A stretch of DNA of 64,000 nucleotides from Cheilinus undulatus. Its lineage: Eukaryota; Chordata; Actinopteri; Labriformes; Labridae. The notes under the pieces are model-generated. The model searched no databases. It had not been told where the DNA came from and worked only from the letters and a program-made list of their open reading frames with translations. The translations under genes and the position numbers were made by a program. This document shows positions 1 through 64,000 of the stretch, piece by piece. Position 1 is the stretch's first letter; every line of letters starts with the position of its first letter. The stretch spans positions 47,194,198-47,258,197 of the forward strand of contig NC_054879.1 of assembly GCF_018320785.1 (NCBI RefSeq), written 5' to 3'.

Positions 1-3450
<3,450 letters not shown>

Positions 3451-4393
3451 CTAGAGTGAGAAGGAAAAAGGTCTGTTCAGTAGCTGCACACAATTTTCCC
3501 GAGCATTTCTCCAGAAGTCACCATCATTTTATGAATAGAGGAACCCTAGTAAATGCTTTTTTCAAGTCAGTGACCCAACATTGCCACTGCTTTTGTTGAA
3601 CCTTTTTGGGAAGAGGAACTTTAGTATTAATCACTCCTTCACCTCCTCCTGTATGTCTCTGTAACATTTAACTCAAAGGGAAGTAAGCCTCGATTTTAGA
3701 TGCATACTCATCACTTTGCATCATCACTGAGAGCTGAAAGACTTTTTAATACCATGTATAATTTATGAAAAATAAATGCAAATGTCTTTTCAGTGCAAGA
3801 AAATCAATAAAACATCAAAATGTCTCTTTTCTATTTGTGTGTTTTGATGCCAGCATGGCAGAAAATGAGTATGAACAACACTGCATATAAAGGAAGCACA
3901 AAACAACAGATTGAAAGCTCGTGATGCTATCCGACAGGCTCTGAATGTCCTCAGGTGAAATTCTTTAAATGGTCAAGACTGTGTTTGTCTGCAGATGACA
4001 GACGGCAGAGAGATATCCTCTCATCACAGCCCAACTATGGTCATTTTGAGGACAGAACACGCTGTGCCCGGATTGAACCACTCTCAGTGTGACTCATACA
4101 TCTGCCTCGCTATTCATCACTCTGCTTTTCCTCTCCCTTTCACTTCTGTGCTTTTCTCTTTATATGACAAAAACTAATTCCTTAGTTGGCCCGTCACTTA
4201 TTCCCAAGAATTTACAGTTCTGATAAAACACTTAATATACGGTGGCCATTTGGCCAAATCAGAGTCAGCGAGCTGAGATCAGCTGTCATTAAACTCATGT
4301 TTATGTGGAAGATTTCAGTGCCGTTTTGCATTTAAACAAACTGAAATCAGAGCTCATATTTGACTGATAAGGATAGGATTTAATCCAATATAT

Positions 4394-5428
4394 CAGGGGT
4401 TTTCAAAGTGTGTGAGAGTGAGCCTCCCCTAAGAAGAATTGATCCAGTCGGTGGACCCATACCCACAAAAATGAGTCTAACTGAAAAAAAACAACATTTC
4501 AAACATTTATGCCTAATCTTTATACATTTTTAACAGTAATATATTTTGGATATTTTGGTTAACAAATGTCTTTAAACATCTGCCTTTCCCTCTTATTCAG
4601 TTATAATGCTATTAAATACCCCTTTTCATACTTGTTGGGCCATTTTATAACTTCTTATCCCCATTTTTTCCATTCCATTTTGCCCTTTTTCACCTTTTTG
4701 CCCATTTAAGCTACCTTTCATCATTAAATATCCCTTTTTTTTTTCATTTTTGCGACGTCTTTTTGCCACTTTTATCCCATTTTTTGGCCTTTTTTTAAAT
4801 TTTTTTTTTTTACATTATTTTGTCCATTTAAGCAACCTTTTGCCATTACATACCACTTGTTTCCCTTTTCTCCCAATTTTGGCCTCTTCTTTTTGCCATT
4901 TTTGCCTTTTTCACAAATTTTTTTGCCACTTTTTGCCCATTTAAGCTTCCCTTTGCCATTACATACCACTTGTTTCCTCTTTTTTTGCCCATTTTTGCCA
5001 CTCTTGACTGCTTTTTGTCCCACGTAAGTCATTTTCCACTAATTTTTTTGTCACTTCTTACAAATTTTTGCTACTTTTGACCATTTTTTCACTTTTTCTT
5101 CCCATTTTCACCCATTTTTTGCTGCTTTCTGACCATTTTTGCCACCTTTAACCAACTTCTATTACTACTTCAAGCTGTTTTTTGCCTCTTTTCACCTCTG
5201 AGATTGTGGCTCTTGCAAAGGTATTTTCAACAATTTGGCTCTTTGGTTGATAAACACTGCTCTCTAGCATAGCCCCTATAGTAACTATAAGTCTATCCAT
5301 TTAGCTCCATGCACAGCAGAAGTTCGCAAAGCAAATCCCCTTTTTTTCTGGTTTATGGTTCCGTGCCTCCCCTGAAGCTCTGTGGCGCCCCCCAGGGGGA
5401 GGCCCGCCTCACACTTTGAAAACCACTG
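4394..5428. mobile_element. hAT-type non-autonomous element, CAGGGGTTTTCAAAGTG ends
   Basis: The ends CAGGGGTTTTCAAAGTGTG and CACACTTTGAAAACCACTG are inverted repeats. They are flanked by a perfect 8-bp duplication caatatat at 4386-4393 and 5429-5436. Just inside lie GAGCCTCCCC on the left and GGGGGAGGCCCGCC on the right, which extends the partial symmetry. The middle (about 4640-5210) is a TTTTTGCCACTTTTGACC-like pyrimidine array. No coding capacity for a transposase is seen. A truncated second copy starts at 49077. Confidence 0.9.
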
Positions 5429-5956
5429 CAATATATCATTTAATATTACATTTTTGTGTCACCTCATGAGAAATAAATACAATTTTTGAAACTGGAAACC
5501 TTATCAAGGTTGGATTTGTGATGGATTTATTTGCTAAATAAAAGCACTGATGCAAATCTGCACTTATAATTTAATTACTGACTTGTGTCCTGCAGTGAGT
5601 TTATCATGTTGTTATTGTCCTTGTATTCATATTTATATTTCCCATGACTTTAATGCTGTTGTAGACTTATAGATCTGAAATCAGGTAAAAACTAAATAAT
5701 GAAGTTAAGTCATAACAGACACTAAAAACAGAACAGCAGGTAAGAAAGCTGCAAACTAACTAGAAATATAAATACTTAAGGCCCATGCAAATCCATCTCC
5801 TCTCTTTGCACAATAAGAGTCAAACATCCCTGCAGCCACACTCACATATCACAGTAGTGGTGCCTGTTTAATGCAGGAGCATCAATAGAGCTGATGTAAC
5901 ATCCTCTCTTTTTAGCATTAGGACTGGGCAGTGTCCAGATTTTTATGCCACTAAAC

Positions 5957-6751
5957 CAGCTTTAAACTAGGACTAAAACTATTTGTCGACAGCTTTTTTT
6001 CCATGACAAAAACTAGACTAAGACTAACAAAAATAGATCCCTGATGACTAAAACTGACAAAAAGTCAGTTTAGTTTTCATCAAGATGACTAAAACTAGAC
6101 TAAAATGTAATGAAGTTTTCTTCTGATATTGAAAAATCCATCATATTTCTCCATCCATTTTCTACACTGCTTATCCCGTTGGAGGTCGAGGCAGGGCTGG
6201 AGCCTATCCCTGCTGTCATTGGGTGAGAGGCGGGGTACACCCTGGACTGGTCGCCAGTCAATCACAGAGCTGACATATAGAGACAAACAACTAGGTATTC
6301 TCAGACTCGCACCTACGGCCAGTTTTGACTCACCAACTAACCTAACGAGCATGTCTTTGGTGGTGGGAGGAAGCCGGAGAGAACCCATGCACGCACAGGG
6401 AGAACATGCAAACTCTGCACAGAAAGGCCCTGACTGGGAAGTGAGCCAGGAACCTTCTTGCTGTGAGGCACCAGCGCTAACCCCTGCGCCGCCATGCAGC
6501 CATGATATTTCTCCACTGTGGGTAAATCTGTCAAAAACAATGCATCTGTATCTATTCTGCCTCTCAGCTGTAGAAAGCAGGGACCCCAGGTGTGGCAGAG
6601 AACACACTACCATGATTTAGTACCAGATTTAGGCAAGAGAATAAATGCTTGGACTAAAAGTAAAGACTAAAATGTGAAAAAAACTAAAATTCATTTTTTT
6701 AAAAACTAAAACTAAGACTAAAAATAAAAATTGCTGCCAAAATTCACACTG
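5957..6751. mobile_element. hAT-type MITE (CAGTGTTAA family), interrupted copy
   Basis: The core consists of ACTAAAACTAGACTAAGACTAA-like words shared with better copies at 19523-20028 and 50867-51244. The right end AAAATTCACACTG matches the AAATTAACACTG end of those copies; the left end is degenerate. Eight-base flanks cactaaac (5949-5956) and caccaaac (6752-6759) differ at one base. The copy is split by the retroposon 6153-6504. Confidence 0.7.
6153..6504 (+). mobile_element. teleost retroposon (ATCCATTTTCTAC ... GAACATGCAAACTC)
   Basis: It begins ATCCATTTTCTACACTGC, continues with GGCGGGGTACACCCTGGACTGG and ends after AGAACATGCAAACTCTGC and a CCAGCGCTAACCCCTGCGCC tail. This sequence is very common in fish genomes; I recognise the pattern but leave its exact class open. 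A 10-bp direct repeat atatttctcc flanks it (6143-6152 and 6505-6514), indicating insertion into the surrounding MITE. The 163- and 172-codon frames over it are by-products of the repeat. Confidence 0.75.
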
Positions 6752-7189
6752 CACCAAACCCTCTCCAATTTTTCCTGTGGTATGCACCATTACCACCAAA
6801 AACTGCATTATAATAAGCAGCTCATACCAAGCTGAGCTGACATGATATGCTTTTGTTCAGTCTTTAAAGAAAATGCTTCTTTACCAAGTCTTTGGAAAAT
6901 TAAGGAGTGATTTACACTTTTTTTTGTCCACACATCTTAATAGCAAACACAGCTTCATTAGAAAAGAAAACAGAGCAATTTTCTTTTTCCTCTCTCTCTG
7001 TGCGATGGCACACACATGCTCTCTTTTCCTCTCTGTCTCTCTCAAAGTTATTTTATAAAGTAATAATAAATATCAGACAGGACCTGATAATGACCTGACC
7101 TGTAGATGTAATCATAACTGTACCAACATGCAGCAGGTTTTTAGCATCCAGCTTCCTTGCAGTAACCTGACACACCAAAAAACACCAAA

Positions 7190-7760
7190 ACCTTCCATAC
7201 ACAGCGTTTGGGAAGGGCAGAGCCTTTGAAAAAAACTCGGAGGGTTATTGGATGAACGTTCTGTCTGTCACATCTTTACTGGCCAATCATGTGAACCATG
7301 GCGACTGTAGACATGTCAGTACACGACTTTTGTGGTTTTTGAAAAGAAAACAACTAACTGCTGTTCTTCTTCTTTAACGAAGAAATGTTAAGTTCTGATA
7401 AAACTTACGCTTTAGCAGCATCCACGCTGATCTCTTCCTCCGTGGTTGCACCGGCCTCTTGTTGCTGCTTGCTTATATCACGACACCGCCTCGCACAAAA
7501 GTACCGCCCCTCGTCGCTGATTGGTCCTGTCACTTTCTAACCGGGCTAAAATGGTTCAGACGGGAGCTTTGCAAGATGGATTCGCCAGAAACAAGGAAAC
7601 GGGTGTATCCATCTGCTTTGCAAGGTTATCCTTGCAGTGGATTCACACGAGACAAGATTTTACAAGAATTGCAAGGCTCATGCCCAAAACTCCCTTGAAG
7701 TCAGTCGAAATTTAAGAAATTTGGCTTTCATTTTGCAAAAAGCTGTAATGGAAACCCAGC
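7190..7760. mobile_element. possible TIR MITE
   Basis: The left end ACCTTCCATACACAGCG resembles the reverse complement of the right end, GGGTTTCCATTACAGC. The interior has CpG-rich pieces (CCACGCTGATCTCTTCC, ACCGCCCCTCGTCGCTGATTGG) unlike the surrounding intron. Superfamily and target duplication are not resolved, so this is a suggestion only. Confidence 0.35.
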
Positions 7761-8022
7761 CACTGAGTCTAACCTGTCCTTAAATGACCACAGCTCTCAC
7801 CTGAATCCACTAAATTCATTTTCTTCTTTATAAAGGGCTGAAATGTCGGCAGTAAAGAGATGACATGCAAAAACATGCCCTCTCAGTACTCTCTCTAATC
7901 AGAGCTGCTACACCCACAGTTTGTGGTTTCTTTTGGAACAACAGCCTCCAAAGATGACCTCCAGGAGAGCATTTTACTGACATGAGTCATGACTGAGGAG
8001 CGGCGGAGAGAGCAGCCTTTAC

Positions 8023-8100
8023 CTTGAATTCTGAGAGCCATTCTTCGACAACACCGCGCTCTGAACCCAGCATCTTCTTCAGAGACCCCCCCTCGGCTGC
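8023..8100 (-). CDS. hycc2: hycc2 coding exon 1 with translation start
   Basis: The ATG is at 8071-8073 and the exon encodes MLGSERGVVEEWLSEFK (17 codons, coding part 8023-8073), ending AAG followed by the donor GTAAAG. FAM126 proteins begin with this VVEEWLSEFK helix, and FAM126B begins MLG, which fixes the start. The 27 bases 8074-8100 are 5' untranslated and follow a CAG acceptor at 8101-8103 preceded on the minus strand by a TTTCTTTCCTCTC pyrimidine tract. The true first exon therefore lies further right. Confidence 0.92.
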
Positions 8101-10647
8101 CTGGTGGACGGAGAAACAGAGAGGAAAGAAATGATAATAAACCTTTCAGCTGATTCTCCATTTATGACGCAATCAAACATCAAACATATGAGTTTTTATG
8201 AGGGTTTTCCTTGCTAAAATTCACACACAGAGACCTGAAACTGGATGAGAGAGGGTTTATAGGTGGTCAAAGCACGGCTAGCCTTTTAATGCCTCTGAGT
8301 GTGAAAACTATGATGCTGGCCACGCTCTTACATAAGGAGCCAAATCAGTGACCTCAGCGGTCACCGTGGATGTGAGATGACGTAAGCATTACAGGAAGTC
8401 CCAGGGAATTTCCCTTAAATGTTCAAATGTGAGGAGGTGAAGTAAAGTCCTTGCTGTTCTTGGCTCCAGGAGAGTCCTTCAGAAACAGATTCTGAATCAT
8501 GCTAGAAAATGAGAGAGGCTCATTTATAAATATACAAAGAAACACCTTCAGCATCATGTCAGATTTTATCCACTGTTCATACATTCAAACATTCTGTGAT
8601 CTCAGGCTGCAGTCGCTCTGTTATCTCTGCTCTGCTTCTCTGTGTGCATGAGCTAAAAATAACCTCAGCAAACTGCCCAAAATAAAAAGCCATTTCTCTT
8701 TCAGACTTCATCCAATGGAAAAAATTAATTATCCCATAAAAAGGCTAACTATGGAGCTGTGTGCCCTCCTAGGAAGTGAGAGTGTAAATCCATCATAGGA
8801 GGCAGAGCATTCAGACACAGATTTGAGTTTCTTTGACAAAGACAGTGAGACAAGCAGCAAAAAGCACATGCAGATTTAGATCAATATCAAAGTTCTCTCA
8901 CATATTAAGTCATATATTAATAATTCCACAAAGTTAACTTAAAACAGTTACTGGTTTACTGTTATTGGCCTTTAACCCTCTGGTACCGCTTAAGTACCGC
9001 TTAATATTTAATAACATGATTTAAGGTGTGCATTTTTTGCACAGCAGGGTGAAAAATGTGAGCAACTCTGATTAAATGTTTAAATGTATGACAAGTGTTC
9101 CTGGCTGTACTTTTGTTTTGGCTATGATTCTTTCTCAAGTGATAGCTCACACCTTTACTGAAGTTTTTATACTGTGTGTAAAGTGGAAGATAACCCTCAG
9201 ACCTTTCATGAAAAACCACGCGGGAAATACTTGAAAAAAACAGAAATTTTAATGAGGGGGGTAATAACTTCATCCTCATCTGTATTTGATGGTTCTAAAT
9301 GAAACTGGTAATCAGGACAAAGGCTTATAAATCACCTGAGTCTGTCTAAATCACAATTATCATAACCCTCTACTGACGCCATTATCTCAAGAAGGAAATG
9401 TTGGTGTGATTTTACTCTACAGAGATGACTCCAGAGCGTCCTCAGACGCTTTTCTCCTTGTGTCTGTCTTAAATAACCTTTACAAGGGCTTGGTGGTTTT
9501 GAGTTGATGGGATTAGGGATTAGGACTAGCTCAGTATTCTAATTTCTAAGTGGAAGATCCCATTTGCATTTTGAGGCAACGGCCCTTATTGGCTGGTTAT
9601 GAGCTGTTCTTCTTCAGCCAACAGTGAACATGGTACCTGCATTTGTCAAGAAAAATCCCCATCATTTTTAACTTTTATCAGTTCTTTGGATGTGAATAAA
9701 AGCAGGAGACAAGTGTTAATGTGCTAAAAAAGCAGACAAACACCCATCTGGACTAGTCTGCTGTCTTCTCAAAGTTTCATCCTTCACCAGTCATCATCTA
9801 TACTGGATTTATAGCGTATAAATCCCAGTCAGATATGACTGATCCACTGCCCACTCCATGCTCCTCCCTGTGCTCTCCCACAGCACCAGACATGTGACAG
9901 AAGAGTGATGTAAATAAACTGCTTGTGGCTGTATCTGGGTCAGTGTCCCTGGTTAACTTTCATACATGCCGGCAAACAGAACTGAGCAAACTCTGATTAA
10001 ATACGGGCGGTCATTCGGGGGGGGGCTGGGCGAGTAGGACTTAGAAAGCTGGTCAGATTTAAGAGGAAAACGCTGCGTAGGCACAAAGCTGAGGGTGTGT
10101 GTATGCAGAATATGTCAGACTTTAGCTAAGTATGCTTAAATGTTCACCCTGGGTATCTTAATGTAAGTCCCAAACAGGGTATTTATGTGTGTAGTCTTAA
10201 CGCTGTAAGCCAGACGGGCGACACACCCGTGTTTAATCTCGTTTGGTACACCGGAGTCATTACAGGTCAGGAAGTTTGCACAAGCTAGACAGCTTCTCTG
10301 TGTTTACACGTTACTTCCTCCAGACTGAATATAACCTGGTAAAAGAATTAAAACCATGCAACTCTGGATGGAAACCTGTCAGTGCATGATGGAATACTGC
10401 AATCAATGTTTTATAAGAGGACTGAGTGTGATAGATTTAAGACAGTTAATGCAATTAACTGACTATGGGCCACTATCATCCAGTTTTTGCCCCCTTTCCC
10501 CTGTTTTTTTTTTTAGACTTTTTTATCTTGCTTTTTGCTATTTTTGCCACTTTTCACCCATTTAGCTGCCTTTAATGCCGCCTTTTTCCCATTTTTTTTC
10601 ACTCTTTGCTGCTTTTTGCCCATTTTGGTCACTTTTCACTCATTTTT

Positions 10648-10894
10648 ACCTCCGCAAGGAGGTCATGTGATCGACAGGGTTAGTTTTTTAGTTTGTTAGC
10701 AACATAGCTCAAAAAGTTGTGGACAGATTTTTATGAAGTTTTCAGGAAGTGTCAGAAATGGCATAAGGAAGAACTGATTCGATTTTGGGAGTGATCCGGA
10801 TCACTGTCTGGATCCAGGAATTTTTTAAAGGATTCTTCTCTACTGGGAGATAGGGCTGATGGTGGAGGTCTGCGCTCTCCGAATGCTTTTCTAG
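10648..10894 (+). repeat. dispersed fish repeat ACCTCCGCAAGGAGG ... GAGGTCTGCGCTC
   Basis: It starts ACCTCCGCAAGGAGGTCATG, contains GGGAGTGATCCGGATCAC and ends GGTGGAGGTCTGCGCTCTCC, a pattern common in teleost genomes; the class is not decided. A reverse-oriented, more decayed copy is at 13560-13856. Both copies sit inside T-rich hAT interiors. Confidence 0.6.
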
Positions 10895-10960
10895 TTTGTC
10901 ATGTTTTGTCACTTTTTGACCATTTTTGCAACCTGTAACTCTTTTTTCTCCACTTCTCAC

Positions 10961-12441
10961 TAGGGCTGAACAATTTGGGAAAATAATCTACTTGCAATTA
11001 TTTTTTCCAATATTGCAATGCCGATTTAATATGCAATTATTTTTAAAATTCCAAATTTCATGTATTTTCAATGAACACGATCAGAAAATCCTTCTATATT
11101 TTAACCCGGGCAACATTAAATAGGTTAAACTAGGGCTGATTGATTTTGAAAAAATATTCAACTGCAATTATTTTGAATCATATTGGGGGCTGAACGATTT
11201 GCAAAAAGAATCTAATTGCGATTATTTTTCCCAATATTGCGATTGTGATTTAATGTGCGATTATTTTTAGGTTCCTCATCTTATGTGTTGTTTAACAAAC
11301 ACAGCAATAAATCACTCTTTATTAAAAAGAGCACCATATTAGATAGACAAAAGTAGGAATACAGAACTTTAAAAAAAAGAAAAGGCATTTTGATCCATAT
11401 TTTGCCCATTTAAGCGACCTTTTTCCATTACATACCACTTTAATTTTTTCCCAAAACTTTTGCTTCTTCTTTTGCCACTTTTTTCCTTTTGCGCCCTTTT
11501 TCCCATTTTTTTGCCCCTTTTCATCTAAATAAGCTTCCTTTTGCCATTAAATATCATTTGATCCTTTTTTCCCAAATTTTTGCCTCTTCTTTTTGCCACT
11601 TTTTCCCCATTTTTTTGTCATTTTTCACCCAATTAAGCTACCTTTTGCCATTACATACAACTTGTTTCCTATTTTTTTGCTCATTTTTGCTACTCATGAC
11701 TGCTCCTTGCCCATTTTAGTCACTTTTGACTTTTTTTTTTTCCACTTTTGGACCATTTTTGTTACTTTCTGACTTTTTCCATGTTTTCTCCCACTTTTCA
11801 CCCCTTTTCATTCATTTTTGCTGCTTTTTGACTATTTTTGCCACCTTTAACTTATTTTGATTGTACTTCATGCCATTTTTGCTACTTTTCACCTCTTAGA
11901 TTGTGGCTCTTGCAAAGGTATTTTTCTACTATTTGGCTCTTTGGTTGAGCAGGGTTGAGTAACACTGCCTTAGAGCATGAAACATCTACTGCAACAAACT
12001 GTTTCGGGTATTCTGACACATTTCAGGTTAAAGAATTATTGCACTGTCTGTGATGAGAATATTGCAGAAGGCCATATTGCGATTTCAACTAATTTGTGGT
12101 TAATTGCCCAGTCCTACTCATATTGCAAATTCAGTATGAATTGTTGTATTGAAAGGAATTTTCCTGTCAATCTCATTTTGATTTAAAAAAAAACTTAGAA
12201 AAATAAGGGAAGTAGGATTTTGGAAACTTTTCTAAAAAAAAAAAACAAAAAAAAAAAAACAAATTTGACACTTTGATGTTTCCATGATGGGAAGAACATA
12301 TCTCTGCTGCATTAACCTTTTATTAAACTGGTATTTTAACACATTTTTCATTTCAAAGAAATATTGCACCTTTTGCAATTTGAAAATTGCGGTAGGACAA
12401 TTTGCAATTTAATCTAAATTTCTGTTAATTGTCCAGCCCTA
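10961..12441. mobile_element. TAGGGCTG-family hAT-type element with nested T-rich insert
   Basis: It begins TAGGGCTGAACAATTTGG and ends GTTAATTGTCCAGCCCTA. Eight-base flanks cttctcac (10953-10960) and ctcctcac (12442-12449) differ at one base. The interior repeats partial starts at about 11128 and 11188 and carries a T-rich array ending GGTTGAGTAACACTG at 11965, that is, an older hAT inside it. Confidence 0.75.
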
Positions 12442-13103
12442 CTCCTCACACAAATTTTGCAACTTTCTACCCTTTTTTGCCACTCTGTCTTCCCTTTTTT
12501 GTCACTTTTCACCCAGTTTTTGGCATTTTATGCCTACTTTGCCCCTTTTCACACCTTTTTGACCATTTTCCCCCCATTTTTGTCACTGTTAACCACTGCA
12601 AAAGTATTTTTTTTAACTATTTGGCTGTTTGGTTGAGCAGAGTTGAGTAACACTGATCTATAGGCTGACCAACACACCTCCCGTTAGAGGCTGCAGTCTA
12701 AAGAACTCAACATGTGGAGTGGGTGGTTCTCCAAATACACTGAATAACTGTTAGAAAACAGCCTCTGAGGAACAGGATCTGTGATTTGTTCTGTATCAGA
12801 GGGAGACGGAGATCACAGAAGTCAGTCTGAACGGGTCGAATCTTCGGCCAGAGCTCTGCTTTAATCTGACTGTGTGAATTGAAAGGCTCCATTTAGTTAG
12901 CTTGTTCAGCTCTTCATGAAAGGCTGACTCATTCATTTCCTCTGGCTTGTCAAACTGTCAAAGACTTGCTCAAATGAAATTCTCCATCGGCTGGGCAGGC
13001 TTATCAGTTACCATGGCAACTGCAGTCTAGTGACTTTCAGGCAATGGCAAACACTCCCAGAGAAGAAATGACAGTTTTTGTAAAAACAATGAAAATGATA
13101 GAT

Positions 13104-14192
13104 CAGTGTTACTCAACCCTGCTCAACCAAAGAGCCAAACTGCTGAAAAATATATTTGCAAAAGTCACAATCTAAGTGGCAAAAAGTGGCAATTAAAATA
13201 AGTTAAAGGTGGCAAAAGTGGTCAAAAAGCAGCAAACACTGGGAGAAATGTGGCGAAAAAGGGCAGAATGTGGCAAAGATGGGTGGGAAGTGACCAAAAA
13301 ATATGTTAAAGGTGGCCAAAAAGTGGCAAAAATCTCAAAAAAGGTGGGAAAATGGGTAAAAAGTGTCATTTAATTGCAAATGGCAGCTTAAAAGGGCGAG
13401 AAGTGGCAAAAAGGGGCAAACGCTGGGGGTAAAGGGGCAAAAATGGGTGAGAAATGGCAAAAAAAAAAAAGGATTACAGGTGACAAAATGGTCCAAAAGT
13501 GGCAAAAAAATGAGTGAAAAGTGACAACAATATGGGCAAAAATCAGAAAAACGGTGGAACTAGAAAAGCACTCAGAGAGAGCAGACCTCAGCCAAGGCAG
13601 CTCAGCTCTATCTCCCAATAAGTACAGAAACCTTTAAAAAAAATTCTCCAGATCACTTCCAAAATCTAGACAGTTCTTCCTTACGCCATTTTTGACATTT
13701 CCTGAAAATTTCATCAAAATCCATCAAAAGCTTCTTGAGTTATGTTGCTAAGAAACTAACAAACAAACTAACTAACTAACTAACTAACAAACAAACTAAC
13801 TAACTAACAAACAAACTAACAAACCCAGCTGATCACATAACCGCCTTGGTGGAGGTAAAAATGGAAATTAAGTGGAATTTAACTGCAAAAGGCAGCTTAA
13901 AAGGTGAGAAGTGGCAAAAAATAGGCAAAAAATAGCAAAAAGCAGGATAAAAGTGTCAAAAATAGGTGAAAAGTCACAAAAAGAAGTGGAAAAAAATTCA
14001 ACATTTCTTTATTTTTGGTCACTTCCCACCCATTTTTGTCACATTCTACCCCTTTTGCCACGTTTTTCCCAGTTTTTGCTGCTTTTAGACCACTTTTGCC
14101 ACCTTTAACATTTTTAATTTGCCACTTTTCACCACTTAGATTGTGGGTAAATGTATTTTTCAACAATTTTGCTCTTTGATTGAGTCACACTG
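13104..14192. mobile_element. hAT-type element, CAGTGTTACTCAACC ends
   Basis: The left end CAGTGTTACTCAACCCTGC is the inverse of the GTTGAGTAACACTG termini elsewhere in the window; the right end GATTGAGTCACACTG is decayed. The left part is purine-rich (GTGGCAAAAAGTGGC) and the last 150 bases are the pyrimidine complement, so the interior is itself inverted. It contains the repeat 13560-13856 and a CTAA/CAAA microsatellite at about 13760-13825. No clean target duplication is seen. Confidence 0.6.
13560..13856 (-). repeat. dispersed fish repeat, reverse copy
   Basis: Reverse-orientation relative of 10648-10894: it reads CTAGAAAAGCACTCAGAG at one end and CCGCCTTGGTGGAGGT at the other. A tetranucleotide CTAA run has expanded within it near 13760-13825. 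Confidence 0.55.
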
Positions 14193-14693
14193 CTGTAGAG
14201 CCATCACTGCCATGAGTGGGACTCAACACTTCATCACTTTTCTGATCAAGTATTGCAGCTCAAAGATGCCTGCAGCCTGCATCACTCCCCATCCAGAGTT
14301 CCCTGCCTTACTGAACAAAAGTATTCTTGAAAGGTACTACATAAATTCAAGATATTATTATTTTTATTATTATTCATGGACCTTCTTCAACTTTCTGAAC
14401 ATAAATTGAAAAAAGAACTCTGACCAGATGAGCTGAAGAGAAATTTGTCATCCAAGTTTATGGCTGTGGCTAATTCCTCTAATGGTTGATAGTCAGCATT
14501 AAAAGTTTACCTGATGAAAACATTGTGTCAGCCAGAGCTGATATAACTAGCTTTAGCTTAGTTTGTTGTTGTCTCTGTCAGCTGACCCACTGGTAAGGTG
14601 GAAGAGCATAGCCAGTAGCAGAGGGTTGCACTGCAAAATAATGTCAAACACAGAGGCCTTCTGGGTGATTAAAGGCTTCAAAAACGTTCGATA

Positions 14694-15139
14694 CAGGGCT
14701 GGGAAATTAATTGAAATTTAGATTAAACTGCAATATGGCCTGTTGCAATTTTCAAATCGCAAAAGGTGCAATATTTCTTTGACCTGACATTTGTGTCAAA
14801 ATACCAGTTTTATTCTGGTTTTTTTTTGCAAAAGAGATGTTATGCATGACATATCATGCAATCACTCAGGTGCGATTTTTTTAGAATAGTCCATAAAAAA
14901 ATCCTACCTTCTTCATTTTTGTACTTTTTTCTTATGAAATATAAGAATGACAAAAACCCTTCAATGCAAACCCAATTAGCAATACGAGTCAAAATTATCA
15001 GAATTCAACACCTTTAAAGAATTGTTCTACCCTTGTTTAGGAATAAAAAAAAGTTAAAAATTTTGGTGGATCAAATCACAACTGTAATAGTGTGGAAAAA
15101 AATCGTAATCAGATTATTTTCCAAAATCGTTCAGCCCTA
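14694..15139. mobile_element. TAGGGCTG-family MITE, 446 bp
   Basis: The ends are CAGGGCTGGGAAATTAATTG and AAAATCGTTCAGCCCTA. A perfect 8-bp duplication gttcgata flanks it (14686-14693 and 15140-15147). The left half has the AGATTAAACTGCAATATGG and CAAATCGCAAAAGGTGC words shared with the other copies. Confidence 0.88.
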
Positions 15140-16008
15140 GTTCGATATAGTGTACAGTTGAGCCTCTAACCTGAAACTTGCACAAGTAGCTGGGGAAACT
15201 GTACCAGAATGCTGCATGGTATAGCCTAGCTTCCCTAAGGGCGCCATGCTTAAAGGGACAACACGCACTAAAATCTCTGGAGCCTAACGCAACAACTACT
15301 ACCAAGTACCTGACACAACCCAGCTTCAAAAATACCCAAATATCTCTTTAAAGGAAGTGCACAGAACTGCACTGACAGTTTCTCTTGATGGTAAACATGT
15401 TTGTTCTCCTCTAAGGGACTCTGACAAGAGTTCAATTTACTGAATGGCTCCACTGCCAGTGAAGGAATCCTGTATGTGTGACAATGGCTGCCTGCTGAGC
15501 TTGGGTTATGTAGTTTACTCCTCCACAGAGACACACTCGTACTTCATCATAAGTTTTGTTGTTCTAATTAAACATGAAACATGTTCAACAGAAACTAGTC
15601 TCCTCTATAACGCCACAAATGTTTTCAACAAATGCAGGTAAGAGAATCAGCTGTTAGTAGCTCTGGCCTGGATCTGGGCATGGAGAAGGAAATGCTGAAC
15701 GCTAACAAGAGTGAGTATGTCTGTGCAGTCAGGGATGAAATAATTTCTTTAACAAATTCCCTATTCAGGTGACCATGAGGGTTAATGACATAAACAAAAC
15801 TCTGAGTCATCTTGGAGGCATGCTGTTACCTCAGTGTCCCAGAACTCAGATCTCCGCTGGGAGGGGCCGACGGTTCTCCACAGTGTCACACATCTGTCAG
15901 TCACTCACAGTTCCACTGTAACACCAAAGAAGAGGAGATCCATCAGGAAGATTAGCATTTATAGTAAACATCTGCATTAAACATGAAGGAAAATCATTCT
16001 TGGAAGTA

Positions 16009-16170
16009 GGGCTGGGAAACTGATCGCAAATCAGATTAAATCACATTATTACCCACTGCAATTTTTTAAATTGTAGGAGGCGAAATATTTCTTTAACCTG
16101 AAATTTGTGCCAAAAAAACAAAACAAAACAGATTTAAACATGTTTTTTGCAGGAGAGATGTCATGCATAC
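16009..16170. mobile_element. TAGGGCTG-family fragment
   Basis: It starts AGTAGGGCTGGGAAACTGATC and keeps the GCAATTTTTTAAATTG and GCAGGAGAGATGTCATGC blocks, then gives way to Tc1-derived sequence. The right half is missing. Confidence 0.6.
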
Positions 16171-16204
16171 AAACTGAAACCACTAAATAGTCCTTTATCA
16201 CACA

Positions 16205-16858
16205 TAATAACCAAAAGCTTCATATCTTGTATGGCCTCCTCTGGCCTTGATAACAGCTTCATTCTTGCTGCCATTGTTTTTATGGACTTTTCCACAGTCT
16301 CTTTGTTATTGAGGTCCAAATAGTTTCTAGCTGTTCCCACAGACTTGCTCTAGATGAAACTTTTGTGCCATCAATCTTTGAATCTACTAAATCCAAAATT
16401 TGTTCAATAGGATTCAAATCCGGACTTTGACTTGGCCAGTCCATCAGTTCCAGTACTCCAGAGTCCTTTCTCTTGGTCAATAGTCTCTGCACAGCTTTGA
16501 AGTCTGCTTGGGGTCATTGTCTTGTTGGTATATGAACCCTCGACCAATCAGATTCAGTCCAGAAGGGATCCCATGATGCACTGAGATGTTGTGGTAGACG
16601 TTCTTGTTCATGATACCGTCCATTTTCACTCATTTGCCCACGCCGTATCCACAGATGGAACCCCATACTATAATGGACTCTCCACCGTGTTTCACTGTGG
16701 GTGCATCTGGCATCAAAACCTTCTCCAGCTTTTCTGCGGACATAAACACGACCATGCTGACCCAAGAGTTCAAACTTGGACTGGTCCGTCAAGAGTACCT
16801 TCTTCCAGTCATCAACAGTCCAGTGTTTGTGCTCCCTGGCAAATCTGAGGCATTATAA
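16205..16858 (-). pseudogene. Tc1-like transposase remnant
   Basis: Minus strand: KKVLLTDQSKFELLGQHGR around 16,760-16,810 corresponds to the first catalytic aspartate block of Tc1 transposases. A DNDPKQTS-like string near 16,500-16,520 corresponds to the second, and MDWPSQSPDLNPIE near 16,410-16,445 to the third (glutamate). The blocks fall in different frames with stops between them, and no terminal repeats or start were found. It is dead and 5'-truncated. Confidence 0.8.
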
Positions 16859-17947
16859 ACTAAGGTTTATAATGAGCTCATGGTGGTCGTGATAAAATTG
16901 GAGGCATTTTCCTTTATAAAGTTTTATTTAAAAGATGACCGCTCTGTTCTTCAGGTGATAGTGTCATACTGCTATTTTTGTACCGTTTGTGACCGCTGTT
17001 TTGTGTCAGATGTGTTTTTTCAGATTAAACTGCGAACAGAGCCTTTAAGAATTCTCTTCTGTCATTAAATCTCATGTTGACATTTAATAAGTCAACATAA
17101 TGTACGCAGCAGCTGACAACATGCAGTCCTGGGAATCAACAGATGGTGTCTACACCCACACAGCACTCCACTGAAACATGCTGTTTCAACATTTAACAGC
17201 ATCACTGTGATATTAATACGCATTATTGCATTAAAACACAATTACAGCCTTTTAGCTGCCTCATGAAAACTGTGCATTATGTTTCTTTCAAGGGTTGTTT
17301 CAAATACAGCTCAAGGAGTTAATGTTCAAGTTTTCATATTGTTGCATAGCAACAGTCAGCTGGCCAACTTGTTGTCCTCGCCTGCTAAAAATGCATCTCA
17401 AGCATGCACACCCATAATATTTACTGTATTTGGCAGATGGAATAAAGGCAGATACAGCCACATGGTCTGATGTCAAGCGTCTGGAACAGCCTGGTGGTTA
17501 TCTGGAGGACTCTTACATTCGCCATTCATCACAAAGAGTGGAGGAAATTAGCGTGCACAGTCCCATCTGCCTGGAATGATGCGTGTACGCCTCTCTATCT
17601 GTTAAAGCTGTAAAGAAGCTTTTCATTTTGCTTCAGCCTGATAAAGGGAATTCATTTGTATGAGTCATCAAAGCTGAGGGTAACAGAGCCTCCAGGTTCA
17701 GCGAACACAGCAGAGGGAGGGATAAAGGCTGAATAATACATTTATTACGCATTAGATGACTAAATTCTACAACTTCAAGATTCGATTAGAAAAGATTTTC
17801 AACTAAGGAGGTCAGTGAATGTGCTCAGGCTAATTTAGGCCTCTTTCTTCATATTTGTAGCAATAATGATTCAGAACTTTATCAGAATGTTCAAGCAGGG
17901 GGCTCAGGGTACAACCTGCTTCTGATCTACCTGTCCGTCTAAAACAC

Positions 17948-18660
17948 AGGTGTCAAACTCAAGGCCCGGGGGCCAAATGCGGCCCATGGCACAGTTTTAC
18001 CTGGCCCGCAAGACCATTTCATATTTAAATTTGATGTGGCTCACCTGAATGAGGTCTGCAGATTTCCAGTACAAAAATGTAAATTTAACCTTGAAGATTT
18101 TAAAAATAAAAAGATTTGTTGAAGTCATAAAAATTGGAAAAGGAAGAGAGTAGAAATAGTCAGGAATGAGGGAAAGAAATTAATTTGTATTTTCATTTCA
18201 TATTTTCATTTAGCATCCCAAGATTATGACCTACACTTAGAATTTTGACTTTTTATTTCATGTTTTGACCTTTTAAATTCATAATTTTGACCTTTTCTCT
18301 TTTTTTGTGACCTTTTAGGTTCACATTTTTCATTTCAAATCATATTGTGACCCTCTAAACACCTAACTTTGACTTTTAATCCATATTTCACTTTTGAACT
18401 CCTGATCCAGATTTTTATCTCATATTTTGACCTTTTAGAGTCACAATTTTGAATTTTAACTTCAATTTTGACCCTTTAAACTCTCGATTTTGTATTTTAT
18501 CTCATATCTTGATCTTTAAATTCCTGATTTTAACTCTATCTCATATATTTGCCTTTTAAAAGCCTTACTTTGACTTTAAATTTTGTATTTTGATCTTTAG
18601 GACTTATAAATTTGACTTTTTAGCTCAGATTTTAAGCCTTTAACTCATTTATTTATTTAG
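17948..18660. mobile_element. hAT-type fragment, CAGGTGTCAAACTCA end
   Basis: The start CAGGTGTCAAACTCAAGGCC followed by a GGCCAAATGCGGCCC block is a typical vertebrate hAT terminus. Beyond it, 18200-18650 is a degenerate array of TTTTGACCTTTTAA-like words. No matching right end was found nearby. Confidence 0.55.
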
Positions 18661-19522
18661 CATTTATGTGACATGGACACACAGTTACATTGATGCTGTG
18701 ATATTTAATCATTTGACTGTTTTTTTTAGAAATCTTAAATCATTTATCATCACTGTTTAATTTTCTATAATTCATCACGTGTGAAAACACGGTTGATAGT
18801 TTTCAGTTAAATGTTGACCCTGTTAGACCCTCAGGTTAGACCTAAATTCAGATTTCAGCCCCTGCTGTGATTCACTTTGACTCTCCTGCTCAGAGCTTAA
18901 AAAGGAGGCTCTGTGTGAAATGTCACAAATCAATGAGCAGCTCTGTTCACTGATGGACCTACTGGAGTTCAGCGTTAATATAAAACAGCGGTTAGATGTG
19001 TTTGGCATTTAGCATCAAACAGACCTTTTATTTGGTTACTTCATCCTTAAACAACATTTACATTTATTTACCAAAAACTGTCTTTACTACTCCTACAGCC
19101 ACGCTTCATGTACAAACATCTGTGATCCTAAACACATCGTTCTGAAGAACTCAGAGACTCCAACCATGGCACTGTGACGGATGCCACCAATGCAATTAGT
19201 TTGTGAAATTTCCTCCCTTCTCCATATTCCAGTCTGTAAGTGATATTAGAAAGTGGAAGCGTTGTTTAGAAACTTTCAGTCATTTTGCACAGAATTTGAG
19301 GGAATTTATTGAACATTTTTGGCAATCTGATTGGAAATTTTGGATGAGAATTGCTTTGAAATTTTGGTTTATTTGTTTGAAAATGTATACATTTTCCATG
19401 GTACTTCTGGGAAAAATGTTATTTAAATATTTATACATTTTTATAGAAAGTTTCACTTAAATGTTTGCGGAGGACATTTTGTAGGTTTTTTTTAAGAACT
19501 AAAATTCTGATTGAAATAAATG

Positions 19523-20028
19523 CAGTGTTAATTTTGGCAGCTATTTTTAATTTGAGTCTGAGTTTTAGTCTTTAAATGAAATGCATTTTAGTTTTAGTCA
19601 CATTTTAGTCATTTCTATCCTTTTTGGTTTTAGTCTAGTTTTAGTCCATATAAAGTCCTCACATTTTAGTCTTTACTTTTAGTCCAAGCATTATTCTGTT
19701 GTCTAAATCTGGTACCAAATCATGGTAGTGTGTTCTCTGTCTAACCTGGGGTCCCTGCTTTCTACAGCTGAGAGGCAGAATAGATACAGATGTATTGTTG
19801 TTGTAGATTTACCCACAGTGGAGGAATATCATGGATTTTGAATGTCTGACAAAAACTACATTAAATATTTAGTCTAGTTTTATTCATCTTGAGGAAAATC
19901 AAACTTAGTTTTTGTCAGTTTTAGTCATCACAGATCCATTTTTGTTAGTCTTAGTCTAGTTTTTGTCATGAAAAAAGGCTGTCGATGAACATTTTTAGTC
20001 AGAGTTTTAGTCAACGAAGTTAACACTG
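19523..20028. mobile_element. hAT-type MITE (CAGTGTTAA family)
   Basis: The ends are CAGTGTTAATTTTGGCAGC and GAAGTTAACACTG. The interior is full of TTTTAGTCTAGTTTTAGTC words, antiparallel to the copies at 5957 and 50867. The flanking octamers are similar but not identical. Confidence 0.75.
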
Positions 20029-21369
20029 AAAAAAATGTCTAAAACTTTTGATAATGTTTTGGAATTTTGGGGGTATTTTTTAAGTTCTGGAAATCCAAAA
20101 TAATTTCAAAGGAAATTTTCCAAGATCTTCAGAACTTTTAGTCTAAATTTTGTCAAACTCTGCTTTATGAGTTCTTTAGGTTTGCCATCAGAAATGAGAC
20201 TTTTTTTGTGGAAACTACTTCCTGTTCAAAGACAAGGCTTAGGTTTGAATTTATTACTTATTTGGGATAAGAAGGATTAACTAAATTTGTATTCTAAACA
20301 AACGCTCAGGAGGTTAACACCCAACCTCACATTCTTTATTCCCTGATTTGGATTTTTACCTGAATGTGGAAGGTACTAATGTTGAACGCTGAGATTACCA
20401 TGAGCTCCTCACCAAGTAGAATGACACGTTCCTGTGTGAAAATCCACAACGCTGCCTCTCTTCTGATTAAAAGAATTTGGGAGTGGTCTTTAACTTTTCC
20501 ATGGAGCTGTAAATGACAGTCTGGCGCTTCAAATCAGTAAAAAAATATGAGCATTTGATGCCAGATCTAAAAAGTGGTTTAAATAAATCTAATATGAAAT
20601 ATTTAAAGACATCTAAAGCTTTAGATACCTCAAAACATCCCTCCAATGCACATGCCTCATCTTTGTAACAATAAGGAACAGAGAGAGCCGGAGGATCTAC
20701 ATCAATGAAACCCCTCTGAGGACCTTTCAAAGAAAAACCAGGCAACAGAGAGAGAGCAGGATTTGTTCATTTGTCTTTGAATTACTGAACAAGCCAGACT
20801 AAATCTGGGAGGTGCCTTAACAGATGAAGTTAAAGATGCAATAACTGCACTGTAACAGAGGAACAAAACGCCTCAGGATCACATATGAAACCTCTGATGG
20901 AGCAACGGAAAACAGAGACAAGGAGAAATAAAAACTACTCCATAAAACATGCGTAATAGGACACAATTATATTCCACTATAAATGATTCCAGTCTGATTT
21001 ACTCCCACTGTTATAATGTTCTGCAGTCAGCCATCACTGTTTGCTAAATATGTCAGACACCTAATGAGGCCTGTCCAATGACAATAAGCCACTTTCCCTT
21101 CAAGCTTTGCTCTTCCTCTGCAGGTCTTGCTCATTGTCCTGCAGCGAGGCTCACAAAGGAATAGGAGAGCGCCAGCCCATCCTGTTTACGGCACTTCAAA
21201 CCCAAAATCACAATGACATCACCAAGCATGCCGTTTGACTGCTCGCATGGTTGAAGCAAAGCCAACAAGCGCTTCATATTTAAGACTGGGCAGTAAAGTA
21301 ACAGAAATATTAAAGCTAGAAGGAGGCCTATTTAAACTGCACTACAGTATTAAGACTGCGCCTGCATGG

Positions 21370-21930
21370 TCCTGCTACAGCGATCAGTAGGTGTCTGCTC
21401 CAAGAATCAGCCTGCCACATTTGACTGATCTGGATAAGGCCTGTGTGATAGGGCAACTGCAAGCTGGTTGTGGCATTATTGGGAGTGAGCCCTGGTACCA
21501 TCTCCAAACTGAAGGCCAAGTTTCATATGACAGCGGATGTCAGAGACAGGCTGCAAAGTGGACGTCTGAAGAAGACGCTTCCCCACCCTGTCAGCATTCA
21601 GGACCTGTAGGCTGTCTTCTACAGATCTGCGGTCTGGGTTTACAGGAGATATGGCCGACGGCTCTCTGCCGCAGACTGCAATCAGCCAATCTCCAGTCTC
21701 AAAGAAGGCCTGCCATGACTGCTCTTCACTGTCAGGACTGTATGCACTGATGGCAGCAACACGTGCACTGGAACCTGAACATGTGGAGGACCGTAATGTT
21801 CAGCGATGAGTCCAGATTCTGCCTACAGTAGTTGGATCACAGGGTGTGGAGAAGATGCTGAGAACGCTATGCTGACTGCTGCACCTATAGAGTAACATCT
21901 TTTGGTGGAGGCTGTGTGATGGTGTGGGAC
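21370..21930 (+). pseudogene. Tc1/mariner transposase N-terminal remnant
   Basis: Fragments read in shifting frames: DLDKACVIGQLQAGC, a VRDRLQSGR(L)KK helix-turn-helix region, TAADLQ-like and FTGDMADG stretches, then VMFSDESRFCL at about 21,800 (first catalytic aspartate) and a GCVMVW end near 21,925. Many stops and frameshifts are present. The homology stops where Penelope-like sequence begins. Confidence 0.7.
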
Positions 21931-21936
21931 GCCAAA

Positions 21937-22154
21937 ATGCAATTAGAACTGGAAACATGAACTACCCTATGGCAAAACATTACCTTGAACTCCACAACAG
22001 CAACCCAGCAGCACTACAAGCTATTGGCATTGATCACATCGCATCATCCTTAAGGAGAGGAGACAGACAAAAGAAACTAAATCAACGGGAGGCTTTCTGG
22101 ATTTTCAAACTACAGACCACTAAACCCTCCAGTCTAGATGAAGAGTTGGATTAG
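21937..22154 (+). pseudogene. Penelope-like element, C-terminal GIY-YIG tail
   Basis: The frame reads AIRTGNMNYPMAKHYLE, then GDRQKKLNQREAFWIFKLQT and a SLDEELD end, stop at 22,152-22,154. The RGGDR..LLQREAFWI..L.T..P.GLNEE pattern is the C-terminal end of Penelope-like element proteins, downstream of the GIY-YIG endonuclease core. Upstream reverse transcriptase is absent, so this is a 5'-truncated copy abutting the Tc1 remnant. Sequence to about 22,330 may be its 3' untranslated part. Confidence 0.75.
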
Positions 22155-23105
22155 AATTGTTTATTGTGTTTTTAAGCTGAACATCTTTTTTTAACCCATA
22201 TAACCAGTGATGTAATATTTTTTTTTCCTGTTTGCCAGCAACTTTATGAAGAGCACCTCAAACAAACTTTTTATTGAGTCCTAGAAGCGCTCCTTCCTAT
22301 GGTTTTTTATCATCTAAATATACCAACTATGTTTTCAGAAATCTGGCCATAGATTAGAGTACTACCCAAAATGTTCTGTTTCCTGGACAAATGAGGAATG
22401 ATCCTTTTTTAGGGTCACGAGACTCACAAAGTGAGTCAAACTAACCACACAGATTTCATGGCATGGCATGTGTGTTGAACTATCAATAGATGTCAGGATT
22501 TCTCATTGGCTGAGAGAGAACTCTGACCTGTTGGCAGCACAAGAGAAAAAGTCAAGGGATCACGTGTTTAATGATTCATTGTTTGGATGCGTCCCAGTCT
22601 AAATGTGCACAAATTATTATTCAGAAATTCAATAGTATTGATTATTCCAACCAGCACTGTCATATTTTTAGCCACTGTGATTCAATCCACCGTTTTAAAG
22701 AGATTCAAACTAAGAGCATTTATTTTTGTCATTATTTAAACTACATAACTTCACTGGTGTGATAATCCATATTAACTGTCCATAAATCTCAGTTTATGCC
22801 ATCAATAATCCCAATCTGAAAAAAAAACCTCTTAACTGTAGAAAGTTGAAATCAGTCATTTCTACGATGCAGACAGTCGACAAATCAGAGACAGAATCAT
22901 CCAGGCCATGGTTAGACTTTAACTCTCAACATCCAACTAAACAGCAGTGTGGGCTGAGTTTGCTTTAGAGGAGGTGAATACTGAATCACTGAATAGCACA
23001 AATATATAATTTATAATAGTAAGTTTATAATCCGGTTTCTCAGGTGAGGTTTAGTTGTGGTTGAATCCCGTGATGGCTGCAAAGGAGACTCAACACAGCC
23101 GTCAA

Positions 23106-23148
23106 TCTAATTTTCAATTAATTGTCCAGCCCTAATATATATACACAC

Positions 23149-23190
<42 letters not shown>
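23106..23190. repeat. TAGGGCTG-family end fragment joined to a CA microsatellite
   Basis: The string TTAATTGTCCAGCCCTA (ending about 23135) is only the terminus of a TAGGGCTG-family element. It is followed directly by (AC)n with CCC interruptions up to 23190. Confidence 0.65.
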
Positions 23191-23193
<3 letters not shown>

Positions 23194-23382
23194 TAGCCTT
23201 TCCCTCAAACATCACAATGAGTTTCCTGCTCGTCTCTGTCTTGTCTTGTTTCCACTGTCTGTTTCGTTTGAACGCAGCTTTATTGCATCTTTCTGCAAGT
23301 GTTGTAAGTGTGTTGTCCTTCATCTGCCATGCTCTGTTTTGAATCACTGAATAGAAAAAATATAGAAATAAGTAATATAGAT

Positions 23383-24722
23383 AAGGGCTGAACGATTTGC
23401 AAAAATAACCTAATTGCATTTGTTTCCTGTAATATTGCAATTGCAATTTTAAATGCCATTATTTAGATTCCTCATTTTTTCTGTTGTTTAAAAAACATGA
23501 GCAAGAAATCATTCTCTATTATAACAAGTACAATATTAGATGAGTTCAACTAGAGCTCAATTTAGAATAAAAACATCTTTCTGTGATATTGGCTCACATA
23601 GCAAATTTTGATATCAACTGCTTTATTGAAGGGGATGATCATTTCTCATGTTCTCAATTTGATGAAAAAAAATAAATGCATGAGCAAGAAAAGTAAGATT
23701 TTTGTAAAAAATAAAATAAAATAAAAAAGATACTTGAAGGTTTGAATAACATATAAAGTAGTGATACTTTACACGTGCCTCTAGGGCCAGATGTGGTTCT
23801 TTAATGTCTTCATTTTAAATATGATTCACCCAGAAAACCTTAAATAAGGGAACTTTTTTGTACTTTTTCACCTTTTTTTCCACTTTCACCCATTTCCTTT
23901 ATAGTTTGTCCATGTCTATGTGTTCCTGGAAAGCATCCTTGGGTTTCTTGAAAGGCGCTATATAAATACAAGATATTATTAGCATTTTTTTCCTTTTTTC
24001 CACCTTTATCCCATTTTCCCTTTAATAATTATTGCCAGAATTAATGCCATTTAATACCACTTTTCCCTACTTTTTTGCCCATTTTGACACTTGATTTGCA
24101 ATATTTTATGCATTTTTTTTGCCACTTTTATACCCATTTCTGCCCCTTTTCACCCTTTTACTCTGCATTTTCACCCATTTAAGCTCCTTATTGTCATTAA
24201 ATACCACTTTTTACTAGTTTTTGCCCATTTTAACCAATCTTGACTGCTTTTTGCCCATTTTAGTCACTTTTCACTCATTTTTTTTTCACGGTTTTACCAC
24301 TTTTGGACCATTTTACGCCAACAGTAACTCATTTTTTTGTCCCTTCTCACCCATTTTTGCTACTTTCTGACACTTTTCCCAATTCTCCTCTCCATCTTTG
24401 CCCCTTTTCACCCATTTTGGTTGCTTTTCCATTTTGCCACCATTTAACTTATTTCTATTGCTACTTCAAGCCATTTTTTGCCACCTTTCACCTCTTAGAT
24501 TGTGGCTCCTGCAAAGGTATTTTTCAACTATTTGGCTCTTTGGTTGAGCAGGGTTGAGTAACACTGGTGTAAAGGATAAAAAAAAAAAAAAAAAAAAACA
24601 TTGTATCAAACTGGTATTTCGACACGTTTCAGATTAAAGAAATATTGCGCTGTCTGGGATTTGAATATTGCAGCATGCCATATTGCGATTTAATCTAATT
24701 TGTGATTAATTGCCCAGCCCTA
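23383..24722. mobile_element. composite TAGGGCTG-family element with nested hAT
   Basis: The outer ends AAGGGCTGAACGATTTGC and TTAATTGCCCAGCCCTA are flanked by a perfect octamer atatagat (23375-23382 and 24723-24730). Inside, from AAAGTAGTGATACTTTACACG (about 23757) to GGTTGAGTAACACTGG (24565), lies a T-rich hAT-type insert. The same composite, with the insert at the same place, occurs at 60996-62067. Confidence 0.85.
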
Positions 24723-24739
24723 ATATAGATAACTGAAGA

Positions 24740-25382
24740 TTACGGCCAAGCAATTAATTTCAAAATAGATTAAATTGCAATATGGCCTGCTTCAATTTTT
24801 AAATCGTGCAAGTTGCAATATTTCTTTCACTTAAATTGTGTCAAAATAGCAGTTTAATAAATCAATTTCTTGCAGTGGCAGAGATTTTATGTACATTATG
24901 CAAACATTAAGTGTCATTTATTTTCTTCTGGTTTACAAAAATCCTCCTTTTTGTGTTTTATGTTTGTTTTTCCTTATCAAAATGATAACGCCCTTAAACA
25001 AAGCAAATGACGTCACATTTGCAATACAAGCAAAAATAGTTAGCTCATTCTAAATAAAACTGATGAAGCCTAGCGTTACTTCACGAAAGTCATACCCCAT
25101 CTGTGATCAGCTGGTAGCCAGCCTCCCCTCCTCCACCCCAGCCTCCTCCTTTATAGCTTAAAGCTTGTTACAGCCTCATATTCAGATTCATGCTACTATG
25201 GATTAATTGCTTTGGAAATAATTTCATTGTTTTCAACACAAACGGTCTTATTCATGGAACTATTAATTGCTTGAATTGTCAAAAAATACACGAGATTAAC
25301 CCAAGAATAATCACTTATTAAATCACAATATTGGGGGAAAAAAATCGCAATTAGATTATTTTTGCAAATTGTTCAGCCCTAC
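24740..25382. mobile_element. TAGGGCTG-family element, longer version
   Basis: The left end is decayed (TACGGCCAAGCAATTAATTTC); the right end is AAATTGTTCAGCCCTA. The segment 25080-25230 (AAAGTCATACCCCATCTGTG, TTTATAGCTTAAAGCTTG) matches 44380-44515 in reverse orientation, so both derive from a longer family member. Confidence 0.65.
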
Positions 25383-26668
25383 TCAGGATGCAACCCATCC
25401 TGATGCACTGAGATGTTGAACCACAGACAGGATAATCATAATCAAAATAAATCATGAGACCAGTGAGGACGCACGGATCTACTAAAGCCTGAGCTGAAAT
25501 CTACACCTTCACCGTTGTTAATGTGTAATCTAAACAGAGTTTGTAACGTCACCTGTCCTCCTCCAGCTGTTGGGACGTACAGACCTGACAGCAGCTGCAG
25601 CATGCTAATCGACGCGCTGTGCTGCTCCACAAACACTACAAGCATGCTAATCATGTCAGCTCTATGACAGACAGTTTATATGCTAATCCTCCTCTGTGTG
25701 TGTTTGCCCTGCTGTCGGCTTAACAAACCTGTTTATGGCTAGTTAGGGGCTGACTGAACTCATTAGACTTTAGAATGACAGATGTTTATTTCCATCAAAG
25801 TTTGTTTCCAACAGGTGACACCAGCAGCTTCTGCCAACATCTCTTCCTCGTCCGTTGGAGGCTTTTGTTTCGAATGAGTACTACATGGAGGATGCCCTCG
25901 AGCGCCTAACAGAGCTCATCGTTCATGACAGAGAGATGAATCAGGAGGGTATCTGTGACCAAGTGACTCATTAAACCAGAGTAAACAAACACAAGGTTAA
26001 AGCTCTGAGAGTACAGAGAACATTCACTGAGGAGGAAGAGCAACAAACATGGATTATCTACCAAGCTGATCTTTCATCATAGAATGAACCAATCAACTCG
26101 CAGCTTTTCTTACAGCAGCTGTAGTCAACTCCACTGAAAACACACCTTATGTGTAGACAAAGTTTCTGCAAGGGTGTGTTGAATCATGATGGAACTTCTG
26201 AAGGAGCCAGGAGTGTGAAGCATGTTTGTCATAACGAATGCAAATGCTGCCGTCACATTAGTCAGCGGATGTGGTAGCTGGGTGCAACACTCGTCAGCCT
26301 GACGCGTGAAGAGATTTCCATAATACTCGAGCAAATGATGGTGTCAGTGCGCTGCTGTCGACCTCCGCATGAGTGGTGTGATTGTGAGTTTCTCTCATCC
26401 CCACCACAGCTGAGAAGGTGTGTGTATTCATGTTCTGTTTGTTTGGTTTTTCACAGGCAACTCCACATGGAACAGCTCTGTCATCAAAACTGATATAAAC
26501 AGCATACAAGCAGGAAAAATATTACAACAGGCTGTTTGCAGTCACATGATCGTGAATGACAGCTGGGATCCAGGAGGTGGCGCACAGTGCTGTTCTTTAT
26601 TTCTGATTTTTGACAGCATAATCTCTTCATCAGGCAGCAGGCTTACTTTTTCAAAGGTTACAGTAGAG

Positions 26669-28098
26669 CACTGATCATCAACTGGCAGCTCGGGGGCCAT
26701 ATCAGGACCCCCAAAGCTTCCTGTCCGGCCCCCCCAAGGATCATGAAATTCAGAAAAGGAGGAAAAGAAGATGTTGTGGTTTTAAAGGTATCCTTTAGCT
26801 TTAAATGTCTGCTGCTGTTAAATCCACCCCAAAAGCAATTCATATTCAAATAGTTTGAGAATGACTTTACATTTGATCTGTTTTACAAAAATTTACTGTC
26901 ATAATTAGTCGATATTTAAAAAAAGGGTTAAGGTTGGCAGAAGTGCTGCAAAAATGACCAGATAAAATGGTGAAAAGAGGTTAAAATGTAGCAAAAATTG
27001 GTAAAAGAGGAAAAAAGGGGCAACAAGTATGATTACTAATGACAAAAAATAGTGCAAAAAAAGTGAAATGGGGTTAAAACGTGGCAAAAATAGGAAAAAA
27101 GTGGCAAAAATGGATAAAAGAGTGGCTTAAATGGGATAAAACATGCAAGACAAGTGATTTAAATGGGTTAAAGAGTGGCAAAAATAGCACAAAAGAGGCA
27201 AAAATTTGTAAAAGAGGAATAAAAGGGATAAGACATGCGGGAAAAGTGGTTTAAATGGGTTTAAGAATGGCAAATATAGAAGAAAACAAGTTAAAGTGGC
27301 AAAAATGGGTTAAAAGTGGCAGAAAATGCATTTAAACTTGGAAAAAATGTTGAAAAAGTGTAATGAAAAGAGGTTAAAATGTGGCAAAATTGGAAGAAAA
27401 GTTGCAAAAATGGATAAAAGATTGGCTTAAAGGGGATAAAACATGTAGGAAAAGTGGTTTAAATGGGTTAAAGAATGGCAACAATAGAACTAAAGTGGCA
27501 AAAATTTGTAAAAGAGGGGAAAAAAGGGGATAAAACGTGGTGAAAGTAGTTTAAACGGGTTACAGAATGGCAAAAATAGAAGAGGCAAAAAGGTATCAAA
27601 AATGGGTCAAAAATTTGGAAAGAAAAAAAGGATTTAAGATTGCAAAAAAGTTGAAAAAGTGTAATGAAAAGGGGTTAAAAATGGCAAAAATGGAAGAAAA
27701 GGGGAAAAAATGGATAAGAGTGGCACAAAGTGGAAAAAACATGGGGAAAGCAGTTTAAATGGGTTAAAGAATGGCAAAAATTGGGTTAAAGATGCAAAAA
27801 TGTGTTAAGATGATTTAATACCGGTGCTAAATCACAACTGTGGAGGGCCCATTCTCTGGGATTTTCAGGGGCCCAGCCAACTCTGTTGTCAGTCCTGCTA
27901 CATGATAGATAACAGAGACAGATCTCACTGGTAATACCTAAAAATGTCCTGCATTTTGAAAGAAGATGCAAATACTACTACAGTAATATTTCAATCAGAC
28001 CAAAATAATTATTATATTTTTGTGTATTTGAAAGTCCAGCCCCCAGAGTTTCTGTCAGACTAAATCTGGCCCTTGTGCAGAGGTACTTGAGGACCCTG
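26669..28098. mobile_element. hAT-type element, reverse relative of 1013-2055
   Basis: The left end CACTGATCATCAACTGGCAG and right end GTACTTGAGGACCCTG are the inverse of the first copy's ends. A perfect octamer cagtagag flanks it (26661-26668 and 28099-28106). The interior (about 26930-27810) is a purine array of GTGGCAAAAATGGGTTAAA-like words, including larger repeated blocks of roughly 300 bases. The 63-codon and other frames here are low complexity. Confidence 0.85.
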
Positions 28099-29109
28099 CA
28101 GTAGAGGTTCCTCTCCGCCATGCGACTTCAGACCTTTATGTACAAAGTTTAATTAAAGTCAAACACAGCCGTTATCTCTGCTAACCTGAATCAACACAAA
28201 AGCAAGAAAGAAGTCAAATAGGAGGGTAGTAGAAGTGTTCTATATTTGTGGATGTCTGTCTCAACTTCTCCTCTCTGCCCTAAATGAGCAGTGCCAGGTT
28301 TCAACGGTCCAACACTGGGGATTTTTCAAGGTCAGCCTAGCTCAGTCAGCCATGAATTATTGAGCTTGAGCACGCTCCGTGCCTGCTCCGTTTGCGCCGC
28401 TTCTGATGCCGTCCCTCTTCTTTTAAGATTGCCCACTGTGACATATGACAAACTAAATATCCCACAACGATGCTGGGGCTATTTTTTGATCCCTGTTTGG
28501 AAATTTCCTCTGTGCTTCACCTCTGCAACAGGAAGGTCAGATCTCACAGGATCACACTGGGGAGAGTCAGTGTCTTCCTCGAGGATGCTAATGCAGGACG
28601 GCTGCAGGCGATTAAATGATTACAACACAGCCTCATCCCAAACACTGTAAGATTCATTTACAACTCCTGTAAATATGGACAGAGAAAGGGCAGATCCAGC
28701 TTTAGGATTAGGGAATACATTTATGTCTACAGCTGCTTATAAGTCAGGTTTACAGGAATCAAAGCTGAGCAAGGTTTTAGTCCACTCATTTCAAAAACAA
28801 GCAGCCCAAATGCATATTAATCACCAAAACTAATGCTGGCGCTCATTTTGTTTACTGCCTGCTCAAATATTCCTTTAACATGTTCAATCTTAGGGGAATT
28901 TAACACTTCCTCTTAGGTGCATGTGTGTTTGCAGGTGTATGCACACACAGTTTATCCAGACACTTTCTCTACCTGGAGGGATTAGCTCTAATACCTGACC
29001 ATAGTGAGCCAGTCAGCTGTAATCTCCCGTCTCTGAGCCTGCCTCAATCGTAACGAGAACCAGCCACTCACCACTGGACTGACAGTCTGCACGGTAACAG
29101 TAGGAAGAT

Positions 29110-29222
29110 CTGCCGCTAGTTTAGCTTAGCTGGAAGAGCAAGCAGCAATATGAGGATGTATACAGAAGCTTTAGTCCTCAATACAACAGTCACAGGTACG
29201 AATCCTGGTCCTGATCCTCTCT
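29110..29222 (+). repeat. tRNA-like sequence, probable SINE head
   Basis: An A-box-like TAGCTTAGCTGGAAGAGCA near 29122 and a B-box-like GGTACGAATCC near 29195 lie in the right order, but the spacing is longer than in a simple tRNA. I do not see a clean cloverleaf, so a tRNA-derived retroposon head is more likely than a functional tRNA. Confidence 0.4.
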
Positions 29223-29590
29223 CTCCATATTATCTGTCTCTTCAGCTGTCCCGACTAATATAGGATAAAAAGTCTCCAAAATATTCTTTAAAAAACAACA
29301 GAAAGGATTCTTTTACAATAAAAGTATGTATGATACATATGATAAATGATGTAACACAATATACAGGTACATCTCAAAGATGAGAATATCATGAAAAAGT
29401 TCAATATTTTTTGTCACTCATTTCAGAAAGGTAAACCCATACATTATATAGACTCATTACACATAGAGTGAAATATTTCAAGACTTTATTTCTTGAAATG
29501 TTGATGATTATGGCTTACAGATAGTGAAAAGCCAAAATTCAGTGTCTCAGAAAATCAGAATATTGTGAAAAAGTTTAATATTGTAAAGTC

Positions 29591-31473
29591 ATGGTGTCAC
29601 ACCTTAATCAGCTAATGAACTCCAAACACCTGCAAAGGTTTCCTGAGCCTTTAAATGGTCTCTCAGTCTGGGTCAGTAGGTGGGTTGTGAGAGGATTGTC
29701 AAGAAAAATCCATTCAAGAATTTGGGGGGAGCTTCACAAGGAGTGGACTGAGGCTGGAGTCGGCGCATCAAGAGCCACTATGGACAGACCAATCCTAGAC
29801 ATGGGCTACACATGTGGCATTCCCAGTGTCAAGCCACTCCTGAACCAGAGACTATGTCAGAAGAGTCTTCCCTGTGGAGAAAAAGAACTGGACTGTTGAG
29901 GTCTCAGTGGTCCAAAGTCCTCTTTTCAGATGAAAGTACATTCTGCATGTCATTTGGAAATCAAGGTCCCAGAGTCTGGAGGAAGAGTGGAGAGGCTCAG
30001 AATCCACGTTGCTTGAAGTCCAGTGTGAAGTTTCCACAGTCAGTGATGGTTTGGGCTGCCATGGCATCTGCTGGTGTTGGTCCACTGTGTTTTCTGAAGT
30101 CCGCAGTCAATGCAGCCATCTACCAGGACATTTTAGAGACCTTCATGCTTCCTTCTGCTGACAAGCTTTATGGAGATGCTGATTTCATTTTCCAGCAGGA
30201 CTTGGCACCTGCCCAGACTTCCAAAGGTACCAAAAGCTGCTTCAATGACCATGGAGTTACTGTGCTTGGTTCTGAGCTGAACCCCATAGAGCAGTGGTTC
30301 TCAACCTTGGGGTCGGGACCCCATTGGGGGTCGCGAGACACTGAGAGGGGGTCTCAAGATGCCTTAAAAAAACTAGGAATATTTTTTAATCTACACTTTT
30401 GCCGCTTTAAACCAATTTTTCCAGATTTCAACCTGTTGTCATCACCTTTTAACCACCAATTTTGCCAACTTTAACAAATTTGTGCCACTTAAAACCAATT
30501 TTTGTCAGTTTTATACCCTTTCCACCACCTTTTTTCTGCCTGTTTTTGCCACTTCTAAACCAAATCTTGCCACTCTCTGCCTATTGTTGCTCTGTTGACC
30601 CATTATTGCCACTTTTAACCCCTCTTTACCACCTTTAATGCCACATTTGGCAATTTACTGTGCCCATTTTTTCTACTTTAATGCCATTTCTGCCTACATC
30701 TGCCTCAGCTTACCCTTTTCTGCCAATTTATAACAATTTTTCATCCCATTTCCCCAAATTTCCACCTATTGTTGCTACTTTAACGTCATTTCAGCCACTT
30801 TTGAATCTGTTTTTGCCACTAAATAAGCCCGTTTTTGCTACTTTAACCCATTTTTATATTTTTTTGCCACTTTTATCCAAATTTCTGGCACTTCCAACCC
30901 ATTTCTGCTACTCTTAAACTCCAATTTCACCACCTTTCCCAGCATTTTTAACCCATTTCAATTTTTTTTAAAGTGTTTAAATTCTGTTAAAAATAGAAGG
31001 ATTTACATTTTTAAGAAAGCTACTTACTGTACAAACGAATAAAAAATATATTTGTTTCTTTGATAAGAGTGGTTATTATTCATATTAAATTTAAAATACC
31101 ACAGCTTCACTTTACTATGGACCATGATTTTGCTGGCCCCCAGCTTGGCTGGGTCATTTTTCCCCCCTAATGGACGGCCTTGTCTCCACATGACTTTTCT
31201 AGATTGTGCATAGCTGTGTTTTACCACCTTCAGGTCCAGTGGGGGGTCCCCGGTCTCTGGCAACTTTATTTTGGGGGTTGTGGGCTGAAAAGGTTGAGAA
31301 CCCCTGCCATAGAGAATCTATGGGGGATTGTCAAGAGGAAGATGAGAGACACCAGACCCAACAATGCAGCAACCTGGGCTTCCATTACACCTGAGCAGTG
31401 CCACAGGCTGATCACCTCCATGCCACGCCGCATTGATGCAGTAATTCATGCAAAAGGAGGCCCAACCAAGTAC
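29591..31473 (+). pseudogene. Tc1 transposase, decayed and split by a hAT insertion
   Basis: The D,D,E blocks are visible. WSKVLFSDESTF at about 29,910-29,945 holds the first aspartate. FQQDLAPAQTSK near 30,190-30,225 holds the second. SELNPIE, at 30,270-30,292, resumes after the hAT with NLWGIVKRKMRDTRP from about 31,313. The C-terminal end reads SMPRRIDAVIHAKGGPTKY, stop at 31,474-31,476, the usual end of this subfamily. The N-terminal DNA-binding half is degenerate and a stop near 29,898 breaks the frame. The published family length is about 340 residues. Confidence 0.88.
30292..31306 (+). mobile_element. hAT-type non-autonomous element, CAGTGGTTCTCAACC ends
   Basis: It starts CAGTGGTTCTCAACCTTGG and ends AAAAGGTTGAGAACCCCTG. 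A perfect octamer ccatagag at 30284-30291 and 31307-31314 flanks it. The interior is TTTTTGCCACTTTTAACC-like, and the last 300 bases hold a unique block with TTGCTGGCCCCCAGCTTGG. It interrupts the Tc1 transposase inside the NPIE motif, so it is younger than the Tc1. Confidence 0.93.
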
Positions 31474-32269
31474 TGATGCATAGAAATGAACATATTTTTC
31501 AGAAGCCTGACATTTATGTTTAGAATATCCTTTTTTTATTGATCTTATGTAATATTCTAATTTTCTGAGAGACTGAATTTTGGGTTTTCATGATCTGTAA
31601 GCCATAATCATCAACATTTCAAGAAATAAAGGTTGGAAATATTTCACTCTATGTGTAATGAGTCTATATGATGTATGGGTTTACCTTTCTGAAATGAGTG
31701 ACAAAAAATATTGAACTTTTTCATGATATTCTCATTTTTGAGATGTACCTGTAGTCTGGTAGATGAAGAACATTACAACCATTTGCTGGTAAAAAAAAAT
31801 GTGAAAAATAAAATTAAAGATGAGATAGAAGCTGCAAAAACATTAGATTTTTTACATAATTAAATGACTACTCAAATACTGGGAAATAATGCTTCCTCCT
31901 ACATGATATGTTATCAAATATATATGAATATATGATGCAAATAAAATAGGAAAAGATGTACTTAATTTAAGCCTTGGGAAAATGTCATAGACTCAAATGT
32001 AGCTTCCTTCATTACAGCAGCAAAAAATAAATACAGAGCTCAACAAAATCACCCCTGAACACAAAGACTGCACATTTTTAAGATAGGTGAGTAGCACAGT
32101 TATACACCTACATGCCAGATTATAGAGAGGACTTCGAGTAAAGGTCAAATCCAGGCAGAAGCTCAGACTACAGTCAATAGTCCCTGTGTCAATCAATAAC
32201 GCTGCCACTAGGACACATGGACACAGACAAACACAAACAAACAAAAACAGGTAGAACTGCAGGAAATAA

Positions 32270-32480
32270 AACAGAGAGAGAGAGAGGGAGAGAGAGAGAG
32301 AGAGAGCAGTGCAGAGAACAGAGACTCAGAGAGTGAAGGATCGGCCACTCAGCTCTCTCATCCTCTCCTCCTCTCTCATAGGCCAGGCACGGGAACTGAG
32401 GCGTACGCACATCCTGGGCTAAAATTAGATCTGCTGCAGCTGCAGGGCCAGACGTGTTGGGATGGGCCCGTGTTGCAACT

Positions 32481-32521
<41 letters not shown>

Positions 32522-32556
32522 CCACACACACACCCACACACACACACACACACACA
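32270..32556. repeat. GA and CA microsatellites
   Basis: (GA)n-rich sequence occupies about 32271-32311 and interrupted (CA)n occupies 32484-32555. A more G+C-balanced stretch between them (32340-32480) looks single-copy but shows no convincing coding frame. The long cysteine/valine frames on the opposite strand are microsatellite translations. Confidence 0.85.
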
Positions 32557-34254
32557 GAAATGCGTATACACAGTCACAACTCTGCCAATTAGACAGGTCG
32601 AGCCACTACACACAACAGCACAGGTGAGAGCCAACAGCATCCTGCCGACTTCCTCCCTGATCAAACACAGCAACGCTTTCAGTGCAAATACTGAGCGTGT
32701 TCACATTTACATACAGGATGAACAAACACACAGACAGACACACGAGTGTTGGATCCAAACCATGCAGAGTGCCCTGTAATAACCTCACAAACACATGATG
32801 ACAGTACTGAAAGCAAAGAGGAAGACCTGGCTGATCCTAAACGCTCAGTTGTTTTAGTTCTAACCTACAGCAGATAATAAAGGCGACTGAACGAAACTTT
32901 GAACATCATGAAAATAGTAAAGGACGTTTAACTCACACAAGAACAAACAAATACTTTGGCAACTCTGAGGAGAAAAAGAGGAACGAGAGAACAGGTGGAC
33001 AGACTCATTTCTTCATTATCTATAAGAATAAACTTGTTTTTGTGGCTTTAGTGTCATCGGTTATTTCTAACAGTGATCAAAGTTTTGTTTTTTATGCAGT
33101 GGGATCGGCCTTATGGGTGTAACTGATGACTAAATGAAAGCTCACAGGGTTGAGATGCTGTGATTCTGCAGTGCTCAGCTGCAGCTGTAAACTAAACAAT
33201 CTTGTCCATGCCTATAACAGAGCGAGTATTGATTAACTGATGAGCAGAGGGACATATCGGGGCATATAGCACGATTCCACTCACCTAGGATCAGACTCAC
33301 CTAATGAGTGTCTGCCTTTAGAGTCATGCTGGTGTATCTGTGACACAGTAATATTACGCTGAGTTCATCCAGCTGTAGCTTCTTACAAGTAGCCTGTTTT
33401 TATCCTTCTATATGACAGTTACATTAGCTTTCTTTATAGACTGAAAAAATAATAAAATAAGCTAATTTAAGCATAAACCAAAATGAGATTAATGACTGAT
33501 TTTTCAAATACCTGAAAATCAACATTTTAGCTCATGGATACTGCTATCGAGTCTCTCAGACTCTGTGATGTAATGTCATTTTATATAGCTGGTGTAAAAA
33601 AAAAAAAAACATCTGTTCTTGCAAGGTGAACATAAACTAGAAGCACATCAGTATTGTTCACCACGTTAAACCAGAATGTGGAACCTTCAACTGTCGGCTT
33701 AAGGAAGAAAGATGTCATATCTGTCTGTGCTGGGAGTAATAGACACTCGTACCACTCTGTTCAGCTGCTTCAGGACAGTTTTCTTCTTCAGCTGCTCAGA
33801 TAAATGCTGAATAGTGCTCCAAAACTCTGAGACAGTCCTGTTTGTTAACTGTATTAATCCAGTGTAGAAATCAGCACTGGAATCGGCAAAATTGAAGTTA
33901 ATTAGCGAACTTTACGAGCTGAAGGTGGAAAATATGATGAGTTCAGGTAACCTCAGAAAATTAGACGACTGTACTATATATGTTATGATGTGTTCAAATG
34001 TCACATAAAAATGGGAAAATACAGTTTTTGACATGAAACTTCAATAAATACAGTGTGAATGTGTGTTTAGATTTGAGGGATTTACAATAGATGTACAGAC
34101 TGAATCAGAGCTTTTTAACTCAAGCTCTACTCAGCTAAGACCACTTGGAGTTTCTACAGTTTTCCACCAAACTATGGAAAGTATTGACAGTGGTATTGAT
34201 AAGGACTCGGATCAATAAGGACTATCGATAAGACTATCAATATTAATAAAAAGA

Positions 34255-35220
34255 TTAAGAAGAAGTTTGGGCCAGCAGGATTGCTGGACTTGGACAGCGA
34301 GGAGCATGGACAAAACGGGACAATGTTCTCCAGTGACGGCTCATATGGTCCGACATCTGGCGAGCAGACTACCATTGAATAAGGTTCTTGGTCCAAGCGG
34401 TATCTGACATCTTACTGAGTCCAGTAAACCTCCATGTCTGGGGCAAGAGTGAAACTCCTGCCTGCCCCCAGTGTTCAGGAAGAGGCCCCCTGGAACACCC
34501 CTCAGCAGCTGCCTGAAGGCCCTGGGAGATGGTCGCTATCGCTGGTGCCATGACCAGGTCCTCAGAGCAATAGCTGACAGCATAGCCGCAGCCACCAGTA
34601 CCAACAATACCAACAACAGCGGTACCAACAGTACCAGTTTGAGAGAATCACCTTTGTGAGAGCTGGTGAGAAGCTACGTCCTCAGCCAGGACAAAAGGGG
34701 GGTCTCCTCACCACCGCCCCGACTGGACCCTGGAAGCTGACCTCAGTAAACAGCTGAAACTCCCAGCCCAGACCGTACAATCACGTCTGTGGCCAGACAT
34801 GGTCATTGTTTCTTTCTCCACCAAGCAGCTGATCATGCTGGAATTGTCTGTAACCTGGGAAGAACGCATGGACGAGGCCAACGAGAGGATGCATGCCAAT
34901 TACTGTGAGCTGGTGGAAGCATGCCAGAGGCAGGGCTGGTGGGCGCGTTGTGAACCGGTGGAGGCTTTGCAGGGTGTTCTCTCTGCAGGACATTTCCAAT
35001 GCTGGGGATCACAGGCCAGGCGACAAGGAGAGCCTTGAGGAAAGTGACTGAAGCTGCAGAGAAAGCCACAAGATGGCTTGGATCAAGAGGGTGGATCCAT
35101 GGACCACTGCTGCTGGGACGCAAGCTGGGCGAGGGTGTCTGATGTTGAAAGACCCGAAATGCCCAATGACCCCAGGTTACATCATTGATGATGCGTCCCA
35201 GCGCATCCACGAGGTGTATC
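34255..35220 (+). pseudogene. non-LTR retrotransposon fragment, restriction-like endonuclease region
   Basis: Fragments in several frames: KALGDGRYRWCHDQVLRAIAD (two words, about 34,517-34,580), TAPTGPWKLT-like, then RPDMVIVSFSTKQL and LELSVTWEERMDEANERM (about 34,795-34,895), CRQGWWARCEPVE, and a final RVDPWTT near 35,085. The RPD...ExT/S.PWE arrangement fits the PD-(D/E)XK endonuclease at the C-terminus of R2/NeSL/Hero-type LINEs. Stops after 34,659 and 35,036 and frame changes show it is dead; the reverse transcriptase part is missing. Confidence 0.65.
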
Positions 35221-35499
35221 TTTCATCTAAAAAACTTTCACCTGTGACTTCATTATCCTGGCAGGTTAAGCCTTGTGTGGAGAGGTGGAGTGGCTTTAGT
35301 GTTTGGTCAAACAATGAGAGAGGAGGAGAATATCGCCTCAGCCATACTGTGATACATGGTCATGCACTGAAGACTGTGGTGTGTCTGGTCTCTCAGCTTT
35401 TTGACTCTCAGAATGCGGCCTCTTTTGATCACCAGCAAAGTTTGCAAACTTTCTGGAGATTGTGCAAATAACTGCTCCTTATACCCCCATGGTCTAGAG

Positions 35500-36414
35500 C
35501 AGTGGTTCTCAACCTTTTCAGACCGCGATCCCCAAAATAAAGGTGCCAGAAACTGGGGACCCCCACTGTACCTGAAGCTGGTTGAACACAGCCATGAACA
35601 TTCTAGACTAGTCATGTGGAGACAAGGCTGCCCATAAGGGGGGATAAATGGGAGCGCTTTCTGGGGCCCAGCCAAACTGGGGGCTAACTAAGTCAGCAAA
35701 ATCACGGTTCAGTCTACAGTTAAGTTGCAATAACCATATTTTATATTAAATCTGAATAAAAACAATTCTTAACAAAGCAACAAATATCTTTTAGTGGATA
35801 GTCTTCTCAAAAATCTGCATCATTTTTTCTTAAAAACAGAATTAAAATGGATTTAAAATAGCTAAGACGGGTTAAAATGGCAAAAAATGGAAGAAAATGT
35901 TGTCAAATGGGATTTTAAAAGGAGAAGGAAAGGGTTAGGCTGCTACAAAAATACATAAGAGAGGCAGCAATAAATGGCAAAAACAGGCATAAAAAGTGGT
36001 GAAAGGGGATTTAAGTGGCAGAAATGGGTTAACTGAGGCAAAGCACTTTGCAGAAGTGGGTAAAACTTGCAAAAATGGGCATAACAAATAGTCAAATGTA
36101 ATTAAAATGGGCAAAAAGGGTAAAAGTTGGTTAATATCCATAATAATGGGTCAACAGAGACAACAATAGGCAGTAAGCAGCAAGAACTGGATTGGAAGTG
36201 GGAAAACAGTCAGAAAAAAAGTCTTGAAATGACAAAAATGGGTTAAAATGAGCAGAAATATGGTAGCGAAAATGGATAAAAATGGGTGGAAAATAATAGT
36301 GACAAAATTGGGTGGGGGGGGCATTTTTAAAAAAAATTCTTTGTTTTTTAAAGGTATCTGGCGACCCCCTCTGAGTGTCTCGGGGGGTTCCGACCCCAAC
36401 GTTGAGAACCACTG
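35500..36414 (-). mobile_element. hAT-type element, second CAGTGGTTCTCAACC copy, inverted
   Basis: It starts CAGTGGTTCTCAACCTTTTC and ends CAACGTTGAGAACCACTG. A perfect octamer gtctagag flanks it (35492-35499 and 36415-36422). Its left end matches the reverse complement of the right end of the copy at 30292 (the AAAATAAAG.TGCCAGA block), so the two copies are antiparallel. The interior is purine-rich. Confidence 0.92.
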
Positions 36415-37567
36415 GTCTAGAGAAACCCAAAGCAGATCCACATGGGCCAGATAGAGCTCTTCTTCAGGACTAAATCTTAAGGTCAGCTTCACTTTCAGCC
36501 ATGAATTCCTGCTCTGCCAAAGCTTAAGGGAAGTAACCTTGCAATGCAGATGGATCTGCCAAATCATGACAGCCATCAAAAAAATCTATGTTGCAAAGCT
36601 CCAATCTACATTAATTGTGCCAGAACAAAAAAAAGGTAATCAAAAGGCCAAAAAAGCATGTTGACTATGGTGGAAGTCTGAGGAAGTATCTGGTAAACAA
36701 GATAAATTGCACCATGAGCTGGGAGGTGATGCCTTTTTTAATGAAAGCAGTCACAAGTTCAGAGCTGGTCCAGACCACAGACACATGACTGCTAATTCCA
36801 CAGTATTTAACACAGCTGCTGACAGTGTGCACAGTGTGTGGGGGGAACAGCTGACCATTTAACTTTACTCCAGAGAAACGGAGGAAAACGCCGCACTGCC
36901 ATATAAGCCGCTCAGCACTCTGCTAACAATGGGCCACCTTGAGCTTTCTGTGACACGCCAAGACCACTTCATAGCCCGCAGACCCTGAGAGCAAAGCCTG
37001 CAGGACCAAAGGATCAACAAAGGGGGAAACAGAGGAGAGTGGGTGTTAATGCACCATGACTTCAGATGATGGAGAGGTCTGCAAAAATGCTGAATACTGA
37101 GAAAAATCTGGCCTCTCTAACTTTCCCCCACCCAGAGGAATTATAAGCACTGTTAAATAAATTGTTTCCTACAATATAAATGCCAACAATAATGTGCTGG
37201 GCATATTTCTGGCTCCATTTTTCCCAACGCAGCAGATAGAAAGACATTAAACTAGCCGGACAATAGCAGATTTCTGTTAGCCACAATAGCCAAGCTAATC
37301 AGCATTATGCTCTGAGACCTTGCCAGGCTCTGGCTCCACATGAAACACTCAGTCACTAAGTATTTTTGGAACATGGAGGCCTAAAAAAGACATTTTATCA
37401 CACAAAGCAAGCTGTCAGTAATGTTGCATAACTTTGTAAAATCTACCACCGTCCCCCCTGAAGATGGCCACTCTAACTGTAAGGGAGGACGTCTTTCACA
37501 GCTCTAAAGCCAGCGTTTCCATCCACATCTTCTCCGTCATTTCACAAAAACAAATAACTCACTGACT

Positions 37568-37774
37568 ATGATGGAACGGCTCCTGGAATCAACCAGGCTC
37601 TGGCAACAGTTCAACTTCAGACAAATGCTGAGTCGTGACCAGCGAGCCAAGCAGGAGAGCAGAGAGCCGATCTACGGGGAGGTGAAGCCCAGCAGAGAGG
37701 ATGATGACCTGCGTGTGCCAAAACAAACTCCACATTCTGCCTTATTAATTCAGAGCTCGTGTTCTTCCTCCTAA
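37568..37774 (+). CDS. unidentified short open frame
   Basis: Sixty-eight codons starting ATGATGGAACGG: MMERLLESTRLWQQFN, LSRDQRAKQESREPIYGEV, then a polar tail ending in serines. It is richer in charged residues and G+C than nearby chance frames, and a GGGGAG/GTGAAG donor-like site lies at 37,676-37,686. I do not recognise a family, and no matching acceptor or further exon was found. It could be an unrecognised exon of a nested gene or chance. Confidence 0.2.
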   Translation: MMERLLESTRLWQQFNFRQMLSRDQRAKQESREPIYGEVKPSREDDDLRVPKQTPHSALLIQSSCSSS

Positions 37775-38087
37775 CATGTACAAACTGATACCAGTGTGAG
37801 TGTTCAGGTGCTTTCAGCCTCATGTCAAATGTTTCAGTTCTACAGCAGGAAATGTTTTTCTCTTTAACTCTGAGGAATCTGTTAGTTCATCATGTCGTAG
37901 CTTAGCACGTCTGTTCAAACTGCTCAGTAGCTGTAGCTCAGTGGTTCACCATCTTAAAGGGAACATGCCATGAAAAATAAAACACTTTTGGCACATTTGG
38001 AGTATTTTCTGACCCACATTATGCAAAATGAGCAAACCCAGTCCTCTTCTCTGGTCTGAAAACATGAAAACTGATGGTTTGTTCTAG

Positions 38088-38320
38088 GGGTGTGTGTTGG
38101 CAAGAATCTGGCGGTACGATACACATCGTGATACAGGGGTGCCGATATTCATATTTTGCAATATATCGCAATACTATAAGCAAGGCGATGTATTGCAATA
38201 TTTTTGTAATCTAACATATATACAGTGCTATACATATATATAAATATATATATATATATATTTATGTATATATACATACACACACACACACACACATATA
38301 TAGGCCTATATATTCATTAT
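38088..38320. repeat. hAT-like terminus and AT/CA microsatellite
   Basis: TAGGGGTGTGTGTTGGCAAG followed by GGCGGTACGATACACATCG is a known type of fish DNA-transposon end. It is truncated into an (AT)n/(CA)n run at 38,218-38,310. Confidence 0.5.
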
Positions 38321-38373
38321 ATATTCATTCAATATTTAAAGATTTTGTTTTCGTGAAGATATCACAACTTAAT

Positions 38374-39378
38374 CGGGGCTCCAGACTGCCCCTTAATGGT
38401 CGCGTTTTGCCCCTAAAATTTGAGACAGTGCGAGTACATTTTTCATCTACTCGCGCATGTGCGACCAGTAAATTTGCAGATGTTTTTATTTTGACTAAAT
38501 GTTTTTTTGTTGCTGACAAACCTCTGCTCAACACTTCAGCCCAGTTGCTGGCAATAATGCACAAATGAGCTGGTTTGCCAACCGACATTAACTCCAAAAG
38601 AAGAAGAAAGGAGACGAACACCAAAGAAGAAGAAGGCGGGCCAATGTGTGTGAGAGCAGGGGGCGAATGACCACTGTGATTGGCTAATGTGTGAGAAGAG
38701 GCGAGTCATGGGGTTATCGCGCAAATCTACAGGTTTCACATAGATCTTGTAAACAATGAACAATTGCAAAGAGGACTATTGGTGCTTACTTTCTCCCCAC
38801 TAAAACTAGTGTACCAGAGGAGACAAATCCTGATAATGAGTCTGACTCGTTTTGTGAGGAAACAGTCATGGCGAAAAAAGGCAAGAAATTCTGTTTTCAG
38901 GATGAGTGGCTGCGGAGTTCACCTGGCTGAGGTATTTCAGGGAGACGAATTCAATGAACCACAAATTCTGCTGTCAGTACCCACAACATGCGGGGAACAC
39001 AAACTTTGCTGATAACACTGGCACTACACAATTAAAACACGACACTTTGAGCAAACACAATGCCAGTCTGAAACAAAATGTGCCGTGACCTGTGTAATGA
39101 CAGTGCAACTCCACTCCCAGTTGCATTTAGAAGACAAGAGGCTGCTAACCAATGTGCTTGCACAATAAAATGTGAATTTAAAACATTTAAAACATTGTAG
39201 TTTCTGCATTTATTGTCAAAGTATATATATGAGTAATACAATGAAAATGAGAGGAAATGTGAATATATACTTTGCAAGTCGATTTACAACATGAGCCCCT
39301 AAATTTTCTGCTTGCACCCCTAAAATTTGAAGTTAGGGGCCACTGTGCTCCTAGTAAAAAAGTTAGTCTGGAGCCCTG
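38374..39378 (+). mobile_element. hAT-type element, GGGCTCCAGACT ends
   Basis: The left end CGGGGCTCCAGACTGCCCC and right end TTAGTCTGGAGCCCTG are inverted repeats. A second symmetric block, CCCCTAAAATTTGA, lies near both ends (left about 38409, right about 39318). The middle carries a broken zinc-finger-type gene start. No clean target duplication was identified. Confidence 0.7.
38769..39089 (+). pseudogene. hAT-derived zinc-finger N-terminus, frameshifted
   Basis: It reads KRTIGAYFLPTKTSVPEE, then KKFCFQDEWLRSSP, and after a frameshift WLRYFRETNSMNHKFC, CQYPQHAGNTNFADNTGT and DTLSKHNASLKQ. The FQ.EWL..PWL, C..C, HAG..NFA and L..H pattern is the BED/TTF-like finger at the start of hAT transposases and their domesticated relatives. 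The frame breaks at a TGA around 38,929, and no catalytic domain follows before the element ends. Confidence 0.7.
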
Positions 39379-42300
39379 TTAACTGGAGGAGCTGCATGTA
39401 GCTTGTTTAAAAGAGAAAAAATGCACATGCTGGGTGTGTAAAGTTTTGCTCACTTGAACTTATTTTACAGAAGGTAAAATCCCAAGTGGCACAAAAACTC
39501 TAAATCCCTCTGCAGCACAGCTTGTGGTATAAATGAGACAAGTTTCTACGTCATTCTGCTACTAGAGTTTTCAGGTAAAGGGTTTTCATGAGTGTGAGGC
39601 CTGGATAGAGCTTCCCTGAATTCTTCTGCAGTCATTTAATTGAGTTTGGTCCTGATTGGTAAAGCATGTCTGATGTTTAACTTCTCTAACTACTGTGACC
39701 TCTGGGGTCTGACTTTACAGTGACAGAGTTGATCTGTTAAAAATGTCAAATATTTACAGGCTCTGACTTTCTTTTATCACCACAGACTGAATATGGTGAG
39801 GTTTACCGTTGGACAGATACAGGGTGTGCTATGGATGCAACAAATTAATTCATAACTTTGAGTTTTACAGTTAAATGAAGATTTTATTCTTTGTGACATC
39901 TGTTAGTATTCAGAAAAAAACATTTTAACATGTCTCTCCCCGGCTCGCTTATCCCTGTTTCCAATTCTATCCACTGTCCTCTGCTTATCAATGAAGGCAT
40001 AAAAAGCCCAAACATAAATCTCTGACAGACAGTCAATGTTTTATTAGGGAAATAAAAATAAAACTGCATTAAAGACAGAGTAAAAAAAAGATATTTCATA
40101 TGTCAATATACACCAATTAATCTTCTTTCAGAGCTAAAGAACTATAATATTCACCCCCCCCCCCCTTTTTTTATTTCCCCTGCATTTAGGGCTGTGGAAA
40201 TGATCATGAGAGTGACTGAGACTAAAAACGTTGTCACTTGCATCCCAGCAGACAAATATTGAAATGAAAGAGCAGTCGCTCTCCTGATACACATTTTACT
40301 GAATTGCCAGTAAGGTAATACCATTAACTGGGCACTACATCCTGTGATTCCTAAACCTTGCTGCAATCACTTGTGAGAGCATTGATTCATTTACAAACAG
40401 GAGAGTACACACACATCATGCTGCTCCTCCTCTCTGAGGTCCCCAGAGGAACCGTATGAACTCTTGTTTGGCTGACAGAGAGATGAGGTTCTGAGCGAGG
40501 GGGGGCCTGGGAGAGAGACGTACCGTACATCATAGAGACAGAGCTCATACCTGGCAGTACAGTGAGTCAGCAGCACCACAGCTCTCCCTGCATGCCAACC
40601 ACATATCCAGCTGATTCTCAACACTGTCTGCTTCCAGCATCACTAAAAAAAAAAAGCTCAGTGGTGACTAAAGTACATCAAGATCCGTTTTACATGCTGA
40701 GAACTAGAAAATACCACAATCAGATGAGGAAATGTTGAATAACCAGGACAGAACTGAGAGCTTTCTTGACAACACACATGGAAGTGAAGATTTTCTCTCC
40801 TGGTAAAGGAGAAAGTGCAGGGGGCGGTCTGCCTGTGTGATCCTCTGGCTCTGTGGGAGAGAGTACAGTGGAAAAAGGCCCCACTGCTAATCCATGGCAG
40901 GCTAATTACAGCTTTGATCCCCCAGGCGTGTGCATCGGCTCAGGTGGGAGGGCGACAACACACCATGGGGCTCGGCGCGTTCATGCTTACATTTGTTTAG
41001 GTTCGGAAACGTCACCATGAGCTCACATCTGCTGCAGACGTGTGTCCAACCAGCAACAATGCTCTGCAGTATTAATCAATTCCATGCACAAATGTCAACA
41101 AAGTTGACTTCAGGCTTCGACTGAATCCCCTTTGAAGATTAACAGTTTTAGACAGCACATGCCCCCATAACTTCACTCCAGTGCAACTGCTAACTCCACA
41201 ATATGATCCACTACGTTTCACTGCACACCAAAGAACTTGAGCTTCATTTTTAAACCACCAAGGAATACAAAAAAAATCAACTCCTGGAGACACAGGCACA
41301 GATTAAGTGGGTAAATGGAGTCTAAAATAGGCCGCAGCTCTGATGATAGCCTGGTCCCAAAACACATGATGGCAGACATTGAGCAAAGGAGGAGAGAGGA
41401 GGATGATGGCTGAGGATGAGCAGCAGATGGCAAGGAATTATCTGGAACTTTAGCACTACGTCTTTGCCCATGACTCTATTATATGTGGGGTAGTATACCT
41501 ATTATGACAGAACGCTAAGCAGCTGGAAATTATGAGGTAGGCACACAAAAGCTGGTATTGCAGGGTATTACTGAGAGCAGTGAAGTCATGTTGGTAACTG
41601 AGTAAAGAGTTTTCTGGTATAACGTGAGAAGCAGCTTATTATTGAGGATGAGAATAAGAATCTGGCACTGACAAGGTACAGTCCCAACAGATCCAATATC
41701 TACCAGGCTGAATTATAACAGAGATATCCTTACCTTTTTTTGACCCCAATGTGACCTCCTGCCATCCCAAATAAAAGTCGGGAACTACGCTATGGAATTT
41801 ATGTGAGTTATGTACGCCGTTTTCATATCACAAGTTGGACCAGCATCTTTTAAAGTTCCTGCAGAGTGAAATCCAAACTTCGTCTCTGAACACTCTAGAA
41901 ATGTGTGACTCTGGTTGCTGTAAACATGTGAAAACACTGAGATCAACACGTGACTGAATTCTGGATTTAGACTGTTAGAAAGTTGTTTACCTCTTTCCTG
42001 GCTGGGTTTGATTTGAGCAGGGAAAATATATGAGCCCATGACATCATGATGGAGGATGACCCCGCCCCCCTAATGCTACAATGATATAAATCACAGAGCA
42101 GTCAGTCTGTTGTTAGCTGATGACCCTGCCTTCACTGAAAGTTAACAGTCAGCTACATGCTGTGTTTTTGTTCATCGTGAGGTCAGTTTCCCAAATCTGT
42201 CAGCCACGGTGGCTTATAGCTCATTAAAAGCATCATAACAGAGAAATTTGTACCAGAAAACAGTAAAGCTGCTTTGGCACAGAACCAGGCAGCTGCTCTG

Positions 42301-42508
42301 ATCTGAAGCAATTCTTTAAATGTGGGAGGATCCATTTCTTATGGGTGGGCGTGGCTTCAGCTCATTCAACTGACATGCCCACACCAGCCTAGATTTTCCT
42401 GCAAGATTTTCATGATTTTTACAATAAGTAGACAGCTGTAATTCTCCTGCTGACTTTAAACACACATTTTTTCTCTCAACACTATTGATTAGGCACTATT
42501 TATGCACT

Positions 42509-42885
42509 AGGGCTGGGCTAGTCCTAAAAACATTAATATCCCAATATTGCCTGCCGCAATTTTTAAATCGCAGAAGGTGGTAGTTTTTTCTTTTACTTGA
42601 AATCTGTGTCAAAATACCGGTTTGAAAGCTTTTTTGCCGCAGAGATGTTATGCATTACATATCATCCAATCATTCAAGTGCCATTTTTGGTGGAACAGTC
42701 TACAAAAATCCTCCTTAATTTGGTTTTTTGTTGGTTTTAATATAAATGATATATTGCATTTTCTATTTGGAAAAATCATGAGATGAGAAATTGAAGACAT
42801 AACGGCATAACAAATTGCAATTGCAATATTGGAAAAAAAATCATTGTTATTAGATAATTTTTCAGTGTCGTTTAGCCTTATCAGA
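42509..42885. mobile_element. TAGGGCTG-family MITE, decayed
   Basis: It starts ACTAGGGCTGGGCTAGTCC, shares TTTTTAAATCGCAGAAGG and AGAGATGTTATGCATTAC with the family, and ends decayed (CAGTGTCGTTTAGCCTTA). Confidence 0.65.
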
Positions 42886-42924
42886 AAAAAACATACCCAA
42901 ACCTACATATTATATACTAAATAC

Positions 42925-43464
42925 TAGGGCTGGGCAATTAATCGCAAATTAGATTAAATCACAATATGGACCACTGCAACTTTCAAATCGCACAAGGTGC
43001 AATATTTCTCTAACCTGAGGCTTGTGCCAAAATACCAGTTTAATACCTTTTTTTTTTGCAGCAGCAGCAGCAGAGATGTCGTGCATTACTGGTCATGCAA
43101 TTATTCAAGTGCCAGTTTTTAAGAATAGTCTAAAAAATATCCTACTTTCTTCTTTTTTGTAGGTTTTTTTTATTGAATACGAGAAAAAAATTTAAAATAT
43201 TACTCACTTCAATACAAGAACTAATGCCTGATTTGCAACATGAGTCAAAATCATCACAGTTAGCCTTGATATAAAATTAGATCAAGATTGTTTGCTCTTG
43301 TTAAAGCTAATATTGTGTTGGTTATAATATAAAATTATTTACTGCTTGTGTTTGTTGTAAAATACATAAGATGAGGAACTTCAGAAAAAATTGCCTATCA
43401 AATTGTAATTGCAATATTGTGGGAAAAATGCAGTTAGATTATTTTCCCAAATCGTTCAGCCCAA
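42925..43464. mobile_element. TAGGGCTG-family MITE
   Basis: The ends are TAGGGCTGGGCAATTAATCG and CCAAATCGTTCAGCCCAA. The octamers ctaaatac (42917-42924) and ctaaatat (43465-43472) differ at one base. Confidence 0.8.
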
Positions 43465-43656
43465 CTAAATATCTCCTATATATGCTTAATTATTATATAA
43501 TTACTTTACTATATATTACTTACTACTTATGTATGTGCAGTATAAAGTTTGCAAGACTGTCTCCAGCAAAATTGCACATGAAAGCACTGAGCTTAAAAAG
43601 GGCTTAAAAGATTTAGAATTTCTGGGTGAAAACAGATGAAAAACAGCGATCACTTA

Positions 43657-44179
43657 TAGGGCTGAACGATTTGAGAAAAGAATCTAATTGCAATTATTTC
43701 TTCATATATTGCGATTGTGATTTAATATGCATTTTCTTTTTTAGTTCCTCATATTATGCATTTTCAAGCAACCTAAGCAATAAATCAGTCTATAATTTTT
43801 AAATTGATACAACTACGGCTAAACGATAAAAAAATTAAAAAAATTAAAAATTAAATGCAATCATTTACACTTATCTTGCAAACTTTACATGAATTTTTGT
43901 GTTAAAGGGAACGATGGTACTTATGTTTATATCATTTTGATGAGTAAAACATCTACAAAAACAAGAAAAATCTGATTTTTCTGGTAGACTATTTAAAAAC
44001 AGAAACTTTATGGTCGCATGGTGTGTAGAGTATAACATCTCCGCTGCAAAAACTGCATTAAACTGTTATTTCAACAAATTTCAGGAAAAAAAAAAAAAAT
44101 ATTGCACTGTCTGCGATTTGAAAATTGCAGCAGGCCATACTGCGATTTAATCTAATTTGCAATTAATTGCCCAGCCCTA
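43657..44179. mobile_element. TAGGGCTG-family MITE, opposite orientation
   Basis: The ends are TAGGGCTGAACGATTTGAG and TTAATTGCCCAGCCCTA. A perfect octamer atcactta flanks it (43649-43656 and 44180-44187). Confidence 0.88.
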
Positions 44180-44521
44180 ATCACTTATGTTTAACAAACT
44201 CAGCGGTAACCACACCCTGCCATCTACAGTAGGGCTGAGCAATTTGCAAAAATAATGTAATTGCGATTTTGTTCCCAAATATTGCGATTTAATTTGCAAT
44301 TATTCTTGGGTTAATCTCGTGTATTTTTCAACAAATTCAAGCAACAAATAATTCCATAAATAAGACCATGTGGATTTAAAACAATCAAATTATTTCCGAA
44401 GCAATCAATCCATAGTAGCACGAATCTGATTATGGAAGTGCAACAAGCTTTAAGCTATAAAGGAGGCAGCGGGGGGCTGGCTACAGCCGATCGCAGCTGG
44501 GGTATGACTTTCATGAAGTTA

Positions 44522-45720
44522 TGCTGCGTTAGATTTACCTCGGAACTCGGACAGATCCGGGTCGAAAATTCCGACTTCTGAGGTAAATGTGTTTCATTGC
44601 GTAAGCTCGGAAAACATGGCCGGCTGCAGTAAGCTGATGTTTATTTGGATGTTTTTCGAGGATCAAAAATTCCTGCTGGGGAAATATATTAGCTACTTGA
44701 AGGAGAGAGAGACAGAGAAACATCATATGCTGTGAGTATGACTTGAACGCACCAGCGAGGGGAATCCTGCATGTGTCATTGAACTTAAACGGGCATCAAA
44801 GCGAGCTGTGCAGAGGCCTGTACTGTAGTAACACAAATGCTAAACTAGATCAAAAATGCAATTTCAGCTGAAATTGCGTGGGGATGCTGAGAGCTGAATT
44901 GTGGAAGAACTGCTGAAAATAGCCAAAAAGTACAACAATAGCTAAAAAAATAGCATAAAAATAGCATAAAAAAGCATGAAAGTAGTTAATAAAGGATAAA
45001 AATAGTTGAAAGTAGCCTAAAAAAAGCTGGAAAATAGCATAAATTTAGCTGAAAATAGCCTAAAAGTAGCTGAAATGGCATTCAGTAGCTGAAAAAGCAT
45101 CGAAATAGCTTAAAATAGCATGAAAATAGCTGAAAATAGTGGAAAAATAGCTGAAAATAGCATAAAAGCTGAAGAGTGTAATACCTGATAAGTGAAGAAT
45201 GTGAAATCATTGCTCAAAATATAGAATTTAAAAAGCAAAATAGTTGAGAAAGTATAAAAAGTATAAAAAACAGTTTAAAAAAATAACTGAAAAGAGCACA
45301 AGGAGCTGAAGAGTATGATAGAATACTGAAAATAGCCCAAGGAGTGCCAAAGTTATGAGGAGTTGAAGAAAGTGCAGATTTGTGAAATGTTGCCATCTGT
45401 TTAACATTGTTAAACAAAGTTAAATATTCAAAAAATTATATATAATATATAATTTTTTAAAGTTTAAACAGTGTCGATACGACAATGCATGAAGGAGGAG
45501 ATAGCGAACACGCAAGAATAATAATAATAAACAAAATGGCTGACACGAATATCAATAGTGTGAATGCTGACTCAGCATCCCCACTAATTAATAACTCTGT
45601 TTACCTCTCACGGTGTGCAACGCCATTTTGCTATCACGTCATTCCGACCGACTCGACTGCTTGAATCCTACCTGAAATCCCGAGTTGGAGTCCCGAGCCC
45701 GGGATTTTGGATAACTAGAT
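44522..45720. mobile_element. possible DNA element with CTCGGAACTCGGA / CCCGAGTTGGAGTCC ends
   Basis: CpG-rich words near the left (ACCTCGGAACTCGGACAG) and right (TCCCGAGTTGGAGTCCCGAG) edges are loosely inverted relative to each other. They bracket an AT-rich tandem array at about 44925-45330. Superfamily and target duplication are unresolved. Confidence 0.35.
44925..45330. repeat. degenerate AT-rich tandem array (AAAATAGCTGAAAATAGC words)
   Basis: About 400 bases of loosely repeated AGCTGAAAATAGC and AGCATAAAAATAGC words with variable spacing. No coding frame of note. Confidence 0.75.
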
Positions 45721-45884
45721 GCCATTTCCTGTATTCTAGCGCATTTCAACACCATATTAGCACCAGATAATCCAAACTGGTTCTGTGAGATATAGTTCTG
45801 GCTCGATATAGATCAAAAATGGCCCAACATAAAAGTCATTGCAACAGTAATGTTTCATAGTATTTCTTGGTCCTAATGGTCTTC

Positions 45885-47775
45885 TGAAGTTTAGTGTGTT
45901 TTCTTCACCCAAGAGGGCAGTTTAGTGTGTTTTTCCAACCAGAAGGGCACATTAGCGTGTGTTTTGGCTCCAAAGAAGGCACCTTAGCATTCATTTTGGC
46001 TCAAAAGTTGGCACTTTAGCACATGTTTTGGCTCCCAAGAGAGCACTTTAGCATGCGTTTTGGCTCCCAAGAAAGCACTTTAGCACATTTTGGCTCTCAA
46101 GAGGGCACCTTAGCATGCTATTTGGCTCCAAAGAAGGCACCTTAGCATTCATTTTGGCTCAAAAGTTGGCACTTTAGCATGCGTTTTGGCTCCTAAGAAA
46201 GCAATTGAGCACGTCGTGGTTCTCAAGAGGGCACCTTAGTATGCATTTTGGCTCCCAAGAGGGCACTTCAGCATGTGTTTTGGCTCCCAAGAAAGCACTT
46301 TAGCACATGTTTTGGCTCCCAAGAGAGCACTTTAGCATGCCTTTTGGCTCAAAAGTTGGCACTTTAGCATGCGTTTTGGCTCAAAAGAAAGCATTTTAGC
46401 ACATTTTGGCTCTCAAGAGAGCACTTTAGCATGCTTTTTGGCTCCAAAGAAGGCACCTTAGCATGCTTTTTGGCTCCAAAGAAGGCACCTTAGCATGCTT
46501 TTTGGCTCCAAAGAAGGCACCTTAGCATGCGTTTTGGCTCAAAAGTTGGCACTTTAGCATTCATTTTGGCTCAAAAGTTGGCACTTTAGCATGCATTTTG
46601 GCTCCCAAGAAAGCACTTTAGCACATGTTTTGGCTCCCAAGAGAGCACTTTAGCATGCGTTTTGGCTCCAAAGAGGGCACCTTAGCATGCGTTTTGGCTC
46701 CCAAGAGAGCACTTTAGCATGCGTTTTGGCTCCAAAGAGGGCACCTTAGCATGCGTTTTGGCTCCCAAGAGAGCACTTTAGCATGCGTTTTGGCTCCAAA
46801 GAGGGCACCTTAGCATGCATTTTGGCTCCCAGGAGAGTACTTTAGCATGCATTTTGGCTCCAAAGAGGGCACCTTAGCATGCGTTTTGGCTCCAAAGAGG
46901 GCACCTTAGCATGCGTTTTGGCTCCCAAGAGAGCACTTTAGCATGCGTTTTGGCTCCAAAGAGGGCACTTTAGCATGCGTTTTGGCTCCCAAGAGAGCAC
47001 TTTAGCATGCGTTTTGGCTCAAAAGTTGGCACTTTAGCATGCGTTTTGGCTCAAAAGAAAGCATTTTAGCACATTTTGGCTCTCAAGAGAGCACTTTAGC
47101 ATGCTTTTTGGCTCCAAAGAAGGCACCTTAGCATGCTTTTTGGCTCCAAAGAAGGCACCTTAGCATGTGTTTTGGCTCCAAAGAAGGCACCTTAGCATGC
47201 GTTTTGGCTCAAAAGTTGGCACTTTAGCATTCATTTTGGCTCAAAAGTTGGCACTTTAGCATTCATTTTGGCTCAAAAGTTGGCACTTTAGCATGCATTT
47301 TGGCTCCCAAGAAAGCACTTTAGCACATGTTTTGGCTCCCAAGAGAGCACTTTAGCATGCGTTTTGGCTCCCAAGAGGGCACTTTAGCATGCGTTTTGGC
47401 TCCCAAGAAAGCATTTTAGCACATTTTGGCTCTCAAGAGAGCACTTTAGCATGCTTTTTGGCTCCAAAGAAGGCACCTTAGCATGCGTTTTGGCTCAAAA
47501 GTTGGCACTGTAGCATGCGTTTTGGCTCCAAAGAGAGCACTTTAGCATGCGTTTTGGCTCCAAAGAGAGCACTTTAGCATGCATTTTGGCTCCAAAGAGG
47601 GCACCTTAGCATGCGTTTTGGCTCCAAAGAGGGCACCTTAGCATGCGTTTTGGCTCCAAAGAGAGCACTTTAGCATGCGTTTTGGCTCCAAAGAGAGCAC
47701 TTTAGCATGTTTTGGCCCTCGAGGGCACTTTAGCATGCGTTTTGGCTCCCAAGAGGGCACTTTAGCGTGCGTTTA
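45885..47775. repeat. 32-bp minisatellite, about 58 copies
   Basis: The unit is roughly GCGTTTTGGCTCCCAAGA followed by GAGCACTTTAGCAT. Copies vary mainly in CCCAAGAGAG, CCAAAGAAGG, CAAAAGTTGG and CTCAAGAGAG variants, and a few copies lack two bases. Edge copies (45885-46000 and 47700-47775) are diverged. Variant order repeats with a spacing of about 670 bases (46381 compared with 47051), a higher-order structure. Stop codons occur, and no long frame spans it. Confidence 0.95.
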
Positions 47776-48359
47776 TCAACAATTGGGCCATTGGGTCAAC
47801 CGCCCACTCCCCGCACACCACTGTCCATCAAACACAAAAAAGAGGACTTTTGTAAACCATTATAAAAAATAACACTTGAATGTTTACATAATGTGCACAA
47901 AATCTCTGCTGCTGTTTTATTGACACATTTCAAGTTAAATATTGCAACTTCTGCGATTTGAAAATTGCAGCAGGCCATATTGCGATTTAATCTAATTTGC
48001 GGTTAATTGCCCAGTCCTAAGTATGCCCTAAATATGAAATATGAAATCATAGTGGTCATTGAGCTCAGCATTGAGAATCACATGACCTGCCATCAGCCAG
48101 CTAGCATAACAATGTCACTAACACCGTGCTAAATCATGCTACTTATCTAGTAAAGACCATTAAATCAGTGTCACTGCTCCTTCTAACTAAAGAAGGTACA
48201 TTTTACACTTCCGCTGTCAATTTTCAGACAAAATCAACCTGAACATCAGGGTTATGTGGAGCTTGGCATAAGGTGGAAATGTTGTACATATTTAATGAGG
48301 TTGTATGCAGACGCGAGGGTTCAAAAACACCAAATGTGTTGGGTTTTTCCACGTACATG

Positions 48360-49060
48360 GTGAATGAATGAGTCTACGCAGCTGTCAGGCGTTGGGTTTA
48401 CCGCTAACTAGCTAACGTCTGTTCCTACGTTGCCACGACAGCCTGAACCTGTGCATCAACGTTAGCTACCTTAGCTCGGCTCGCATGCTGTTGGCGTGCC
48501 TGTTCCAGCCAGCAGCTGTTGGACATCCTCATCCTTATTTATCACCAGTCGTGACCAGGCCGGAACGGCGGGCTGCCTGGCTCACGCGCTGGAGCATCTG
48601 CTCCGTGGTCCCCTAGCTAGAAGACGGTCACCACTAGTGCTGGCACTGGCCCTCACGGAGGGTTCAACTTCCACCAACACAACAGTGCTGATGATGTTCC
48701 AACTCACCAGCAGCCCTCGGCTCGCTGCGACTACCTGAGAAAATCCTGAACCAGTCACAAGGTAACGAAACACTCACCTCCACTGAAGCTGGTTCTGGCA
48801 ATGACACGCGGTCACCTTATCGGGGAAGGAGGGAGGTTTTCGCCCAGAGCGGTCACCCCGGTCGAGTATCTTTTCCTCCGAATGGTCCCTCTCTCCGCGA
48901 GCAGCACCTCCGTATGATCTCCCCTCACTGCAATGGTGCTGAACAGCGGGACCAGCGATTGGCCAGAGTGAGCGGAACTCGGTGCGCTTTGGTAAGCAGA
49001 AAGCTCGTGCGACCTGCAGGGGGAGCAGCGGTGATGCGTTCAAGACTATCGGAAAATACA
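48360..49060 (-). promoter_or_regulatory. CpG-rich promoter-like region
   Basis: This interval is visibly G+C- and CpG-rich (ACGTTGCC, GGAACGGCGGG, CTCTCCGCGAGC, GGTCACCCCGGTCGAG) in an AT-rich neighbourhood. On the minus strand a CCAAT box lies at 48958-48962 (GGCCAATCGC), upstream of the GTGAGT donor at 48771. It is proposed as the hycc2 promoter because the next minus-strand acceptor recognised downstream is that of hycc2 at 8101. A plus-strand start (donor-like ACAAGGTAACG at 48,757-48,767) could make it bidirectional. Confidence 0.5.
48778..48960 (-). other. hycc2: candidate untranslated first exon of hycc2
   Basis: The minus strand ends AGCTTCAGTGGAG and is followed by GTGAGTG, a near-consensus donor. 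The transcription start is not known and the right boundary is approximate. There is no in-frame need for coding, because the hycc2 ATG is in the next exon. Assignment rests on position and strand only; no transcript data were available. Confidence 0.4.
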
Positions 49061-49076
49061 GAACCATGCTTTAAGT

Positions 49077-49480
49077 CAGGGGGTTTCAAAGTGTGGGAGA
49101 ATGAGCCTCCCCTGAGAAGAAATTATTCACTCGGTGGACCCCCACCCACAAAAAGGATTTAAATTGGAAACAAATAAATAAATAACAATGCAAACATTTA
49201 TGTCTAATCTTTAAACATTTTTAACATGAAAATAGTTTGGATATTTTGGTTTGCAAATGTCCTTAAACATCTGCCTTTCTTATTCGGTTGTAATGCCATT
49301 AAACACCCTTTATCATATTTTTTGGGCCATTTTACAACTTCTTTTTGACACTCTTCCCCATTTATTTTTTTCCCATTTTTGCCCTTTTAAGCTACCTTTC
49401 ATCATTAAATATCCCTTTTTTTCCCCAATTTTTTTTGTGATGTCCTTTTGCCACTTTTACCCCATTTTTTGCCCCCCAGT
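49077..49480. mobile_element. truncated hAT element, CAGGGGGTTTCAAAGTG end
   Basis: It shares the left end, the GAGCCTCCCCTGAGAAGAA block and the GGTGGACCCCCACCCAC block with the element at 4394-5428, plus a short T-rich interior. The right end is missing, replaced by retroposon-like sequence. Confidence 0.75.
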
Positions 49481-49695
49481 TAACCTAATGAGCATCTTTT
49501 TGGAGGTCGGACCATGTGTGCATGGGGGGGAACATGTAAACTTTGCACATAGAGGATTCTTGCAGGAAATGGACATCACTCTCCTGATGTTTCAGGCACT
49601 TCTATCCAAAGTGTAGGATCTGACGAGGGTTCGAACCATCAATCTGTCAGTCTAAAGTCAGCAGGGTAACCCACTGAACTATCCAGCATCTCTGC
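49481..49695 (-). repeat. retroposon fragment and tRNA-like SINE head
   Basis: 49481-49555 resembles the tail of the 6153-6504 retroposon (AACCTAATGAGCATC, GGGAACATGTAAACTTTGCA). 49613-49692 on the minus strand has an A-box-like TAGTTCAGTGGGTTA and a B box GGTTCGAACCC at normal tRNA spacing. A tRNA-derived SINE is likelier than a functional tRNA gene because the stems look imperfect. Confidence 0.5.
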
Positions 49696-50866
49696 TAACA
49701 GTGGAGAGGAGGATCAGCAGATTTCTACCAGTTTAAATAAAAAAACATAGGTTCAAACATTAAGATAATTTAGAAGATTTAGATTTAATCAACAAATCAT
49801 GTAGGCTGTTAAAAAACAAAAAAATAAATTAGCATTTATCTCCACTTTGCACAGTGTGTCTTAAAAGAGAAACTTAAATCCTAAATTCCAGAAAATTGTC
49901 TGTTAACTAGGTAATCATTTAAATGTTACTGCTACTTTTAAAATTTAAAGGCAAGATAGAAATTAGATCAAAAATAGGTAATATATATATATATATTATA
50001 CATATTCAATGGCGGATTTGATGTGGATTTAATTTTTAAAGACCTCAAAAAGCCACCCAAACCTGGGCTTGACAAGCTTCTGTAAGGGCTACTGGTCAGT
50101 CAATGATTAAACTGGTAAAACCCCATAAAAATCTTTACTTTAACTCATAATTATCAAACAATCACAACAGAAGCCTTAAGTTCTCAGCAACATTTATTAA
50201 ACAAAAACAAACACACCAGGCATAGGGAACACACAACATGCAAGACTTTTGACAAATAGGAAACTCATTTTTAGGTCAGGTTATTTTATTTCAAGTCAAC
50301 AGTTGAGGATACCTTAAAAATGTGGAGAAAACAAAACAAAAATTAAATCAGTTGTAACAAATGCAGTCTGTACATTTGAACAATTTTAAACCAGTCATTT
50401 TAATTTTCAATATTTTTGTTTAGAATTTGTTATTTTCAACACCAAATTCTTGAGACTACAGATTCTACCATTTGATTATTAAACACCGTACAGATACAAT
50501 ATTTCATTATCAAGGTTAAGATTTCATTTGATCTTAACCAGGTCAATAATTAGAGCTGAAATCTTCAACACTGACCGAACAAGAGAAAGACCAGGAAGTG
50601 GACAAGCCGCCCATTCTGATATAGAAGTGTGTTTGAATGAGAGCATGTTTGCAACCAGTTACAGAATATAAAAGAGAATCAGTCGACTTCTGAACTGCTC
50701 TAGAAGTCATGAAGTGAAAGCACAGAGCTTTTTTCAGACCTCAGTTACATTCTTTAAAAGGACAAACTGGCAAAAATATTTCCAACTAATCTGAGTGATC
50801 TGTAGAGGTTTCCTGGGATGCATGATATTATCAGTCTGATATCAGTATGAGCAGATAGAAAGTTTG
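49696..50866. other. intergenic stretch, nothing recognised
   Basis: AT-rich sequence with a short (AT)n at about 49980-49997 and poly-A-type runs. No open frame, repeat family or RNA gene was recognised. Confidence 0.6.
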
Positions 50867-51244
50867 CAGTGTTAATTTCTAAAACTATGACTAAAAACGT
50901 TCGTCGACAACCTTTTTTTTCCATGACAAAAACTAAACTAAAACTAACAAAAGTAGATCTGTGATGACTAAAACTGACAAAGGTAGGGAGGTAAATCTGT
51001 AGGGTGCAGAGAACACACTAACATGATTTGATACCAGATTTAGGCAAGAGAATAAATGCTTGGACTCAAAGAAAAGATGAAATGTGAGGACGTTTTATGG
51101 ACTAAACTAGACTAAAATGTTTTGAGTTTTTGATGACTAAAACTAGAAAGAGTAGAAATGACTAAAATGTGACTAAAACTAAAATGTATCATTTAAAGAC
51201 TAATACTAAGACTAAAATAAAAATAGCTGCCAAAATTAACACTG
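50867..51244. mobile_element. hAT-type MITE (CAGTGTTAA family), intact
   Basis: The ends are CAGTGTTAATTTCTAAAAC and GCCAAAATTAACACTG. A perfect octamer aaagtttg flanks it (50859-50866 and 51245-51252). The interior is made of GACTAAAACTAGAC-like words. It is 378 bp with no coding capacity and the best-preserved of three copies in the window. Confidence 0.92.
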
Positions 51245-51252
51245 AAAGTTTG

Positions 51253-52200
51253 ACATCTGCTGGTATTTGACATTTTTTAGTTACTGAGAGTATTTACAGC
51301 TGTTTTTTGGCTGAGAATATCAGCATATATTGACTGTAAATTTTGGCCATATAAACTAAAAAAAAGGTGGATTTTTAGGTTAGTAAAACATTTAAATATT
51401 GGTATCCATACTGCTATCAGAATCAATCCGTAAACATCACCATATCAGCAAAAACCCACTATCATGCATCCCAAGATGTTTCCTAAAGTAATCTCATATC
51501 TACTGTACTTGCAAGCATAGTGAAGTTAAAACTGCATGTACCAAGAGATGGTTGGGTTAAAATTGTTAGCTGCTGGTAAAGCTACCAGAATCAGATCATT
51601 TTAACTAAAGTTAGATATATCAAATTACAGCCAACATTTTTAATCCAACAATCTCTGCTGCTGTCACAGTCAGCAGGCAACAGGAAAAACCACTGTAGTG
51701 TAAATCCTGCAACCATATAATGGCTGCAGGATTTACACTACAGTTACTGACTACTGGCTACTGACTACAAGATTATTGGTCAATACCAGCAATTTGCAAG
51801 ACCGACAGAAACAATCTAGAGATGAGAGATGATCCAGTTGTCAATTAAAGTTCACTGTGATAACACTTCATATGACAACTTCAGAACTTGAACAACAAAT
51901 AATAATAAACATTACATTGAGGAAATGCCATTAAGGCAGTGTGACAAGGAAACAAGGCAGTTGGACTAAAATGGAAAAATTTAGAAGATAATAGAAAAGC
52001 AAATTGTCAAGATAGTAAAACTCTATTTTTCTAAATTTCTCCAAATCCTTCAGCCCTAGTTTGGTGCAAAATTATTCACCTGCAATTTTTTCCCAAAATT
52101 TTGATTGCTATTTAATATGGGATTTTCAAATCCGTCATCTTGTGTTTTAATAAAGCAGAGCAATAAATGATACTGTATTATAACAAATACCATATTGGGT
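51253..52200. other. intergenic stretch with a local inverted repeat
   Basis: Around 51685-51740 the phrase GTAGTGTAAATCCTGCA is followed by TGCAGGATTTACACTAC, a perfect 17-base inverted repeat with a short spacer. A TAGGGCTG-family end fragment lies at about 52050. Nothing else was recognised. Confidence 0.6.
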
Positions 52201-52204
52201 AGAT

Positions 52205-52995
52205 AACACTAGGGCTGAAAAATTCTGAAAAAATAACCAACTTAAAATATATACAGTGCTTAACAAATGTATTAGCCCACCTGTCATATTTGTCTCAGAG
52301 ACCATCCAGTATCATGAAGTGCTTTAATGCGGACTCTCTCATTTTCAGTGAGCTCTCCACGTTTTACCATTTTGAACAGGAATGAGGAATTTCAAACTGA
52401 ATTCACCCAAATTTGAGCTGGCTCACTGGGCTTCTCTGAGAAGTCAGAAATGAATCAAGCATAACATTCAACCACTAAAACTCATTTTCTGTTCAGGAAT
52501 GCAAGTAAATAACTATCATTTGACATAGTAATCAAGAAATTTTAGTGTGCTTTAATATTTTTTTTGTAAATCAGTAAATTTGAAAATTAACAATAATAAT
52601 TCTATTTTTGCATTAAAAATATCATTTGGGTTAAAGAGCTTCTACATATTGGTGTATTAACCATTGCAGAAACATCAAATATGATTTTGGTAATTACCAA
52701 TGCTGTTAATTTAGGGCAGCTGTGGCATAAACCTGACTTTGGTTAGGGCTAGGATGGTCTAATACATTTGTTAAGCACTGTATTTTGACTTGTACTGCAA
52801 ATTTAATCAGTTTTTTCTTGTACTGAAGAGAGAAAATCATTTTTGCAAATTATCCTAGAAAAACAAACAAATGCTTGCAAGATGTTGTATTAAAATGGTA
52901 CTTGACACATTCAGTTGGAATAAAAACTGCACCTTTTGCAATCTGATATCTGCAGTGGGCCAGGCTGATTTCATCTAAAATTTGCCCTACAACCA
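52205..52995. mobile_element. TAGGGCTG-family element hosting a mariner-type MITE
   Basis: It starts ACTAGGGCTGAAAAATTC and has a decayed end near 52990 (AATTTGCCCTACAACC). The family's AATCTGATATCTGCAGTGGG region is still visible. The middle is occupied by the MITE 52254-52780. Confidence 0.6.
52254..52780. mobile_element. mariner/Tc1-type MITE
   Basis: The ends CAGTGCTTAACAAATGTATT and AATACATTTGTTAAGCACTG are perfect inverted repeats flanked by TA on both sides. It is 527 bp without a transposase frame. Confidence 0.9.
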
Positions 52996-53574
52996 ACTAA
53001 AAATCCAGAAAAAAAACTAAACAAAAGTAAGAGTTAATGAAAATAAAGATAAATCCTAACAAAAATAGGCCTAACATTTTTAACAAAATTAGTCATTGAA
53101 TCCTGTTGTTTTGCCCCAACTTCAGGGATAATGTGGTTAACTGTTCAAGACATAAGTCTATACTATACGAGTGTGAGACTTTTTCCCCAACACTGAGCAG
53201 TCTGAAGACATTTGTTCAGGCAGACGTAGAGATATAGTAGTAGCAGAGATCAAGCACACTGGCGAGCTGGCACTCGTGAGGTTTCATTGTGAAAAAACAG
53301 ATATAATTCCATGAGATGACACTGCTATGCAAGGCCAAGCAAACAAGACATACTGCGTTTCACTGTGTGCACACTGAAAGTGAACCCATGTGGTGGAATT
53401 CACTCATTGCTTGTATAATGAAAGTAGCATTGTGTTTTAAAGGCAGCTAACATACTGTGTGCTGACTGTACCACTCCATCTTTTTGTCAACCAGTAGTTC
53501 AGCACCAGTTCTTTGAATCCTGAGTAAATGGAAGACTGTGAGGTTAAGACCAACCCTTCCTAGATCAGGAAGAG

Positions 53575-53948
53575 CTTAGAAGCTCTTCCAAAGGGAACGG
53601 CTAAAGCCTTTAGCCAATGAAGTAGATGGCCCTCAAGCCAAGAAAGCTGGAGGCCATTTTAGTAGAAGGCCCTCCGGCCTCCTTGGCCCCCTGGCCGAGG
53701 TAGCTGGGGGCCATTTTGGTAGAGGGCCCTGCGGCCTCCTTGGCCCCCCAACCGAGGAAGCTGGGGCCGTTTTAGTAACGGCCCCAGCTTCCTCGGCAGA
53801 AGCTGCTGGTGAGGTTGTGGATGTGGCACCCCGTGTCGTCCAGTCCAGGCTGCAACAGGAGGACCGAGACCCCATTGTTGCTGCCTGTGGAGCCTCTGGC
53901 CACATCCAGCAGAGAGGTCAGGGCTACACCTGTACGTCGAACTGCTGA
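53575..53948 (+). CDS. open frame over the 57-bp repeat, unidentified
   Basis: A plus-strand frame without an early ATG runs through LANEVDGPQAKKAGGHF, two 19-residue repeats (GGHF.RGP.GLLGP), then EVVDVAPRVVQSRLQQED and a SGHIQQRGQG end, stop at 53,946-53,948. The post-repeat part has balanced amino-acid use. Overlapping minus-strand frames of 90 and 147 codons exist, so strand and coding status are uncertain. No family is recognised. Confidence 0.25.
53640..53800. repeat. 57-bp tandem repeat and perfect hairpin
   Basis: GCTGG-anchored units recur at 53646, 53703 and 53760 (period 57, a multiple of three). The third unit contains an exact inverted repeat at 53752-53796: a 20-base stem starting CCGAGGAAGCTGGGG, loop TTAGT, then its complement. 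The sequence is G+C-rich (GGCCCTGCGGCCTCC). It is open in one plus and two minus frames, which is expected of a repeat with a period of three and does not prove coding. Confidence 0.8.
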
Positions 53949-54336
53949 GGAGTGCTTTAACGATCACTAGAGGCAACACCACCCCGAGCTTAATACCAGC
54001 AACAATGTGGCTTCCAGATGCCAGGAAACAGCCAGAGATGGAATAAAACAAAAATGAAAAAATGTGATGTCTGTAATGGAATGCTGTCAGACCATCACAC
54101 AACCTGAACAGTGCAGAGCACAGACCCCTGGGAGGTCTTCACCATGACACAGTTACTGGCCTCAGATTCACCAAGTCCAGGCCTATCACATGACCACCGG
54201 TGGACTTGTCAGACACACAAAACACAAAGGCATTATGGGGCTGCAGTTTCAACTAAACTTCCTCACTCAAATCCAATGATGCTTACAAAAGCTTAAAGTC
54301 AAACAAGTTCTAATCTACACCAACACTGTCTTGCAA

Positions 54337-55440
54337 GGCAAGTAAAGCCTTTATCTAACCATCTTGCTGCTTTGAAAATGGCAGGTGCAGGTGGCATCTG
54401 GTCATCCCACAGGCTCAGAATCCCGAAACCTTATAAAGGCGTACCTAACAAACCCCTGAGCCGGCAGGACAACCAGACACTACCCACAGATGCTGCATGC
54501 AAAGGGCACAAGATGCTACTCTAACAGTCAGGCACTCACGTGCCAACACTACACCCTGTGCTACTTCCCCTGGGAAAAGACCCTATCACCTTACCTGTGA
54601 CACGACTGAAACAGCTGACTACACCTGCCCCACTGGATCACACAAGATCCCAACAAAACAAACATCCCACCTGTGAAAATTTGAGTTCCTGAGCACAGTG
54701 AAAAGATCCATCTCTGGCAAAGATGTGATCGACCACAACCTGGTCGTCTCATTCACATTCAAGGGTCAGAATCAGAGAACCATGCACACTAATCAGCCAG
54801 CCATCTGTCTACAGGTTGTCCTGAGGAGTCTTCTCAAACCCAAATCCCCGTGCCTGGTGTCCACAAGGCCTGCGAGGCTTAAGGGAGAGTCCTGCGTCTC
54901 AGCATACAGCAACCACAGAACCATGATGCACCGAGAGCTCAGGGGTTTGTGTAAAAGGTACACAATTATATGGTTTCGGGATTCTGAGCTGTCAGCACAC
55001 CAAGGCGTTTCCTGCAGTCACAATACACCTAGACTCAAGACTCTACACCTCAAGCCTCACTGGCCCTGTAAAGCACCATGCACAGGGACAATGGGCGTGA
55101 CAAGACCCTCCAGGATAACCCACAGACAGACCGCTAACGATCAGTGCAGATGCTTCTCTCACCCCAACTCTGAATGTAAATGAAAACTAACCAGGAAGCA
55201 GATGATCACAAGTCCGTCTGAGATGTTTCTCTCACTCTACCCAGGAAGTCAGCCTTCCACAGGTGGACAGCTCTGCTCCAGCCTTCACCCGAGTGTCTAA
55301 AGCATACATCTAAACACCTGACTACACAACCACTAAGTTATCTGCTAACCTTTCACTCGGGTGATCTACCAGCTTCAATGACAAACTACCCTACATTTTA
55401 ACACTGTGTTAGCTACGGCCACTCAATGACCAACATAGAA
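54337..55440. repeat. direct duplication, copy 1
   Basis: It matches 55609-56605 at an offset of 1,272 with only scattered substitutions (for example GAGTTCCTGAGCACAG against GATATCCTGTGCACGG). The copies diverge by deletion after about 55270: copy 2 lacks roughly 40 bases (GCTCTGCTCCAGCC...) and a further block before GGCCACTCAATGACC. The spacer sequence 55441-55608 belongs only to this copy. Confidence 0.93.
54698..55183 (+). CDS. unidentified 161-codon open frame, copy 1
   Basis: The frame is open from a TGA at about 54,671 to TGA-free sequence ending TAA at 55,181-55,183. The first codon listed is GTG; the first in-frame ATG is at 54782 (133 residues from there). It reads KRSISGKDVIDHNLVVSFTF, then ICLQVVLRSLLKPKSPCL, and a basic, cysteine- and histidine-containing tail. 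No signal peptide, membrane segment or family is recognised. The early VVSFTFKG stretch looks strand-like. CTACAG/GTTGTCC at about 54,810 could be a splice acceptor, so the frame may mix exon and intron. Confidence 0.3.
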   Translation: MKRSISGKDVIDHNLVVSFTFKGQNQRTMHTNQPAICLQVVLRSLLKPKSPCLVSTRPARLKGESCVSAYSNHRTMMHRELRGLCKRYTIIWFRDSELSAHQGVSCSHNTPRLKTLHLKPHWPCKAPCTGTMGVTRPSRITHRQTANDQCRCFSHPNSECK

Positions 55441-55608
55441 ACAAACATAAACCTTAAGGTTCATACCCAGCAGGGTATTCATCCCCTCTAGAAACTGCAG
55501 CCAAAAACTTCACACAACCATCAACTCACCATCAGAAAAAACAAGAGCAGAGGCATGTCATACCAAGAAATGCCTCTCCTCCTAAAACCCTAGACTAGGA
55601 ACTCTGTA

Positions 55609-56605
55609 GGCCAGTAAAGCCTTTATCTAACCATCTTGCTGCTTTGAAAACGGCAGGTGCAGGTGGCATCTGGTCATCCCACAGGCTCAGAATCCCGAAA
55701 CCATATAAAGGTGTACCTAACAAACCCCTGAGCCGGCAGGACAACCAGACACTACCCACAGATGCTGCATGCAAAGGGCACAAGATGCTACTCTAACAGT
55801 CAGGCACTCACGTGCCAACACTACACCCTGTGCTACTTCCCCTGGGTAAAGACCCTATCACCTTACCTGTGACACGACTGAAACAGCTGACTACACCTGC
55901 CCCACTGGATCACACAAGATCCCAACAAAACAAACATCCCACCTGTGAAAATTTGATATCCTGTGCACGGTGAAAAGATCCATCTCTGGCAAAGATGTGA
56001 TCAACCACAACCTGGTCGTCTCATTCACATTCAAGGGTCAGAATCAGAGAACCATGCACACTAATCAGCCAGCCATCTGTCTACAGGTTGTCCTGAGGAG
56101 TCTTCTCAAACCCAAATCCCCATGCCTGGTGTCCACAAGGCCTGCGAGGCTTAAGGGAGAGTCCTGCGTCTCAGCATACAGCAACCACAGAACCATGATG
56201 CACCGAGAGCTCAGGGGTTTGTGTAAAAGGTACACAATTATATGGTTTCGGGATTCTGAGCTGTCGGCACACCAAGGCGTTTTCTGCAGTCACAGTACAC
56301 CTAGACTCAAGACTCTACACCTCAAGCCTCACTGGCCCTGTAAAGCACCATGCACAGGGACAATGGGCGTGACAAGACCCTCCAGGATAACCCACAGACA
56401 GACCGCTAACGATCAGTGCAGATGCTTCTCTCACCCCAACCCTGAATGTAAATGAAAACTAACCAGGAAGCAGATGATCACAAGTCCGTCTGAGATGTTT
56501 CTCTCACTCTACCCAGGAAGTCAGCCTTCCACAGGTGGACACCTAAACACCTGACTACACAACCACTAAGTTACAGTCAAACCTACCTGTGGCCACTCAA
56601 TGACC
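55609..56605. repeat. direct duplication, copy 2
   Basis: Begins CAGTAAAGCCTTTATCTAACC and parallels copy 1 through the ACCCAGGAAGTCAGCC block. After that it is shortened by at least two deletions. In the 5' part, the ATG of a 48-codon frame present in copy 1 (MAGAGGIWSSHRLRIPK) is ACG here, so that small frame is not conserved. Confidence 0.93.
55970..56455 (+). CDS. unidentified 161-codon open frame, copy 2
   Basis: Same length, frame and stop as 54698-55183 with a handful of amino-acid changes (D to N in GKDVI(D/N)H, S to F before CSH, N to S, S to P near the end). Retention of the full length in both copies is compatible with coding, but the duplication may be too young to be informative. 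The first ATG is again at codon 29 (56054). Confidence 0.3.
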   Translation: MKRSISGKDVINHNLVVSFTFKGQNQRTMHTNQPAICLQVVLRSLLKPKSPCLVSTRPARLKGESCVSAYSNHRTMMHRELRGLCKRYTIIWFRDSELSAHQGVFCSHSTPRLKTLHLKPHWPCKAPCTGTMGVTRPSRITHRQTANDQCRCFSHPNPECK

Positions 56606-56689
56606 AACACAAATCAAACATCACATCATCCAACACGTTTGTGTCCTGTGATTGTGACAGTGCCATGGATAACCATGCCATAGGTCCAG

Positions 56690-57090
56690 TCAGGACAAAA
56701 ATGAGGCCAGGAACTCCACGCCCTGGCTCAGACCACCCAGGTGTCTACAGATGCAGCTGCCCAGGCTGTGAAACAGACTGAAGACACAGACAGGAAGCAG
56801 CTGATGAAGCCTCGGCAGTGTGCTGCCTTCTGTGATCGCCGCGCCACACAGCGGCGCGAGGTACAGGCGTAGCCCTGGCCTCCAAGCTGAATATGGCCGA
56901 AGGCTCAACAGGCAGCACTCATTTTTGGTCCCGGCCGTCCTGTGGCAGCCTGGACGGGACCTACTGAAGGTGCCATACCCACCAAATCTCCACTTCAACC
57001 TCATCAGCAGCTTCTGCAATTTTTAAGGAAATTTCAGTTTGTATACAGTTTTATCTTTTTTTTTATTATCAAACTGATTAAAGTGATATA
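56690..57090 (+). other. possible 3' exon region with ATTAAA signal
   Basis: G+C-richer sequence 56690-57025 includes a plus frame AAAQAVKQTEDTDRKQLMKP ending TAG at about 56,871, and a second frame LQAEYGRRLNRQHSFL through VPYPPNLHFNLISSFCNF to TAA at 57,024-57,026. A CGCCGC/GCGGCG hairpin lies at about 56,836-56,855. ATTAAA at about 57,076 is a plus-strand polyadenylation signal candidate. No protein family is recognised. Confidence 0.25.
57062..57067 (-). terminator. AATAAA polyadenylation signal candidate
   Basis: TTTATT on the plus strand reads AATAAA on the minus strand, about 550 bases past the stop at 57,616. Another candidate unit ends nearby on the opposite strand (ATTAAA at about 57,076), giving convergent 3' ends. 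Confidence 0.4.
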
Positions 57091-57615
57091 TTTTAGGTTA
57101 TTAAAACAAAGGACTTAATTTCATGTACATTCTGTAATATTGGTCATTAAAATTTGCCCTTGTAAAGATTGAGAGCCTTTTGTGAGCAAGGAACCATGTG
57201 GACTGTATAAATGTCTAGTTTTCTTATTTGGGTGGCCTACATGGAGGAATGTTTGAATGAAGCATTTTCTGTCTCTGCTACCAGTTTCTACCCACTTACT
57301 GACCTCTAATATCCCCCAGATATTCGTTTCCTGTGACATAACTTTTAAAGGGCTTAACAAAACTGTGCACGCCCAGTTTATGCTGCCATTTTAATGCTAC
57401 TTACTTTTTCTAAGTGCACACAGTTACTGCAACAGTACATTTGGCCTGCTGGGCAATTAGAGTGGACGCCTGGCCTTGTTAAAAAGAAGGAACCATGCCC
57501 TCCTAGTCCAGGCAGTCATTCCATAGATATTCATGCAGGAGGCAGCGTCCTCCTGGCCACAGTGGTTTCCCTTTTGTCTTGTTTTTTTTTTGAGTGTAGT
57601 GTTATCAAAGAAGCA

Positions 57616-57686
57616 CTACACATCCAGAGGACGCTTACTGATCTGAGTGTCATCATAGATCACCACTCCATCCTCTTCAAAAGAAC
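57616..57686 (-). CDS. possible last coding exon
   Basis: After the acceptor TTATTAG, the minus strand reads SFEEDGVVIYDDTQISKR then PLDV and TAG. Twenty-two codons are open in the phase set by the preceding exon's final G. The acidic-aromatic composition looks protein-like, but a run this short can be open by chance and the family is not recognised. Confidence 0.3.
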
Positions 57687-57777
57687 CTAATAAGGGGAAA
57701 ATAAATACATCATTTTAGAATAAAGAAAACATTCCAGTGTTATTACAAATATCTTGAAGTTCAGTGTAACCACTAAC

Positions 57778-57850
57778 CTGATATTTCATCAAGGTTCACA
57801 GCACAAGGTTCTTCATTACTGATGTGTGATGGACTTCATGTGACAGAGTG
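57778..57850 (-). other. candidate exon preceding the last exon
   Basis: Bounded by TTTTTTTTAG on the acceptor side and CAG followed by GTTAGT as donor; 73 bases. The frame compatible with the last exon reads SNEEPCAVNLDEISG after a TGA in codon 5, so either an internal acceptor is used or the exon is untranslated. Confidence 0.35.
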
Positions 57851-58667
57851 CTAAAAAAAAATAGAAAAATATAGGATCAGAATATCTCAAATACACCTGC
57901 AGATGTTTAGCATTTAGTAAAAAACAGTAAAAAACAAAACAAAACAAAAAAACCCCAAAAAAACCAAAAACATTTTATGACTAACGCTTTCCAAAATATT
58001 TATCCATATCTATAGACAAAGAAAAGTCCATGCATTTTTTGCACTTAGATTTATTTGTGCCAGTCCCAATGCAGCAGACACACAACTAGTTGACTACAAC
58101 TCCCACAATGCATTGCAGTAAACAACATGGCAATACCCTGGGCAGAAAGCCGAAGTGAGTGATCGAAAATGGATTAAAAATAGCGTCCTTTAGGGCTACA
58201 GAGACATTGAGGTTAGCAAACAAATGACAGGAAAGTCAGCTTTCAGAGGAAAAAAACAAGTAGAGGCTATGACTTATTTTTTCAAAAGTTATCAACATTT
58301 TTATAAACTTGTCATTTCTTGTTATTTACGACGACACCGTCCTCAGAGACCTCGGAAAGTCAGCCAAGTTCTGGGCTCGCTAGAAAATGTGCTGTAAGAG
58401 CTACGAACGCACGGAGAACACAATCAGAAAGGCATAACGGAGAGCTTTCACACACACACACACACACTCACACAATAAAAATGTGTCTATGACCGACGCT
58501 TCAAACGTTACCAAGTGATCTATAAAGGGATGTGCCTGTGGCACGGATCCATGCCGTGTGAGCTCTAAGGGTTAACCTTCCATTTACTCAAGACTACTGT
58601 ATGGATCAGTCTTGAGCAACATCAATATACAATCTGAAATCTAATGTAGCATCTACTTATGTTTTAC

Positions 58668-58783
58668 CTGAGGTTCAGGTACTTGGACATCTTTAGCCGC
58701 CATGTGTTTGTGAGGCTGGAATTAGTCCTGATCCCTGCAGGGCAATTATGCTCATCCCAGCAACATAGAGGAGGTCCAAGGTC
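58668..58783 (-). other. exon module B, copy 1
   Basis: Acceptor TTTTAG before GACCTTGGACCTCC; donor CTCAG followed by GTAAAAC. One frame is open through the exon and ends MSKYLNL at the junction. Homologous to 60024-60156 and about 59090-59190. Confidence 0.4.
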
Positions 58784-58910
58784 CTAAAATTTAAAAAAAA
58801 GCATATTTACATGCTAAATATCAGCCCCAACCACACAAAAAATACAAACAGATAAAATCTGCATAACTTTGTATGTCAGTGACAGAAAAATGTAATTTTC
58901 CTGTTCTTAC

Positions 58911-58994
58911 CATGAAATGCAGATTAGTCATCACATCTCTGCAACATGACAATCTGGTTCACTATGTCCTCGACATGCCACAATGATGTCCATC
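58911..58994 (-). other. exon module A, copy 1
   Basis: Acceptor CTTCTGCAG, donor CATG followed by GTAAGAAC; 84 bases. It starts GATGGACATCATTGTGGC. One base shorter than the other two copies, and therefore frameshifted with two stops after MDIIVACRGHSEPDCHVAEM. Confidence 0.4.
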
Positions 58995-59089
58995 CTGCAG
59001 AAGCAACAAGAGGGTACAGTGCTGTTAACCAGAACATCAGCAGTCTTTCACTTATACAGGAGTAGTGTATGGGTCAGTCCGGGTCATAC

Positions 59090-59190
59090 CACAATAGTAG
59101 AGACAGTCTGCTCCCTCTCTCAGCCCAGGTCTTTGTCCAACTGCAAGGCAATCATGCTCATCACAGCAACAAGATGGAGGTCCAAAGCTC
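59090..59190 (-). other. exon module B, copy 2
   Basis: Acceptor TTTTTTAG before GAGCTTTGGACCTCC. The right part matches the other B copies (CTTGCAG, GGACAAAGACCTGG, GAGAGGGAGCAG). The AAGTACCTGAACCTCAG donor end is missing; GTATGA near 59,086 might substitute. A TGA interrupts its best frame. Confidence 0.3.
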
Positions 59191-59315
59191 CTAAAAAATA
59201 GAAATACATCCATCTACATGCAAAAAATATGCCTCAACCATAAAAATTTAATAACCGTCTGTTTTTAAATAACTTTGTTTGTAATGGATACAAATTGCTA
59301 TTTTCCAGTGCATAC

Positions 59316-59400
59316 CATGTAATGCAAATAGGCCATCACTTCTCCACAACACGACAAGAGTAGTTGACTCTGTCCTCGACATGCCATGGTGACGTTAATC
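59316..59400 (-). other. exon module A, copy 2
   Basis: Acceptor ATCTGCAG, donor ACATG followed by GTATG; 85 bases. It is open as MACRGQSQLLLSCCGEVM then AYLHYM, with ACCATGG as a good start context. Similar at the amino-acid level to copy 3. Confidence 0.4.
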
Positions 59401-59493
59401 CTGCAGATGCAGTAAGAGGGTACAGTGCTGTTCACCAGAAATTCAACAGCCCTCCATTTAAAAAAAAAAAAAAAAAAGTACTGTGAGTGTTAA

Positions 59494-59887
59494 CCCTCAG
59501 GCATCACTAGGGACAGTTCTGTCCATTTGGACAAATTTTTCCTCCTTCTCTGCTCTTCATTCTGGCTGTGTTCGTGCATATGGTCTAATTGTTAGCAACA
59601 AAGTTTTTTTCAAGGCAAATTTCAAATGCTCTCATAGGTCAGGGGAAAACTGAAATAAAATTTCCACCCTTTAAAGCCATGAAGGACAAAAATGTCCACT
59701 TCCAAAAATTTGTTATAAAAACTTAACATATTCATATTTTTTCTTTTTGTTTTTCAAAAATCTCTTAAACAACTGCAGCTGTGCTCAAAACTGACAATCT
59801 TTTAAGTTTTTGTAGCAGTTTTTTGGAAGGGGGAATTTATGTCCTTAATGGTTTTGAAGGATATTAAATTAAAGTGATGCCTGAGGG
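59494..59887. mobile_element. piggyBac-type MITE
   Basis: TTAA at 59490-59493 and 59888-59891 flanks inverted ends CCCTCAGGCATCACTA and AGTGATGCCTGAGGG. It is 394 bp with no transposase, and lies between exon modules A2 and B3. Confidence 0.88.
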
Positions 59888-60023
59888 TTAAGCATACCAA
59901 AATAACAGCGACAACAAACTAACTGTACACAGTGTAAATAAGGATGTACCAGTTAAAAAGACTAGACTCCTGCATCAATACCATCTGCAAACAACAACAA
60001 CCACTAAAATAAACAATATTTAC

Positions 60024-60156
60024 CTGAGGTTCAGGTACTTGGGGGCATAGTGCATAGTGAGGGTGTAGCAAGTCCTGCTCCCTCTCTCTGTCCAGGTCCT
60101 TGTCTGACTGGCTGCAAGACAACCAGGCTCGTCAGCAACATGGAGGTCCAAAGGCG
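60024..60156 (-). other. exon module B, copy 3
   Basis: Acceptor TTTTAG before CGCCTTTGGACCTCC, donor CCTCAG followed by GTAAATATT; 133 bases. One frame is open throughout: LDLHVADEPGCLAASQTRTW then APKYLNL at the junction. An inner CTTGCAG could act as an alternative acceptor, giving SDKDLDREREQDLLHPHYAL in another frame. Confidence 0.4.
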
Positions 60157-60235
60157 CTAAAATATAGAAATATATTTTTTTTTTGCTTGCTAAAAATCTG
60201 CCCTAATCACAGAAAAAAAATATACTCTAAAAAAT

Positions 60236-60560
60236 CTACACAACTTTGGAGAAAATTGGTACCATCATTGGTTTTGTTGTCCAGTGCCTGTATGTGGGCG
60301 AGGGGCGAGGAGCTGAATGTTTTCCAGACCTCAGCTTGGACAAAGGCCTCCCCCGCCATCCTTGGTGTCTCTTCCTCCTCTGAGTTGAAGGACCCATTGG
60401 CATGGGAAGTTCAGGGCTCCAGCTGCAGCTCTGGCAGTGGAACTCCAGGAAAGCATTTAGGGATAATTCCCAAAATGTGACACTGTGATGAGAAGGAATG
60501 CAGCACTGCAGGGAACTCTGGACAGCATGAATGCATGTCAAGGTGGTCTTGGAAGTCACT
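60236..60560 (-). CDS. possible coding exon, unidentified
   Basis: The minus strand has a frame ANGSFNSEEEETPRMAGEAF, then VQAEVWKTFSSSPLAHIQAL and DNKTNDG, near a GATG/GTACCA donor-like site. A TGA lies five codons upstream, so an acceptor or ATG just inside would be needed. An overlapping frame (QRRKRHQGWRGRPLSKL) is longer but arginine-rich and less natural. It sits between modules A3 and B3 and has no counterpart in the other modules. Confidence 0.3.
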
Positions 60561-60875
60561 TCTTATCAAGGTTGTTGCTTTTCCTCCTTCATGTGTTCAC
60601 AGGTTTAAAAGGGCAGTCTCCCTCTCTGTGTCAATGGTCTTAACTCTGCAGAACACAACAGAACTGATTCATTACTCTCTTACTAGAACAGAGGAAAGGA
60701 TTGCTGATGCACATGGAACCTTTATTTTCTTTCCTCCTTGTATAAAGAAAAGGTACATTTCTGTAATTCAGTTGCTCATTTTTATAAATCAGTCGCAACA
60801 ACAAAGATAAAAAGATTAAAAAAAATCTGCATAGCTTTTTATGTAATTGAAAATTGCCATTTATTCTCTTCTTAC

Positions 60876-60960
60876 CTTGGAATGCAGATGGGTCATCACT
60901 TCTCTGCAACAAGACAACAGTGGTTCACTCTGTCCTTCACATGCCACAATGACGTCCATC
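60876..60960 (-). other. exon module A, copy 3
   Basis: Acceptor GGTTCTGCAG, donor TCCAAG followed by GTAAG; 85 bases. Open as MDVIVACEGQSEPLLSCCRE then VMTHLHSK. Pattern shared with copy 2: GQS.(P/L)LLSCC.EVM..LH. Confidence 0.45.
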
Positions 60961-60995
60961 CTGCAGAACCAACAAGAGGGTACAGTGCCGTTAAC

Positions 60996-62067
60996 TAGGG
61001 CTGAACGATATGCAAAAATAATCTAACATAGAATATATAGAAATTTTGATATCAACTGCTTTATTGAAGGGGATGATCATTTCTCATATTCTCATCTTGA
61101 TGAAGAAAAATAAATGCATGAGCAAGAAAAGTAAGATTTTTGTAAAAAATAAAATAAAAAAGATACTTGAAGGTTTGAATAACGTATAAAGTAGTGATAC
61201 TCAACGCGTGCCTCCAGAGCCACATCTGACTCTTTTATGTCTTCATTTTAAATATTATTCCCCCAGAACACCTTAAAAAAAGGAAACCTTTTTGCCCTTT
61301 TCACCATTTTTCCTACTTTTTACCCATTTAAACAATATTTTGCCTTTGAAAAATCACTTTTTTTCTACTATTTTGCCACTTTCATCCCATTTTTCCCTAT
61401 TACAGTTGTCTTTTGCCATTTTATACGACATTTTCCCTACTTTGTCGCCCCTTTTGACATTTTTTTTTTGCAATTTGATACCCATTTATTGCCACTTTTA
61501 TCCCATTTTCGCCCTTTTGTATCTGCATTTTCACCCATTTAAGCTCCCTTTTGTCATTAAATACCACTTTTTCCTACTTTTTTTGCCCATTTTAGCCAAT
61601 CTTGACTGCTTTTTGTCCATTTCAGTCACTTTTCACTCATTGTTATTCATGGTTTTGCCTCTTTAGGACCATTTTATGCCAACTTTAACTCATTTTTTGT
61701 CACCTCTCACCAATTTTGGCTTCTTTCTGACCCCTTTTCCACTTCTCCTCCCCATGCGCGCCCCTTTTTACCCATTTTGGTTGCTCTCTGACCATTCTTG
61801 CCACATTTAACTCATTTTTATTGCTGTATTTGCCACTTTTCACCACTTAGATTGTGGCTCTTGCAAAGGTATTTTTCAGCTATTTGGCTCTTTGGTTGAG
61901 CAGGGTTGAGTAACACTGGTGTGAAGGATAAAAAAAAGTAAAAAGACTGTATCAAACTAGTATTTTGACACATTTCAGGTTAAAGACATATTGCACTGTC
62001 TGCGATTTGAAAATTGCAGCATGCTTCATTGCGATTAATCGAATTTGCGATTAATTGCCCAGCCCTA
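60996..62067. mobile_element. composite TAGGGCTG-family element, second copy
   Basis: The ends are TAGGGCTGAACGATATGC and TTAATTGCCCAGCCCTA. Octamers ccgttaac (60988-60995) and ctgttaac (62068-62075) differ at one base. The inner hAT-type insert (about 61195-61917) is located as in 23383-24722. It is inserted into the intron between exon 2 and module A3 of the candidate gene. Confidence 0.85.
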
Positions 62068-62110
62068 CTGTTAACCAGAAAATCATCAGCCCTCCATTAA
62101 AAAAGCATGC

Positions 62111-62126
62111 CATGGTGAGGTCTATC
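62111..62126 (-). other. candidate exon 2 start with ACCATGG
   Basis: Acceptor GTTGCTTCTGCAG, then GATAGACCTCACCATGGC. The first 5' ATG in strong context would be at 62111-62113. The following sequence departs from the A-module pattern after GGCATG, consistent with a deletion, and the reading frame soon runs into the transposon. The exact right boundary of the exon is unknown. Confidence 0.35.
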
Positions 62127-62407
62127 CTGCAGAAGCAACAATAATGATTACCCTCAGTAAAGACAGGCTTACAAATAACTCCAGTTAAGGATGCTCCCTG
62201 GCTTCAACTCATAGTAGGCCCCAGTTTAACTATCAAGCTATCAGGAATGCTGACGTAGATGTTTCAGTACTAGTGGACAACAGACTAAGGAGCACATGGA
62301 TGCTTTATTCCTACACTACAAGTTCAATGAGAACATGACATGTTTTCAATTGAAAAGCCGATAGCATAGCGAGCTAGCACAAGCTAACCGGAAGCATTCA
62401 GACTCAC

Positions 62408-62605
62408 CTGTCCAACAGAAACAGCCCAACTTTGGGTCTCTCTCCAGCCAAAGGCTCCCAGAATCCAGACTGCTCTTCATCAGCGGCTCCTCATGAACCC
62501 ACAAGCCGCTGAAAGACAGCTTAGTCGCGTTTGTTGTTTGTGAACAAGTTCTTAGCTGCTCATTCAGCGCTCTCACACAGCTGGACCCGCCATGGCTGCC
62601 TCAAA
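62408..62605 (-). other. candidate first exon, minus-strand copy
   Basis: It starts about 30 bases past the TATA box and ends TTGGACAG followed by GTGAGTC. It contains short upstream ATGs (CCATGGCGGGTCC; GCTGATGAAG), but no frame runs cleanly into exon 2, so it is probably 5' untranslated. The 76-codon frame here begins with GTG and crosses the donor, and is therefore not taken as a gene. Confidence 0.5.
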
Positions 62606-62629
62606 CAGAGCTCCATGTGTTGGCACCGG

Positions 62630-62637
62630 TTTAAATA
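62630..62637 (-). promoter_or_regulatory. TATA-like box, minus-strand copy
   Basis: Minus strand TATTTAAA within GGTGTGTATTTAAACCGG, with a GGTAGGGGGCGG box and a CACGTG E-box (within TTCACGTGGAG, about 62658-62665) just upstream. Confidence 0.5.
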
Positions 62638-62681
62638 CACACCGCCCCCTACCGCTCTCCACGTGAAGCACAGCCGGACTG

Positions 62682-63057
62682 ACTGTGACGTCACTCTTGT
62701 CAAATTATAAAATAAAAAGTCATAATTAAAAGATAAGAAGTTGAAATAATGAGATAAAATGTCATAATTATGACATTTTATAATATGCACGTTTTACCCC
62801 CTTCACTCTTTTACAGTATTTTTTTCATTCATTGTTGCATCATTTAAGTCAATGTTTGCTACTCTTTAACCCCTTTTTGCAACTTTGCATGGCTGTTTTT
62901 GCCACTTTTAACCAATTTTTGATATTTTTTGCCTCCTAAACTCTGTTTTCCAATTCTTTTGCCCATCACAAGCCACTTTTTCTGCACGTTTAACTCTCTT
63001 TGAGCCACTCTTTTATCCATTTTTGCCACACAAGAGGAAAGGGCAGCAGAGTTCGGC
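62682..63057. other. palindrome spacer
   Basis: 376 bases unique to the centre. It includes the CRE, a perfect 28-base palindrome at 62754-62781 (ATAAAATGTCATAA and its complement) and, from about 62800, a T-rich TTTTTGCCACTTTTAACC-like array as in the hAT interiors. No genes. Confidence 0.9.
62686..62693. promoter_or_regulatory. consensus CRE (TGACGTCA)
   Basis: The palindromic TGACGTCA lies 49 bases upstream of the TATA-like box of the minus-strand copy, just outside the inverted-repeat arm. The right-hand copy has no such site at the equivalent distance. Confidence 0.45.
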
Positions 63058-64000
63058 CAGTCCGGCTGTGCTTCACGTGGAGAGCGGTAGGGGGCGGTGT
63101 GTATTTAAACCGGTGCCAACACATGGAGCTCTGTTTGAGGCAGCCATGGCGGGTCCAGCTGTGTGAGAGCGCTGAATGAGCAGCTAAGAACTTGTTCACA
63201 AACAACAAACGCGACTAAGCTGTCTTTCAGCGGCTTGTGGGTTCATGAGGAGCCGCTGATGAAGAGCAGTCTGGATTCTGGGAGCCTTTGGCTGGAGAGA
63301 GACCCAAAGTTGGGCTGTTTCTGTTGGACAGGTGAGTCTGAATGCTTCCGGTTAGCTTGTGCTAGCTCGCTATGCTATCGGCTTTTCAATTGAAAACATG
63401 TCATGTTCTCATTGAACTTGTAGTGTAGGAATAAAGCATCCATGTGCTCCTTAGTCTGTTGTCCACTAGTACTGAAACATCTACGTCAGCATTCCTGATA
63501 GCTTGATAGTTAAACTGGGGCCTACTATGAGTTGAAGCCAGGGAGCATCCTTAACTGGAGTTATTTGTAAGCCTGTCTTTACTGAGGGTAATCATTATTG
63601 TTGCTTCTGCAGGATAGACCTCACCATGGCATGCTTTTTTAATGGAGGGCTGATGATTTTCTGGTTAACAGTAGGGCTGGGCCATTAATCGCAAATTCGA
63701 TTAATCGCAATGAAGCATGCTGCAATTTTCAAATCGCAGACAGTGCAATATGTCTTTAACCTGAAATGTGTCAAAATACCAGTTTGATACAGTCTTTTTA
63801 CTTACTGATTACTTTTTTACAAAAGGGCGAAAATGGGATAAAAGTGGCAATAAATGGGTATAAAATTGCAAAAAAAAAGTCAAAAGGGGCAACAAAGTAG
63901 GGAAAATGTCGTATTAAATGGCATAAGACAGCTGTAATAGGGAAAAATGGGATGAAAGTGGCAAAATAGTAGAAAAAAAGTGATTTTTCAAAGGCAAAAT
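63058..64000. repeat. inverted repeat, right arm
   Basis: Reverse complement of the left arm, running to the window edge, where it still matches (the final bases AAAGGCAAAAT pair with ATTTTGCCTTT at 61337). The arm therefore continues beyond the window. It includes a TAGGGCTG-family segment from 63673. Confidence 0.95.
63102..63331 (+). other. promoter and first exon, plus-strand copy
   Basis: TATA-like TATTTAAA at 63102-63109, predicted start near 63134, exon end GGACAG at 63331 and donor GTGAGTC at 63332-63338. The exon 2 start is duplicated at 63613 (GATAGACC after CTGCAG). The rest of this unit would lie right of the window, so whether it continues as a second gene copy is unknown. Confidence 0.5.

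Follow-up and report, generated by a model that had tools for sequence, protein, structure and literature searches.

A ~24-kb head-to-head inverted duplication of a dispersed multi-copy unit in the Cheilinus undulatus assembly

A ~24-kb mirror-image duplication is present in Cheilinus undulatus chromosome NC_054879.1, where it runs past the right end of the window (the whole stretch of 64,000 nucleotides that was analysed, whose numbering is used throughout). It is probably a genuine inverted segmental duplication of one copy of a unit that is dispersed through the genome, arranged head to head over 376 bp and perhaps formed via a fold-back; as a rearrangement, the palindrome is of an ordinary kind.

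Arms and centre of the palindrome

The core arms (61,936-62,681 and 63,058-63,803) are alike at 744 of 746 bases in inverted alignment, and a 746-bp match at 99.7% cannot be chance. Together with a second inverted block (61,337-61,521 against 63,818-64,000, 178 of 185 alignment columns alike), they establish the near-identical inverted arms across a 376-bp spacer that an earlier note had described. The arm length of at least 940 bp given there was correct, yet it covers only about one tenth of an arm. Sequence to the right of 64,000 was taken from the window's own genome, and the left arm was compared with the right arm by blastn; the homology, extended rightward as the note had proposed, has its left limit at ~49,867 and its right limit at ~74,037. 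Because the right arm lacks 61,522-61,935, its 943 bp within the window face ~1,345 bp of the left arm. At ~11-13 kb, both arms exceed the 1 kb and 90% identity that mark an inverted segmental duplication, and their outer flanks are unlike each other. The arms and the elements of the centre are as follows.

49,867-62,681, minus strand: left arm, a family unit that starts with its promoter at 62.7 kb and runs close to its 3' end (blastn)
63,058-64,000 in the window and on to ~74,037, plus strand: right arm (loci L009-L010; blastn)
62,682-63,057, no strand: centre, 376 bp (read directly and by arm comparison)
62,694-62,700 and 63,030-63,036, no strand: inverted ACAAGAG 7-mers enclosing 329 bp (62,701-63,029; read directly)
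62,699-62,790, no strand: AT-rich TCATAATTAT-type short repeat within the centre
62,819-63,029, no strand: T-rich TTTTGCCACTTTT array, a dispersed repeat (query positions ~687-932)
63,041-63,052, plus strand: upstream sequence GGGCAGCAGAGT, on the right side only

An array similar to the TCATAATTAT-type repeat adjoins the right arm at its outer end, and the TTTTGCCACTTTT array has matches of 69-90% at other loci on several contigs. The ACAAGAG motif at both edges of the centre is partly family sequence. Small changes at these two edges differ between left and right: where the right side has GGGCAGCAGAGT, which also occurs in other family copies, ~15 bp are gone from the left arm.

Mirrored features and separate histories of the arms

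Each arm carries a TATA-like box, a GTGAGT donor and an acceptor AG, readable at mirrored positions as the earlier note had claimed.

62,630-62,637, minus strand: TATA-like TATTTAAA of the left promoter (read directly; alignment of copies)
63,102-63,109, plus strand: TATA-like TATTTAAA of the right promoter (read directly; alignment of copies)
62,686-62,693, minus strand: CRE-type TGACGTCA, left promoter only
62,408-62,606, minus strand: predicted left exon 1, ending at the GTGAGT donor (direct reading; copy alignment)
63,133-63,331, plus strand: predicted right exon 1, mirror of the left (direct reading; copy alignment)
62,402-62,407, minus strand, and 63,332-63,337, plus strand: GTGAGT donors, left and right (read directly)
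62,127-62,128, minus strand, and 63,611-63,612, right mirror: first acceptor AG (TTGTTGCTTCTGCAG; read directly, copy alignment)
60,996-62,067, no strand: hAT-type element with TAGGGCTG...CAGCCCTA ends, flanked by repeats at 60,988-60,995 and 62,068-62,075

The start of predicted exon 1 was placed ~25-30 bp from the TATA-like box, and the boxes of the two arms lie ~465 bp apart. A mirrored promoter had been proposed; this holds for the TATA-like box but not for the whole promoter, since the CRE is found on the left only. In an alignment of ten copies, both arms counted, TATTTAAA is kept in eight and the CRE in nine, the right arm being the row without it; the exact CRE site is also missing in two old copies (C22 and C9:16.88 Mb). 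The proposed exon 2 can be read as an acceptor on both arms; the hAT insertion follows, and no donor was seen between the acceptor at 62,127 and that insertion. The two arms are identical over the promoter and exon 1, and other 250-site bins outside the patch described below have 0-9 differences.

The nested element sits between exon 1 and an 85-nt exon-like unit (60,876-60,960) of the left arm. It has short terminal inverted repeats and an 8-bp target duplication (ccgttaac / ctgttaac, 7 of 8 alike), as in hAT elements, and we take it to be a member of the hAT superfamily. In the right arm the same insertion sits at the matching position (63,672 to ~64,341), whereas family copies such as C5, C14a, C20 and C4 continue through the site. 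Because both arms carry it, the insertion is older than the duplication; the nested transposon common to both arms and the younger age of the duplication, both proposed earlier, are upheld by its identical position in the arm alignment.

The arms have also changed separately. If one 227-bp patch is set aside, they differ at 100 of 10,409 aligned sites (0.96%), and changes have occurred on both. With the C7 copy as reference, 32 are left-derived, 23 right-derived and 5 neither, with no reference base for 40; with the C20 copy, 31 are left-derived, 31 right-derived and none neither, with no reference base for 38. The mismatches fall in clusters, with a variance/mean of 2.32 over 250-site bins that 0 of 5,000 permutations attained, which points to conversion between the arms or uneven mutation and makes 0.96% a poor clock. 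Larger differences are private to one arm.

61,522-61,935, no strand: left-only stretch missing in the right arm, 400-414 bp depending on the alignment
58,185-59,774, no strand: left-only stretch of ~1.58 kb missing in the right arm (arm and family alignments)
54,440-54,666, minus strand: overwritten patch in the left arm, copying its tandem neighbour at 55,713-55,938 (99.6%)

Gap sizes were taken from a global alignment and the mismatch profile from a separate one, as the global alignment misaligns around large gaps. Both long stretches look ancestral, because the shorter is also found in a related element at 23,985-24,722 (81%) and most of the longer in other family copies. Opposite the patch, the right arm has the version of the C7 and C20 copies (93-94%).

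The dispersed family unit

At least 40 loci in the genome have a match to exon 1, a strong one in 27 cases (the 40 loci result from hand merging of 44 search rows). What had been read as the promoter of one gene is, instead, that of one copy of a dispersed duplicon. Promoter and exon 1 belong to a unit of several kb that also contains short exon-like segments in tandem and occurs at many unlinked places with a shared order in the copies read, as in interspersed segmental duplications; the order is kept even in an old copy that is ~70% identical at exon 1. Three exon-like units were located in the left arm, of which two are missing from the right arm.

60,876-60,960, minus strand: exon-like unit, 85 nt, AG...GT
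59,316-59,400, minus strand: exon-like unit, 85 nt, within the stretch missing from the right arm
58,911-58,994, minus strand: exon-like unit, 84 nt, within the stretch missing from the right arm

Across the family, unit lengths vary (84, 85, some 66, 74 or 83 nt); a length of 64 nt for unit C14a_4410 proved to be a false donor call, and that unit measures 85 nt. From 42 candidate units, 12 were dropped before counting (7 first acceptors without a nearby donor of their own and 5 matches of the selection motif just past a donor), and GT follows all 30 that were kept. The acceptor formed part of the selection criterion, and the invariant donors are unremarkable because 32 of the 134 alignment columns are invariant. 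All 13 units scored as 85 nt are open in one frame, which would fit a coding role, past or present, while the 13 units of 84 nt are closed in that frame; the two lengths have no common frame. Open reading frames were listed in the arm and related copies, and ten were scanned against Pfam: nine gave no match at E up to 1, and the tenth, upstream of the C7 copy and outside the window, gave a LINE-like RVT_1 match in the same direction (E 4.9e-6; 26.8 bits, below the Pfam cut-off of 29.6). The 28-residue exon frame retrieved nothing from the PDB at E up to 10, nor did an Rfam scan of the 64-kb window at gathering thresholds return anything. By these searches, the family unit is apparently non-coding.

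A tree was built from 32 loci, leaving out the 8 of the 40 that are weak or partial matches (including L042 and L043), and in it the younger copies are nearly star-like. The C4, C5, C7, C12b and C14 copies share upstream sequence, and similarity to the C7 copy ends upstream at ~-1,018, -976, -867, -347, -165, -112, -44 and 0 to -3, depending on the copy. Pairs of copies on C19, C20 and C16 share sequence upstream of their C7-copy match. A transposon with a sharp 5' end at 62,697, where most strong copies seemed to start, was considered and rejected, since other copies share sequence further upstream; the apparent common start is a query effect that stems from a break in the window's own copy at this point. 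C19 holds a second close head-to-head pair, with arms of 3.04 kb at 99.7% that lie 7.1 kb apart and have 3' family parts on both sides. A literature search on palindromes, inverted duplications and core duplicons, which was not thorough, found no report of the exon-1 family.

Origin of the palindrome and related structures

The inverted duplication may have begun at a broken or stalled DNA end that folded onto a short inverted match close to the promoter, for which ACAAGAG on both sides of the centre is a candidate, although a 7-bp match is weak support for such a step. DNA synthesis would then have copied the family unit outward, until a second switch ended copying near the 3' end of the unit. 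After duplication, the right arm would have lost the CRE, ~0.4 kb and ~1.6 kb, and the left arm ~15 bp at the centre, with one of its patches overwritten by a tandem neighbour. Divergent transcription from the predicted promoter pair is possible: both mirror promoters would fire outward and yield two divergent, mostly non-coding transcripts, the one from the right arm probably weaker without the CRE.

Fold-backs are a known assembly error, and the earlier note had raised this alternative. The right arm would then be an artefact, produced by a chimeric read or by two haplotypes of a single locus joined in inverted orientation. The core identity (744 of 746) agrees with such an origin, and a difference of ~1% would fit two haplotypes. 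However, a chimeric read would give arms that match almost perfectly along their whole length, whereas these arms show private losses of ~0.4 kb and 1.58 kb, a private patch, differing changes at the edges of the centre and unlike outer flanks; a head-to-head haplotype join, for its part, needs an inverted mis-join beside the promoter. The separate histories of the arms (private losses, patch, changes on both arms) argue strongly against an assembly fold-back, and the head-to-head pair on C19, though in the same assembly, also speaks against it. As the arms differ at ~1% of sites, with changes on both sides, we regard this alternative as very improbable.

A mobile-element origin, with the unit as a large non-autonomous element inserted twice, the second time templated on the first, appears quite unlikely. 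The wide dispersal, the nearly star-like tree of younger copies, the unit order preserved in the old copy, and the shared upstream sequence of the C4, C5, C7, C12b and C14 copies, in C7 with the RVT_1 match in the same direction, would suit such an element. The upstream limits of the C7 match nevertheless vary among copies, the RVT_1 score falls short of its cut-off, and a non-systematic scan of the copies read revealed no common terminal repeats or target duplications; the C19, C20 and C16 pairs share sequence beyond the C7 match, as in segmental duplications. A functional divergent gene pair under selection, its arms homogenised by gene conversion, is also unlikely. It would account for the identical promoter and exon 1 amid clustered mismatches elsewhere, and the constant GT (30 of 30 units), CRE (nine of ten copies) and TATTTAAA (eight of ten) are in keeping with it, but the CRE and two of the left arm's three exon-like units are missing on the right, unit lengths vary, the constant GT is unremarkable beside the other invariant columns, and the acceptor was part of the selection.

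An inverted segmental duplication of this form has counterparts elsewhere. In PMC3907307, human inverted duplications with an unduplicated spacer are attributed to fold-back, and 2-8 bp of inverted microhomology is given for 13 of 21 sequenced junctions; the palindrome resembles them in its mirror copies, short unduplicated spacer and short inverted match at the edge. The human cases described there are large and often lie beside terminal deletions, whereas the arms here are 11-13 kb, interstitial and made of one family unit, and the centre of 376 (or 329) bp falls below the 766-bp spacer minimum of that study. The LCR16a / NPIP core duplicon, according to PMC7419210, is a ~20-kb gene-bearing unit of interspersed segmental duplications in primates, some copies of which are inverted on one chromosome and flank inversions. 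The fish unit is similarly multi-kb and dispersed, with some copies inverted on one chromosome; we claim no relation by descent. NPIP is a fast-evolving gene family, whereas the fish unit has no evident protein and is dispersed over many contigs. Sex-chromosome palindromes, described in PMC3723533 and PMC8981503 as kept alike by arm-to-arm gene conversion, share with this structure the inverted arms, a core more than 99% alike and uneven identity; the arms here diverge by ~1%, unlike those described there, and the likeness implies no sex linkage of contig C15. Short-spacer inverted duplications pose difficulties for assembly and are readily written off as artefacts, and this palindrome, with internal evidence of independent arm histories, could serve as a worked example.

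It is doubtful whether the promoter-headed non-coding duplicon preferentially places its new copies in inverted orientation on the chromosome of the parent copy, at distances of 0.4 kb to 3 Mb. If it does, the unit would seed palindromes and possibly inversions, might give rise to paired divergent or convergent long non-coding transcripts, and, with a non-coding gene as its basis, would be the fish counterpart to the core duplicons of primates. Should the bias withstand a genome-wide control and recur in other fish, the family would provide natural palindromes of varied spacing and age for the study of how mirror duplications form, convert and break. Seven mutual best pairs were found in the tree; six, at 95.3-100%, are all on the same contig and inverted, and the seventh (91.2%) joins C13 and C23, on different contigs. 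Six of six inverted has a chance of 1 in 64, a statistic picked after the data were seen. Among the 27 strong loci, 11 of 11 neighbouring same-contig pairs are inverted, against 15 of 21 for all 40 loci (hand count); copies found only by the exon-unit search add further direct-orientation neighbours, on C10, C12 and C20. Across contigs, the C14 copy is 95.1-95.2% identical to those at C19:32.0 Mb and C20:32.9 Mb, just below the weakest of the six pairs.

Structure and extent of the palindrome

The window lies at C15:47,194,198-47,258,197 in a genome of 1.17 Gb and 46 contigs. The next 19 kb on that contig, numbered onward past 64,000, were aligned with the sequence on the left. The inverted repeat across a 376-bp spacer described in the earlier note is borne out by the core arms, and when the comparison is extended rightward the inverted match runs on to ~74,037, against ~49,867 on the left, for a total of ~24 kb. 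The left arm (49,867-62,681) carries the repeated unit on the minus strand, and the matching blocks and the nested transposon are as follows.

61,936-62,681 and 63,058-63,803, inverted: core arms, 376 bp apart, 744/746 bases identical
61,337-61,521 and 63,818-64,000, inverted: outer block inside the window, 178/185 alignment columns identical
59,775-61,521 and 65,562-63,818, inverted: block continuing beyond the window edge, 99.3% identical
50,032-58,184 and 73,788-65,569, inverted: largest block, 97.1% identical
60,996-62,067: nested transposon, starting TAGGGCTG and ending CAGCCCTA, flanked by ccgttaac and ctgttaac

The nested transposon, which we take from its ends to be a hAT-type element, occupies the identical location in both arms, whereas the insertion site is uninterrupted in other copies of the unit such as those on contigs C4, C5, C14 (copy C14a), and C20. 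The duplication is therefore younger than the insertion, as had been claimed from the window alone.

Two further features were seen at the edges and the centre. A ~23-bp segment beside an (AT)n run has one orientation in the left arm (~49,990) and the other in the right (~73,900), resembling by eye the flip of a tiny hairpin. A short-repeat array (TCATAATTATGAC / TTTTATCTC) occurs in similar versions at 62,699-62,790 in the centre and past 74,037, just off the outer end of the right arm, and is perhaps a switch point.

Divergence of the arms and origin of the duplication

The arms differ at 180 of 10,631 aligned sites in three collinear blocks, and 80 of these mismatches cluster in a single left-arm patch of 227 bp (54,440-54,666). 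This patch is 99.6% identical to the adjoining tandem unit at 55,713-55,938, and its right-arm counterpart is the version found in the C7 and C20 copies (93-94%). Outside the patch, 100 mismatches remain over 10,409 sites (0.96%); polarised on the C7 copy, 32 fall on the left arm, 23 on the right, and 5 on neither (40 have no reference base), and polarised on the C20 copy, 31 fall on each arm (38 have no reference base). Two left-arm segments, 61,522-61,935 (400-414 bp) and 58,185-59,774 (~1.58 kb), are absent from the right arm; because a related element elsewhere in the window (23,985-24,722) also has the shorter, and other family copies have most of the longer, both gaps look like right-arm losses. 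At the centre, where GGGCAGCAGAGTGACGTCACAGCCAGTCCGG or a near variant stands in most other copies, each side shows a small change of its own: the left side is without the part preceding AGAGTGACGTCA, and the right side keeps GGGCAGCAGAGT but not the CRE-type promoter site (CRE; 62,686-62,693 on the left side).

The earlier note had also allowed for an assembly fold-back. Such an error is hard to reconcile with the separate histories that the arms appear to have had, given the 0.96% divergence falling on both arms, the apparent right-arm losses, the private patch, and the changes at the centre. An inverted join of two haplotypes would be a less likely explanation. For a genuine duplication, fold-back copying from a broken end would account for a mirror-image copy whose short centre is not duplicated. 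Fold-back inverted duplications are among the nearest known cases, and PMC3907307 describes spacers of at least 766 bp and inverted microhomology of 2-8 bp at 13 of 21 sequenced junctions. Direct reading of the centre places ACAAGAG, inverted, at both edges of a 329-bp core, which is weakly compatible with fold-back.

A dispersed unit and its inverted pairs

The arms belong to a dispersed family. A 474-base query covering exon 1 (the predicted first exon) gave 44 rows, merged by hand into at least 40 loci, both arms counted, 27 of them strong (E ≤ 1e-90); the total is a lower bound, since scores were given for 40 of 48 candidates. Copies whose surroundings were read have several kilobases in common with the palindrome arm, and even the old C9 copy, ~70% identical at exon 1, retains the order promoter, body, 3' part. 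Several younger copies also share sequence upstream of the promoter, in which the C7 copy has a same-direction reverse-transcriptase match (RVT_1, E 4.9e-6) whose 26.8 bits lie below the Pfam cut-off of 29.6. Upstream of the promoter at C4:55.48 Mb, a short tandem repeat gives rise to very long open stretches in more than one reading frame. In the copy at C5:45.717 Mb, the match to the C7 copy is preceded directly upstream (beyond -976) by a fragment of the family's 3' part in inverted orientation, forming another inverted join.

A tree built from exon 1 of 32 of the 40 listed loci (all 27 strong ones and five weaker) contains seven mutual best matches by identity, and in each of the six tightest the two copies share a contig and are inverted; the seventh joins C13:46.8 Mb with C23 at 91.2%, on two contigs.

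Six tightest mutual pairs of exon 1 copies (contig; identity; distance; orientation)
C15, the present palindrome; 100% at exon 1; ~0.4 kb; inverted, facing away
C19; 100% at exon 1; ~7 kb; inverted, facing away
C16; 99.6%; ~3.2 Mb; inverted, facing away
C14; 99.2%; ~610 kb; inverted, facing each other
C12; 98.3%; ~195 kb; inverted, facing each other
C20; 95.3% at exon 1, 98.3% over 3.36 kb; ~172 kb; inverted, facing away

The C19 pair is a second close head-to-head pair, with 3.04-kb arms 99.7% identical and 7.1 kb apart, and the family's 3' part is found again on both sides. The C20 pair stands little above background, since cross-contig pairs involving a C14 copy reach 95.1-95.2%. Six inverted pairs of six would arise by chance once in 64, for a statistic noticed post hoc. 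By hand count, inverted neighbours number 11/11 among the strong loci but 15/21 across all of the at least 40 listed loci, a weaker figure, and further family fragments added direct-orientation neighbours. The six pairs could reflect a bias in how copies arise, or conversion could have let them survive. The palindrome itself is a case of a known kind, an inverted segmental duplication; interspersed duplicons such as primate LCR16a, which also occur in inverted orientation and flank inversions (PMC7419210), are likewise among the nearest known cases. The main interest here is that a single unit recurs in inverted pairs.

Predicted promoters and exon-like units

In an alignment of ten copies that counts both arms, nine have the CRE; CACGTG is found in eight, TATTTAAA in eight, and the exon 1 donor GT in all ten; the old copies on C22 and C9 are without an exact CRE. 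In the palindrome, TATA-like boxes ~465 bp apart face outward, so divergent transcription from the two predicted promoters is possible. If they form a pair, their output would be asymmetric, because the right promoter is without the CRE and, of the three exon-like units on the left, two are missing from the right arm.

From 42 candidates for the tandem exon-like units downstream of exon 1, we kept 30 complete ones, the acceptor being part of the selection. All 30 are followed by GT, and 27 are 84 or 85 nt long (one miscalled length corrected). Since the acceptor was selected for and 32 of 134 alignment columns are invariant, splice-site conservation is only suggested. The two lengths shift the frame: every one of the 13 units scored at 85 nt, the old C18 copy's included, is open in one frame, and the 13 units of 84 nt are closed in it. 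The open 85-nt units make descent from a coding exon possible. Pfam searches at E up to 1 returned nothing for 9 of 10 open reading frames tested, and these nine include each of the eight that lie in the arm, in the body of the unit, or in exon 1 itself.

Elsewhere in the window, a 32-bp tandem repeat of ~58 copies occupies 45,944-47,774, outside the palindrome, and an open frame at 29,752-30,474 is by eye a candidate Tc1/mariner-type transposase.
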